The position numbers were made by a program, and so were the translations under genes. A DNA stretch of 40,785 nucleotides, taken from the NCBI GenBank assembly GCA_030645995.1, contig JAUSMU010000313.1:1-40785 (forward strand), written 5' to 3'. The DNA is from Gammaproteobacteria bacterium. GTDB taxonomy: Bacteria > Pseudomonadota > Gammaproteobacteria > Pseudomonadales > Pseudohongiellaceae. Position 1 is the stretch's first letter; every line of letters begins with the position of its first letter. The notes beneath the pieces were generated by a model. It was given only the letters and a program-made list of their open reading frames with translations, made no database searches and was not told the origin of the DNA. Below are positions 1-40,785 of this stretch, one piece after another.

Positions 1-127
1 TCACATTCGGTGGTGGTATCACGATGGAGTAGGCCTCGCCGTCGCCCGAGGGGGCGAAGTAGCCGTTTTCTTCCCAGTGTTTGTACCAGTGACTTTCGAT
101 CTGATTGGGTTGGTAAGTCTTGTCCAT
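1..127 (-). CDS. valS: Valine--tRNA ligase, N-terminal fragment (cut by window edge)
   Basis: Reading the minus strand from an ATG at 127 gives a 42-residue open frame that runs off the left edge. It begins [18 protein letters not shown] and ends in IPPPNV. This is the characteristic start of bacterial ValS: an opening that pairs an aspartate/glutamate with KTY, a tyrosine/tryptophan-rich helix, then the PPPNVTG stretch that leads to the HIGH-type ATP-binding motif, which lies outside the window. ValS charges tRNA-Val in the cytoplasm. It lies downstream of pepA on the same strand, the usual gammaproteobacterial neighbourhood, but the holC gene that commonly sits between them is absent here. 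The identification rests on the N-terminus only. Confidence 0.92.
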
Positions 128-183
128 TGAATGCTGCAACTATGATATCGGGTGGGTGTGAAATTGGCAGTGAGTATACCTCA

Positions 184-304
184 GCAGGAGCGGGCTGCGG
201 GCAAGTTCAGCGGTGACACGCCGTGAATACGTCCGTGTTGGCTCGCTTTCGCCATCCATGGCTCAAGACGGTCGCCGCTGAACTTGCCCGCAGCCCGCTC
301 TTGC
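184..304. repeat. Long inverted repeat in the pepA-valS gap
   Basis: Two arms, 189-213 and 275-299, are perfect reverse complements over 25 bases. Pairing continues outward to 184/304 with two mismatches and inward for a few more bases. The loop of about 60 bases contains the self-complementary core CCATCCATGG. The whole unit fills most of the 190-base gap between valS and pepA and codes for nothing recognisable. It has the look of an interspersed extragenic palindrome. On either strand it would form a long hairpin that could attenuate pepA-valS read-through or protect the pepA mRNA 3' end. Only one convincing copy is present in the window. Confidence 0.8.
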
Positions 305-317
305 GGGGCAAACTCAA

Positions 318-1805
318 TCAAGCCTTTTGGCGGCGCAGGTATTCCACCAGCAGCGGCACCGGGCGGCCAGTGGCGCCTTTCTGGGCGCCAGAGAGCCAGG
401 CGGTACCAGCGATGTCCAGGTGTGCCCAGTGATACTTCTTGGTGAAGCGCGACAGGAAACAGGCGGCGGTGATGGTGCCAGCCTTGGGGCCACCGATATT
501 GGCGATGTCGGCAAAGTTGCTGTCGAGCAACGACTGATACTCCTCCCAGAGAGGCAGCTGCCATGCGAAATCCAGCGTGTGCTGGCCGATCTCCAACAGC
601 TCATCCGCCAGCGGCTGGTGTGTACTGAGCAGGGCGCTGGTCTGATCGGCGAAGGTGGCTACTGCGGCGCCTGTCAGCGTGGCAATGTCGATGACGGTCT
701 TGGGCTTGAAGCGTTCCACATAGGTGAGAGCATCGCACAACACCAGACGGCCTTCCGCGTCGGTATTCAGGATTTCGATGGTCAGGCCGGACATGCTGGT
801 GACGATGTCGCCCGGCTTGGTGGCACCAATACCAGGCATATTCTCGGCAGCGGCGATCACGCCGATGACATTGATCGGCAGGCCCAGTTCTGCCACGGCG
901 GTCATGGTGCCGATCACGCTGGCGGCGCCGCACATGTCGAACTTCATCTCATCCATGCCCAGTCCTGGTTTCAGGCTGATGCCGCCAGTGTCGAAGGTGA
1001 CACCTTTGCCCACCAGCACATAGGGTTTGCTGTCGTCTTTGCTGGCACCTTTGTATTCGATGACGATCAGTTTGGCCTCTTCCTTCGAGCCATGGCTGAC
1101 GGAGAGCAGTGAGCCCATGCCGAGCTTCTCCATCTGTTTCTCGGTGAGCACCTTGGTGCTCAGAGACTTGTAATGTCCGGCCAGCTTCACGGCGGTGTCG
1201 GCAAGATAAGTCGGCGTGCAGATATTGCCAGGCAGATTGCCCAGTTCCTTCGCGGCACTCACGCCCTTGGCTATGCTCTCACCGGCCTTCAATGCTTCGC
1301 CGAGCGCCTTGCGATTGGCATCCACAGCGCTGCTCACCGCTATGCTCTTGAGATGATGCGCGGACTTCTTCTTGCTCTTGGTGTGATCGTATTGATAGAC
1401 GTTGCTGCTGCACTCCTGCACCAGTTGAGTAATGGCCCAGGCCGCATCGCGATCCTTCAGGGGTAGCTCTGCCAGCGTAAAGGCGGCATCTTTCGCCGTC
1501 GCTTTCAGCAGAGCCTTGATGGCGGCGCCTGCAACCTTGCGGAAGTTGCGGGCATCGAGAGCTCCCTCATCACCGCAGCCAACCAGCAGAACGCGTTTGC
1601 ACAAATCGGATTTGGGATGACAGAACAGAGTGTCGCCGACTTTGCCGCTGACATCACCCGTGGCAATGATGCGGGTCAGTTCGCCTTCCAGCATGGCATC
1701 CAGGGCCGCCGCTGGCGCCGTGAGTTTCCCCTTGGTCCAAACGCCTGCGACGATGCAGTCTGTGGCTTTGGAAGGAATGCTGCCGGACTGTAATGAGTAT
1801 TTCAT
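318..1805 (-). CDS. pepA: Cytosol aminopeptidase / leucyl aminopeptidase PepA (M17)
   Basis: A 495-residue M17 metallopeptidase that releases N-terminal residues from peptides using two metal ions. In E. coli, PepA also binds DNA in Xer recombination and carAB control. The C-terminal catalytic domain is complete: GKGVTFDTGG at 266-275, Lys279, Asp290, and the family signature NTDAEGRL at 347-354 with Asp349, Glu351 and Arg353. These line up with E. coli Lys282, Asp293, Asp352, Glu354 and Arg356 at a constant offset of three. The ATG at 1805 was chosen because homology starts at MKYSLQSGS; the frame stays open upstream, but that translation does not resemble the family. It is divergent from the thioesterase-lptFG genes, across 267 non-coding bases that should hold both promoters. 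Confidence 0.96.
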   Translation of the reverse strand: MKYSLQSGSIPSKATDCIVAGVWTKGKLTAPAAALDAMLEGELTRIIATGDVSGKVGDTLFCHPKSDLCKRVLLVGCGDEGALDARNFRKVAGAAIKALLKATAKDAAFTLAELPLKDRDAAWAITQLVQECSSNVYQYDHTKSKKKSAHHLKSIAVSSAVDANRKALGEALKAGESIAKGVSAAKELGNLPGNICTPTYLADTAVKLAGHYKSLSTKVLTEKQMEKLGMGSLLSVSHGSKEEAKLIVIEYKGASKDDSKPYVLVGKGVTFDTGGISLKPGLGMDEMKFDMCGAASVIGTMTAVAELGLPINVIGVIAAAENMPGIGATKPGDIVTSMSGLTIEILNTDAEGRLVLCDALTYVERFKPKTVIDIATLTGAAVATFADQTSALLSTHQPLADELLEIGQHTLDFAWQLPLWEEYQSLLDSNFADIANIGGPKAGTITAACFLSRFTKKYHWAHLDIAGTAWLSGAQKGATGRPVPLLVEYLRRQKA

Positions 1806-2072
1806 GCTAAGTATTTCCCTGATGACGAATGCCGGTGAATCAAGCGTTAGGTGCGCTTGGAAGTTGGTCACAATCCTAAAGATATTCAGTATGTTAAGCA
1901 ATAGACGAGGGCCGGACGGGTGCTCTCCAGGGTAAAGAAGTGTACTTATCAGGCGACGGTGATTAGAATTGGCGGCCTTATCGACGGGTGGATTGCCGAT
2001 GTCTGGCAACTGACAACAACACACACCATCCGCATGCCCTGTCGGGCCATTCACTCTTACAATGGGGTCTGT

Positions 2073-2513
2073 ATGCCGCGCGTCAAAATCAGCATGCCTG
2101 AAGTATTCCTGTTCACAATGCGTTATCCGGTCGGCATCAGTGATCTCAACTATGCCAAGCACTTGAACAGTGTGGCCATGGTGCACATCGTGCATGAGGC
2201 GCGCCTGCAGTTTCTGGCTAACCTGGGTTTCACAGAGGCCAACATTTTCGGGCTGGGCATGGTCGTGACCGATCTCGCGGTGGACTATCGTTCCGAGTCG
2301 TTTGCCAATGACCTGTTGATCATCGACGTTGGTGTGGGTCGCTTCAATCGCTATGGTTGCGACATATGTTTTCAAATTACCAATTCCGCACTCGACCGCG
2401 TCGTCTGCAACACCAAGATGGGCGTGGTTTTCTTCGATTTCGACAAGCACAAGATTGCGCCTGTCCCCAAGGCCTTCCGCGAATTGCTGGGTCAGAACGA
2501 GGACTCCCTCTGA
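2073..2513 (+). CDS. Hotdog-fold acyl-CoA thioesterase family protein (4HBT/YbgC type)
   Basis: A 146-residue single hotdog domain. The N-terminal part carries SDLNYAKHLNS, the variant of the 4HBT-type active-site loop (Asp then Asn/His on the long helix), followed by HEARLQFL and a C-terminal strand ending in VFFDF. The family hydrolyses acyl-CoA or acyl-ACP thioesters in the cytoplasm; the chain specificity cannot be read from sequence. The start at 2073 (MPRVKISM) lies just before the homologous region; a GGGG stretch a few bases upstream may act as its ribosome site. A longer frame reaching 1920 is open but not family-like. It ends 25 bases before lptF on the same strand, so it is probably co-transcribed with lptF-lptG. 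Confidence 0.85.
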   Translation: MPRVKISMPEVFLFTMRYPVGISDLNYAKHLNSVAMVHIVHEARLQFLANLGFTEANIFGLGMVVTDLAVDYRSESFANDLLIIDVGVGRFNRYGCDICFQITNSALDRVVCNTKMGVVFFDFDKHKIAPVPKAFRELLGQNEDSL

Positions 2514-2538
2514 GTAACGTCGGCGCCAAGGTTTCCCT

Positions 2539-3633
2539 GTGATCATATTCCGCTATCTGGGCAGACAGATTTTCCAGGTGATGGCCGCCGTCACGGTCAT
2601 CCTGCTGGTGGTCGCGATGATCAGTCGTTTCCTGGGCTATCTCAGTCAGGCAGTGGCTGGCGAAATTACCTCTGACATCCTGGCGTTGCTGATGCTCTAC
2701 CGGCTGCCGGAGTTCCTGCTCGTGATTCTTCCCTTTGCGCTGTTTCTCGGCATTCTGCTCGCCTATGGGCGCATGTATGCGGATAACGAAATGACGGTGC
2801 TCAGCGCTTGCGGTCTGAGCCAGAAGCGACTGCTGGCGTTGACCCTCATGTGCTCTGCCGTGGTGGCGATTGTGGTGGGGTTGCTGAGCTTGCAGATAGC
2901 GCCCTGGGGGCTGACGCGAACCGAACAGTTGATGAACAGCCAGGATGAGCTGACCGAGATTGATCTGATCGTTGCGGGCCAATTCCAGGAGTTCGACGAC
3001 GGTCTGCGCACCACCTATGCCGAGACAATTACAGGAGGCACGGCGGGACGCCAGCTCAACAAGACCTTTGTGGCCTGGCGGCGGCCAGATAGTGCGGAAG
3101 GCGAGTCCCCGCTGCGCATCATTGTTGCGGACACGGCTCGCCCGGTCATAGACGAGGACAGCGGGCGTCGCTTCATGCTGCTGGAAAATGGCTATCTGTA
3201 TGATGGCGTTCCCGGTCAGGCCGGTTATCTAGTGTCCCGTTTCGAACAGCAGGCATTGTTGATGCCCGAGCAGACGCGCATCGAGGAAGTGGTACGCGAG
3301 AAGTCGATGCCGACAACTCAGTTGTGGAATTCGCCTGAGCCGGAATCCCAGGCTGAGCTGCAGTGGCGCATTTCGGCGATCCTGCTGATTCCTGTGCTGG
3401 GTCTGATCGCTGTTCCCTTGAGCCGGGTCAATCCGCGTCAGGGGCGCTTCAGCAAGCTGGTGCCGGCGACGCTCCTGTATGCGGTTTACTACGTCTCATT
3501 GCAGATGGGCATGAATCTACTGGGCGAGGGGGCGATTCCCGCCACTGTGGGGCTATGGTGGGTACACATTCTGTTTATTGCGTTCGGGCTGGTGCTGCTG
3601 TTCGGGCTGCCTGGACGTCGGCGGAGGACGTGA
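2539..3633 (+). CDS. lptF: LPS export ABC transporter permease LptF
   Basis: A 364-residue inner-membrane permease. It has three N-terminal membrane segments (about residues 12-120), a periplasmic beta-jellyroll domain (about 130-265) and three C-terminal segments (about 270-360), the LptF/LptG (YjgP/YjgQ) architecture. With LptG and the ATPase LptB it pulls lipopolysaccharide out of the inner membrane and passes it to LptC-LptA. The N-terminus IIFRYLGRQIFQV is typical of LptF. Translation begins at a GTG at 2539, preceded by AAGG about eight bases upstream; no nearer ATG fits the homology. The TGA stop overlaps the lptG ATG by one base, so translation is coupled. Confidence 0.95.
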   Translation: MIIFRYLGRQIFQVMAAVTVILLVVAMISRFLGYLSQAVAGEITSDILALLMLYRLPEFLLVILPFALFLGILLAYGRMYADNEMTVLSACGLSQKRLLALTLMCSAVVAIVVGLLSLQIAPWGLTRTEQLMNSQDELTEIDLIVAGQFQEFDDGLRTTYAETITGGTAGRQLNKTFVAWRRPDSAEGESPLRIIVADTARPVIDEDSGRRFMLLENGYLYDGVPGQAGYLVSRFEQQALLMPEQTRIEEVVREKSMPTTQLWNSPEPESQAELQWRISAILLIPVLGLIAVPLSRVNPRQGRFSKLVPATLLYAVYYVSLQMGMNLLGEGAIPATVGLWWVHILFIAFGLVLLFGLPGRRRRT

Positions 3634-4706
3634 TGAGAAAAATCGACGCCTATATTCGCAACACAGTGGTTCTCTCCATGCTGGTCGTGATGGCGTTGAT
3701 GGGTAGCCTCGACTTTATTTTTACTCTGACCGATGAACTGAGTAGCAGCGTCGAAGCATATACAGCGGGGCAGGCGTTGTTCTTCACGTTGCGCATCATG
3801 CCCACCTCCATTTACGAGATGTTGCCTTTCACGGCTCTCGGAGGGGCGTTGATCGGGCTTGGCATTCTCGCCTCGCACAACGAACTGGTTGTCATGCAGG
3901 CGGCGGGTATCAGCACTGGGCGCATCGTTTGGGCTGTGATGAAGCCGACGATCGGGGTGATGCTGCTCAGTCTGGTGCTGGGTGAGTCGGTTGCACCCCG
4001 GCTGCAGCAGCGCGCGCAGAGCGATCTCGCCATCATCGAGAGCGGCGGGCTGGCGTTGAGTTCCACCGGCGGTGACTGGCGCAAGATCGGCGACGTCTTC
4101 ATTCACGTCAACGTGATCGAGCCAGGTGGTACGCGCTTGCAGGGCGTGACCCGCTATGTGCTGGACGAGGATCGTCGTGTTGCCAGCAGCAGTTTCGCTA
4201 CCGCTGCGGAGTACGTCGACGCCAATGGTGAAAGCTACTGGCTTCTCCACGATGTTCAGGAGACGGTGTTCGGAGAAGGAACGGTTACCCTCAACCATCT
4301 GGATAGCTTCGACTGGCGGGTGGACATGTCCCCGGAGTTGCTGAGTGTGTTGCTGGTGGAGCCGGAGCGACAGTCCATCTCGGGTCTTTACCGCTTTGCC
4401 AATTACTTCGAAAACGAAGGATTGGAGAGCAGTAGCTACTATCTCGCCTTCTGGAAGAAGTTGTTGCAGCCATTGGCGACTGCGTCACTGGTCTTGCTGG
4501 CGATCTCTTTTGTGTTTGGGCCGCTGCGCAGCGCCACCATGGGGTCGCGGATATTCGTCGCTATCAGCATCGGGCTGGTGTTCACGATCATGCAGCGGGT
4601 GATGGGGCCAGCGAGTCTGCTGTACGGGTTCAGCCCACTGGTGGCGGTTCTGGTGCCGATCGCGATTTGTTTGTTGCTGGGGATAGTGTTGTTGCGCCGG
4701 GTGTAA
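3633..4706 (+). CDS. lptG: LPS export ABC transporter permease LptG
   Basis: A 357-residue partner of LptF with the same plan: three membrane helices, a periplasmic jellyroll domain, then three helices. The N-terminus RKIDAYIRNTVV matches the LptG interface helix. The LptF-LptG heterodimer forms the cavity through which lipopolysaccharide enters the Lpt bridge. The ATG at 3633 shares its A with the lptF stop codon (TGATG), so the two are translated as a pair. The gene ends 27 bases from the convergent RDD gene. The frame is open further upstream inside lptF, but that translation is meaningless. Confidence 0.95.
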   Translation: MRKIDAYIRNTVVLSMLVVMALMGSLDFIFTLTDELSSSVEAYTAGQALFFTLRIMPTSIYEMLPFTALGGALIGLGILASHNELVVMQAAGISTGRIVWAVMKPTIGVMLLSLVLGESVAPRLQQRAQSDLAIIESGGLALSSTGGDWRKIGDVFIHVNVIEPGGTRLQGVTRYVLDEDRRVASSSFATAAEYVDANGESYWLLHDVQETVFGEGTVTLNHLDSFDWRVDMSPELLSVLLVEPERQSISGLYRFANYFENEGLESSSYYLAFWKKLLQPLATASLVLLAISFVFGPLRSATMGSRIFVAISIGLVFTIMQRVMGPASLLYGFSPLVAVLVPIAICLLLGIVLLRRV

Positions 4707-4733
4707 CAACAGGCTGTGGGAGCGGGCCGTTGT

Positions 4734-5291
4734 TCAGAACGGGAGCGCGCTCTTGGGCAGGACGATCACGCGGGTTCCTGAGAATTTGTCGTGCAGTGCA
4801 TCGCCATTGCGATCGATGTACAGCCACAGGTAGCCGATTCCGAAGCAGAAGAAGGCTGGCCACGCCAGCAGAAAGCGCAACACTCCTTGCCTCAGGCTCA
4901 TCAACTTCCCATCGACATTCACTGCCTTGATACGCCAGGCAATCATGCCCAGTGTCTGGCCGGTGCGCATCCAGAACCAGATGTAGAAGGTCGACGCGCT
5001 GAGCACCTCTCCTGTAAAGAGGATCACATCCAGCACGGGGTCCGTCTGCACGCGGCCATCCACCAGCTGGCTGGTATCCGCCCCAACGATGAATTGTAGC
5101 GCGAAGCCCATTGTCATCCAGATGGCTGCCACCAGAAACGCGTCGTACAGCAGAGCTGCCAGACGGCGCAGCAGCCCGGAGGAAACAGCTGCTTCCTGTT
5201 CTGCTGCTGCATCAGTCGATGCTTCGGTCGATGTTTTGATCGATGCTGCCGCACCGCTGTTTTCGTCCTGCTTATCGCGCGTTCTAGTCAT
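4734..5291 (-). CDS. RDD family membrane protein
   Basis: A 185-residue protein. A hydrophilic N-terminal tail (about 35 residues, rich in Ala, Ser, Thr, Asp and Glu) precedes RRLAALLYDAFLV, which carries the arginine-aspartate pattern that names the RDD family. Three to four hydrophobic segments follow, with a second conserved block around QTLGMIAWRIK. RDD proteins sit in the inner membrane; a few are linked to sodium/proton antiport, most have no known role. Only four bases separate its ATG from the pntB stop codon, so it is the last gene of the pntAA-pntAB-pntB operon. Co-expression with a proton pump is suggestive, but the function is unproven. Confidence 0.88.
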   Translation of the reverse strand: MTRTRDKQDENSGAAASIKTSTEASTDAAAEQEAAVSSGLLRRLAALLYDAFLVAAIWMTMGFALQFIVGADTSQLVDGRVQTDPVLDVILFTGEVLSASTFYIWFWMRTGQTLGMIAWRIKAVNVDGKLMSLRQGVLRFLLAWPAFFCFGIGYLWLYIDRNGDALHDKFSGTRVIVLPKSALPF

Positions 5292-5295
5292 GCCC

Positions 5296-6774
5296 TTACA
5301 GTTCCTTCACGGCCTGAATCAGCTCGTTGACGGCCTTCTGGCCATCGCCGAACAGCATGCGGGTGTTGTCGAGCAGGAACAGCGGGTTCTCCACTCCGGA
5401 GAAGCCTGTGCCACGGCCACGCTTGATCACGATGACGTTGTCGGACTGCTCGGCATTGAGGATCGGCATGCCGAACAGCGGGCTGCTCGGGTCATTCTTC
5501 GCAGCCGGGTTCACCACGTCGTTGGCTCCGATCACCAGCGTCACGGTGGTGTTCTGGAAGTCAGCGTTGATGTCTTCCATGTCATAGATCAGATCATAGG
5601 GGACGCCCGCTTCGGCCAGCAGCACGTTCATGTGCCCTGGCATGCGGCCCGCCACCGGGTGAATCGCGAACTTCACTTTCACGCCTTTTTCGATGAGCAA
5701 CTGCGTCAGTTCCCACACCTTGTGCTGGGCCTGGGCGACTGCCATGCCGTAGCCGGGGATGATCACAACCTGACTGGCATAGGCCATCATGATGCCGACG
5801 TCCTGACCCTGAATTTCCTTCATCGAGCCGCCGCCTTCCACTGCGCCTGCGCTGGCCACTTGAGTGGTGCCGAAGCCGCTGAAGAACACGTTGCTGACGG
5901 AGCGGTTCATGGCCTTGGCCATCAGGTGGGTCAGAAGGGTGCCCGCTGAACCAACCACGGTGCCAGCGATGATCATGGCAGCATTGCCCAGTACATAGCC
6001 TTCAAAACCCACGGCCAGACCGGTCAGAGCGTTGAATAGCGAGATGATCACCGGCATGTCTGCGCCACCCACGGGCACGGTGATGAACACGCCGAGGATC
6101 AGGGCCAGCGCAAAGAACACGACGATGGGCATCAGGTCGCCAGTGAAGAACACCGCGACACCGAAGCCGACCATCACCAGTGCCAGCACCAGATTGATCA
6201 GCTGCTGTTGTGGCAGCAGTTTGCTGGTGTTCAGTCGTCCATCCAGCTTCGCCCACGCGATGATACTGCCGCTGAAGGCGATGGTGCCGATGATGGCGCC
6301 CAGAATGGCGAGAATGGTGATGTCGGTGCCCATGGCCTCGGAGATGCTGGTCGGCGCGACATTCAGGGTTTCGAGACCGATTGCTCCCAGCAGACTGGCA
6401 GGCTCCGCTCCGGCGGCGACTTCGCCTTGTGCTTTCAGCAATTCCACGGCCGCGATGGTGGCTGCTGCGCCACCGCCCATGCCGTTGTACATGGCGATCA
6501 TTTGCGGCATGTTGGTCATCGCGACCTTCTTGCCGGTGACCCACGCATAGCCGCCGCCGATGGCGATGGCGATGATGATCAGGATGTAATTGGTGACGGC
6601 CTGTGGATTATCAGACAGTTCCGGCGCCAGGAAGGTCACCAGAGTGGCCAGCACCATGCCGACGCCGGCCCAGTGAATGCCGCGGCGCGCGGTCACGGGA
6701 GAACTCATCTGCTTGAGGCCCAGAATGAACAGCGCCGCTGCCAGGAAATAGGTTGCTTGAATGAGGATTCCCAT
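5296..6774 (-). CDS. pntB: NAD(P) transhydrogenase subunit beta PntB
   Basis: A 492-residue inner-membrane protein. Roughly the first 290 residues form about nine membrane helices (domain II, proton channel). The C-terminal part is the NADP(H)-binding domain III with the GYGMAVAQAQ dinucleotide loop, the HPVAGRMPGHMNVLLAEA block and the later VIKRGRGTGF segment. The enzyme couples hydride transfer from NADH to NADP+ to proton entry, and so supplies NADPH. Its length matches other PntB proteins. The ATG at 6774 directly abuts the pntAB stop codon, and a GGAGAGAAG ribosome site lies inside the end of pntAB. Confidence 0.96.
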   Translation of the reverse strand: MGILIQATYFLAAALFILGLKQMSSPVTARRGIHWAGVGMVLATLVTFLAPELSDNPQAVTNYILIIIAIAIGGGYAWVTGKKVAMTNMPQMIAMYNGMGGGAAATIAAVELLKAQGEVAAGAEPASLLGAIGLETLNVAPTSISEAMGTDITILAILGAIIGTIAFSGSIIAWAKLDGRLNTSKLLPQQQLINLVLALVMVGFGVAVFFTGDLMPIVVFFALALILGVFITVPVGGADMPVIISLFNALTGLAVGFEGYVLGNAAMIIAGTVVGSAGTLLTHLMAKAMNRSVSNVFFSGFGTTQVASAGAVEGGGSMKEIQGQDVGIMMAYASQVVIIPGYGMAVAQAQHKVWELTQLLIEKGVKVKFAIHPVAGRMPGHMNVLLAEAGVPYDLIYDMEDINADFQNTTVTLVIGANDVVNPAAKNDPSSPLFGMPILNAEQSDNVIVIKRGRGTGFSGVENPLFLLDNTRMLFGDGQKAVNELIQAVKEL

Positions 6775-7083
6775 TTATTTCTTCTCTCCAGCTGCGCCTT
6801 TCTTGTCGCTGGCCTTGAACATCTCCAGCATGCGTTCGGTCACCACATAGCCACCGACTGCGTTGCCAGCAGCGAGCAGTACGGCGATGAAGCCAATAGC
6901 TTGTTGTGTTGGATTCTCGGCGATACCGAGAGCAATCATCGCGCCTACCAGCACAATGCCGTGAACGAAGTTGGAGCCTGACATCAGCGGCGTATGCAGA
7001 ATAACCGGCACCTTACTGATGATCTCGAAGCCAGTGAATCCGGCGAGCATGAATATGTATAACGCGGCTAATCCTTCGATCAT
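6775..7083 (-). CDS. pntAB: NAD(P) transhydrogenase subunit alpha part 2 (PntAB)
   Basis: A 102-residue membrane protein corresponding to the C-terminal membrane part of the one-piece E. coli PntA. It has three to four hydrophobic helices with the conserved core FTGFEIISKVP, HTPLMSGSN and a basic, soluble tail (KKGAAGEKK). It belongs to the proton-conducting domain II together with PntB. A separate alpha-2 gene is the three-gene arrangement known from Rhodospirillum and many proteobacteria. Its ATG overlaps the pntAA stop by four bases and its stop codon touches the pntB start, so the subunits are translationally coupled. Confidence 0.95.
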   Translation of the reverse strand: MIEGLAALYIFMLAGFTGFEIISKVPVILHTPLMSGSNFVHGIVLVGAMIALGIAENPTQQAIGFIAVLLAAGNAVGGYVVTERMLEMFKASDKKGAAGEKK

Positions 7084-8213
7084 TTTGCACCCCCTTCCAC
7101 TTTATTCCTGACTGTCGCGTTGACGATCTCGCCACCATGGGTAACGAGACTGTCCTTGAGAATCTGGTCTTCCAGATCAATCGTGATCTTCCCATCTTTG
7201 ACCAGCAGGGCCAGCAGATTCAGCAGGTTTTTCGCATACAGCTCGCTCGCGTGGCCGCTGACGGTACTCGGCACGTTGAGAGGGCCGTAGATTTTCACGC
7301 GGTTGTGCAGAATGGTTTGATCGGGCTGCGTCAGTTCGCAGTTGCCGCCACCTTCAGCTGCCAAGTCGACGATGACCGAACCGCCTTTCATGCGCTCTAC
7401 CATCTCGCGGGTGATGATCTTTGGAGAGGGGCGTCCGGGAATTGCAGCAGTGGTGATCACGACATCGGCTGCCGCCACATGATTCGCCAGAATGGCCTGC
7501 TGTTGTGCCTTCTCTTCGGCGGTGAGCTCACGGGCATAGCCGCCTGTGCCTTCCGCTTTGATGTCGATGTCGACGAACTTGGCGCCCAGTGATTCGACTT
7601 GATCCTTCACCGCCGCCCGCACGTCATAGCCTTCGACGATGGCGCCGAGACGACGTGCTGTCGCAATGGCCTGCAATCCCGCAACGCCGGCGCCAATGAT
7701 CAGCACCTTGGAGGGGCGAACCGTACCGGCTGCCGTGGTCAGCATGGGGAAGAATTTGCCGAGCAGCGTGCTGGCGATGAGGACTGCCTTGTAACCGGCA
7801 ATGGAGGCTTGTGATGAGAGCGCGTCCATCGCCTGGGCTCTGGAAATTCGAGGAATCATCTCCATCGAGAATGCGGAGATGTTCTTTTCCTGCAAGCGTT
7901 TGAAGCGATCCGTGTCCGAGTAGGGATTGAGGTAGCCAATGACGATCGTTCCCGGCTTCAGTTGCCCGATCTGCTCGTTCGACAGAGGGTTGACGGTCAG
8001 CAGGATGTCGGCGCTGTTGTATAGAGCGGTCTCATCACTGACGATATCCGCCCCTGTGTAGTCGCTGTCGCCGTGCCCCGCTGTTTCGCCTGCGCCGCTC
8101 TGAATGCTGACGCTGATTCCTAGTGCTGTGAGCCGTTTGACGACATCCGGCACCATGGCGACTCGTTGCTCCCCCACACGTACCTCTTTCGGCACGCAAA
8201 CCCTTATCGTCAT
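7080..8213 (-). CDS. pntAA: NAD(P) transhydrogenase subunit alpha part 1 (PntAA, NAD-binding)
   Basis: A 377-residue soluble subunit (domain I) that binds NAD(H) at the cytoplasmic face. The N-terminus PKEVRVGEQRVAMVP is the alanine dehydrogenase/PNT signature. The Rossmann segment VLIIGAGVAGLQAIATARRLGA follows in the middle, with the YDVRAAVKDQVESLGA block after it. The ATG at 8213 was preferred over an in-frame one at 8270 because homology starts at MTIRVCVPKE and a GAGGGG ribosome site lies about eight bases upstream. It heads the operon pntAA-pntAB-pntB-RDD. The AT-richer stretch 8214-8379, between it and the upstream gene, should carry the promoter. Confidence 0.95.
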   Translation of the reverse strand: MTIRVCVPKEVRVGEQRVAMVPDVVKRLTALGISVSIQSGAGETAGHGDSDYTGADIVSDETALYNSADILLTVNPLSNEQIGQLKPGTIVIGYLNPYSDTDRFKRLQEKNISAFSMEMIPRISRAQAMDALSSQASIAGYKAVLIASTLLGKFFPMLTTAAGTVRPSKVLIIGAGVAGLQAIATARRLGAIVEGYDVRAAVKDQVESLGAKFVDIDIKAEGTGGYARELTAEEKAQQQAILANHVAAADVVITTAAIPGRPSPKIITREMVERMKGGSVIVDLAAEGGGNCELTQPDQTILHNRVKIYGPLNVPSTVSGHASELYAKNLLNLLALLVKDGKITIDLEDQILKDSLVTHGGEIVNATVRNKVEGGAK

Positions 8214-8379
8214 TACATCCACCCCTCGTGAACTGCTCTTAAAAAGTGCGCGGAGTATACCACTGATCACAAAAGGTAATGAATTGCAGGAAGCATCAAG
8301 TCTCTTGCTTAAGGCTGATTTTGTCGTATTTCAGAAGCTTCTTTGCGGGAAATCATTAGTGGATGACGTGATCCGACTT

Positions 8380-8973
8380 TTACTGAGCGTTTGGCTCGAT
8401 ATCAAGATCCAGTGACAGATCGTTCGGATCCTCATCCTTGGGGACCACGAGTTCGACTGTGGCGGTGGGCTCTGAGGGTTTCTCGGGCGTGACCAGTTGT
8501 TGACGCAGGGACTCAATTTCGGCCGTCAAACCCTGAGTGAGCTGCGAAGTGGCTTCGTTCTGAGCGATCCGACTGTTGTATTCCGGATCGAGTTCGGTGA
8601 TGTGATAAACCTTGTTGAAGGTTGACTTGTAGTCCTTCTTGCAGAGGATTGTAAACGTGGGCTCTTCGTAAATGGTGCGATATTCGTTGAGACGGGCGTA
8701 CAACACCTCTGTGCAGGTTGGGTCCCGCAAGGCCTCGACGACAGCCAGTTTCAGGAATGGGTGAAGGTTTGCCGCGCTCTCTGGCAGCCACATGCGCGTG
8801 GGGTCGGTCGTGACTGCCACTTCCGCCCCCGCTTCGGCTTCAGGGGCGACTTTTGCCTCGACGTCTGCTTCTGCGGCCAGTGCGGCATCGCCCGCCAGCG
8901 CCCATATGAGGACGAGTGATCGGGGAATGAATGTGCGGCAAATGTCGGGCAGGATTCTCATGCTTGAGGTCAT
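8380..8973 (-). CDS. Secreted acidic protein of unknown function
   Basis: A 197-residue protein not recognised as a known family. A basic, hydrophobic N-terminus (up to about residue 33, ending in GDAALAA) looks like a Sec signal peptide. It is followed by an Ala/Glu/Val-rich low-complexity linker (about 34-55), a central domain with two cysteines (in DPTCTEVL and TILCKKDY) that could form one disulfide, a helical Gln/Glu/Ser-rich stretch (TSQLTQGLTAEIESLRQQL) and a strongly acidic tail. The start is uncertain: ATG at 8973 or 8961 (MRILPD), neither with a clear ribosome site. It is upstream of pntAA on the same strand and divergent from the citramalate synthase gene. A periplasmic location is inferred. 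Confidence 0.6.
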   Translation of the reverse strand: MTSSMRILPDICRTFIPRSLVLIWALAGDAALAAEADVEAKVAPEAEAGAEVAVTTDPTRMWLPESAANLHPFLKLAVVEALRDPTCTEVLYARLNEYRTIYEEPTFTILCKKDYKSTFNKVYHITELDPEYNSRIAQNEATSQLTQGLTAEIESLRQQLVTPEKPSEPTATVELVVPKDEDPNDLSLDLDIEPNAQ

Positions 8974-9110
8974 CGGCAGGCAGTGGAAATCCTTGAGTGG
9001 TTTTGAGCAGGTTGATTTTCTGCGGGGGCATGCGGGGTTATGAATGGCGGCGTTATTTGTTAGAATCGGCTCCCCTCAACGCTGCCCGGCAGCCGGATGA
9101 ACACAGTCTT

Positions 9111-10649
9111 ATGAATACGAGAACAACTGCCCGCCACATCAAATTGCTCGATACGACGCTGCGCGATGGTGAACAGACTCAGGGAGTCTCCTTTGCCGCC
9201 AAGGAAAAGGTGAATATAGCGCGTGCGTTGCTGCAGTCTCTGAAGGTGGATCGCATTGAGGTTGCCTCAGCCCGGGTTTCGGAAGGCGAGAAGAAGGCGG
9301 TCATCGATATCAATACCTGGGCCGCCCAGGAGGGCTTTCTGGACAAAGTGGAGGTGCTCGGCTTTGTCGACCACAAGAAGAGTGTGGACTGGGTCGTCGA
9401 AACCGGCGGGCGGGTGATCAATCTGCTGGCCAAGGGCAGTGAGAAACATTGCCGTGAACAACTGGGTCGCACGCTGGATCAGCACATTCAGGATATCTGT
9501 CAGACCGTCGCCTATGCAAAAGAGCAGGGGCTGCGGGTCAACGTCTATCTGGAGGACTGGTCCAACGGCTATCAGGACAGCCGCGCTTATGTGTTCGGGT
9601 TGCTGGAGGGGATTCAGAGTATCGGCATCGCCGATTTCATGTTGCCCGATACGCTTGGGGTCATGACACCGGACGAAGTGTTTGCCGCGATGACCGATAT
9701 GATCACTCGCTTCCCTGAACTGGAATTTGATTTTCACCCTCACAATGACTATGGCCTGGCCACCGCAAACGTCATGGCGGCAGTGAAGGCGGGCATCAAC
9801 ACGATTCACTGTACCGTCAACTGTTTGGGCGAGCGTGCTGGTAATGCCTCGCTGGCCGAAGTGGCGGTAGTGCTTAAAGACAAGATGGGAATGTCACTTT
9901 CCATTGATGAGACCCGCATCGGTCTTCTCAGCCGCATGGTGGAGAATTTCTCCGGCAAATGGGTTGCGGCCAATGCACCGATCGTTGGTGCCGACGTGTT
10001 TACGCAGACGGCAGGCATTCATGCCGATGGCGACCTCAAGGGTGGGCTCTATATCACCGCACTGCGCCCCGAGCGTTTTGCCCGCAAGCGTATTTATGCG
10101 CTGGGCAAGATGAGCGGCAAGGCCTCGTTGGCCAACAACCTGGAGGAGCTGGGGCTGACGCTATCAGTAGAGGATCAGGCCAAGGTGCTCAAGCGCATCG
10201 TCAAGCTCGGCGACTCCAAGGAAATCATCACAGTCGATGATCTGCCCTTCATCATTGCCGATGTGCTGGAGAGCCGCGATTACAACTACACCCGCTTGCT
10301 CAATTGCTACATCAACAGCGGGTTGGATGTGGAAAGCACGGCGAGCATTCGCGTGAATATCGAGGGCAAGGAATACAGTGGCTCGGGTTCCGGAAATGGC
10401 GGTTTCGCAGCCTTCATCGATGCCGTCAGCAGGATTCTGGAAACACGAAACTTCCTGATGCCCGCTCTGATTGATTACGAAGTGCATATTCCGCGCGGCG
10501 GCAATACCAGTGCGCTGACCGAGTGCATCATCACCTGGAGCAACGACGGCAAGGAGCTGAAAACCCGAGGCGTGGATTCCAATCAAGTGCTTGCGGCCGT
10601 GAAGGCAACGCTGAGGATGATCAACATCAGAATGCACGCGCAAGCTTGA
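9111..10649 (+). CDS. cimA: (R)-citramalate synthase, Leptospira CimA type
   Basis: A 512-residue member of the isopropylmalate/citramalate synthase family. The TIM barrel carries LRDGEQ (Arg18, Asp19), the HPHND metal site (His209, His211) and His304; the C-terminal regulatory domain holds a Ser-Gly-rich loop (SGSGSGNGGF). Compared from memory with the characterised Leptospira interrogans citramalate synthase, the pyruvate-pocket residues Leu81, Leu104, Tyr144, Glu146 and Thr179 appear here as Leu83, Leu106, Tyr146, Glu148 and Thr181 at a constant offset of two. That favours pyruvate plus acetyl-CoA giving citramalate, the first step of threonine-independent isoleucine synthesis, rather than LeuA activity. 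The ATG at 9111 fits the homology. It converges on the LeuB-like gene with a 16-base gap. Confidence 0.82.
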   Translation: MNTRTTARHIKLLDTTLRDGEQTQGVSFAAKEKVNIARALLQSLKVDRIEVASARVSEGEKKAVIDINTWAAQEGFLDKVEVLGFVDHKKSVDWVVETGGRVINLLAKGSEKHCREQLGRTLDQHIQDICQTVAYAKEQGLRVNVYLEDWSNGYQDSRAYVFGLLEGIQSIGIADFMLPDTLGVMTPDEVFAAMTDMITRFPELEFDFHPHNDYGLATANVMAAVKAGINTIHCTVNCLGERAGNASLAEVAVVLKDKMGMSLSIDETRIGLLSRMVENFSGKWVAANAPIVGADVFTQTAGIHADGDLKGGLYITALRPERFARKRIYALGKMSGKASLANNLEELGLTLSVEDQAKVLKRIVKLGDSKEIITVDDLPFIIADVLESRDYNYTRLLNCYINSGLDVESTASIRVNIEGKEYSGSGSGNGGFAAFIDAVSRILETRNFLMPALIDYEVHIPRGGNTSALTECIITWSNDGKELKTRGVDSNQVLAAVKATLRMINIRMHAQA

Positions 10650-10665
10650 CGATAGTGTGGGAGCC

Positions 10666-11769
10666 TTAGACCGGCAGCTTGCGCAGTTCTGCTACGACCA
10701 GATCCCCGAACGCGCTGGTGTCGATCATCTTGACGTCTGCACCTGGCTTGGAAAGGTCGGGTGTTGAGTAGCCCTGTGCAAATACGCTCTGCATCGCATG
10801 CCAGACATTCTTCGCTTCCTTGTCCATGCCGAAGCTCATCTCCAGCATCATGGCCACAGAACCGATCATGGAGTAAGGGTTCGCAATGTTTTTGCCCGCG
10901 ATGTCCGGAGCTGAGCCATGCGAAGGCTCGTAGTAGGCCTTGTTGTCGCCCAGACATGCAGATGGCATCAGTCCGAGTGAGCCGAGAATGCCTCCGCCCT
11001 GATCGCTGAGGATGTCGCCGAACATGTTCTCCATCACCATGACGTCGAACTGGCGAGGATTCAGACATAGATAAGTAGCCGCAGCATCCACCAGGATATG
11101 AATTACTTTGACCTCCAGGTAGTCCTTGGCGACCTCTTCAATGATCTCGTTCCACAGCACGCTGGACTTCAGCACATTACTCTTGTGGATGTTGTGCAGC
11201 ACCTTCTTGCGTTTCATGGCGGTATCAAAGGCAACCTTGGCGATGCGACGAATCTGGTCTTCGTCGTATTCAAGGGTCTCCTTCACATAACGGATACCCT
11301 GTTCGTTGATGCCACTTTCTTTCTCCCCAAAGTACAGGCCTCCGACCAGTTCACGGATAATCATGATGTCGATGCCGTCGCCGATGATCTCTTTCTTCAG
11401 CGGAGAGAAGTGCGCGAGTCCCTTGGGCAGGAATACGGGACGGAAATTGGCATAAGTGTTGTAGCGTCGACGCAGTGGGAGCAGAGCGCCACGTTCTGGT
11501 TGCTTGTCTACCGGAATCTTTTTGGAGTCTTCATGATTCAATCCGATTGGTCCCTTGAGGATGGCGTCAGCCTCGTCGCAAATTTTCTTGGTCTGCTCGG
11601 GGAAGGGATCTCCGTACTCGAAATAGGCACTGGCGCCGAAGGGGGCGTGAATCAATTCAAACTCGACGTCGTTGCGCTCTTCGACCAGTTTGAGAACCTT
11701 GACTGCTTCGGCCATGATTTCCGGGCCGATGCCATCGCCATCCAGCAATGCAATCTTGTACTTGCTCAT
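10666..11769 (-). CDS. leuB: 3-isopropylmalate dehydrogenase family protein (LeuB-like)
   Basis: A 367-residue isocitrate/isopropylmalate dehydrogenase family enzyme. It opens with IALLDGDGIGPEI, has the NPRQFDVMVMENMFGDILSDQGGG region that binds Mg2+ and substrate, and HGSAPDIAGKNIANP for NAD binding. LeuB oxidises and decarboxylates 3-isopropylmalate, and also methylmalate in the citramalate route to isoleucine. The neighbouring citramalate synthase makes the dual role attractive. It deviates from textbook LeuB around the catalytic helix (HILVDAAATYLC), so another beta-hydroxyacid substrate is possible. The ATG at 11769 was chosen because the glycine-rich start follows at once and AGGA lies about seven bases upstream. 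No leuC or leuD lies in the window. Confidence 0.8.
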   Translation of the reverse strand: MSKYKIALLDGDGIGPEIMAEAVKVLKLVEERNDVEFELIHAPFGASAYFEYGDPFPEQTKKICDEADAILKGPIGLNHEDSKKIPVDKQPERGALLPLRRRYNTYANFRPVFLPKGLAHFSPLKKEIIGDGIDIMIIRELVGGLYFGEKESGINEQGIRYVKETLEYDEDQIRRIAKVAFDTAMKRKKVLHNIHKSNVLKSSVLWNEIIEEVAKDYLEVKVIHILVDAAATYLCLNPRQFDVMVMENMFGDILSDQGGGILGSLGLMPSACLGDNKAYYEPSHGSAPDIAGKNIANPYSMIGSVAMMLEMSFGMDKEAKNVWHAMQSVFAQGYSTPDLSKPGADVKMIDTSAFGDLVVAELRKLPV

Positions 11770-11897
11770 GAGTGTCCTGATGTTATTCGCCAGTCGGCCG
11801 GGAGGCCGGAGTAAAAGAGGCGCGTAATTTAGCATGCTGGCTGTCTGGGGAACAAGGCAATGCGGGAGAGTGTGTGCAGGAGAAGAGTAAGAGCGCG

Positions 11898-11923
11898 CCC
11901 GGATGCGTATAGAGCAATCCGGG
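11898..11923. terminator. Hairpin downstream of the 42-residue membrane protein gene
   Basis: CCCGGAT (11898-11904) and ATCCGGG (11917-11923) form a perfect seven-base stem around a 12-base loop. It lies 20 bases beyond the stop codon of the small minus-strand gene and upstream of leuB. There is no run of T on either strand, so it may be a weak terminator, a processing site or chance. Confidence 0.3.
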
Positions 11924-11943
11924 TTGAGGAGTGAAAGACTGGG

Positions 11944-12072
11944 TCAGAACAGTACGGAAACCTGTCGAATGAAGATAATCAGCAAGAGGGCGACAACAAT
12001 ATAGGTGACCGAGTCACCGACTTCGAAGCCGAAAAATTTCTTGGGCTTTTGCTCATTGTGATTGAAGCTCAT
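11944..12072 (-). CDS. 42-residue single-pass membrane protein
   Basis: An open frame of 43 codons from ATG at 12072 to TGA at 11944. The product starts MSFNHNEQKPKKFFGF, a basic hydrophilic arm, continues with EVGDSVTY, and then has one strongly hydrophobic helix of about 15 residues (IVVALLLIIFI) followed by RQVSVLF. A GGAG lies about ten bases before the ATG. The lysine-rich N-terminus would place that end in the cytoplasm and the short C-terminus across the membrane. No family is recognised. It stands alone between leuB and yehS on the minus strand, with AT-rich DNA upstream (12073-12333). Coding status is inferred from membrane-protein composition, ribosome site and position. Confidence 0.6.
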   Translation of the reverse strand: MSFNHNEQKPKKFFGFEVGDSVTYIVVALLLIIFIRQVSVLF

Positions 12073-12333
12073 TACACCAAATCTCCATGAGGGGCGGAAA
12101 AGTCTGCATTGTTACACAAGTTCCCGCCGCTTTGCCATATTCATGCTCGAGTCATAGCAGAATTTCCATATTGAATTCATCGATTTGAGCATAAAAACTC
12201 GAAAAAGGATGGGTGGTTGATTAAGTTTTGGTCAGACAGAAGGGCCAACCTCACAGTTTTCTTGTAAGATGCCACCTTGTTCTAGGTGGACGCGTTTCGT
12301 CGTCCCGGAACCACTCTTGGTAGAATAAAGTTC

Positions 12334-12861
12334 ATGACTCACAACGACGTGCTGCGCCGAATTCGTTACATATTCGATCTGAATGACAATAACATGATAG
12401 AAGTGTTTGCCTGTGCCGATCATTCGGTGACTAGAGAGCAGGTCTGTGCCTGGTTGAAGCAGGAGGCAGAAACTGGTTATCAGGAAATTGATGACGTTCA
12501 GATGGCGATCTTCCTGAACGGCTGGATCAATGCTCGACGCGGTCGGCGCGAAGACCCTCAGCCCGCACCAGAAGGGAGTCTGACCAACAATATGATTCTG
12601 ATGAAGCTGCGCATTGCGTTGAATCTGCAATCCGACGATATCCTGACCCTTTTGGAGGAAACTGGGCTCACTTTCAGCAAGCACGAATTGACAGCCCTGT
12701 TCCGTAAGCCAGGTCATAAGCATTATCGACGTTGCGAGGATCAGCTATTGCGTAATTTTCTGAAGGGGTTGCAACTACGCTTTCGCGATGAAGAGCCGCC
12801 GCAGATTCAGGCTCAGCCACCGGCTCAAACTCAAACCCACGATGTGTGGAAGCGCAGTTGA
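12334..12861 (+). CDS. yehS: YehS family protein (DUF1456)
   Basis: A 175-residue cytoplasmic protein with two related halves, each a DUF1456 repeat. The first (about residues 1-70) opens NDVLRRIRYIFDLND and the second (about 90-150) opens NNMILMKLRIALNL; both have the spaced arginine/leucine helix followed by an aspartate-rich turn and a lysine/arginine-rich segment. The C-terminus is Pro/Gln-rich. The family is widespread in gammaproteobacteria; its role is unknown. The ATG at 12334 matches the family start; the reading frame is open upstream to 12286 but that part is not conserved. It is convergent with the LpxH-like gene, 15 bases away. Confidence 0.9.
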   Translation: MTHNDVLRRIRYIFDLNDNNMIEVFACADHSVTREQVCAWLKQEAETGYQEIDDVQMAIFLNGWINARRGRREDPQPAPEGSLTNNMILMKLRIALNLQSDDILTLLEETGLTFSKHELTALFRKPGHKHYRRCEDQLLRNFLKGLQLRFRDEEPPQIQAQPPAQTQTHDVWKRS

Positions 12862-12876
12862 GCTGCTGTGGATGCG

Positions 12877-13692
12877 TTACGACGCGTCCACAGCATGTAG
12901 TTCTCTCGCAAGTGACAGGGAGGGGAACTGGTGCGCCAGTTCGGCCCACTTCAATATTTCAAGCGACCCATCCTGATTTTCCACCAACGCTGTGCAGCTC
13001 TCTACCCAGTCGCCGGTATTGCAGTACAGCGTGTCTCCGAAGTAAGTCATCTCTGCGTGGTGAATGTGCCCGCACACGACACCATCGAGATGCTGAGCAC
13101 GGGCCGAGTTCACTACCGTTTCCTCAAACTTGCCAATGTAACTGACCACATTCTTGACTTTGTGTTTCAGATGGCCGGCAAGTGACCAGTAAGGCAGTCC
13201 GATCATTTCTCTCACGCGATTGACCAAGCGATTGACGAAAAGCAATTGACCGTACATCGATGAGCCAAGTTTCGCCAGCAGTGGACTGATCTTGATGACG
13301 GTATCAAATTGATCGCCGTGCAGAATCAGAAGTCGTTTTCGATCGGCGGTCGCATGAACAGCTGTGTCGAGAACATGAATGTTGTCGAACGACTGGCTGC
13401 AGTAGGCCCTCGCTACTTCGTCGTGATTTCCTGGCGTGTACACCACCATCGTGCCAGACGCAGCTTTCTGCAAAATGCAGTTGACGACTTCCTGATGTGC
13501 AGTGGGCCAATACGCCTTCTTGCGCATCTCCCAGCCATCGAAGATGTCACCAATCAGATAGAGGTAATCAGATTTGGTGGAGTGCAGAAAGTTGAGGAGG
13601 AATTCTGCCTGGCAGCCTCGGAAGCCAAGGTGCACGTCGGAGATGAAAATGCTGCGGTATTTCAGTTTGCGCGGGGGCTTTTCAGCAATCAT
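12877..13692 (-). CDS. LpxH-like metallophosphoesterase (UDP-2,3-diacylglucosamine diphosphatase family)
   Basis: A 271-residue calcineurin-fold hydrolase with all five metal motifs: DVHLG (Asp19, His21), GDIFDGW (Asp49), GNHDE (Asn89, His90), HGDQFD and GHIHHA. This is the COG2908/LpxH group, which cleaves the pyrophosphate of UDP-linked lipids or related compounds at the inner membrane. At 271 residues it is longer than classical LpxH (about 240), and its partner here is a glycosyltransferase rather than lipid A genes, so it may be an LpxH paralogue acting on another glycolipid. The ATG at 13692 has GAGGT about seven bases upstream. It is divergent from the glycosyltransferase across 162 bases. 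Confidence 0.85.
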   Translation of the reverse strand: MIAEKPPRKLKYRSIFISDVHLGFRGCQAEFLLNFLHSTKSDYLYLIGDIFDGWEMRKKAYWPTAHQEVVNCILQKAASGTMVVYTPGNHDEVARAYCSQSFDNIHVLDTAVHATADRKRLLILHGDQFDTVIKISPLLAKLGSSMYGQLLFVNRLVNRVREMIGLPYWSLAGHLKHKVKNVVSYIGKFEETVVNSARAQHLDGVVCGHIHHAEMTYFGDTLYCNTGDWVESCTALVENQDGSLEILKWAELAHQFPSLSLARELHAVDAS

Positions 13693-13742
13693 TACATGAC
13701 CTCATGGTTGCAGATTTGCTGCATAAGGTAGCCGTCGCTTGT

Positions 13743-13771
13743 GACCGCCATATGACACTCTGATGGCGGTC
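13743..13771. promoter_or_regulatory. Inverted repeat between divergent LpxH-like and glycosyltransferase genes
   Basis: GACCGCCAT (13743-13751) and ATGGCGGTC (13763-13771) are perfect nine-base arms separated by 11 bases, giving a centre-to-centre distance of 20 bases, about two helical turns. It sits 51 bases from the minus-strand start and 84 bases from the plus-strand start. That geometry suits an operator for a dimeric regulator controlling both genes, although a hairpin is also possible. Confidence 0.45.
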
Positions 13772-13854
13772 GTGTGACTGCGCAACAGCATGACGCGAAC
13801 TGTCACAATTGCTCGCTATTATTTGCGGGCATAAGACAGGAGGCCTGTACCGCA

Positions 13855-14973
13855 ATGAGCAGAATCATTTACGGAGTCTCGGGCGAGGGTTCGGGGCATT
13901 CATCGCGCGCCAGAGAGATGGTGCGACATCTGCAGGAGCGTGGGCACGAGGTAAAGATCGTGTCATATGATCGTGGTTATCGAAATCTCGCAGCGGATTT
14001 TGATTGTCTGCAGGTGGAAGGTCTGCGCATTATCAGTCGTAACAATCGTGTGAGCGTATTGGGCACGATCTGGAACAATTTGCGCAGAGGTCGCCGTGCG
14101 TGGCAGCGTCTTCGTGAGCTGCGTGCTCTGTTTGGCAGCTTTCGTCCCGATTGTGTAATTACGGATTTCGAGCCGTCAACAGCCTGGCTGGCGCGAATGC
14201 ACAAGTTGCCACTGATCAGTCTGGATAATCAGCATCGCATGCGCTATATGAAATTCGATGTGCCAGGTTGGCTGCGATTCGAGCAATGGCAGACCCGGAC
14301 TATCATTCGCCTGATGATTCCAAATCCGGATGTGGCACTGGCAATCACTTTCTTTCGCGGCGAGATCACCAATGATCGAACCTTTCTGTTTGCTCCGATT
14401 CTGCGTCGGGAGGTGTGCTCGCTGCAGACGTCGTCGGGAAATTTTCACCTGGTCTATATGACGGGCCGGTTTGATTCTCTTGTTGCGACTCTCAAGCAGT
14501 TTCCCTCACACCGCTTTGTTGTATATGGATACAACGATCGCGGAAGCAGCGATCAAGGCGACGACGCCAATCTGGAGTATCGCGAATTCAGTACGGACGG
14601 GTTTCTCCAGGATCTGGCTGCCTGTCAATCGGTGATCGCCACGGCCGGATTCACGCTGATCAGCGAGGCGATGCATCTGCAGAAGCCCTATCTGGCCTTT
14701 CCCATGCACGGGCAGTTTGAGCAGAAGCTGAATGCGTTGTGTCTGGAGCGCCTGGGCGTGGGAATGGCTGCCAACACCGCTGACAGCGAGACTCTTGCCG
14801 AGTTCTTCTTGCGAATACCTGTTCTCGCGGCAAAGTTGCGAGAGCAGCAGAGCACCTCGCAGGAGGTCTCGCAAAAAACCCCGCAGAAAGATTGCTGCAA
14901 CCATGAAATCAAGGCAAAACTTGATGAGTTGACTGATGGCAATCTGTCGATGCTGAAGCGACTTCAGCGCTAG
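13855..14973 (+). CDS. GT-B glycosyltransferase of the MJ1255 (TIGR00661) family
   Basis: A 372-residue protein. The N-terminal Rossmann half opens RIIYGVSGEGSGHSSRA, with the glycine-rich GEGSGH loop and a basic helix. The C-terminal half holds TAGFTLISEAMHLQKPYLAFP, the GT-B nucleotide-sugar pocket seen in MurG- and MGDG-synthase-like enzymes. This fits the MJ1255 family of membrane-associated glycosyltransferases whose acceptors are mostly unknown. The ATG at 13855 has a strong AGGAGG 11 bases upstream. The divergent LpxH-like phosphoesterase suggests they handle the same nucleotide-linked lipid or sugar. The C-terminal 50 residues are Lys/Gln/Ser-rich and probably peripheral. Confidence 0.8.
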   Translation: MSRIIYGVSGEGSGHSSRAREMVRHLQERGHEVKIVSYDRGYRNLAADFDCLQVEGLRIISRNNRVSVLGTIWNNLRRGRRAWQRLRELRALFGSFRPDCVITDFEPSTAWLARMHKLPLISLDNQHRMRYMKFDVPGWLRFEQWQTRTIIRLMIPNPDVALAITFFRGEITNDRTFLFAPILRREVCSLQTSSGNFHLVYMTGRFDSLVATLKQFPSHRFVVYGYNDRGSSDQGDDANLEYREFSTDGFLQDLAACQSVIATAGFTLISEAMHLQKPYLAFPMHGQFEQKLNALCLERLGVGMAANTADSETLAEFFLRIPVLAAKLREQQSTSQEVSQKTPQKDCCNHEIKAKLDELTDGNLSMLKRLQR

Positions 14974-15269
14974 TCTGCAATCGAAGGGCGTGCCGGTCAT
15001 CATTGCAGATAGCTGCCATGGGATTGATCTGGCGAGGCATACCTGGAAGTTGCAACAGATTGTCACAACAATAACCCTGAATTTATCAGGGATTATCATA
15101 AGTTAGCCAACTGAATTGCTGCCTGAAGATGGATTCGCCTTGGCGACGGTGGTACATTACCGTCGTTTGCAATTGCTCCTCGCTGACAAGATTCAGGGCG
15201 GAAGCATGGAAATACAAAGTATCTCAGCGCCTTAGACGCTGAAACTCCATTTAGTTAGAAAAATCAGAC
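14974..15269 (+). promoter_or_regulatory. Leader of the molybdenum hydroxylase operon with three inverted repeats
   Basis: This 296-base non-coding stretch precedes the operon. It holds three inverted repeats: CCCTGA/TCAGGG (15075-15080 and 15086-15091), CGACGGT/ACCGTCG (15144-15150 and 15159-15165) and TCAGCG/CGCTGA (15224-15229 and 15237-15242). The first is extended by nearly complementary flanks and could end the upstream glycosyltransferase transcript. The last lies 27 bases before the first ATG. They may be operators or RNA hairpins. No known riboswitch consensus was recognised, and no promoter boxes are claimed. Confidence 0.4.
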
Positions 15270-15872
15270 ATGGGGCCCAACAAAGTGAACATCACCCTAA
15301 CACGCAGACGATTCATCAAGAGCGTTATCTTCTCTGCCGCTGCCGCCAGCAGCGGCGCGGGATGGTATATGGCTTCTGCCGCATCAAATCCGGCAGGCGG
15401 CGTAGAGCGCCTGGTATCCATCAACGTCAATGGCCGCGTACGGCGCGTTGACGTACTCCCGCAAGAAACTCTTGCGCACACTCTTCGATACAAGCTCGGT
15501 CTGACCGGCACCAAGGTTGCCTGCAACCGTGGCGAATGCGGCGCGTGTACCGTGTTGATCGACGACGTCAACTACTACTCCTGCTCTACCCTGACGCATA
15601 ACGTCAAGGATCGCGCGGTGCTGACAGTAGAAGGGCTGCGCGCTGAAGACGGTACGCTGCACGCGGTGCAGGCGGCATTCATTCAGGAACTCAGTCCAGC
15701 GTGTGGCTTCTGTACTTCAGGTCAGGTCATGTCTGCTGTGGCGCTGCTGAAAGCCAATCCGAAACCAACACGCCAGCAGGCACGCGAGGCAATGTCAGGA
15801 AACCTCTGCCGTTGCGGGGCTTATGATCACTATCTGAACGGCGTAATGCGCGCCTCGGGGCAACTGTCATGA
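15270..15872 (+). CDS. Molybdenum hydroxylase small subunit, [2Fe-2S], Tat-exported
   Basis: A 200-residue iron-sulfur subunit of the xanthine dehydrogenase family (PaoA/YagT type). The N-terminal Tat signal TRRRFIK (residues 11-17) and hydrophobic segment predict folded export to the periplasm. A plant-type ferredoxin cluster is bound by Cys85, Cys90, Cys93 and Cys105, and the second cluster by Cys145, Cys148, Cys180 and Cys182. It carries electrons from the molybdenum centre to FAD or an outside acceptor. Its stop overlaps the large-subunit start (ATGA). The other two subunits lack signals, so they presumably ride out attached to this one. Confidence 0.93.
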   Translation: MGPNKVNITLTRRRFIKSVIFSAAAASSGAGWYMASAASNPAGGVERLVSINVNGRVRRVDVLPQETLAHTLRYKLGLTGTKVACNRGECGACTVLIDDVNYYSCSTLTHNVKDRAVLTVEGLRAEDGTLHAVQAAFIQELSPACGFCTSGQVMSAVALLKANPKPTRQQAREAMSGNLCRCGAYDHYLNGVMRASGQLS

Positions 15873-18310
15873 CCTATATGCATATTGGTAAGAATTTCAC
15901 ACCGCCAGATCTGGAAGCTAAAGTTACTGGTGCGGCTCGTTACACTGAAGATTTCCGTAGAGACGGCATGGTCTTCGCCCGTCTGCTGACCAGTCCGCTG
16001 CCAAGTGGTCGTGTTGTCAGCATTGACGCCTCTGAGGCACTGGCAATGGAAGGCGTACTCGGTGTATTCACCGCAGACGATCTGCCGCCCTCACTGCCTC
16101 CTGCCAACCCCGCGCTTGCCAAAGACTTCATCACTTACATCGGTCAGCCCATTCTGGCGGTGGCTGCTGAAAGCGATCTGATCGCCGAGAACGCGATCGA
16201 GAAGATCAAGATCGTATTCGAGCGTCGTCCGTTCGTGACAGACCCGCTGGATACCTTGCTCGAAGGCGGGCCGGATCCTTATCCGACAGGCAACACTCTG
16301 ATCAGAAACGCAGGCGAAGCCGCTGCAGGTACCACTGCATCTGGTACTGACGTTGGCCGTATCAAGTGGTCCTTGGACCAAGTGACAGCCTTCCGTAATG
16401 GCCGCGAGCCAGTTGGCGCGACATTCGGTGAAGAGTGGGCCTATGGTGATGTTGCCGCTGAATTTGCTCAGTGCAAGACCATCGTTGAAGAGCCCTTTGT
16501 GACCATCGGTTACCCGCACCATTCCCTGGAGCCACGCTCTGGCATGGCATTCTGGGAAAACGGCAAGTGCTACTTCCACGGTTCGCTGCAGAGCCACACA
16601 GTGGGTCATGCACAGTTGTCGGCGATGCTTGAGATCGACCCTGCCAACCTGGTTTTCATCAACGAAAACACTGGTGGTGGCTTCGGCTCCAAGATTTTCC
16701 CGTATCCGATAATGGCAGTGACCGGCAAATTCGCCCGTAAACTGAACCGTCCGCTGCAAATGCGTGTTACCCGCGAAGAAGAGTTCTACATTGGCTCCGC
16801 TCGCTCTGGTATGCAGGGCTGGCTCAAGGTCGGTCTGAAGGACGACGGCAAGGTCGGCGCAGTTGACGTGATCATCATCAACGACGCAGGTTCAGGTGGT
16901 GGCGGTAGCGCCAGCTCCTCAGCTGAACACATCTCCCTTATGTATCAGCCGACAGCCATGCGGTTCCGTGGTATTGCCCTGTACACCAATACCACTCCGC
17001 GCGGTGCGCAGCGTGGACCGGGCCAGAACGAAATGGCTTCTGTGCTTGCTCCAATCATGGATAAGGCTGCCAGAGAGGGTGGTTTCGACCGTCTTGCCAT
17101 GCGTCGTGCGAATGCTCCACGTCCAGATGCGAAGTTCGGTCCCCGTCAGGGTGGTCTCTCCAGCTCCTATATGCCGGAGGCCATCGAGAAGGCTGCCGCC
17201 ATGTTCCGTTGGGACGAGCGAGTCGCTCAGCCCAAGGTAATGGCCAACAACAAAGTACGCGGAATTGGTCTCGGCATGGGTTTCCACTCTGCCGGAGCCA
17301 ATGGTTACGACGGTCTGTTGCGTATTGCCACTGACGGCAAGATTTACCTGCATACCGGTGTTGGTAACCTCGGCACCTACTCTTATGCAGGTGTTCTGCG
17401 AGCGGCTGCTGAAGCTCTGCAGTGCAGCTGGGAAAATTGTGTAGTGGTTCACGGTAACAGCGAACTGAACCTGCCGCACAGTACCTATCAGGGTGGCAGT
17501 AACACCATGTTCACTGAAACCCGCTCCAGCCACGTTGCTGCGCTTGATGCCATCAGGAAACTGAAGGAAATCGCTGCTGCAGACCTCGGTGGCGCTGCGG
17601 ACGATTACAGTGTCGGTGGTGAGCGCGTGTTCCTGACGAGCGACCAGGCCAAAGGTCTGACGTTTGCAGAAGCAGCTCAGAAGGCGATCGATCTGGGTGG
17701 CGAGTATAGCGGCCAGGTTTACCCGGAAGACATTAACGCCACAACCAAGCGTTCTGTTGAAGCGATGAAAGGCACCGGTCTGATCGGTGTCGCCAAGGAC
17801 ACGCTGCCCAAGCAGGGCACTGCTCCTGGTTTCGCGATCGCTTTCGTCGAGATCGAAATGGATCTGGACACAGGCAAGTACGACATCACCGACTACACCG
17901 CTGTTGCCGAGTGTGGCACCGTGGTGCACCCACAGGGCCTGAGTCAGGCCATGAACGGTGGCGGTGTGTGGGGAATCGGCATGGCAGGCTACGAGCGCCA
18001 CGTCTATGACCCACAAAACGGTCTGCCTGCCAACGTGGGGCTTTATCAGTCCAAGCCGCCGACATACCTCGACGTGCCTGCACAGATGCTGACAGCTGGC
18101 ATGGATATGCCCGATCCGCAGAGCCCAGTGGGCGCCCGTGGTATCGGCGAGCCTGCACAAGGTTGTGGTGCTGCAGCACTGATGAGCGCCATCTCCGATG
18201 CACTTGATGGACATTTGTTCAACCGCACGCCGGTCACTCCGGACATGATCGTGAATCATGTCGCGCAGAATGGCTTCAATACCGGCGAATTGAAAACGAA
18301 TACATTCTGA
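15869..18310 (+). CDS. Molybdenum hydroxylase large subunit, molybdopterin-binding
   Basis: An 813-residue catalytic subunit of the xanthine dehydrogenase/aldehyde oxidase family. The N-terminal hammerhead domain (about 10-120) is followed by molybdopterin-binding segments: GGGFGSK (269-275), the Arg-Gly-rich loop TPRGAQRGPGQNE (376-388) and, near the end, GARGIGEPA with Glu761, the expected general base. It lacks the CO dehydrogenase active-site cysteine loop, so an aldehyde or N-heterocycle is a likelier substrate; the exact one cannot be read. Gly/Ser-rich insert GSGGGGSASS at 341-350. It overlaps the small subunit by four bases and is followed ten bases later by the FAD subunit. No own export signal. 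Confidence 0.93.
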   Translation: MTYMHIGKNFTPPDLEAKVTGAARYTEDFRRDGMVFARLLTSPLPSGRVVSIDASEALAMEGVLGVFTADDLPPSLPPANPALAKDFITYIGQPILAVAAESDLIAENAIEKIKIVFERRPFVTDPLDTLLEGGPDPYPTGNTLIRNAGEAAAGTTASGTDVGRIKWSLDQVTAFRNGREPVGATFGEEWAYGDVAAEFAQCKTIVEEPFVTIGYPHHSLEPRSGMAFWENGKCYFHGSLQSHTVGHAQLSAMLEIDPANLVFINENTGGGFGSKIFPYPIMAVTGKFARKLNRPLQMRVTREEEFYIGSARSGMQGWLKVGLKDDGKVGAVDVIIINDAGSGGGGSASSSAEHISLMYQPTAMRFRGIALYTNTTPRGAQRGPGQNEMASVLAPIMDKAAREGGFDRLAMRRANAPRPDAKFGPRQGGLSSSYMPEAIEKAAAMFRWDERVAQPKVMANNKVRGIGLGMGFHSAGANGYDGLLRIATDGKIYLHTGVGNLGTYSYAGVLRAAAEALQCSWENCVVVHGNSELNLPHSTYQGGSNTMFTETRSSHVAALDAIRKLKEIAAADLGGAADDYSVGGERVFLTSDQAKGLTFAEAAQKAIDLGGEYSGQVYPEDINATTKRSVEAMKGTGLIGVAKDTLPKQGTAPGFAIAFVEIEMDLDTGKYDITDYTAVAECGTVVHPQGLSQAMNGGGVWGIGMAGYERHVYDPQNGLPANVGLYQSKPPTYLDVPAQMLTAGMDMPDPQSPVGARGIGEPAQGCGAAALMSAISDALDGHLFNRTPVTPDMIVNHVAQNGFNTGELKTNTF

Positions 18311-18320
18311 GGTTTTTAAA

Positions 18321-19310
18321 ATGCCATCAAATGACAATATGCCAGAAATGAGCCTCTACCAGCCTGTGCAGGTGGAGGATGCAATAAGCCTTGCCGGTAC
18401 TTTGGCCGAAAGGGGATGGTTGGTAGGCGGTGGACAAGACACGTACGGATGGATCAAGGACCGCGCCAAGCGCCCGGAAGCCCTGATCGATCTGAACGGC
18501 ATCGAGTCCATGCGTGGTATCCGCGAAACGGCTGACGGTATCGAAATTGGTGCCCTGGTCACGCTGACTGAACTGGCCAACAACGCACTGGTAAAAGAGC
18601 GCTATTCACTGCTGTCATCTGCGGCCGGTCGTGTAGCCAGTCCGCAGATTCGCAACATCGGTACGCTGGGCGGCAACGTGGCTCAAGACGTACGCTGCTG
18701 GTACTACCGACGCGGGCTGAACTGCTACCGCGCCGGGGGTAACCTCTGCTACGCCGACACGCCGGAAGGCCAGAACCGTGAGCATGCCCTGTTTGGTGCC
18801 AGCCGCTGTGTAGCGGTTTCACCAAGCGATACGGCTCCTGCACTGGTTGCACTGGAAGCACAGATGGTGATTCGCAATGCCAGCGGCGAGCGAGTCGTCG
18901 CGGCGGAAGATTTCTTCATCGGACCCGATGTCGACATCCGCCATACTACTGTACTGCGCACCGGTGACGTTCTCACGGCTGTTCGTATTCCGGCCAAGTG
19001 GGCGAACGCCGAGTTCTACTTCGAGAAAGTAGCCGACCGCAATGTCTGGGACTTCGCACTGGTGAGCATCTCTGCTGCCATGAAAGTCACTAATGGAACG
19101 ATTGAAGAGTCACGCATGGTCGCTGGCGCGGTGGAGTGCACACCACGTCGACTGACCTCTGTAGAGCAGGCGATTCAAGGCCGTGCCCGCAACCAGGAAA
19201 CTGCTGATGCGGTAGCGTCTTTGGCTAGCCAGGGTGCCAAGCCCTTGAACTACAACCACTTCAAGATGCCGTTGATGGACAATCTGGTGAAGCGCGCACT
19301 GACCGTGTGA
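18321..19310 (+). CDS. Molybdenum hydroxylase medium subunit, FAD and probable [4Fe-4S]
   Basis: A 329-residue FAD-binding subunit (CoxM/PaoB-type). FAD contacts are VGGGQDTYGWIK (35-46) and the RNIGTLGGNVAQD block (111-123). Directly after it comes an insertion with Cys126, Cys135, Cys143 and Cys163 and the NREHALFG motif, matching the [4Fe-4S] loop of PaoB and 4-hydroxybenzoyl-CoA reductase. A GAGG sits about eight bases before the ATG at 18321. The subunit is the electron exit. The order small-large-medium differs from paoA-paoB-paoC (small-medium-large). A strong hairpin 26 bases downstream closes the operon. Confidence 0.92.
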   Translation: MPSNDNMPEMSLYQPVQVEDAISLAGTLAERGWLVGGGQDTYGWIKDRAKRPEALIDLNGIESMRGIRETADGIEIGALVTLTELANNALVKERYSLLSSAAGRVASPQIRNIGTLGGNVAQDVRCWYYRRGLNCYRAGGNLCYADTPEGQNREHALFGASRCVAVSPSDTAPALVALEAQMVIRNASGERVVAAEDFFIGPDVDIRHTTVLRTGDVLTAVRIPAKWANAEFYFEKVADRNVWDFALVSISAAMKVTNGTIEESRMVAGAVECTPRRLTSVEQAIQGRARNQETADAVASLASQGAKPLNYNHFKMPLMDNLVKRALTV

Positions 19311-19335
19311 TGCTCCGCTAAGTTCAGATCTGCTG

Positions 19336-19373
19336 ACAGGCTCGCCAAGGCTCAAATGCCTTGGCGAGCCTGT
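19336..19373 (+). terminator. Strong hairpin ending the molybdenum hydroxylase operon
   Basis: A perfect 16-base stem (19336-19351 pairing with 19358-19373, starting ACAGGCTCGCC) around the six-base loop TCAAAT, followed by a modest T-rich stretch (TTGCTTTC). It begins 26 bases after the FAD-subunit stop and is the only strong hairpin before the methyltransferase gene. The weak T tract makes efficiency uncertain. Confidence 0.72.
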
Positions 19374-19437
19374 TGCTTTCTGGTGTCCTGAAACCTCATC
19401 TCCCTTTCTCTCTCGCGCAGCCAACCTGATCACCGCT

Positions 19438-20193
19438 ATGACCGACAACGGAAACCTCTACGCCGACCTTTCCGGCTACTACGACCAGTTCTGTGCAGAA
19501 GTGGACTATGCAGAGCAGTGCGCATTTGCCGAGCGTGCTTTCGACTGTTTTGGCGCGTCCGACGGGCGCGATTATCTGGACCTGGCCTGTGGCACAGGCC
19601 AACATCTGTTGCACATGCTAAGGCGAGGATTCGTCGGCACTGGCCTGGACAACAGCGCCGCGATGCTGGAGCTGGCCGAGGCGAGATGCCCTGCAGCACG
19701 GTTTCTGCTCTGTGATCTGGCAGCGTTCGAGCAAGCCGCCGAGTTCGATCTCATCACCTGCTTCCTCTATTCGATCCACTACAGTCACCCCACCTCCGCG
19801 CTGCAGCAAACTCTGTTGCGAGCCTGGCGGGCACTCAAGCCAGGCGGCCTGTTTCTCTTCAATACGGTCGACGCCGGCGGCATCAGCAACCAGCGCAGTA
19901 CCATCACCAGTGTCGTTGATGGCGAACAGCGGCTGAGTTTCGAGTCGGGCTGGCGCTATCGAGGGGAAGGGGAGACTCTTGATCTGTTGCTTGGCATTAC
20001 CCGTGAATCTCCTGCAGGCGGGCTCAAACGCTGGACGGATCATCACACCATGACGGCAATATCTTTGCTGCAACTGCAGAACATGCTCACGGATATCGGG
20101 TTCGAGGTCACGCTCCTGGAGCATGACTACCAGCGCCTGCTGCCCTGGAATGGCAAGAGTTTCAATGCGCTGGTCGCGGCGCGCAGGCCCTAG
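19438..20193 (+). CDS. Class I SAM-dependent methyltransferase
   Basis: A 251-residue Rossmann-fold methyltransferase. Motif I is DLACGTGQH (48-56), the acidic end of the second strand is at GTGLDNS, and the post-I segment CDLAAFE and LKPGGLFLFN (motif III/IV area) follow. The acceptor is unknown. The ATG at 19438 has a poor ribosome site but matches the family start (YADLSGYYDQF). It stands 64 bases beyond the hairpin that ends the molybdenum operon and converges on the multicopper oxidase; their stop codons overlap within CTAG at 20190-20193. Neither neighbour says what is methylated. Confidence 0.85.
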   Translation: MTDNGNLYADLSGYYDQFCAEVDYAEQCAFAERAFDCFGASDGRDYLDLACGTGQHLLHMLRRGFVGTGLDNSAAMLELAEARCPAARFLLCDLAAFEQAAEFDLITCFLYSIHYSHPTSALQQTLLRAWRALKPGGLFLFNTVDAGGISNQRSTITSVVDGEQRLSFESGWRYRGEGETLDLLLGITRESPAGGLKRWTDHHTMTAISLLQLQNMLTDIGFEVTLLEHDYQRLLPWNGKSFNALVAARRP

Positions 20194-21746
20194 ACCACCA
20201 GAAACTGGCCCATCATGCCGCGATCCTCATGCTCAAGCATGTGGCAGTGATACATGTACGGATGCTCCGCGTCGGAGAAATCGACGAAGCTGAGGATGAC
20301 CCGCACCGTTTCCCTGCCCTTGACCAGCACCGTGTCCTTGAAGCCCAACTCATGGGGCGGCGGAGCAATGCCATCGCGATCAAGAATCTGAAACTGCCCA
20401 CTGTGGATGTGAAACGGGTGCGGCATTGGTGAACTGTTGAACACCTCCCAGATCTCGGTGTCGCCGAGCTTCACGCGCTCATTGATGTAGTCCATGGCCA
20501 TCTGGCGACCGTTGATGAAATAGTCGCCGCCACCATGTCCGCCACCGAAACCGTTGCGGTAGCCCGTCGTCGGCCCGCGATCACCACCACCGCGCGAACC
20601 AGTGCCCATCTGCAGACGGAACGTGCGCGTGTTCACGGCTTCATCTGCGTGGCGGCGCTTGATGGTGGTAAGCGCTTCCGGCACCGGCGCGGAAGCGCGC
20701 AGTTCGGCAGCCGGAAAGAAACGCAGGACGTCAAAGCCTTCACTGCCCATGGCGCGCATGATGCGGCTCATGGCGCCGGGGGAATCCTGATAGTTGGAGA
20801 CCATCGGTACGTTCACCAGCGTCACGGGTTGCCCATCACTGAAATCGGCAATGATCTCGACTCGTTCGCCGGAGGCCAACATCAACATGTCCATGGTCAC
20901 CGGCGCTGTCAGCAGGCCACCATCGCTGGCGATGACCTGAAAGGGGCGGTGGTCGCTGAACGCCAGCATGTACTTGCGGGCGTTGGCGGCGTTGAGAATG
21001 CGCAGACGCACTTTGGTCGTGGTGGGCACGAAGTACGGGTCTACCACGCCATTGACCATCTTGATGTCACCCTGCATGCCCTGCACCATGTCGTCATAAA
21101 TAGTCATGTAGGCCAGCGTGCCATCCTTTTTGAAGCGGCGGTCCTGAATGATGATGGGAATGTCGTCCACGCCATACTCGGAGGGCAACGCCAGGCCCTT
21201 GCTGACGTCGTCATCCAGAATCAGCATGCCAGCCAGCCCTCGGTACACCTGCTCACCGGTCTTGTGCATCATGTGCGAGTGGTACCACAGCGTGGCCGCC
21301 GGTTGCATGATTCGAATCAAGGGTTCCCAGCGTTCTCCATGCTCAATGGTCTGATGCGGTCCGCCATCGGAGCGGGCAGGGACGTGCAACCCGTGCCAAT
21401 GCAATGTGGTTGGCTCTCCAATCTGATTGTTCACTTGCAGGCGGATCAGATCATTGCGGGAGCAGCGCAGGGTGGGGCCCAGAAAGCTGCCGTTGATGCC
21501 AAGCGTCGGGGTCTTCACCCCGGGGAAAAATTCCGTCTCACCTTGCTGGAGCTGCAGTTCGAAGCGCTTTTCCATGCCATCGCTAATGCCCTCCAGCAGC
21601 GGCGGAATCGTCAATGAATTGCCCTCGTGGATTGGCGTTGGAGCTGGGGCGGTTTGCGCGGAGGCCTGTCGTGGCCAGCGCAAGCCCGCTGCCAATGCGG
21701 TGGTCCCCAAACTCAGGGCCTTGAGGAGCTTACGGCGGTTCAGCAT
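20190..21746 (-). CDS. Multicopper oxidase, CueO-like, Tat-exported
   Basis: A 518-residue three-cupredoxin-domain oxidase. A Tat signal NRRKLLK is followed by a hydrophobic stretch ending in ASAQ. Copper motifs: HWHGLH (116-121), HSHMMH (156-161), HPFHIH (443-448) and HCHMLEH (500-506, Cys501 for the type 1 copper). It probably oxidises Cu(I) or phenolic substrates with O2 in the periplasm. Where CueO has its Met-rich Cu(I)-binding insert, this protein has a Gly/Arg-rich, almost Met-free segment (about 381-407). The ATG at 21746 was chosen because GGAAGA lies eight bases upstream; an in-frame ATG at 21770 is possible. A hypothetical gene lies just upstream. Confidence 0.92.
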   Translation of the reverse strand: MLNRRKLLKALSLGTTALAAGLRWPRQASAQTAPAPTPIHEGNSLTIPPLLEGISDGMEKRFELQLQQGETEFFPGVKTPTLGINGSFLGPTLRCSRNDLIRLQVNNQIGEPTTLHWHGLHVPARSDGGPHQTIEHGERWEPLIRIMQPAATLWYHSHMMHKTGEQVYRGLAGMLILDDDVSKGLALPSEYGVDDIPIIIQDRRFKKDGTLAYMTIYDDMVQGMQGDIKMVNGVVDPYFVPTTTKVRLRILNAANARKYMLAFSDHRPFQVIASDGGLLTAPVTMDMLMLASGERVEIIADFSDGQPVTLVNVPMVSNYQDSPGAMSRIMRAMGSEGFDVLRFFPAAELRASAPVPEALTTIKRRHADEAVNTRTFRLQMGTGSRGGGDRGPTTGYRNGFGGGHGGGDYFINGRQMAMDYINERVKLGDTEIWEVFNSSPMPHPFHIHSGQFQILDRDGIAPPPHELGFKDTVLVKGRETVRVILSFVDFSDAEHPYMYHCHMLEHEDRGMMGQFLVV

Positions 21747-21798
21747 GCGGTCATTCTTCCTATCGATCATCTTTTTTGTCAGTCAGTTTTGCTGGCGC

Positions 21799-22131
21799 TC
21801 ATTCGCGCTGGATGAACAGCTCGGGATGCAGAGCGCCGTCATAGTAATTCTCGCCGCTCGATAGTGCCGTCTGTATCTGCTCAAGAGATTCCTTCGAGTC
21901 TGCGGTAATGCTCCAGCGCTGCAGCTTCGCGGTTTTGTCGGCGTTCCCCGGTAGATTGACAATGCTTACCCGGCCATCGCCCTCAAGCTCGAGACGCCAC
22001 TCGTAAATATTGGCTTCTGCGTCGGCCCGAAAGGGAGTCCCGAAGACAGAGATAAGCATGGCAAGGGTCGTGCTGACCTCCGATTGGCAGGTGTGACTGC
22101 CGTGATTGGAGGTTGAGGTTTCGTTGCTCAT
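21799..22131 (-). CDS. Hypothetical protein upstream of multicopper oxidase
   Basis: A 110-residue protein from ATG at 22131 (MSNETSTSNHG). No family recognised. The N-terminal quarter is Ser/Thr/Asn/His-rich, and a predicted helix (STTLAMLISVFGTPF) follows. After that comes a beta-rich segment with IYEWRLELEGDGRVSIVNLPG, then a Gln/Ser helix; it ends in a beta strand (ELFIQRE). No obvious signal peptide with this start. It is 52 bases upstream of the multicopper oxidase on the same strand, so co-transcription is likely. It diverges from the Sel1-AAA+ gene across 152 bases. The frame remains open to 22206, but that extension is Asn/Tyr-rich and less convincing. Confidence 0.55.
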   Translation of the reverse strand: MSNETSTSNHGSHTCQSEVSTTLAMLISVFGTPFRADAEANIYEWRLELEGDGRVSIVNLPGNADKTAKLQRWSITADSKESLEQIQTALSSGENYYDGALHPELFIQRE

Positions 22132-22283
22132 GATAGTGTCGCCCCAAAAAGTTCCAGCATTGGAAAGTGGTTCTGGATAATACGAGAAATTGCAGTTTTT
22201 TAGCACCCTTACTTTAGAAGAGCGTTGCCTCCAAAGTCAGTTCTCGGCTAGAGTTCGGGGCACACCTCCGAGAATGCTCCCTG

Positions 22284-24788
22284 ATGTCCAGTCACCGTTA
22301 CCGTGATCTTTCCCTGCACGAACTCCTCGAGCTCGCGCAAGGGCGCGCGGGGCACAAGCCTGATGCCCGCGCTCAGTATAATCTCGGGCTGCGCTATGAG
22401 CGTGGCGAAGGGGTTTCCCGCAACGACACCATGGCGGCGCAGTGGTTCGAGCGCGCTGCAGAGGCAGGTGATACGGATGCACAACGTCTGCTTGCCTTCG
22501 CTTACCTGCACGGCATTGGCGTCCCAAAGAACGAGTCGGAGGGCATTCGGCGCCTGCGCATTGCAGCAGAGTGGGGTGACGCGGTGGCCCGTCGTCAGCT
22601 TGGTTTCCGTTATGTCACGGGGGCCTCGGTTCTCAAGGACGAGGTCGAAGGTGTGCACTGGTTTCAGCTGGCTGCCGAGCAGGGTGACGACATGGCTCAG
22701 TACAATCTCGCCTACGCCTTTGCGCACGGCAGCGGTGTTGAGATGGACCAGGCTCGGGCCATTCACTGGCTGACGCTGGCCGCGCAGCAGGGCCTGCCGG
22801 CGGCGCAGTGCGGTCTTGGCGCTGTCTATGAACAGGGGCTCGGCGTGCCCGTAGACTATAAGGCCAGTGCCAGATGGACGCGGCAGGCGGCGGAGCAAGG
22901 TTATCCCGAGGCCTGCAGCAACCTGGGCTGGCTGTACGAAAACGGTCTCGGGGTGGAGAAAGACCTGCAACAGGCGCGGCACTGGTACGAGGTGGCGATA
23001 CACAAAGATTATGCCGAGGCTCAGCAGCGCCTTGCGCACTTGAGCGGCATGCCCAGCGGTTCGCAGCCAGAGCTGGCACGACCACTGGCGCGCAACGACG
23101 CCATCAATGAGTATCTGGAAGCGGCGTTCGCCGGTGTCGTCGGGCTGGACATGGTGAGGCAGGAGATTTTCCGCCAGGCCAGTTACATTCACGTGCAGCA
23201 ACTGCGGGCGAAGCAAGGGATGCCTGTGCCCGACTGGCCATCACGTCATCTCGTGTTCAGCGGCAATCCTGGCACAGGCAAGACGATGGTCGCCCGCGTT
23301 ATCGCTGGGCTGTATCTCAAGCTCGGCATCCTCAAAACGGACAGGATTGTGGAAACTGATCGTGCCGGACTCGTTGGTTCCCACATCGGCGAGACCGCGC
23401 TGAAGACTCGGGCGCTGGTCGAATCCGCCCTCGGTGGTATTTTGTTCATCGACGAGGCTTACGCACTGGCGAGGGCCACCCAGCAGGACTTTGGCCGCGA
23501 GGCCATCGAGACTCTGCTGAAAATGATGGAGGACCATCGCGATAATCTGGTCGTCATCGTGGCTGGCTATGGCGCCGAGATGGACGAATTCATTCAATCG
23601 AATCCTGGATTGTCCTCGCGCTTCAATCGCTTCCTCCATTTCTCCAATTACACCCCAGATGAGCTGCTGTCGATCTTTCAGGGCTTTTGCCGTCAGCATG
23701 GGTATGCAGTCAGCGACTCGATTCAGCACGGCTTGAAGCGCATATTCGCGCGGGAGATTCAGGCCCGGCGGGAGCACTTCGGTAATGCCCGCTACGTGCG
23801 CAACCTTTTCGAAAAGGTGCTGGAGGCCCACGCCCAGCGCGTATATGCCTTGGCCGAGGCGTCGGCGCATGAGTTGGGGACGATTCTTCCAGTCGATATT
23901 GAAAGTGCTCTGGGCGAATCGCTTGCCGACCAGGACGGTGTAGCCGAGAACTATGCGACCGCGCTGGCGAAACTCGACGCTCTCGTGGGTCTGCAGCGCG
24001 TCAAACAACAGGTGCGGCGCCTGTGCAGCTTTGTGCAGGTGCAGAGCGAGCGCGCGAGTGCGGGATACAAGACGGCGGCTGGATTCTCGCAACATCTGGT
24101 ATTCACCGGCAATCCGGGCACGGGCAAGACGGTCGTGTCACGCATCGTGGCCGATCTCTACTTCAATCTCGGTATCTTGCCCTCCAGCCGCATTGTCGAG
24201 GTGGATCGCTCCGGGTTGGTGGCGCAATATGTTGGCCAGTCGGCACTGAAAACCCGGGAGGTCATCGAGTCTGCCTTGGGAGGTGTACTGTTCATCGACG
24301 AGGCTTACGCACTCGTCAAAGAGGGGGATGAGCGGGACTTTGGCCACGAGGTTATCGATACCCTGCTCAAGGCGATGGAGGACTATCGCGACCAGCTGAC
24401 CGTGATTGTGGCCGGCTATCCCGAACCGATGGCGCGGTTCATCGACAGTAACCCCGGCCTGCGGTCGAGGTTCAACCATTACATCGAATTCGAGGATTAT
24501 CAGCCGGAGGAATTGCTGAGCATCTATGAACGCTTTGTGCGGGACTCCGAGTACGTGTTGGAGGAGGGAACCCACCCGGCTCTGCAGGAGAGTCTGCGGC
24601 AGCTGTTTGCGCAGGGTCGTACCGCTGACAATGGCCGCTTCGTCCGTAATCTTTTCGAGCGGACTGTCGAGTTGCATGCCGAGCGGGTGGCGAAGCTGGA
24701 ACACGCCTCAGGTGCGTTGCTGAATACTCTGGCGTTGGTAGATGTGGAAGAGGCATTGAAGGAGATGCTTGCCGAGGCAAAACTCTAG
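22284..24788 (+). CDS. Sel1-repeat protein with two CbbX-like AAA+ ATPase domains
   Basis: An 834-residue protein. Residues 30-245 are six Sel1 repeats in a strict 36-residue register (each with an NLGxxYxxGxGV-like hairpin and AxxWFxxAAEqG). A linker leads to AAA+ domain 1: Walker A GNPGTGKT (327-334), Walker B LFIDEAYA (387-394), arginine finger SRF (Arg446). AAA+ domain 2 has Walker A at 609-616, Walker B at 669-673, and Arg727/Arg729. Both domains resemble CbbX/SpoVK/EccA ATPases (VGxxIGETALKTR, QSNPGLSSRF). Pore-loop residues differ: LVGSHIG in domain 1 and LVAQYVG in domain 2. Sel1 repeats usually recruit proteins, so a client-remodelling machine is likely. No rubisco genes lie nearby. 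Cytoplasmic; no signal. Confidence 0.92.
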   Translation: MSSHRYRDLSLHELLELAQGRAGHKPDARAQYNLGLRYERGEGVSRNDTMAAQWFERAAEAGDTDAQRLLAFAYLHGIGVPKNESEGIRRLRIAAEWGDAVARRQLGFRYVTGASVLKDEVEGVHWFQLAAEQGDDMAQYNLAYAFAHGSGVEMDQARAIHWLTLAAQQGLPAAQCGLGAVYEQGLGVPVDYKASARWTRQAAEQGYPEACSNLGWLYENGLGVEKDLQQARHWYEVAIHKDYAEAQQRLAHLSGMPSGSQPELARPLARNDAINEYLEAAFAGVVGLDMVRQEIFRQASYIHVQQLRAKQGMPVPDWPSRHLVFSGNPGTGKTMVARVIAGLYLKLGILKTDRIVETDRAGLVGSHIGETALKTRALVESALGGILFIDEAYALARATQQDFGREAIETLLKMMEDHRDNLVVIVAGYGAEMDEFIQSNPGLSSRFNRFLHFSNYTPDELLSIFQGFCRQHGYAVSDSIQHGLKRIFAREIQARREHFGNARYVRNLFEKVLEAHAQRVYALAEASAHELGTILPVDIESALGESLADQDGVAENYATALAKLDALVGLQRVKQQVRRLCSFVQVQSERASAGYKTAAGFSQHLVFTGNPGTGKTVVSRIVADLYFNLGILPSSRIVEVDRSGLVAQYVGQSALKTREVIESALGGVLFIDEAYALVKEGDERDFGHEVIDTLLKAMEDYRDQLTVIVAGYPEPMARFIDSNPGLRSRFNHYIEFEDYQPEELLSIYERFVRDSEYVLEEGTHPALQESLRQLFAQGRTADNGRFVRNLFERTVELHAERVAKLEHASGALLNTLALVDVEEALKEMLAEAKL

Positions 24789-24842
24789 ATGAAGCCCTGG
24801 ACCGATGCATGTGCGGGGTCAAGTCCGCTTCTGGGAGGTTCT

Positions 24843-24876
24843 GACTCCCGGTCTCTGCTGGGAGAAACCGGGAGTC
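24843..24876. terminator. Hairpin between convergent Sel1-AAA+ and cytochrome genes
   Basis: GACTCCCGGT (24843-24852) and ACCGGGAGTC (24867-24876) are perfect ten-base arms around a 14-base loop whose TCTC/GAGA ends can pair further. It sits in the 114-base gap between two converging genes, so it could stop both transcripts. No T run follows on either strand, so termination is inferred from position. Confidence 0.45.
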
Positions 24877-24902
24877 ATTCATACCTGTTACTTTCCTGTC
24901 AG

Positions 24903-26288
24903 CTACTCAGCGGCCACTGAGCGCTGCTTCGCGGCTTCACGCTGTGCCAGAATCTCATCGTAACCCTGCTGGTCAAGATGGGTCACGGCAATCCAGGCGT
25001 GAGTCATTTCATCGGCGGTGCGGCTGCCGTTCACGACCCAGAAATCCGGATCCGGATTGTTCGGGTTGTTGGAGGTGTTGTCGTACCACTGCTTGATGAT
25101 CAACACGGCACCGGTTGGCAGCAACGGAGCGACGTCCGGTTGGTACAGGTGGCTGTGGTGCCAGGTGGCGCTCCAGTTGGAGATCTGGCTGATCTGCTCT
25201 GTGCGGCCGGTGGCTGGATAGAAGATCTCCAGTGATGCCTGACGCATACGCAGGTGGCCGTGTGGCTGGAAGCTGTCGATGCGCACGGGGTGATCGAAGG
25301 AGTGAATCCCCTGAGTCATCGCTGTTGCATTCGGAGGAACGATCAGTTCGCCCTGATCCAGACGGTAAGACTTGAGATCCTGCTTGTATTTGACCTGATT
25401 CTCATAGCCTTCGGGATGCAGCCAGACGCCGATCTCGACGACATTGTCCTCGATCACAGTACCGGGTGCCGTTGCACCGACACCACCGGGGAAGAGGTGA
25501 ATATCCCAGCGAATACGCGCGTTCTCGGGCAGCGTGCGGCACACACCTTCTGGTGCAATCTCGCCCCATTTGCCCATCGCATACTCAGTGAACATCCCGT
25601 ACTCTTCGTACTCGCCTTCCTCATTCAGGGTTTCCACGTAGGAGTTGGCATGATGCACAACTGCCTTCGCATTGCCTGATGGCTTCACCTGAATTGCCTT
25701 GATGCAGCGGTCACTGGTCAGGCCGGTCAACACATAGGGACGGTGCCACATGTCATTACCCAGTGCGGGCACATCGATCGGTGCAGAATCCAGCACCAGG
25801 CTGGGCTCGCCGAATTGCGGCGCGAAACTCCATTGATCTGGATCGGGCAGATTGGCAACAGGATGTGAGCGGTCGCCCCAATCGCCTTCCGGCGCTCCTT
25901 GCTGAACCCAGGCCACTATGGTGTCGATTTCGCTCTGCTCCAGTCTCCAATCGCCTTGCAGTTCTTGAATGCCGATGCCGTGATCGTAGGCATAGGGGGG
26001 CATTTCCCTGTTTTCAACGCGATACTGAATGAGCGGTGCCCAAGGACGGACCTGCTCATAATTCGTGAGCTGCATGGGGCCTACGCCGCCCTCACGGTGA
26101 CAGACCACACAGTTGTCCGTGATGATCTGGGCAACGTGATCGGCATACGTCACCTCGCCTGTGTTGATCGACAAGGACGACTGGGCCTGAGCCTGGGCCT
26201 CTCCCGCCATCCCCAGAATGGCGAGCACTGCTAGGCCTAATGCGCCTTTGCTTTTGATTTGCCTACTGCAATACGGATTTATTCTCAT
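24903..26288 (-). CDS. Cytochrome c joined to a PHM-like copper monooxygenase
   Basis: A 461-residue exported protein. The Sec signal ends around AQAQA (31-36). A cytochrome c segment has heme site CVVCH (60-64) and a following MPP (Met96, possible axial ligand). The C-terminal part resembles the peptidylglycine alpha-hydroxylating monooxygenase/dopamine beta-monooxygenase copper domains: His212-His213 and His264 (site one), HGH at 343-345 (site two) and a HHSH cluster at 377-380. Such proteins occur mainly in environmental bacteria, with unknown substrates; the heme could replace ascorbate as electron donor. The ATG at 26288 has AAGGAG upstream. Convergent with the Sel1-AAA+ gene. Confidence 0.82.
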   Translation of the reverse strand: MRINPYCSRQIKSKGALGLAVLAILGMAGEAQAQAQSSLSINTGEVTYADHVAQIITDNCVVCHREGGVGPMQLTNYEQVRPWAPLIQYRVENREMPPYAYDHGIGIQELQGDWRLEQSEIDTIVAWVQQGAPEGDWGDRSHPVANLPDPDQWSFAPQFGEPSLVLDSAPIDVPALGNDMWHRPYVLTGLTSDRCIKAIQVKPSGNAKAVVHHANSYVETLNEEGEYEEYGMFTEYAMGKWGEIAPEGVCRTLPENARIRWDIHLFPGGVGATAPGTVIEDNVVEIGVWLHPEGYENQVKYKQDLKSYRLDQGELIVPPNATAMTQGIHSFDHPVRIDSFQPHGHLRMRQASLEIFYPATGRTEQISQISNWSATWHHSHLYQPDVAPLLPTGAVLIIKQWYDNTSNNPNNPDPDFWVVNGSRTADEMTHAWIAVTHLDQQGYDEILAQREAAKQRSVAAE

Positions 26289-26457
26289 TCTTGTCTCCTT
26301 TCATTGCATCGCGTTGAGTTGAGTTGATCCTATAAATCATAAAGAACACTTGATATATATCGGCAAATTTTCGCAAAGTCCAGATTCGAAAAATTGCAAA
26401 TTGTAACGGCGATGTGATGGAGGCAGAACCGGGCAAAGAAGTGGAGGTCGGCGAACG

Positions 26458-26871
26458 TCAGTCGTTCCCAAACAAATCGCGCGTGAACACCTTGGATGCC
26501 ACGTCGTTCAGGGCGGAGGTCATCCGGTTGGCGATGATGACGTCACTTCTGTGCTTGAATTCCTCAAGGTCATTGACGACGGAGGAGCGGAAAAAGGTAG
26601 TCGACTGCAGTGCTGGCTCGTAGACGATCACTTGAATGCCCTTGGCCTTGATTCTCTTCATGATTCCTTGAACGCTCGATGTTCTGAAGTTGTCCGATTG
26701 GGATTTCATGATCAGGCGGTAAACACCGACTACATTGGGGTTCTTCTGGATAATGGTCTGGGCGATGAAGTCTTTGCGTGTCGTATTGGAATCCACGATT
26801 GCGTGAATGAGGTTCTGCGGCACGTCCCGATAATTGGCCAGCAATTGTCTGGTGTCCTTGGGATTGCTCAC
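26458..26871 (-). pseudogene. ugd: 3' remnant of UDP-glucose 6-dehydrogenase
   Basis: The last 134 residues are a close match to the C-terminal UDP-binding domain of bacterial Ugd: [17 protein letters not shown], then [17 protein letters not shown], ending TRDLFGND. Homology starts right after the place where the catalytic cysteine motif (GGYCLPKD) should be, so the NAD-binding and catalytic domains are lost. Upstream, the sequence is the MATE exporter gene in another frame. The remnant has no stop codons or frameshifts, and a GTG at 26871 overlaps the MATE stop codon (GTGA), so a 137-residue product translated by coupling cannot be excluded. It cannot be a dehydrogenase. Confidence 0.85.
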
Positions 26872-28244
26872 TCCGCCATGACTTGTCGCAGTGCCTCGGC
26901 ATCGCGCCAGTGGCCGCCGAGCAGTCGTAAAAGGAACGCGGCGGCAATGGCGACGATCAGGATACAGAACACGATCCATGAGGCCTTCGGGCCGAAGTCC
27001 CATACCCGGATCACCAGGTATTGAATCACCAGCATGATCCAGTGCAGGGCGGTGGAGGTGAGCATCACCCAGCGCGTGTCGCCAGCACCGCGCAGCACGC
27101 CGCCACAGACTTGAATGGTGGCGTCGGCCATGGTGTAGCAGGAAAGCCCCACCATCATGAATGCCGCCAGTAGCCGGATCTCCGAAAAATCTCCGGTCGG
27201 CGGCGCAAACACATCCACCAGCGGGAAGCGGAACACAATGTAGATCAAGCCCAGCAGTGCCGAGTAGCCAATGCCGATCACGAAGCCTGCCGTGATGACC
27301 TCGTTGGCTTTGTCCATGTTGCGTGCGCCTACCGAGCGGCCAATCAGGCTGACGAGGCCAATGTTCAGGCCAATCATGGGGACGAAAGACAACATGTCCC
27401 AATTGAATACGATGGCCGCAGAGGCGCCATGTACAACTCCGTAGGATTGGAACATCAGCAGAAAGAGGTTGAAAGCTGCCACATTCAGGAATAGCTCGAG
27501 TCCTGAGGGCAGCCCCAGACGCAGGTAGCGCCGTACAATCGCGGGGTCCACGCGGAACGATGCCAGCACGTGAAATTTCTCGCGGTTATGCCGTGCCAGA
27601 TAGAACACGCCGAACAAGGCCAGCGAAAACAGCGACGAAATCACCGTGCTCCACCCGGCACCGCTGATACCCATGGCTGGAAAGCCAAGCTCTCCGAACG
27701 CCATTGCCCAGCACAGTGGAACGTTCAAAAGCAGCCCTGCCACGTCGCACACCATTACCACCCGGGTGCGCCCTATGCCAGCAAAATAGGAGGCCAGGCA
27801 CGCTTTGAAGAGTGTGATGACCGCACCAAACATCAGGATTCGATAATAGGTGCTTTCCAGCGCCACCACTTGCGGGTCGTGGTCCATGGCTGAGAAGATG
27901 CGAACGACATACAGCGCTATCAGCATCATCAGGGGCTGGCACAAGACGGCCATCAACACTCCTTGCGTCACCACTCGCGGGCACTTGTCGAGTTCCCCTG
28001 CTCCCAGATACTGAGCGACCAGGGCATTCGCGTAAGAGATGACGCCCAGGAAAAAACACACCGAGAAAAAAGTCGCCACGCTGCCGCCCAGTGCCGCCGC
28101 CATGTGCGCCGGGTCAATCTGTGACATGAAATAGCGGTCGGTGAATGTCATCACCGCGAACGCCCCTTGCGACACCACCATCGGCAAGGCGATTTCAAAG
28201 AGGGTGCGCAGCGTGGCGCTGTTGAAATGGAAGCGGTATGACAT
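26868..28244 (-). CDS. MATE family efflux transporter
   Basis: An about 458-residue inner-membrane protein with 12 predicted hydrophobic helices in two similar halves, the MATE (multidrug and toxin extrusion) plan. Segments [12 protein letters not shown] and [19 protein letters not shown] in the first half, and the [13 protein letters not shown] loop in the second, are typical. These antiporters use H+ or Na+ to expel cationic compounds; the substrate cannot be inferred. The start is uncertain: ATG at 28244 (MSYRFHF) was preferred, with another ATG at 28280 and a TTG at 28307; none has a good ribosome site. Its 3' end overlaps the ugd remnant, so a deletion or insertion once joined the two. 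Divergent from the His-rich gene. Confidence 0.9.
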
Positions 28245-28444
28245 GGGCGCTATCGGGATGACGGGGAGTTGGGCGAGCATGGTACGGCATCGTGTGAGGC
28301 GAAACAATCGACAGGCCCGGCAGGACTTGAGCTGTGTCTAGTGTCGATAGGGATGAAGATTTCCCGCTACAATAGATCCACAGAGGACCAATTTCTGTAA
28401 GTGTGAGAGATAATGTAGTTTCCATGGACACCAGGAGCCATACG

Positions 28445-28957
28445 ATGACGAGTTTCAAGTTGCCAACCCTGATTGCACGAACTCTCGCGTGTACGGTAAC
28501 AGTATTCGCGGTTGCCTCCGGTTCCGCGTTTGCTCAAGCAGCCGATTCCTCTGCGCACGACGCTCATGATGCTCACGAGGCTCATAGTTCCACTCTCAAT
28601 TTAGACCAAGGTGAGCGCTGGGAGACAGATGAGCCACTGCGCAAGGGCATGCTTGAAATTCGTCATGCCGTCGAGAAAGCATCTCTCGATTTCAGCACCG
28701 GGGCTCTGAGTGCGCAGCAGGCCGAAGAGTTGACGCTGGTGATTGATGAGAACGTCAACTTCATCATAGAACAGTGCAAGCTGGAGCCTGAGGCTGATGC
28801 AAATCTGCACGTCATTCTCGCCGAAATTCTGAATGCCTCCAGTGTGCTCAAGAGTGAGCCACAATCAGCGGTTGGCTTGCCACGGATTCACGGCGCGCTT
28901 GAAAGTTACGCGTACTACTTCAACCATCCAGACTGGTCGACAGAACATGATCATTGA
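28445..28957 (+). CDS. His-rich secreted protein, DnrO-like
   Basis: A 170-residue exported protein. A signal peptide (ending ASGSAFA) precedes a His-rich segment with repeated HDAHDAHEAH, likely a metal-binding handle. The remaining helical domain (LNLDQGERWETDEPLRKGM, EQCKLEPEADANLHVILAEIL, and the ending YAYYFNHPDWS) resembles the poorly studied DnrO-like family of secreted helical proteins. The ATG at 28445 was chosen because AGGAG lies eight bases upstream; a further in-frame ATG is at 28424. It overlaps the next gene by 11 bases, so the two are translationally coupled and may function together in the periplasm. Confidence 0.7.
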   Translation: MTSFKLPTLIARTLACTVTVFAVASGSAFAQAADSSAHDAHDAHEAHSSTLNLDQGERWETDEPLRKGMLEIRHAVEKASLDFSTGALSAQQAEELTLVIDENVNFIIEQCKLEPEADANLHVILAEILNASSVLKSEPQSAVGLPRIHGALESYAYYFNHPDWSTEHDH

Positions 28958-30074
28958 CTCTTGGCTGCGCCTGCGACACTCCGCGCTGCCTGCACTTGCC
29001 ACACTGCTTTTCACGACAGCTTTGTTCGCGCAAGAGCAGCAGAACCTGACGATTCTGGGTTCTACGGCTAGCTGGCCGACTGGTCGCGCGACGTTTGTGT
29101 CCGAGACCGATGTCGATGGTCTGCGCATCCGGCACACCCGTGTGGATGATGCGGACTGTGGAGCCAGAGACTTTCTGGAATTCTCTGGTCCTCTGGGGCC
29201 GGACACGACGTCAGTCATCGAGCCCTTCCTCAATGCCATGCAGCCTTGCGGCAGCAGCGCCTCGCGCGGCGCCGTGATTCTGAGTTCAGGGGGCGGCGCG
29301 ATGACCGATGGCTACGCGCTGGGAGAGTTGCTGACTCAATACGGTGTTGCCACCGCATTGGTGCAGGGGCAGGTTTGTGCATCAGCCTGCGTCGCGGCCT
29401 TTCTCGGCGGAAGTCCGCGTTACATGCTGGAGAACGCGTGGCTGGTTCTGCAGTCGCCAGTTCGACGGCCCGGCATCGGGATTGATTGTGAGAACTCACA
29501 AGAGGTCGACGCGTTGAAGGAATATTTTGCTGCAAGGCTGGGGGAAGAGAAAGGTGGCCTGCTGCAGGAACGTGCCATGAGCAACTGTACGGCGGCCCGG
29601 GGCTGGACCATTCAGCCGCTGGAAGCAGTTGCGCTGGGCATTGCCGAAGCCGACAACACTCCCTTCACGCAACAGCTTGCAGATGGTTCGTTGAATTTCA
29701 TGGCGGAGAATGCAACGAGGCCGGGTGTCATCACCACTTCGTCAGGTCTTCAGTACGAGGTCATCAGCCGAGGTGCGAACGCGGATGCACAAAGCCCTGT
29801 GGCTACCAGCAGGGTGACTGTGAATTACCACGGCACCTTCGTCGACGGCCGCGTGTTTGACAGCTCCGTAGAGCGTGGCCGACCCGCCGCGTTTCCCCTG
29901 AATCAGGTGATTCGCGGCTGGACCGAGGGTCTTCAACTGATGAAGCCGGGAGACAAGTTTCGCTTCTTCATTCCGCCGGAGCTTGCCTATGGCGAAGCCG
30001 GAAGGGGACCGGTGCCCGCCAATACGACGCTGATCTTCGAGATCGAGCTGCTGGAGATTGGCGGGTCAAACTAA
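28947..30074 (+). CDS. Fusion of ClpP-like domain and FKBP-type peptidyl-prolyl isomerase
   Basis: A 375-residue exported protein. Signal peptide ends near LFAQ (residue 29). Residues about 40-235 form a ClpP/crotonase-like domain of the COG3904 type: the glycine-rich turn ILSSGGGAMTDGYALGELL (111-129) and the nucleophile box CASAC (144-148, Ser146). Cysteines at 71, 101, 181 and 214 may form disulfides. Residues 265-372 are a complete FKBP domain: GTFVDGRVFDSS, FPLNQVIRGWTEGLQLM, PPELAYGEAGRG. It would combine a putative serine hydrolase with a proline isomerase. The ATG at 28947 overlaps the stop of the His-rich gene. Whether the ClpP-like half is catalytic is not shown. Confidence 0.82.
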   Translation: MIIDSWLRLRHSALPALATLLFTTALFAQEQQNLTILGSTASWPTGRATFVSETDVDGLRIRHTRVDDADCGARDFLEFSGPLGPDTTSVIEPFLNAMQPCGSSASRGAVILSSGGGAMTDGYALGELLTQYGVATALVQGQVCASACVAAFLGGSPRYMLENAWLVLQSPVRRPGIGIDCENSQEVDALKEYFAARLGEEKGGLLQERAMSNCTAARGWTIQPLEAVALGIAEADNTPFTQQLADGSLNFMAENATRPGVITTSSGLQYEVISRGANADAQSPVATSRVTVNYHGTFVDGRVFDSSVERGRPAAFPLNQVIRGWTEGLQLMKPGDKFRFFIPPELAYGEAGRGPVPANTTLIFEIELLEIGGSN

Positions 30075-30093
30075 GCGTTTCAGGAGCCAGAGG

Positions 30094-30501
30094 TTACGGA
30101 TTAACCGGGCACTCCGCCTTCGAAAAGGTCAACTCGCCGATGTGCTGGCCATTCTTGAAATCGTACTGATAGTTGACGGTGTCCACTCCGTTCAGAATCG
30201 GTACCAGGTTCGGACCTGTGCACCATGTGCTTATCATGCTGGGGCGCAATCTCTCCAGATTATCCTGGGTAATGTCGTTGCCATCGGCGATAACATTTTC
30301 ATAGACAATCTGGATCGTGTTGTTCTCCTTCTCCACACAGGTTGTGTTGATCCAGGTGGTGACGTTGTCCAGCTCCATGGGCAATTCCTTGTTGAGTTCA
30401 GCCGTCTTGTCATTGCATTCGGTCATGGTGTACTCGGCGCTGAAACCAACCTGAGGGCAGGCCAGTATCAGGAGCGACAGGGCGGGTAGCAGGATTCGCA
30501 T
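30094..30501 (-). CDS. Small secreted cysteine-containing protein
   Basis: A 135-residue protein. The N-terminus MRILLPALSLLILACPQ is a signal peptide; the LAC could be a lipobox, but its second residue is unusual, so either a lipoprotein or a soluble exported protein is possible. The mature part has cysteines in TECND, TTCVEK, TWCTGP and ECPVNP, an even number that suggests two disulfides. It is Asn/Glu/Thr-rich, with a central acidic stretch. No family recognised. Convergent with the ClpP/FKBP gene with only 19 bases between them, and upstream of a second small secreted gene on the same strand. Confidence 0.6.
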   Translation of the reverse strand: MRILLPALSLLILACPQVGFSAEYTMTECNDKTAELNKELPMELDNVTTWINTTCVEKENNTIQIVYENVIADGNDITQDNLERLRPSMISTWCTGPNLVPILNGVDTVNYQYDFKNGQHIGELTFSKAECPVNP

Positions 30502-30557
30502 TGGTAATCTCCTTCTTCAAACTAGGTTCAAAATTACTTTGTTGTGGTTATGCTATT

Positions 30558-30881
30558 TCACTTGGATTGTAATCTCAGGCAGCGCTCATTCCAAAGTGTC
30601 CGAAATTCCTCCACCTGCTGAGCACGCGCCTCCGGGGTAGGAGGAACAGGCTGGCCATAGGCCATGTCGATCATGGCCTGTGCCCAGCTCAGCAGTGCCG
30701 GATTATCGTTCAACTCTCCATTCATTTTGTTGATCATCAGCATGATATCGGCATTCATCTGTCGGTTGGCGATAACGCTCGCGGCCAGTTCCGGCACTTC
30801 AGTGCAACTTTCCAGTGCTGTTTGCGCAAGCGCCGAGCCTGTTATCCCGATGGACAATGCAGCAACAATCAAAAGTCTCAT
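30558..30881 (-). CDS. Small secreted helical protein
   Basis: A 107-residue protein. The signal peptide (MRLLIVAALS to about GSALA, residue 19) is followed by a mainly helical, Met- and Asn-rich mature protein with two cysteines (ALESC and ERC) that probably form one disulfide. The C-terminus reads EEFRTLWNERCLRLQSK. No family recognised. The ATG at 30881 was chosen over one at 30905 because GAGGAAA lies just upstream. Together with 30094-30501 on the same strand it forms a small group of exported disulfide proteins. Confidence 0.6.
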   Translation of the reverse strand: MRLLIVAALSIGITGSALAQTALESCTEVPELAASVIANRQMNADIMLMINKMNGELNDNPALLSWAQAMIDMAYGQPVPPTPEARAQQVEEFRTLWNERCLRLQSK

Positions 30882-30975
30882 GGGTGTTTCCTCGCGTGGT
30901 TCCAAAGCAGAAGAGCGGCGGATTATTGGCGATTCTCTGAATTAAAACCACCTCGATTTCGCAATTCTCCTCCGT

Positions 30976-32886
30976 TCATGCAGCAGTCTCCAGTTCTGAA
31001 AACTGCGCCAGAAACAACTCGTGATAGAAACCTTTTTTCTCCATGAGTTCCGCGTGCGTGCCTTGCTCGATGATCTTGCCTTCGTTCATCACCAGAATCT
31101 TTTCCGCGTCTCTGATGGTTGAAAGGCGATGGGCGATCACGAAGCTGGTGCGGTTGCTCATCAGTTTCTTCATGGCCTGCTGAATTTGCATCTCCGTGCG
31201 GGTGTCCACGTTGGAGGTCGCTTCGTCCAGAATGAGGATATCGGGATCGGCGAGTATCGCCCGCGCAATGGTCAGGAGTTGCTTCTGCCCCTGGGAGAGA
31301 TTGGTGACATCTTCGTTCAGCACCGTGTCATACCCTTCCGGCAGGGTGCGAATGAAGTGGTCAGCATGGGCCGCTGTCGCGGCGGCGATGACTTCCTCAC
31401 GGCTGGCATCGGGCCTGCCGAAGGCGATATTTTCGTAGATCGTACCGCCGAACAACCAGGTGTCCTGCAGCACCATGCCGAAGTGGCTGCGCAACTGCGC
31501 GCGCGACAAAGCCTGCAGCGGCTGGCCATCGATGGAGATGTCGCCACCGTCGAGTTCGTAGAAGCGCATCAACAGATTGACCAGTGTGGTTTTGCCAGCG
31601 CCAGTCGGGCCGACAATCGCCACCACATGGCGAGGCTGCACTGTCAAAGACAGATTTTCAATCAAGGGCTGGTCGGGTTTGTAGCGGAACGAAATGTTGT
31701 TCAGCGTTACGGCACCGCGCGCTTGTTCTGGCTTTTGAGCCTCGGGGGTGAAGCGATTCAGCACCGGATCCTGCTCTTCTTTCTCATCCAGAATTTCAAA
31801 AACGCGCTCGGCACAGGCAACGGTACTCTGCAGCACGTTGGCAATGTTGGCGGTCTGCAGAATGGGTTGCGTGAAGGATCGTGAATACTGGATGAAGGCG
31901 ACGATGCTGCCGACGGTCAGGCGGCCGCTGTTGATCCACAGCCCTCCCACCACCGCAATCAACACATAACCAAGGTTTGAAATGAAGTTCATGGCCGGGA
32001 AGATGATGCCGGAGATGAAGTTGGCGCGGCGGTAAGCTTGAGAAAACTCCTCGTTGATGCCTCTGAATTTTTCGATGGAATTGCCCTCGTGACCAAAGGC
32101 CTTGACGACGACCTGGCCGGAGAACATTTCTTCGACGTGTCCAGACAACTGCCCCAGATGTTTTTGCTGTGCGGCAAAATGCGCCTGTGACTTCTTGGCG
32201 ATGAAGACCGTGGCGACGGCATACAGCGGCAATGTGGCGAGCACCACCAGCGTCAGTGCCGGGCTGATCGTCAACATCATGATGATGAAGCCGAGTAGCT
32301 GCACTACCGAGGTAATGGCCTGTGTGGCACTCTGTTGCAGCGTGGTCGAAATAGTGTCCAGGTCATTGGTGACCCGCGACAGGATGTCGCCATGCGAGTG
32401 ACTGTCGTAATAGGACAGTGGCAGGTGGCGCAGTTTGTCGCCCACGGCGTCGCGCATTCCCTGCACGGTGCGCTGTGACACGGCGGCCATGATCCACTGT
32501 GTGCCCAGCATGAACAGTGACGAGAGCAGATAGAACGCGAGCAGCCACAGCAACACCTGCGCGATGGCCTGATTGTCGAACTCGGCGCTCTGGCCCTGCA
32601 GCCGCTGCATCAAGGTTTGGGTAATCAGGTCGATGGCCTGCCCGACCAGCTTCGGACTGAAGATGGTGAATGCTGTGCTGAGAATGGCGAGCACGAAGAC
32701 GACGATCAAACGCGCCTTGAAGGGATTGAACCACGTCAGCAGGCGTTTCAAAGTGGGGCGAAAGTTTTTCGCCTTGCGTGCCGGTTGCCCCATCATTCCC
32801 ATCGGGCTGCGGTGCATCGTGGGGGCCGCAGCGGGGGCAGAAGAGGATGTGGACGAAGAGACGGCCGTGCGTTGATTCTGACTCAT
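30976..32886 (-). CDS. Heterodimeric ABC exporter half (consensus ATP site), MdlB/TM288-like
   Basis: A 636-residue ABC half-transporter. A hydrophilic Ser/Ala/Met-rich N-terminal tail of about 45 residues precedes six membrane helices (about residues 58-340) and the ATPase domain with Walker A GPTGAGKTT, signature LSQGQ and LILDEATSNVD (catalytic Glu intact). The LSQGQ signature and intact Glu match the TM288-type subunit of heterodimeric exporters. Its stop lies on the 30976 side; its ATG overlaps the stop of the partner gene by four bases. The pair moves a drug or lipid out; the substrate is unknown. Confidence 0.93.
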   Translation of the reverse strand: MSQNQRTAVSSSTSSSAPAAAPTMHRSPMGMMGQPARKAKNFRPTLKRLLTWFNPFKARLIVVFVLAILSTAFTIFSPKLVGQAIDLITQTLMQRLQGQSAEFDNQAIAQVLLWLLAFYLLSSLFMLGTQWIMAAVSQRTVQGMRDAVGDKLRHLPLSYYDSHSHGDILSRVTNDLDTISTTLQQSATQAITSVVQLLGFIIMMLTISPALTLVVLATLPLYAVATVFIAKKSQAHFAAQQKHLGQLSGHVEEMFSGQVVVKAFGHEGNSIEKFRGINEEFSQAYRRANFISGIIFPAMNFISNLGYVLIAVVGGLWINSGRLTVGSIVAFIQYSRSFTQPILQTANIANVLQSTVACAERVFEILDEKEEQDPVLNRFTPEAQKPEQARGAVTLNNISFRYKPDQPLIENLSLTVQPRHVVAIVGPTGAGKTTLVNLLMRFYELDGGDISIDGQPLQALSRAQLRSHFGMVLQDTWLFGGTIYENIAFGRPDASREEVIAAATAAHADHFIRTLPEGYDTVLNEDVTNLSQGQKQLLTIARAILADPDILILDEATSNVDTRTEMQIQQAMKKLMSNRTSFVIAHRLSTIRDAEKILVMNEGKIIEQGTHAELMEKKGFYHELFLAQFSELETAA

Positions 32887-34607
32887 GCTGCATCCTCCGC
32901 CCGCAATTGCGATGCGACAATTTCCTGATAGGTCTCGCAGTGCGCCAGCAGTTGCGCATGAGTGCCACGCCCGACGATTTCTCCTTCTTCCATGACCAGT
33001 ATCTGGTCCGCATCCATCACGGTACCGATGCGCTGTGCCACGATGATGATGGTGGCATCGCGCACTTCCTGCTTCAGTGCCGCGCGCAGTCTGGCGTCGG
33101 TCTTGAAATCCAGCGCTGAAAAACTGTCGTCGAACAAATACACCTCGGCAGGTCTGACCAGGGCGCGTGCAATCGACAACCGCTGTTTCTGCCCACCGGA
33201 CAACGTGCGGCCGCCTTGCTTCAGTTCATGATCTGCACCGCCTTCCAGCTCGGTGACGAAGGGCAAGGCCTGAGCGGTGCTCATGGCCTGAGTCAACTGC
33301 TCTTCGCCGGCCTCGGGATTGGCGATCAGCAAATTGCTGCGCACGGTGCCGCTGAACAGAGTGGCCTGCTGCGGGACATACCCCAGGCGTTGGCGCAGCG
33401 CGTGCTGTGCATAGTCGCGCACATCCACACCGCCCACGAGAATTTTGCCGTTTTCGACATCGTAGAAGCGCGGAATCATCCGCATCAGGGTCGACTTGCC
33501 AGACCCGGTGGAGCCGATGATGGCGGTGACCTTGCCGGGCTCGGCGCGGAAGCTGAGGTCTTTCAACGCGAGAGCTTCTGCACCCGGATAACGGAAATTC
33601 ACCGACTGGAATTCCACCACAGCAGGCTCGGCCGAAGTCTGCGGCGCGGCCGGATCGACAATGCTGAGTGTGAGTTGCAGCACTTCATGGATGCGGGCCG
33701 CTGCCGCCTGCGCACGCGGCAGCATGTTGAACATCATCGACATCATCATGAAGGCGAACAGAATCTGCATCGCGTATTGCGTGAACGCGATCAGGCTTCC
33801 CAACTGCAGCGTGCCCGCTTCAATGCGCTGAAACCCGAACCAGAGCACGGCCAGCGTAGTCAGGTTCATGATCAGCATGAGCCCCGGCATCATGTAAGCC
33901 ACCAAGCGGTTGACCGCGATATAGGTCTCCGCCAGATCGGTGTTGGCGTGATGAAAGCGCTGTTGTTCATGATCGACACGGTTGAAGGCGCGGATCACTC
34001 GCACGCCGCTCAGGGTTTCCCGTAGCGTGGCGTTGAGGTGGTCAATCTTGAGCTGGATGGAGGAGAACAACGGGATCGCCTTGCTGGCAATGGCGACGAC
34101 CAACACCACCAATGCGGGCACTGACACCGCCAGCACCCACGTCAACTGAGGGTCTCTGGAATACGCCATGACGATGCCGCCCACCGCCATCATCGGCGCC
34201 ATCAGCAACATCCGCGCAATCATGATGGTGACCATCTGCACCTGCGTGATGTCATTGGTGGCGCGAGTGATCAGGGTAGAGGCGCCGAATTGATCGAACT
34301 CATGCAGAGAGAATTGTGAAATCTTGTCGAACACCGCCGAGCGCAGACTCTGGCCGTAGCCCGAGGCAACGGTCGAAGACAGCCAGCTCGAAGCGACAGC
34401 GCACACAATGCTGAACACCGTGATCAGCAACATGAAGCCACCGGTGCGCAGAATGAAGGGTGTGTCGCCGCGCATCACACCCTGGTCGATGATGTCGGCC
34501 ATCAACGTGGGGAGAAACAAGTCTGCCAGCACCTGAATGAACACCAGCAGTAACAGCAGTGCAATGTGCCAGCGCCAGGGCCGCAGGAATTTGATTATTT
34601 TCAGCAT
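32883..34607 (-). CDS. Heterodimeric ABC exporter half (degenerate ATP site), MdlA/TM287-like
   Basis: A 574-residue ABC half-transporter with six membrane helices (about 14-300) and an ATPase domain: Walker A GSTGSGKS (365-372), LSGGQ (469-473), Walker B LFDD (491-494). Asp494 stands where the catalytic Glu should be, in DDSFSALD, and this is typical of the TM287/BmrC-type subunit in exporters with one degenerate site. It must pair with the downstream half (LSQGQ). The gene overlaps the MarR-like regulator by seven bases and the second half-transporter by four bases, so the three form one operon. Confidence 0.93.
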   Translation of the reverse strand: MLKIIKFLRPWRWHIALLLLLVFIQVLADLFLPTLMADIIDQGVMRGDTPFILRTGGFMLLITVFSIVCAVASSWLSSTVASGYGQSLRSAVFDKISQFSLHEFDQFGASTLITRATNDITQVQMVTIMIARMLLMAPMMAVGGIVMAYSRDPQLTWVLAVSVPALVVLVVAIASKAIPLFSSIQLKIDHLNATLRETLSGVRVIRAFNRVDHEQQRFHHANTDLAETYIAVNRLVAYMMPGLMLIMNLTTLAVLWFGFQRIEAGTLQLGSLIAFTQYAMQILFAFMMMSMMFNMLPRAQAAAARIHEVLQLTLSIVDPAAPQTSAEPAVVEFQSVNFRYPGAEALALKDLSFRAEPGKVTAIIGSTGSGKSTLMRMIPRFYDVENGKILVGGVDVRDYAQHALRQRLGYVPQQATLFSGTVRSNLLIANPEAGEEQLTQAMSTAQALPFVTELEGGADHELKQGGRTLSGGQKQRLSIARALVRPAEVYLFDDSFSALDFKTDARLRAALKQEVRDATIIIVAQRIGTVMDADQILVMEEGEIVGRGTHAQLLAHCETYQEIVASQLRAEDAA

Positions 34608-34990
34608 GAGGAAGGTTCCTGTTTTTCCAGCTCTTGTTCCAGAAAGTCGGCTGCGTGCGTGAGCAGGCGAATGAAATGATCGGCCTCGGCTGCGCCCAGA
34701 TGGGTGATGAATTGTTCGTAGTGATGGACGAAAGCATCGCGTACCTGTGTGAGCTTCTGCTCCCCGGACGGCGTCAGCTTGACCAGCACAACGCGGCGAT
34801 CCGAGTCGTCGAGCACGCGGGTAATCAGTTGCTGACTCTCAAGGTTGCGCAACTGGTGAGTCACATTGGCTGCAGTGACCCGCTGGCGGCGGGCCAGCTC
34901 GGACGGTTTGGCGCCCAATGCGTCGGGCCAGTGCTGCAGCAGCGTCAACAGATGCCATTCAGAGGGGCTCAGCTGGGGTTTGGCTAACAC
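34601..34990 (-). CDS. MarR-family regulator of the ABC exporter, short N-terminus
   Basis: A 129-residue winged-helix regulator. The recognition region ARRQRVTAANVTHQLRNLESQQLI and wing DDSDRRVVLVKLTPSGEQ are complete, and the C-terminal dimerisation helices follow. The usual first dimerisation helix (about 25 residues) before LSPSEWHLLTLL is almost entirely missing. An in-frame TAA lies 12 bases upstream of the GTG used here, so no longer version is possible, and no ribosome site is seen. It probably represses the downstream exporter genes if functional. Its own gene begins only 35 bases after the cupin stop. Confidence 0.8.
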   Translation of the reverse strand: MLAKPQLSPSEWHLLTLLQHWPDALGAKPSELARRQRVTAANVTHQLRNLESQQLITRVLDDSDRRVVLVKLTPSGEQKLTQVRDAFVHHYEQFITHLGAAEADHFIRLLTHAADFLEQELEKQEPSSC

Positions 34991-35025
34991 TTGCCAGAGA
35001 ATTTAATGTCTCATTGCAGGAAGCA

Positions 35026-35664
35026 CTATTGCGTCTTCATCTTGAAATCGGCGCCAAGTGCAGGATTGATGTAATCGTCGGCCAGCACGCGATCCGGATC
35101 GGGCCGCACGCTCAGGTAATCCACATGCACTGGCACTTCCAACCAGCCGTGAGGCGTGCCCGCCGGCATAATGATGATGTCCCCCTCGCTCACATGCTTG
35201 GCAACCCAGTCACCGACAATGGTGCCGCTGCAGGACGGACCATTGAGCACCTGCGTCACATTGCTCTCCTCCTCCGACTCATTGCCGTTCATGATGGTGC
35301 CCCCGGTGACCAGGGTGCCCGATCCGGACACGATAATGTAGGTTTCAGTCTGGTGCATGTGCAGGATGCCTCTGGCGCCACTGTCTCGGGTGGTGCTGGT
35401 CACGCCACAGGGGCGTTCCGCAGGCTCGGCACTGGTCGTGGCGCTGGGGGCAGTCACTGCCCCCCGATGAATAATCCCCACCGACAGATTCAGCTTGCCG
35501 ATATCGCGGCTGACGATCTGCCGGTCGACCCCAGGCAACTCATTCACCTTCTGCCATTCTTCTTGCATGATGTACGTGGCATAGGCTTCGTCTGTCTGGG
35601 CACTTGCCCCGACAGCGGCTACCAGCAATGGTGTCACCAGAAGGAACTTCAAGCGTGTGTTCAT
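35026..35664 (-). CDS. Secreted cupin-domain protein
   Basis: A 212-residue exported protein with signal peptide (ending VGASAQ, residue 23) and a cupin barrel. Motif 1 is LHMHQTETYIIVSGSGT (His102, His104, Glu107) and motif 2 GDIIIMPAGTPHGW (His172), enough for a mononuclear metal site. Four cysteines or fewer; an acidic insert (NESEEESN) lies between motifs. Cupins of this type range from dioxygenases to isomerases; the reaction is not inferable. The ATG at 35664 has AAGGAGA seven bases upstream; an in-frame ATG farther upstream lacks one. It sits between the phosphatase-like gene and the truncated marR, all on the minus strand. Confidence 0.82.
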   Translation of the reverse strand: MNTRLKFLLVTPLLVAAVGASAQTDEAYATYIMQEEWQKVNELPGVDRQIVSRDIGKLNLSVGIIHRGAVTAPSATTSAEPAERPCGVTSTTRDSGARGILHMHQTETYIIVSGSGTLVTGGTIMNGNESEEESNVTQVLNGPSCSGTIVGDWVAKHVSEGDIIIMPAGTPHGWLEVPVHVDYLSVRPDPDRVLADDYINPALGADFKMKTQ

Positions 35665-35713
35665 GGCGTTCTCCTTTTTTAATTGTGAAGTGCTGCTCTT
35701 TCGGCAGGGCTGC

Positions 35714-35761
35714 TCATTGGGACTGCTTGTCATCGGGACTGCTTGTCATTGGGACAGTTTG
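35714..35761 (-). repeat. Three tandem copies of a 16-bp unit
   Basis: The unit TCATTGGGACTGCTTG occurs at 35714-35729, with one change (TCATCGGG...) at 35730-35745, and with two changes (…GACAGTTTG) at 35746-35761. The third copy contains the stop codon and last codons of the phosphatase-like gene, read on the minus strand as CAAACTGTCCCAATGA. The array therefore looks like duplication of that gene's 3' end into the gap before the cupin gene. Direct, head-to-tail. Confidence 0.85.
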
Positions 35762-36309
35762 GTTCTCACCGCAGGTTCCAGGCCTACCAGCCCCCAGGAT
35801 TTTCCTGTCGTAATGGCCGCTTCCAACGCTTCGCCATTGGCACTCGCCGTCAGCGCTCGCAGGGCTCCAACGCGGTTGCTGCTCGAGCAGTGCACCAGCA
35901 GCGGCTGGCCATTCAGGCTGGTCAACAGATCATCCAGCTTTTTCGCGTTGTCGCTGGTCACGCCATCGGCACCGGCCACAGGAATGGAGTGATATTCCAT
36001 GCCAAGGGATTTGACGTAGGCTTCCTCGTCCCACTCCTGCTCACTGCTCGGACGCAGGTTGATGATATGTTTGACGCCTGAGTTAGCCAGCAGCTGCAGC
36101 TGCTCTTGAGTAGGCTGCCCGCTGGCAAGCACGTTTTCGGCCGGAGTGCTCAGGTTCGTGATCTCGGCGCTGGCAATTGCGGCTGTGTCGACTTGTTGCG
36201 CAGTGGCGAACGATGCCAGCAGCGTGAATACGGCAATGGCATAGAGGCGGGCGAACCGGCTGGCCCTGCATGCGGCAGATGCTGCCAGTACATTCAGTAT
36301 GTGGTGCAT
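35746..36309 (-). CDS. Exported tyrosine-phosphatase-like protein (DUF442 / beta-lactamase-hydrolase-like)
   Basis: A 187-residue protein. A long N-terminal segment (to about residue 38, ending SFATAQQ) looks like a signal peptide. The core GQPTQEQLQLLANSGVKHIINLRP is the DUF442/DSP start, and VHCSSSNRVGAL carries the phosphatase loop with Cys141 and Arg146 (C-x4-R spacing of this family). It would act in the periplasm on an unknown phosphoester or sulfur compound; relatives are linked to sulfide and thiol chemistry. The ATG at 36309 has AAGGAG six bases upstream. The 3' end is part of a tandem repeat. The gene is divergent from the PQQ dehydrogenase. Confidence 0.82.
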   Translation of the reverse strand: MHHILNVLAASAACRASRFARLYAIAVFTLLASFATAQQVDTAAIASAEITNLSTPAENVLASGQPTQEQLQLLANSGVKHIINLRPSSEQEWDEEAYVKSLGMEYHSIPVAGADGVTSDNAKKLDDLLTSLNGQPLLVHCSSSNRVGALRALTASANGEALEAAITTGKSWGLVGLEPAVRTKLSQ

Positions 36310-36484
36310 GGGAACTCCTTGGTGGATAAAAAAATGGGGGGCTTGCTTGTACGCGCTAATCTGCCAGAAAGCAGGGGCGAGTGCATTTGAAATTTGGTGT
36401 TCAAACTACTTTGAGTCCATTGAGTTCGCTACACTGGGCGCCTTGAACTTTCTGCGCAACAGCGCTTATCCGGAGAGAGTGGTC

Positions 36485-38479
36485 GTGAGAATAAAAATAA
36501 AAATGAAAAATACATTCAAGGTACGGCAGCTGGTCAGCGCGGGCCTCGTGAGTCTGTGCAGTGTCTGTGCTTTCTGCACTGTCAGCACTCCCGCATGGGC
36601 CCAATACGGCGTGACTGACGGGGAGTGGCGACACTATGCCGGTGATGCAGGGTCGACGAAGTACAGCGCGTTGGATCAGATCAACGCCGACAATTTCGAT
36701 CAGCTGGAAACAGCATGGCGCTGGCAATCCCTGGATGGCGGTCTGAATCTTGAAAACGTCGACTACGACGTTTCCTTCGGACGCATGCAGGGTACACCGC
36801 TGATGGTGGGTGGTGTTCTGTACATGATTACGTCACTGAATCAGGTTGCCGCCATCGATGCCGTCAGCGGTCAGACCCTGTGGAGTTTCAACCCGGAGGC
36901 CTATCTGAGTGGCTCTGCGGTCGGCGCTCTGGGGTTTCACCAGCGTGGGGTGGCGTATTGGGAGGATGGCGATCAGAAACGGATTCTGTTCAGCACCAAT
37001 GATGGTTTTGTGTATTCGTTGAAAGCCGAGGATGGTTCGATTGACTCCAGTTTTGCCAACGGCAGGGTGGACCTGACCGACGGCATCCCGCGCGCAGTGC
37101 GCGATGAGCTGGACTGGCAGGGCGCTCAGCCACTGGGCGCGGTGTCGCCACCCATCGTGGTGGGCGACATTCTCGTGGTATCCCAGATCACTTCCAACAG
37201 GGAGCGTTACGTCGAGCGCCCGCCCCTGTGGATCCGGGGCTTCAACATCCGCACTGGTGAAGTCGCCTGGACCTTCCATACGATTCCCCTGGAAGGCGAA
37301 TTCGGCAATGAGACCTGGGAAGACGATTCCTGGCGCACCGCTGGCAATGGCGGAGTGTGGTCGATGATGACCGCAGACCTTGAGCTGGGCTATATCTACC
37401 TGCCGATGGAAGCCGCCACCAATGACTTCTATGGCGGGCATCGCCCCGGCGACAACCTGTTCAGTGAGAGTATCGTCTGCCTCGACGCGCGCACCGGTGA
37501 GCGAGTGTGGCATTTCCAGATGGTGCACCACGGCGTCTGGGACTTCGATAACCCTGCCGCACCGAACCTGATCGATATCAATGTCGACGGTCGCGTCATC
37601 AAAGCGGTGGCGCAGGTGACCAAACAAGGCTTCACCTATGTTTTCGATCGCGTCACCGGCGAGCCGGTGTGGCCGATCAACGAATTGCCGGTGCCGCAGG
37701 AAGGGCTGCCGGGTGAACGTCTGTCGCCCACTCAGCCTTTTCCCTCCAAACCCCCCGCTTTTGCACGACAGGGCATGTCGAAAGATTTTCTGATTGATTT
37801 CACGCCGGAGCTTCGTGCAGAAGCCGAAGCGATCCTGCAGAACTACACTTATGGTCCGTTGTTCACGGCGCCGACCGAGACGATCGAGGGCGGCCACCGT
37901 GGCACGATCATTCTTCCGGGCGCTGGTGGCGGTGCCAACTGGTCGGGCGCGGGTGTCGATCCAGAGACAGGTATTCTCTACGTGCCGTCGAGCGACAGCC
38001 CGAACGCACCACTGATCACTACGCTAGAGTCCAACGAATCCAATTTCAACTACCTGCGGCTGTCCAATCAGGCCGTGCGTGGTCCGCGCGGTTTGCCAAT
38101 CCTGAAGCCGCCGTATTCCACGATCACTGCCATCGACATGAACAAGGGCGAGATCCTGTGGCAGCAGATCAACGGGGACGACTTTGCGGCGGTCACCAAT
38201 CACCCGGACCTGGCCGGTATCGATCTGCCACCACTGGGCGGCGGTGGACGACAACCCGTGCTGGTAACGTCAACGCTGTTGATTCATGCGCAATCAAGGC
38301 TTGATGGGGCGGTGCTGGTGGCGCGTGACAAGATGACGGGTGAGGTGCTGAAAACAATTCCGCTGCCTGCCAATGGCGTCGGCGCTCCGATGACCTACTC
38401 GGTCAATGGCAAGCAGTACATTGCACTGACTGTTCTGGTGAATCCGGCGCCGGAGTTGATGGTGTTGGCATTGCCGTAG
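36485..38479 (+). CDS. PQQ-dependent dehydrogenase (quinoprotein)
   Basis: A 664-residue exported enzyme. A long N-terminal stretch (RIKIKMKNTFKVRQ then a hydrophobic run ending PAWAQ) is a Sec signal. The mature part is an eight-bladed PQQ beta-propeller: GDAGSTKYSALDQINADN, a YLPMEAATNDFYGGHRPGDNL block, repeated W-motif strands, and a C-terminal TYSVNGKQYIAL. It resembles the glucose/alcohol dehydrogenase group (PQQ_mGDH-like). No cytochrome c domain. Starts: GTG at 36485 with GGAG nine bases upstream, or ATG at 36503. The substrate is not inferable. No pqq synthesis genes are in the window. A good terminator follows. Confidence 0.9.
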   Translation: MRIKIKMKNTFKVRQLVSAGLVSLCSVCAFCTVSTPAWAQYGVTDGEWRHYAGDAGSTKYSALDQINADNFDQLETAWRWQSLDGGLNLENVDYDVSFGRMQGTPLMVGGVLYMITSLNQVAAIDAVSGQTLWSFNPEAYLSGSAVGALGFHQRGVAYWEDGDQKRILFSTNDGFVYSLKAEDGSIDSSFANGRVDLTDGIPRAVRDELDWQGAQPLGAVSPPIVVGDILVVSQITSNRERYVERPPLWIRGFNIRTGEVAWTFHTIPLEGEFGNETWEDDSWRTAGNGGVWSMMTADLELGYIYLPMEAATNDFYGGHRPGDNLFSESIVCLDARTGERVWHFQMVHHGVWDFDNPAAPNLIDINVDGRVIKAVAQVTKQGFTYVFDRVTGEPVWPINELPVPQEGLPGERLSPTQPFPSKPPAFARQGMSKDFLIDFTPELRAEAEAILQNYTYGPLFTAPTETIEGGHRGTIILPGAGGGANWSGAGVDPETGILYVPSSDSPNAPLITTLESNESNFNYLRLSNQAVRGPRGLPILKPPYSTITAIDMNKGEILWQQINGDDFAAVTNHPDLAGIDLPPLGGGGRQPVLVTSTLLIHAQSRLDGAVLVARDKMTGEVLKTIPLPANGVGAPMTYSVNGKQYIALTVLVNPAPELMVLALP

Positions 38480-38487
38480 GGGAGGGG

Positions 38488-38515
38488 AAAACCCCGCCTG
38501 GTGCGGCGGGGTTTT
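38488..38515. terminator. Bidirectional intrinsic terminator
   Basis: AAAACCCCGCC (38488-38498) and GGCGGGGTTTT (38505-38515) form a perfect 11-base stem with the loop TGGTGC. A T run follows on the plus strand (TTTTGTTTG) and the mirrored A run gives T on the minus strand. It lies nine bases after the PQQ dehydrogenase stop and 35 bases beyond the convergent NHL gene's stop, so it should stop both. Confidence 0.92.
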
Positions 38516-38550
38516 GTTTGTGCAGACTAGCGCGTGCGCGAGGACGAGCC

Positions 38551-39699
38551 TTACAGGTCACCGGTCCCCTTGGTGACCAGTTTCTGCAGGCGCCAGTTCA
38601 CCAGCTCTCCCACCCAGATCTCGTCTTCTGATGGACACGCGATCGCGTGAATCCACCCGAACTCGCCCAGGTTACGACCGGGCTGGCCATACACACCCAG
38701 GATTTCTCCCTGCAAGGAGACCTTGTAGATTCTGCTGGGGTAAAGGTCGCCCACAAACAGCACAGGGTTCGGTCCGGGAGTCATGCACAGCGCATCGGGT
38801 GCGCCGGGGGCAAGGGAGCCGCGTGTGCCATTGGGGTTCTCGTTGCCGTACACGACTTTGCCGCGGCTGGTATCCACGGGCACATCGATGGTGAATTCAC
38901 GTATGAAATTGCCATCGGTGTCCAGCACCTGGATACGGCGATTGCCGCGATCCGCGACATAGATTTCATCATCTGGTGACACAGCAAGCCCGTGAGGCGT
39001 ATCAAACTGCCCGGGGCCGCTGCCCAGCGATCCCCAGCTCGCTATCCACTCCCCTTTGGCATTGACCTTCGCCACACGGGAATTGATATAACCATCACTG
39101 AAATAGGAGTTGCCCTGGGAATCCCACGCTACATCCGTGGGCTGGTTGAACTCGTTGTCCCGGTGCACAGGGAGCGGATTACGCGGGTTGATCCCTTCTG
39201 GGACCTCCATGTTCACGCCCATGCGTTCCATCATTCTGGCCATCACGCTTTCGTAGTCCGGCGGCACTTGCAGATGGGAGGCTTCCGCTTTTCTGCCAAA
39301 CACCCAGTCCACATGGCCCTCGGGGTTGAAGCGCAGAATCATGTTGGAGCCTTTGTCCACTACCCAGATGTTGTCCTGTGGGTCGATCCGTACCGCGTGG
39401 GCATAGGACCATGCATGGAGATTCTTGCCGATCTCACGCACGTAATTGCCCTCTTCATCGAATTCCAGCAGTTGCGCGGCCGAGGCCATGTAGGCCGGGC
39501 CAATGGAATTGCCCCGCGAGAATACGAAGACATGACCATGGGAGTTCACCGCCACGCCGGCGAGTTCACCAAAATGCATGTCCGCAGGGATTTTCAAGGG
39601 GTTCGGCACTGATTCAAAGGGCATTTCGGGGATTGTCTGAGCTTGCAGGGAAGTGGCGCTGAGGCCGAGCACGATGGCTGCTAACAGGGTACGTTTCAT
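38551..39699 (-). CDS. NHL-repeat beta-propeller, peptidyl-alpha-hydroxyglycine lyase-like
   Basis: A 382-residue exported protein with signal peptide (ending LQAQ, residue 21). Six NHL-type blades are visible: ELAGVAVNSHGHVFVFSRG, HAVRIDPQDNIWVVDKGSN, PTDVAWDSQGNSYFSDGY, PHGLAVSPDDEIYVADRGNRR, DALCMTPGPNPVLFVGD and a closing HAIACPSEDEIWVGEL. The pattern is close to the PAL half of the peptide-amidating enzyme, which uses a metal within such a propeller. Bacterial members are uncharacterised. A GAGGT site precedes the ATG at 39699. It converges on the PQQ dehydrogenase, with a shared terminator, and lies downstream of the DUF1501 gene on the same strand. Confidence 0.82.
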   Translation of the reverse strand: MKRTLLAAIVLGLSATSLQAQTIPEMPFESVPNPLKIPADMHFGELAGVAVNSHGHVFVFSRGNSIGPAYMASAAQLLEFDEEGNYVREIGKNLHAWSYAHAVRIDPQDNIWVVDKGSNMILRFNPEGHVDWVFGRKAEASHLQVPPDYESVMARMMERMGVNMEVPEGINPRNPLPVHRDNEFNQPTDVAWDSQGNSYFSDGYINSRVAKVNAKGEWIASWGSLGSGPGQFDTPHGLAVSPDDEIYVADRGNRRIQVLDTDGNFIREFTIDVPVDTSRGKVVYGNENPNGTRGSLAPGAPDALCMTPGPNPVLFVGDLYPSRIYKVSLQGEILGVYGQPGRNLGEFGWIHAIACPSEDEIWVGELVNWRLQKLVTKGTGDL

Positions 39700-39759
39700 T
39701 GGGACTACCTCTACTGGGTATTTCGTGAATTTGGATCACTGATGTACATTTGGGAAGTT

Positions 39760-39776
39760 CTCGGGAAGTGCCCGAG
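39760..39776. terminator. Short hairpin between DUF1501 and NHL genes
   Basis: CTCGGG (39760-39765) and CCCGAG (39771-39776) pair around the five-base loop AAGTG. It lies 39 bases beyond the DUF1501 stop. The stem is short and no T run follows, so it is a weak terminator or processing site at best. Confidence 0.3.
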
Positions 39777-39814
39777 CATACTTGCCTCGGTGCTACGCAT
39801 TGTCAAGCCGTTGC

Positions 39815-40785
39815 TCAGACAAACATATCAAAACTGCCGAAATCGCCGTTGAGAATGTCGGCGGTATCCCGCTGCCCCAGCCAGCCCTGCATTAGCGTCT
39901 GATAAACACGGCGGAAATCCGTTGTGTAGGCCAGATTGTCGCCCTCGGTGAGAGCCGTCAGGCTGGGAATCTCCCCGTAATGCCCGCCCTTGACGCCGTT
40001 GCCCACCACGAACATGACATTCGCCGCACCGTGGTCGGTGCCCAGGCTCACATTTTCCGGCACCCGGCGGCCAAATTCGGAGAAGATCATTACCACCACA
40101 TCGTCCGCGCGGCCGATCCGTTCCAGATCCTGCATGAAACCGGACACGGCATCGGAGGTGTAGGTGAGCAGGCGCTGGTGCAGGTCATTCTGGAAGACAT
40201 GAGTGTCGAAAGCATTGTTGCGATAGGCCACGTAGTAGAGGCTGGTCGGCAGTCCTGCATCGATCAGCGCGGCGACTTTGGGCAGGTCCAGTCCGGCGAT
40301 ACCGTAGTCGATTGGCGACTCATACTTGTCCCAGGCCTCGCGCACCAGAATGGAGGCATCGTTGGCACTGCGCGCGATATCCAGCAGGAACTGGCGCGAT
40401 GCATTGTTTACCTGGCCAGTCTCTGTGGCATGCGCAAGCACCGCCTTTTCTTCGAAGAAGGTCTCACGCATGAAGCGCTCCGGTTCGTCGAAGACCACTG
40501 GCACGTGAGCCTTGGCGCGCACTGCCAGCGACTGACGGCTGGCGATGTTGACCAGAAAATTGGGCGGCGCATCGGGAGCCATCGCATCGGCCAGCTTGCC
40601 GATCCAGCCGTATTCCTCGCCGCTGTTCGGCGCGGCGGTATGCCAGTAGGCCATCGAGGTGAAATGGGAGTACGAAGGGTTGGCATAGCCGCAGCCATGC
40701 ACAATCGCCAGTTTGCCATCCTTGAACAGGCGCTCGAATCCGGTCATGCCAGGGTTCAAGCCGAAATGCTCGTCGAGAATCCGCA
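39815..40785 (-). CDS. DUF1501 domain protein, 5' end beyond the window
   Basis: At least 323 residues; the frame stays open to the right edge, so the N-terminus (usually with a Tat signal) is missing. Visible features: the upstream RILDEHFGLNPGM stretch, LAIVHGCGYANPSYSHFTSM, the middle MIFSEFGRRVPEN with the following GTDHGAANVMFVVGNGVKGG (conserved Asp-His with alkaline-phosphatase-superfamily-like geometry), and the end MQGWLG. DUF1501 proteins are exported and often paired with DUF1800 partners; their role is unknown. Here it precedes the NHL propeller gene on the same strand, which may indicate a shared task. Confidence 0.85.
   Translation of the reverse strand, partial: RILDEHFGLNPGMTGFERLFKDGKLAIVHGCGYANPSYSHFTSMAYWHTAAPNSGEEYGWIGKLADAMAPDAPPNFLVNIASRQSLAVRAKAHVPVVFDEPERFMRETFFEEKAVLAHATETGQVNNASRQFLLDIARSANDASILVREAWDKYESPIDYGIAGLDLPKVAALIDAGLPTSLYYVAYRNNAFDTHVFQNDLHQRLLTYTSDAVSGFMQDLERIGRADDVVVMIFSEFGRRVPENVSLGTDHGAANVMFVVGNGVKGGHYGEIPSLTALTEGDNLAYTTDFRRVYQTLMQGWLGQRDTADILNGDFGSFDMFV

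What the first reader, a model, noticed from the sequence alone, without database searches (positions are those of the whole stretch)
22284..24788. Sel1 repeats fused to tandem CbbX-like AAA+ ATPases
Six Sel1 repeats in strict 36-residue register are joined to two AAA+ domains of the rubisco-activase/SpoVK/EccA type. The domains are similar but not equivalent: the aromatic pore residue is kept in domain 2 (LVAQYVG) and replaced by Ser-His in domain 1 (LVGSHIG). No rubisco, type VII secretion or sporulation gene is near. The best guess is a scaffolded client-remodelling machine with a new target.
Basis: partly seen in the sequence, partly recalled or inferred. Interest (0 to 1): 0.7.

Follow-up and report, generated by a model that had tools for sequence, protein, structure and literature searches.

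The report
Sel1-armed double-ring AAA+ remodelling protein
A bacterial protein joins a helical docking arm to two ATP-driven motor modules of a family that rescues specific enzymes; it is a real, conserved but patchily distributed new combination of known parts whose partner protein is still unknown.

Summary
ORF 22284-24788(+) encodes 834 aa: six Sel1 repeats in exact 36-residue register (residues 28-243), a low-confidence linker and two AAA+ modules of the SpoVK-CbbX-EccA clade. Both modules keep every ATPase motif examined and are under purifying selection (dN/dS about 0.07). I found the same Sel1-AAA-AAA protein in 16 genomes: 3 of 14 in the window's genus and 13 Burkholderiales. The asymmetry conserved in 16 of 16 is Ala/Ser (D1) versus Arg (D2) two residues before the invariant arginine finger. 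Both domains fall outside the CbbX clade and are probably sisters; some other tandem proteins seem to have duplicated separately. No rubisco match in 6 of 16 carriers, including the window's, but 10 of 13 Burkholderiales carriers have one (base rate unmeasured). No neighbour is shared across the family. Best reading: a stand-alone two-ring client-remodelling chaperone with Sel1 recruitment and an unidentified client; a new variant of a known kind. NCBIfam models would misname it SpoVK because two sub-threshold domain scores add up.

The parts
22284..24788 (+). Sel1(x6)-AAA-AAA gene, 834 aa
   Evidence: ORF, 5 families; 16 full-length members, the others at 58-99% identity; dN/dS 0.075
22365..23012 (+). 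six Sel1 repeats, residues 28-243, 36 aa each (starting at 22365, 22473, 22581, 22689, 22797, 22905)
   Evidence: Pfam PF08238; helices of the AlphaFold2 model; repeats printed
23049..23093 (+). linker, residues 256-270, probably disordered
   Evidence: pLDDT under 50; lowest conservation of the parts compared, 0.44
23109..23918 (+). AAA+ domain 1 with lid, residues 276-545
23262..23285 (+). D1 Walker A GNPGTGKT, residues 327-334
   Evidence: invariant in the 13 rows of A3; K and T 16 of 16
23382..23384 (+). D1 pore-loop position, His367 (Tyr in 13 of 16 members)
   Evidence: aligned to the CbbX Tyr
23451..23456 (+). D1 Walker B Asp390-Glu391
   Evidence: 16 of 16
23613..23621 (+). D1 Ser444-Ser445-Arg446: Arg446 is the invariant arginine finger; 444 is Ala/Ser in 16 of 16 D1
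23946..24767 (+). AAA+ domain 2 with lid, residues 555-828
24108..24131 (+). D2 Walker A GNPGTGKT, residues 609-616
   Evidence: K and T 16 of 16
24228..24230 (+). D2 pore-loop Tyr649
   Evidence: Tyr in 16 of 16
24297..24302 (+). D2 Walker B Asp672-Glu673
   Evidence: 16 of 16
24462..24470 (+). D2 Arg727-Ser728-Arg729: 727 is Arg in 16 of 16 D2; 729 is the invariant finger
21799..22206 (-). divergent 135-aa ORF 77 bp upstream; beside the gene in the 3 genus carriers, function unknown, probably not a general partner
   Evidence: no family; 88% and 69% identical copies in L009 and L010; no tblastn match at E 1e-3 in the 13 Burkholderiales loci

Best explanation
The gene encodes a stand-alone two-ring AAA+ remodelling chaperone of the SpoVK-CbbX-EccA clade. 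Six Sel1 repeats form a solenoid arm that docks a particular client, or client complex, through a flexible linker. The two AAA+ modules, probably made by duplication within this clade, stack as two hexameric rings. Both rings bind and hydrolyse ATP. Tyrosine pore loops (D2 always; D1 too in most relatives) transiently pull a flexible segment of the client and so open, activate or disassemble it, without degrading it. In the window's genus D1 has His in place of the pore Tyr, so pulling there should rest mainly on D2, with D1 a gating or assembly ring. Shown: architecture, motifs, conservation, phylogeny, distribution. Inferred: hexamers, stacking, threading, Sel1 as client receptor. Unknown: the client.
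For: Each domain alone matches CbbX and EccA1 chains of the PDB. The model aligns to CbbX at Z 26.7 (D2, rmsd 4.7, 276 aligned) and 26.1 (D1, rmsd 4.2, 272 aligned), to Sel1 proteins at Z 24-27, and over both domains to Cdc48/p97 and Rix7 at Z about 18 with rmsd 7-12. Clade signatures (GY at sensor 1, Asn before the finger, sensor-2 Arg) and Walker A/B residues are in 16 of 16 D1 and 16 of 16 D2. D1 is as constrained as D2 (dN/dS 0.062 and 0.082 against L010), so D1 is not decaying. Characterised members of the clade are dedicated chaperones with variable N-terminal domains, and the authors found no peptidase association (PMC10659427, abstract, section 7 and passages read). In CbbX, Y114A of pore loop 1 keeps ATPase but loses activase function (PMC5437159, passages read).
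Against: No client, partner gene or oligomer was shown. No neighbour is shared across the family. Gene presence is patchy (3 of 14 in the genus, 5 of 26 and 2 of 5 in two Burkholderiales genera), which suits an accessory rather than a housekeeping chaperone. Sel1 repeats could anchor or oligomerise the protein rather than bind a client. pTM of the model is only 0.48, so the placing of the three parts is unknown. 'No degradation' is weakened by a relative: a Streptomyces beta-helix tandem protein has an S8 peptidase gene directly downstream (L136).
Confidence: 0.6

Rival explanations
1. Accessory conflict or stress module carried on mobile or variable islands (for example anti-phage), in which Sel1 senses or recruits and the AAA+ rings act on an invader or toxin.
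For: Patchy presence. 5 of 13 Burkholderiales loci have a tRNA gene within 3 kb of the gene, at three different tRNA sites. L012 lies beside phage structural and lysis genes, judged by eye. A PIN-domain gene is near it in L126, with an 88% similar ORF in L127. In G009 the same locus carries a deletion scar without the gene. Weak IetA matches (84 bits). Related AAA+ genes occur on phages, plasmids and viral contigs.
Against: Of 10 proteins near carriers (5) or single-AAA relatives (5), the one clear PADLOC match is an HNH protein beside the Methylibium relative (82 bits to a type IV restriction model). No S8 protease partner of the IetAS type among the 20 window proteins scanned. On 77 viral-contig loci no ORF with this AAA carries Sel1. 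GC3 of the gene (0.715) lies within the range of nine other window genes (0.607-0.761), though its GC (0.603) is the highest of the ten. No tRNA in the window nor in L009 and L010.
Confidence: 0.16
2. A rubisco activase or helper: in autotrophic carriers it remodels rubisco, for example form II rubisco without CbbQO.
For: Rubisco large subunit in 10 of 16 carriers, 10 of 13 Burkholderiales. In 4 of these 10 (G424, G833, G679, G745) I saw no CbbX or CbbQ in the fetched stretch round the rubisco gene. Clade kinship with CbbX.
Against: 6 of 16 carriers gave no rubisco match, among them the 3 of the window's genus, which are 91-100% complete; for the other three (G426, G553, G829) completeness is not told and G829 is small (1.7 Mb). 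Six tested non-carriers of the window's genus lack it too. 6 of the 10 rubisco-bearing carriers have a CbbX-type or CbbQ gene beside it. Both domains lie outside the CbbX clade. In the 10 carriers the gene and rubisco are on different contigs or over 1 Mb apart. The base rate of rubisco in non-carriers could not be measured.
Confidence: 0.06
3. An output component of a signalling pathway: a receiver-domain response regulator controls the AAA+ machine.
For: In both carriers of one genus (G679, G745) a receiver-domain gene lies directly upstream on the same strand (75% identical proteins; Pfam Response_reg), in G745 also a PAS-GGDEF gene. A chemoreceptor gene is divergent in L011 and L102. In L125-L127 ORFs similar to receivers and histidine kinases (26-39%) lie a few kb away on the other strand.
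Against: Only 2 of 16 carriers have the adjacent receiver; the ones in L125-L127 lie beyond a tRNA cluster, are not orthologues of it and look like a pho-type pair (by eye). Nothing of the kind was recognised in the 3 window-type loci, though not every ORF there was scanned.
Confidence: 0.08
4. D1 is a dead, structural ring and only D2 works.
For: D1 lacks the Arg two residues before the finger in 16 of 16, and in the window's genus the pore Tyr.
Against: Walker A, Walker B, sensor 1, the invariant Arg446 and sensor-2 Arg are intact in 16 of 16 D1. The position of Ser444 is also Ser in 8 of 13 other single-domain relatives and 3 of 19 rows that I labelled CbbX, so Arg is not needed there. D1 is the more conserved domain (134 of 270 invariant columns against 118 of 274).
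Confidence: 0.1

Closest known systems
SpoVK (Bacillus; MurG chaperone) and SpoVK-like ATPases
   Same: Best NCBIfam model for each domain (270 and 269 bits); clade motifs
   Different: Two AAA+ domains, Sel1 arm, Gammaproteobacteria and Burkholderiales; each domain is under the SpoVK cut-off of 423 and only the sum (532) passes
CbbX, red-type rubisco activase (3SYK, 3SYL, 3ZUH)
   Same: Same domain fold, 37-38% identity per domain, pore motif in D2
   Different: Outside the CbbX clade; no rubisco match in the window's genome; Sel1 arm; two AAA+ modules
EccA of type VII secretion (9LUR)
   Same: Helical-repeat N-terminus followed by a clade AAA+ domain; EccA1 is the best PDB sequence match of D2
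   Different: Sel1 rather than TPR, two AAA+ domains, no T7SS family among the 20 window proteins scanned
Right-handed beta-helix + tandem AAA+ proteins (Streptomyces plasmids, L136; G711, L087)
   Same: Variable N-terminal scaffold plus two clade AAA+ domains
   Different: Beta-helix instead of Sel1; their two domains pair with each other in the tree (99/96 and 92/66), so the tandem probably arose separately
Sel1 + single AAA+ protein of G358 (L094)
   Same: Sel1 repeats fused to one clade AAA+ domain
   Different: One AAA+ domain; its domain does not group with either family domain (long branch, unsure)
Cdc48/p97, Afg2/Drg1, Rix7 (two-ring AAA+)
   Same: Two AAA+ modules in one chain; the model aligns over both
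   Different: Different AAA clade, about 18-22% identity at rmsd 7-12, other N-domains; resemblance is of work, not of membership

Membership tests
SpoVK-CbbX-EccA higher-order clade (PMC10659427) | GY at sensor 1 | tested here: met
   16 of 16 in D1 and D2
[quoted passage not shown]
   Asn440/Asn723 16 of 16; the paper says 4 residues upstream, here the invariant Arg is 6 downstream and the variable position 4, so which Arg the authors mean is unsure
SpoVK-CbbX-EccA higher-order clade (PMC10659427) | sensor-2 arginine present | tested here: met
   Arg503 and Arg506 and equivalents 16 of 16
CbbX rubisco activase | groups with CbbX in a tree | tested here: not met
   separated by a branch 99/95; TIGR02880 scores 215 and 224 per domain against cut-off 459, while a CbbX-group protein scores 536
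CbbX rubisco activase | rubisco in the same genome | tested here: not met
   no match in the window's genome; 6 of 16 carriers without
CbbX rubisco activase | RuBP-binding site | not tested
   no residue list at hand
SpoVK | short N-terminal domain, sporulating Firmicutes only | tested here: not met
   two AAA+ domains, Sel1 arm; carriers are Gammaproteobacteria and Burkholderiales by record titles
EccA | TPR N-terminus | tested here: not met
   N-terminus is PF08238 Sel1; the paper also allows a beta-helix
EccA | type VII secretion genes alongside | tested here: not met
   none among the 20 window proteins scanned; the rest of the genome was not searched for T7SS
IetAS defence | IetA model match and adjacent subtilisin-like protease (recalled) | tested here: not met
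   84 bits to one PADLOC model, NCBIfam 79 against cut-off 510; no peptidase S8 among the 20 window proteins scanned
Sel1 repeat proteins | PF08238 over cut-off | tested here: met
   175.9 against 30.7 bits
Two-ring (type II) AAA+ machines | two AAA+ modules per chain | tested here: met
Two-ring (type II) AAA+ machines | stacked hexamers | not testable with these tools
   no complex prediction or experiment

The most novel reading that the evidence does not exclude
A distinct family of bacterial two-ring remodelling ATPases whose rings were made by a fresh duplication inside the SpoVK-CbbX-EccA clade and whose Sel1 arm delivers a client not yet known for this clade. Several other tandem proteins of the clade seem to have built a second ring independently, so the clade would be a place where two-ring machines evolve again and again, each with another docking arm.
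Probability: 0.42. Interest if true: 0.6.

Novelty: new variant of a known kind. Interest (0 to 1): 0.42.

Why it matters
Known members of this AAA+ clade rescue or activate one particular enzyme (rubisco, MurG) or serve one secretion system. A family with a new docking arm and two AAA+ modules points to an enzyme or complex in these Proteobacteria that needs such help and has not been recognised. The His/Tyr difference at the D1 pore between close and distant members is a natural experiment on what a first ring does. It is also an annotation trap: the two domains together pass the SpoVK and EccA cut-offs that neither passes alone.

Tried and rejected
Pore-tyrosine loss as a family feature: rejected, 13 of 16 D1 keep Tyr. 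I first took Ser444 as a lost arginine finger. Rejected: Arg446 is Arg in 77 of 77 domains compared, and position 444 is Ser in 8 of 13 other single-domain relatives.

Conserved neighbourhood: ORFs of 90 aa or more outside the gene were compared over all 16 loci, in seven local groups (flanks 0.4-22 kb, short in several). Between groups only 26-39% matches among ABC ATPases, receivers and histidine kinases were printed (up to 8 pairs per group pair shown), no orthologous neighbour. Within groups: a receiver gene in G679/G745, a chemoreceptor in L011/L102, a fumarase-like gene (named by eye) in L125/L127. The output was cut in the middle; one search repeats the comparison.

Mobile carriage: no plasmid record at 60% identity or more (1410 records matched, 2 covering 80% or more of the query, both Streptomyces beta-helix proteins). 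12 phage records matched, searched with the AAA part only. 77 viral-contig loci, no AAA ORF with Sel1; Sel1 was sought with a model made from the window's own repeats.

Independent duplication of other tandems: five proteins pair D1 with their own D2, but in the wider quick tree L091 and L139 do not, and the second and third domains of L088, L089 and L093 group across proteins, so those share an older duplication.

Literature: 'Sel1 + CbbX + AAA+', 'Sel1 + SpoVK' and 'CbxX + Sel1' gave 0 papers. 'Sel1 repeat + AAA ATPase + fusion + bacteria' gave 1, on peroxisomes. Two wider searches gave nothing on this fusion in the listings. The library is open-access only, and a word search of PMC10659427 found no Sel1, so 'not described' holds only for these searches.

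Structure searches: the listed rows were Sel1 and related repeat proteins, CbbX and other AAA+.
Full report
OBSERVATION. ORF 22284-24788(+) starts with ATG and gives 834 aa. Pfam finds Sel1 repeats (5 stretches pass on their own), two AAA domains and two AAA_lid_6. The AlphaFold2 model (mean pLDDT 85, pTM 0.48, 13 sequences) has helix pairs starting at residues 28, 64, 100, 136, 172 and 208 and a cap helix at 244, hence six repeats in exact 36-residue register, then a low-confidence linker 256-270 and two AAA+ modules. The gene is under strong purifying selection: dN/dS 0.075 over 834 codons against the 91% identical L010; Sel1 0.074, D1 0.062, D2 0.082. Its GC3 (0.715) is within the range of nine other window genes, its GC (0.603) the highest of the ten.

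FAMILY AND DISTRIBUTION. Full-length Sel1-AAA-AAA proteins turned up in 16 genomes. In the window's genus: 3 of 14, found among 57 relatives searched. From the scan of genome contigs: Curvibacter delicatus (66%) and two Burkholderiales MAGs (60%, 59%), plus two loci at 99% and 91% that I take for the two other genus carriers, by identity and, for the first, contig length. In samples: 4 of 399 genomes of the Curvibacter family, 4 of 399 of its order with Curvibacter counted again, 5 of 26 of its genus with Curvibacter counted again, 2 of 5 of another genus, both already in the family sample. A sample of 369 genomes of the window's class (37 with any match at E<=1e-60; the matches returned as loci were read, the rest sit in frames too short) and one of 398 of its phylum gave only the window's own genome. 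One genome of the class sample (G358) has Sel1 with a single AAA. Identity to the window protein is 58-99%. The gene is therefore accessory and patchy in two groups of Proteobacteria. In G009, a genus member without it, the first 228 residues of the flanking cytochrome-like gene lie beside remnants of the multicopper oxidase (residues 75-104 and 421-474): a deletion scar at the site. This shows that the site is unstable; it does not prove that G009 once had the gene. G009 and the window's genome are draft assemblies of hundreds of contigs.

THE TWO DOMAINS. Across 16 D1 and 16 D2, the Walker A and Walker B residues, sensor-1 GY, Asn-Pro-Gly, the arginine finger (446/729) and the sensor-2 arginines are invariant. 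The pore aromatic is Tyr in 16 of 16 D2 and 13 of 16 D1; the three His are the window's genus. The asymmetry that is conserved in 16 of 16 is two residues before the finger: Ala (13) or Ser (3) in D1, Arg in D2. In other members that position is Arg in 16 of 19 rows that I labelled CbbX (by length and kinship; one was checked against the CbbX model) but Ser in 8 of 13 other single-domain rows, so it does not mark a dead domain. D1 is slightly the more conserved of the two. In CbbX, changing the pore tyrosine to alanine leaves ATPase but abolishes remodelling (PMC5437159, passages read). By analogy, D1 of the window's genus may have lost grip but not ATPase; this is inference.

PHYLOGENY. In a tree of 36 domains, family D1 and D2 are each one clade (100/100 and 100/99) and are sisters at 83/89. 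A branch of 99/95 parts the 28 rows that hold the family from 8 rows: four CbbX, two CbbX-related singles and both domains of a viral-contig tandem protein. A wider quick tree of 69 domains also gave one clade each for D1 and D2 but did not resolve their sisterhood. In the five other tandem proteins of the 36-row tree, D1 and D2 pair with each other (from 92/66 to 100/100), which suggests separate duplications. Against this, in the 69-row tree the two domains of L091 and of Calothrix L139 do not pair, and the second and third domains of three other proteins (L088, L089, L093) group across proteins, so those share an older duplication. Gene conversion between two halves would also look like a recent duplication, and several branches are long. 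The Sel1 plus single-AAA protein L094 does not group with the family, but it is a long branch. NCBIfam's SpoVK model scores each domain at 270 and 269 bits, under its cut-off of 423; only the sum, 532, passes, and the EccA model (241 and 253 alone, 487 together, cut-off 467) passes by the same route. A name 'SpoVK' or 'EccA' from automatic annotation would be an artefact of that.

CONTEXT. In the window the gene stands alone between a divergent 135-aa ORF of no known family (behind it a multicopper oxidase) and a convergent cytochrome-c-like gene. Around it are molybdenum hydroxylase, MATE and ABC transporter, NAD(P) transhydrogenase and leucine-pathway-like genes. No orthologous neighbour is shared between the seven local groups into which the 16 loci fall (some flanks are short). 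Local regularities: a receiver-domain gene directly upstream in both carriers of one genus, a divergent chemoreceptor in two Curvibacter-type genomes, and a tRNA within 3 kb in 5 of 13 Burkholderiales loci at three different sites.

RUBISCO. The window's genome has no rubisco large-subunit match; neither have the two other genus carriers nor six tested non-carriers of the genus. Unexpectedly, 10 of 16 carriers do, all Burkholderiales. The three remaining carriers without (G426, G553, G829) are of untold completeness. By sequence character (my reading) six genomes (G424, G679, G745, G830, G833, G844) have form II; G1058 and G1116 have two form I-like and one form II, G1144 two form I-like; G425 has a CbbX-type gene beside it and so is probably red-type. 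Beside the rubisco gene G425 has a CbbX-type ATPase and G1144, G1116, G1058, G844 and G830 have CbbQ (one protein of each of the six supported by Pfam). In G424, G833, G679 and G745 I saw none in the stretch fetched; for G679 and one G745 locus the contig is under 10 kb. In the ten carriers the gene itself lies on another contig or over 1 Mb from rubisco. I could not measure how common rubisco is among non-carriers, so the 10 of 13 may only reflect the autotrophic habit of these groups. Because at least the three window-type carriers lack rubisco, it cannot be the general client.

MECHANISM. The best-supported picture is a two-ring remodelling chaperone: Sel1 arm for recruitment, ATP-driven pulling by tyrosine pore loops, no protease part in the chain. 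Confidence 0.6 for the kind of machine, with the client unknown. Delerue et al. define the clade, call its known members dedicated chaperones, and report variable N-terminal domains (TPR, beta-helix, beta-prism, helicase) and no peptidase association (PMC10659427; abstract, section 7 and passages read). A Sel1 arm fits that pattern and a word search finds none in that text. One relative seen here, the Streptomyces beta-helix tandem protein, does have an S8 peptidase gene next to it.

VERDICT. Real, conserved and not described under the searches I could run, but assembled from known parts in a clade known for swapping its N-terminal domain. New variant of a known kind; interest 0.42.

Noticed in passing
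window 24903-26288(-) and copies listed: A cytochrome-c-like 461-aa protein has 2 to 6 matches at E<=1e-80 in each of 14 genus genomes: mostly copies about 78-89% identical to the window one, plus a more distant copy of about 50% in many genomes; some are adjacent divergent pairs (G013:C16, G000:C244). Reason for the multiplication unknown.
   Followed up: partly
L128 (G009) 9430-10346: Deletion scar at the orthologous locus: half a cytochrome-like gene abuts two fragments of the multicopper oxidase gene; no Sel1-AAA-AAA gene and no 135-aa ORF found there.
   Followed up: yes
window 21799-22206(-): 135-aa ORF without any family match, divergent from the Sel1-AAA-AAA gene and present beside it in the three genus carriers (69-88% identical).
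   Followed up: partly
L087, L136, L142, L143, L145, L162: Other multi-AAA+ proteins of this clade (beta-helix or other N-termini; three domains in viral-contig L162), of which five look like independent duplications in the tree.
   Followed up: partly
L097 (G621) 3-9269: A clade AAA+ protein of 426 aa lies in a run of five same-strand ORFs with 707, 298, 556 and 1058 aa proteins; the three of these scanned (707, 556, 1058 aa) had no PADLOC match. Possibly a conflict-type operon.
   Followed up: partly
L236 and L238 against L234 and L240: Among Curvibacter-type genomes form II rubisco is followed by CbbQ in two (a VWA, CbbO-like gene confirmed in L234) but no CbbQ was seen at that site in two others.
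   Followed up: partly
L136 (Streptomyces anthocyanicus plasmid) 2906-7545: A beta-helix plus tandem AAA+ protein is followed by an S8 peptidase gene, a possible exception to the reported lack of peptidase partners in this clade.
   Followed up: no
L138 (Methylibium petroleiphilum plasmid RPME01) 1-7097: A single-AAA clade member lies between a Sir2-family gene and an HNH, type IV restriction-like gene on a conjugative plasmid.
   Followed up: no
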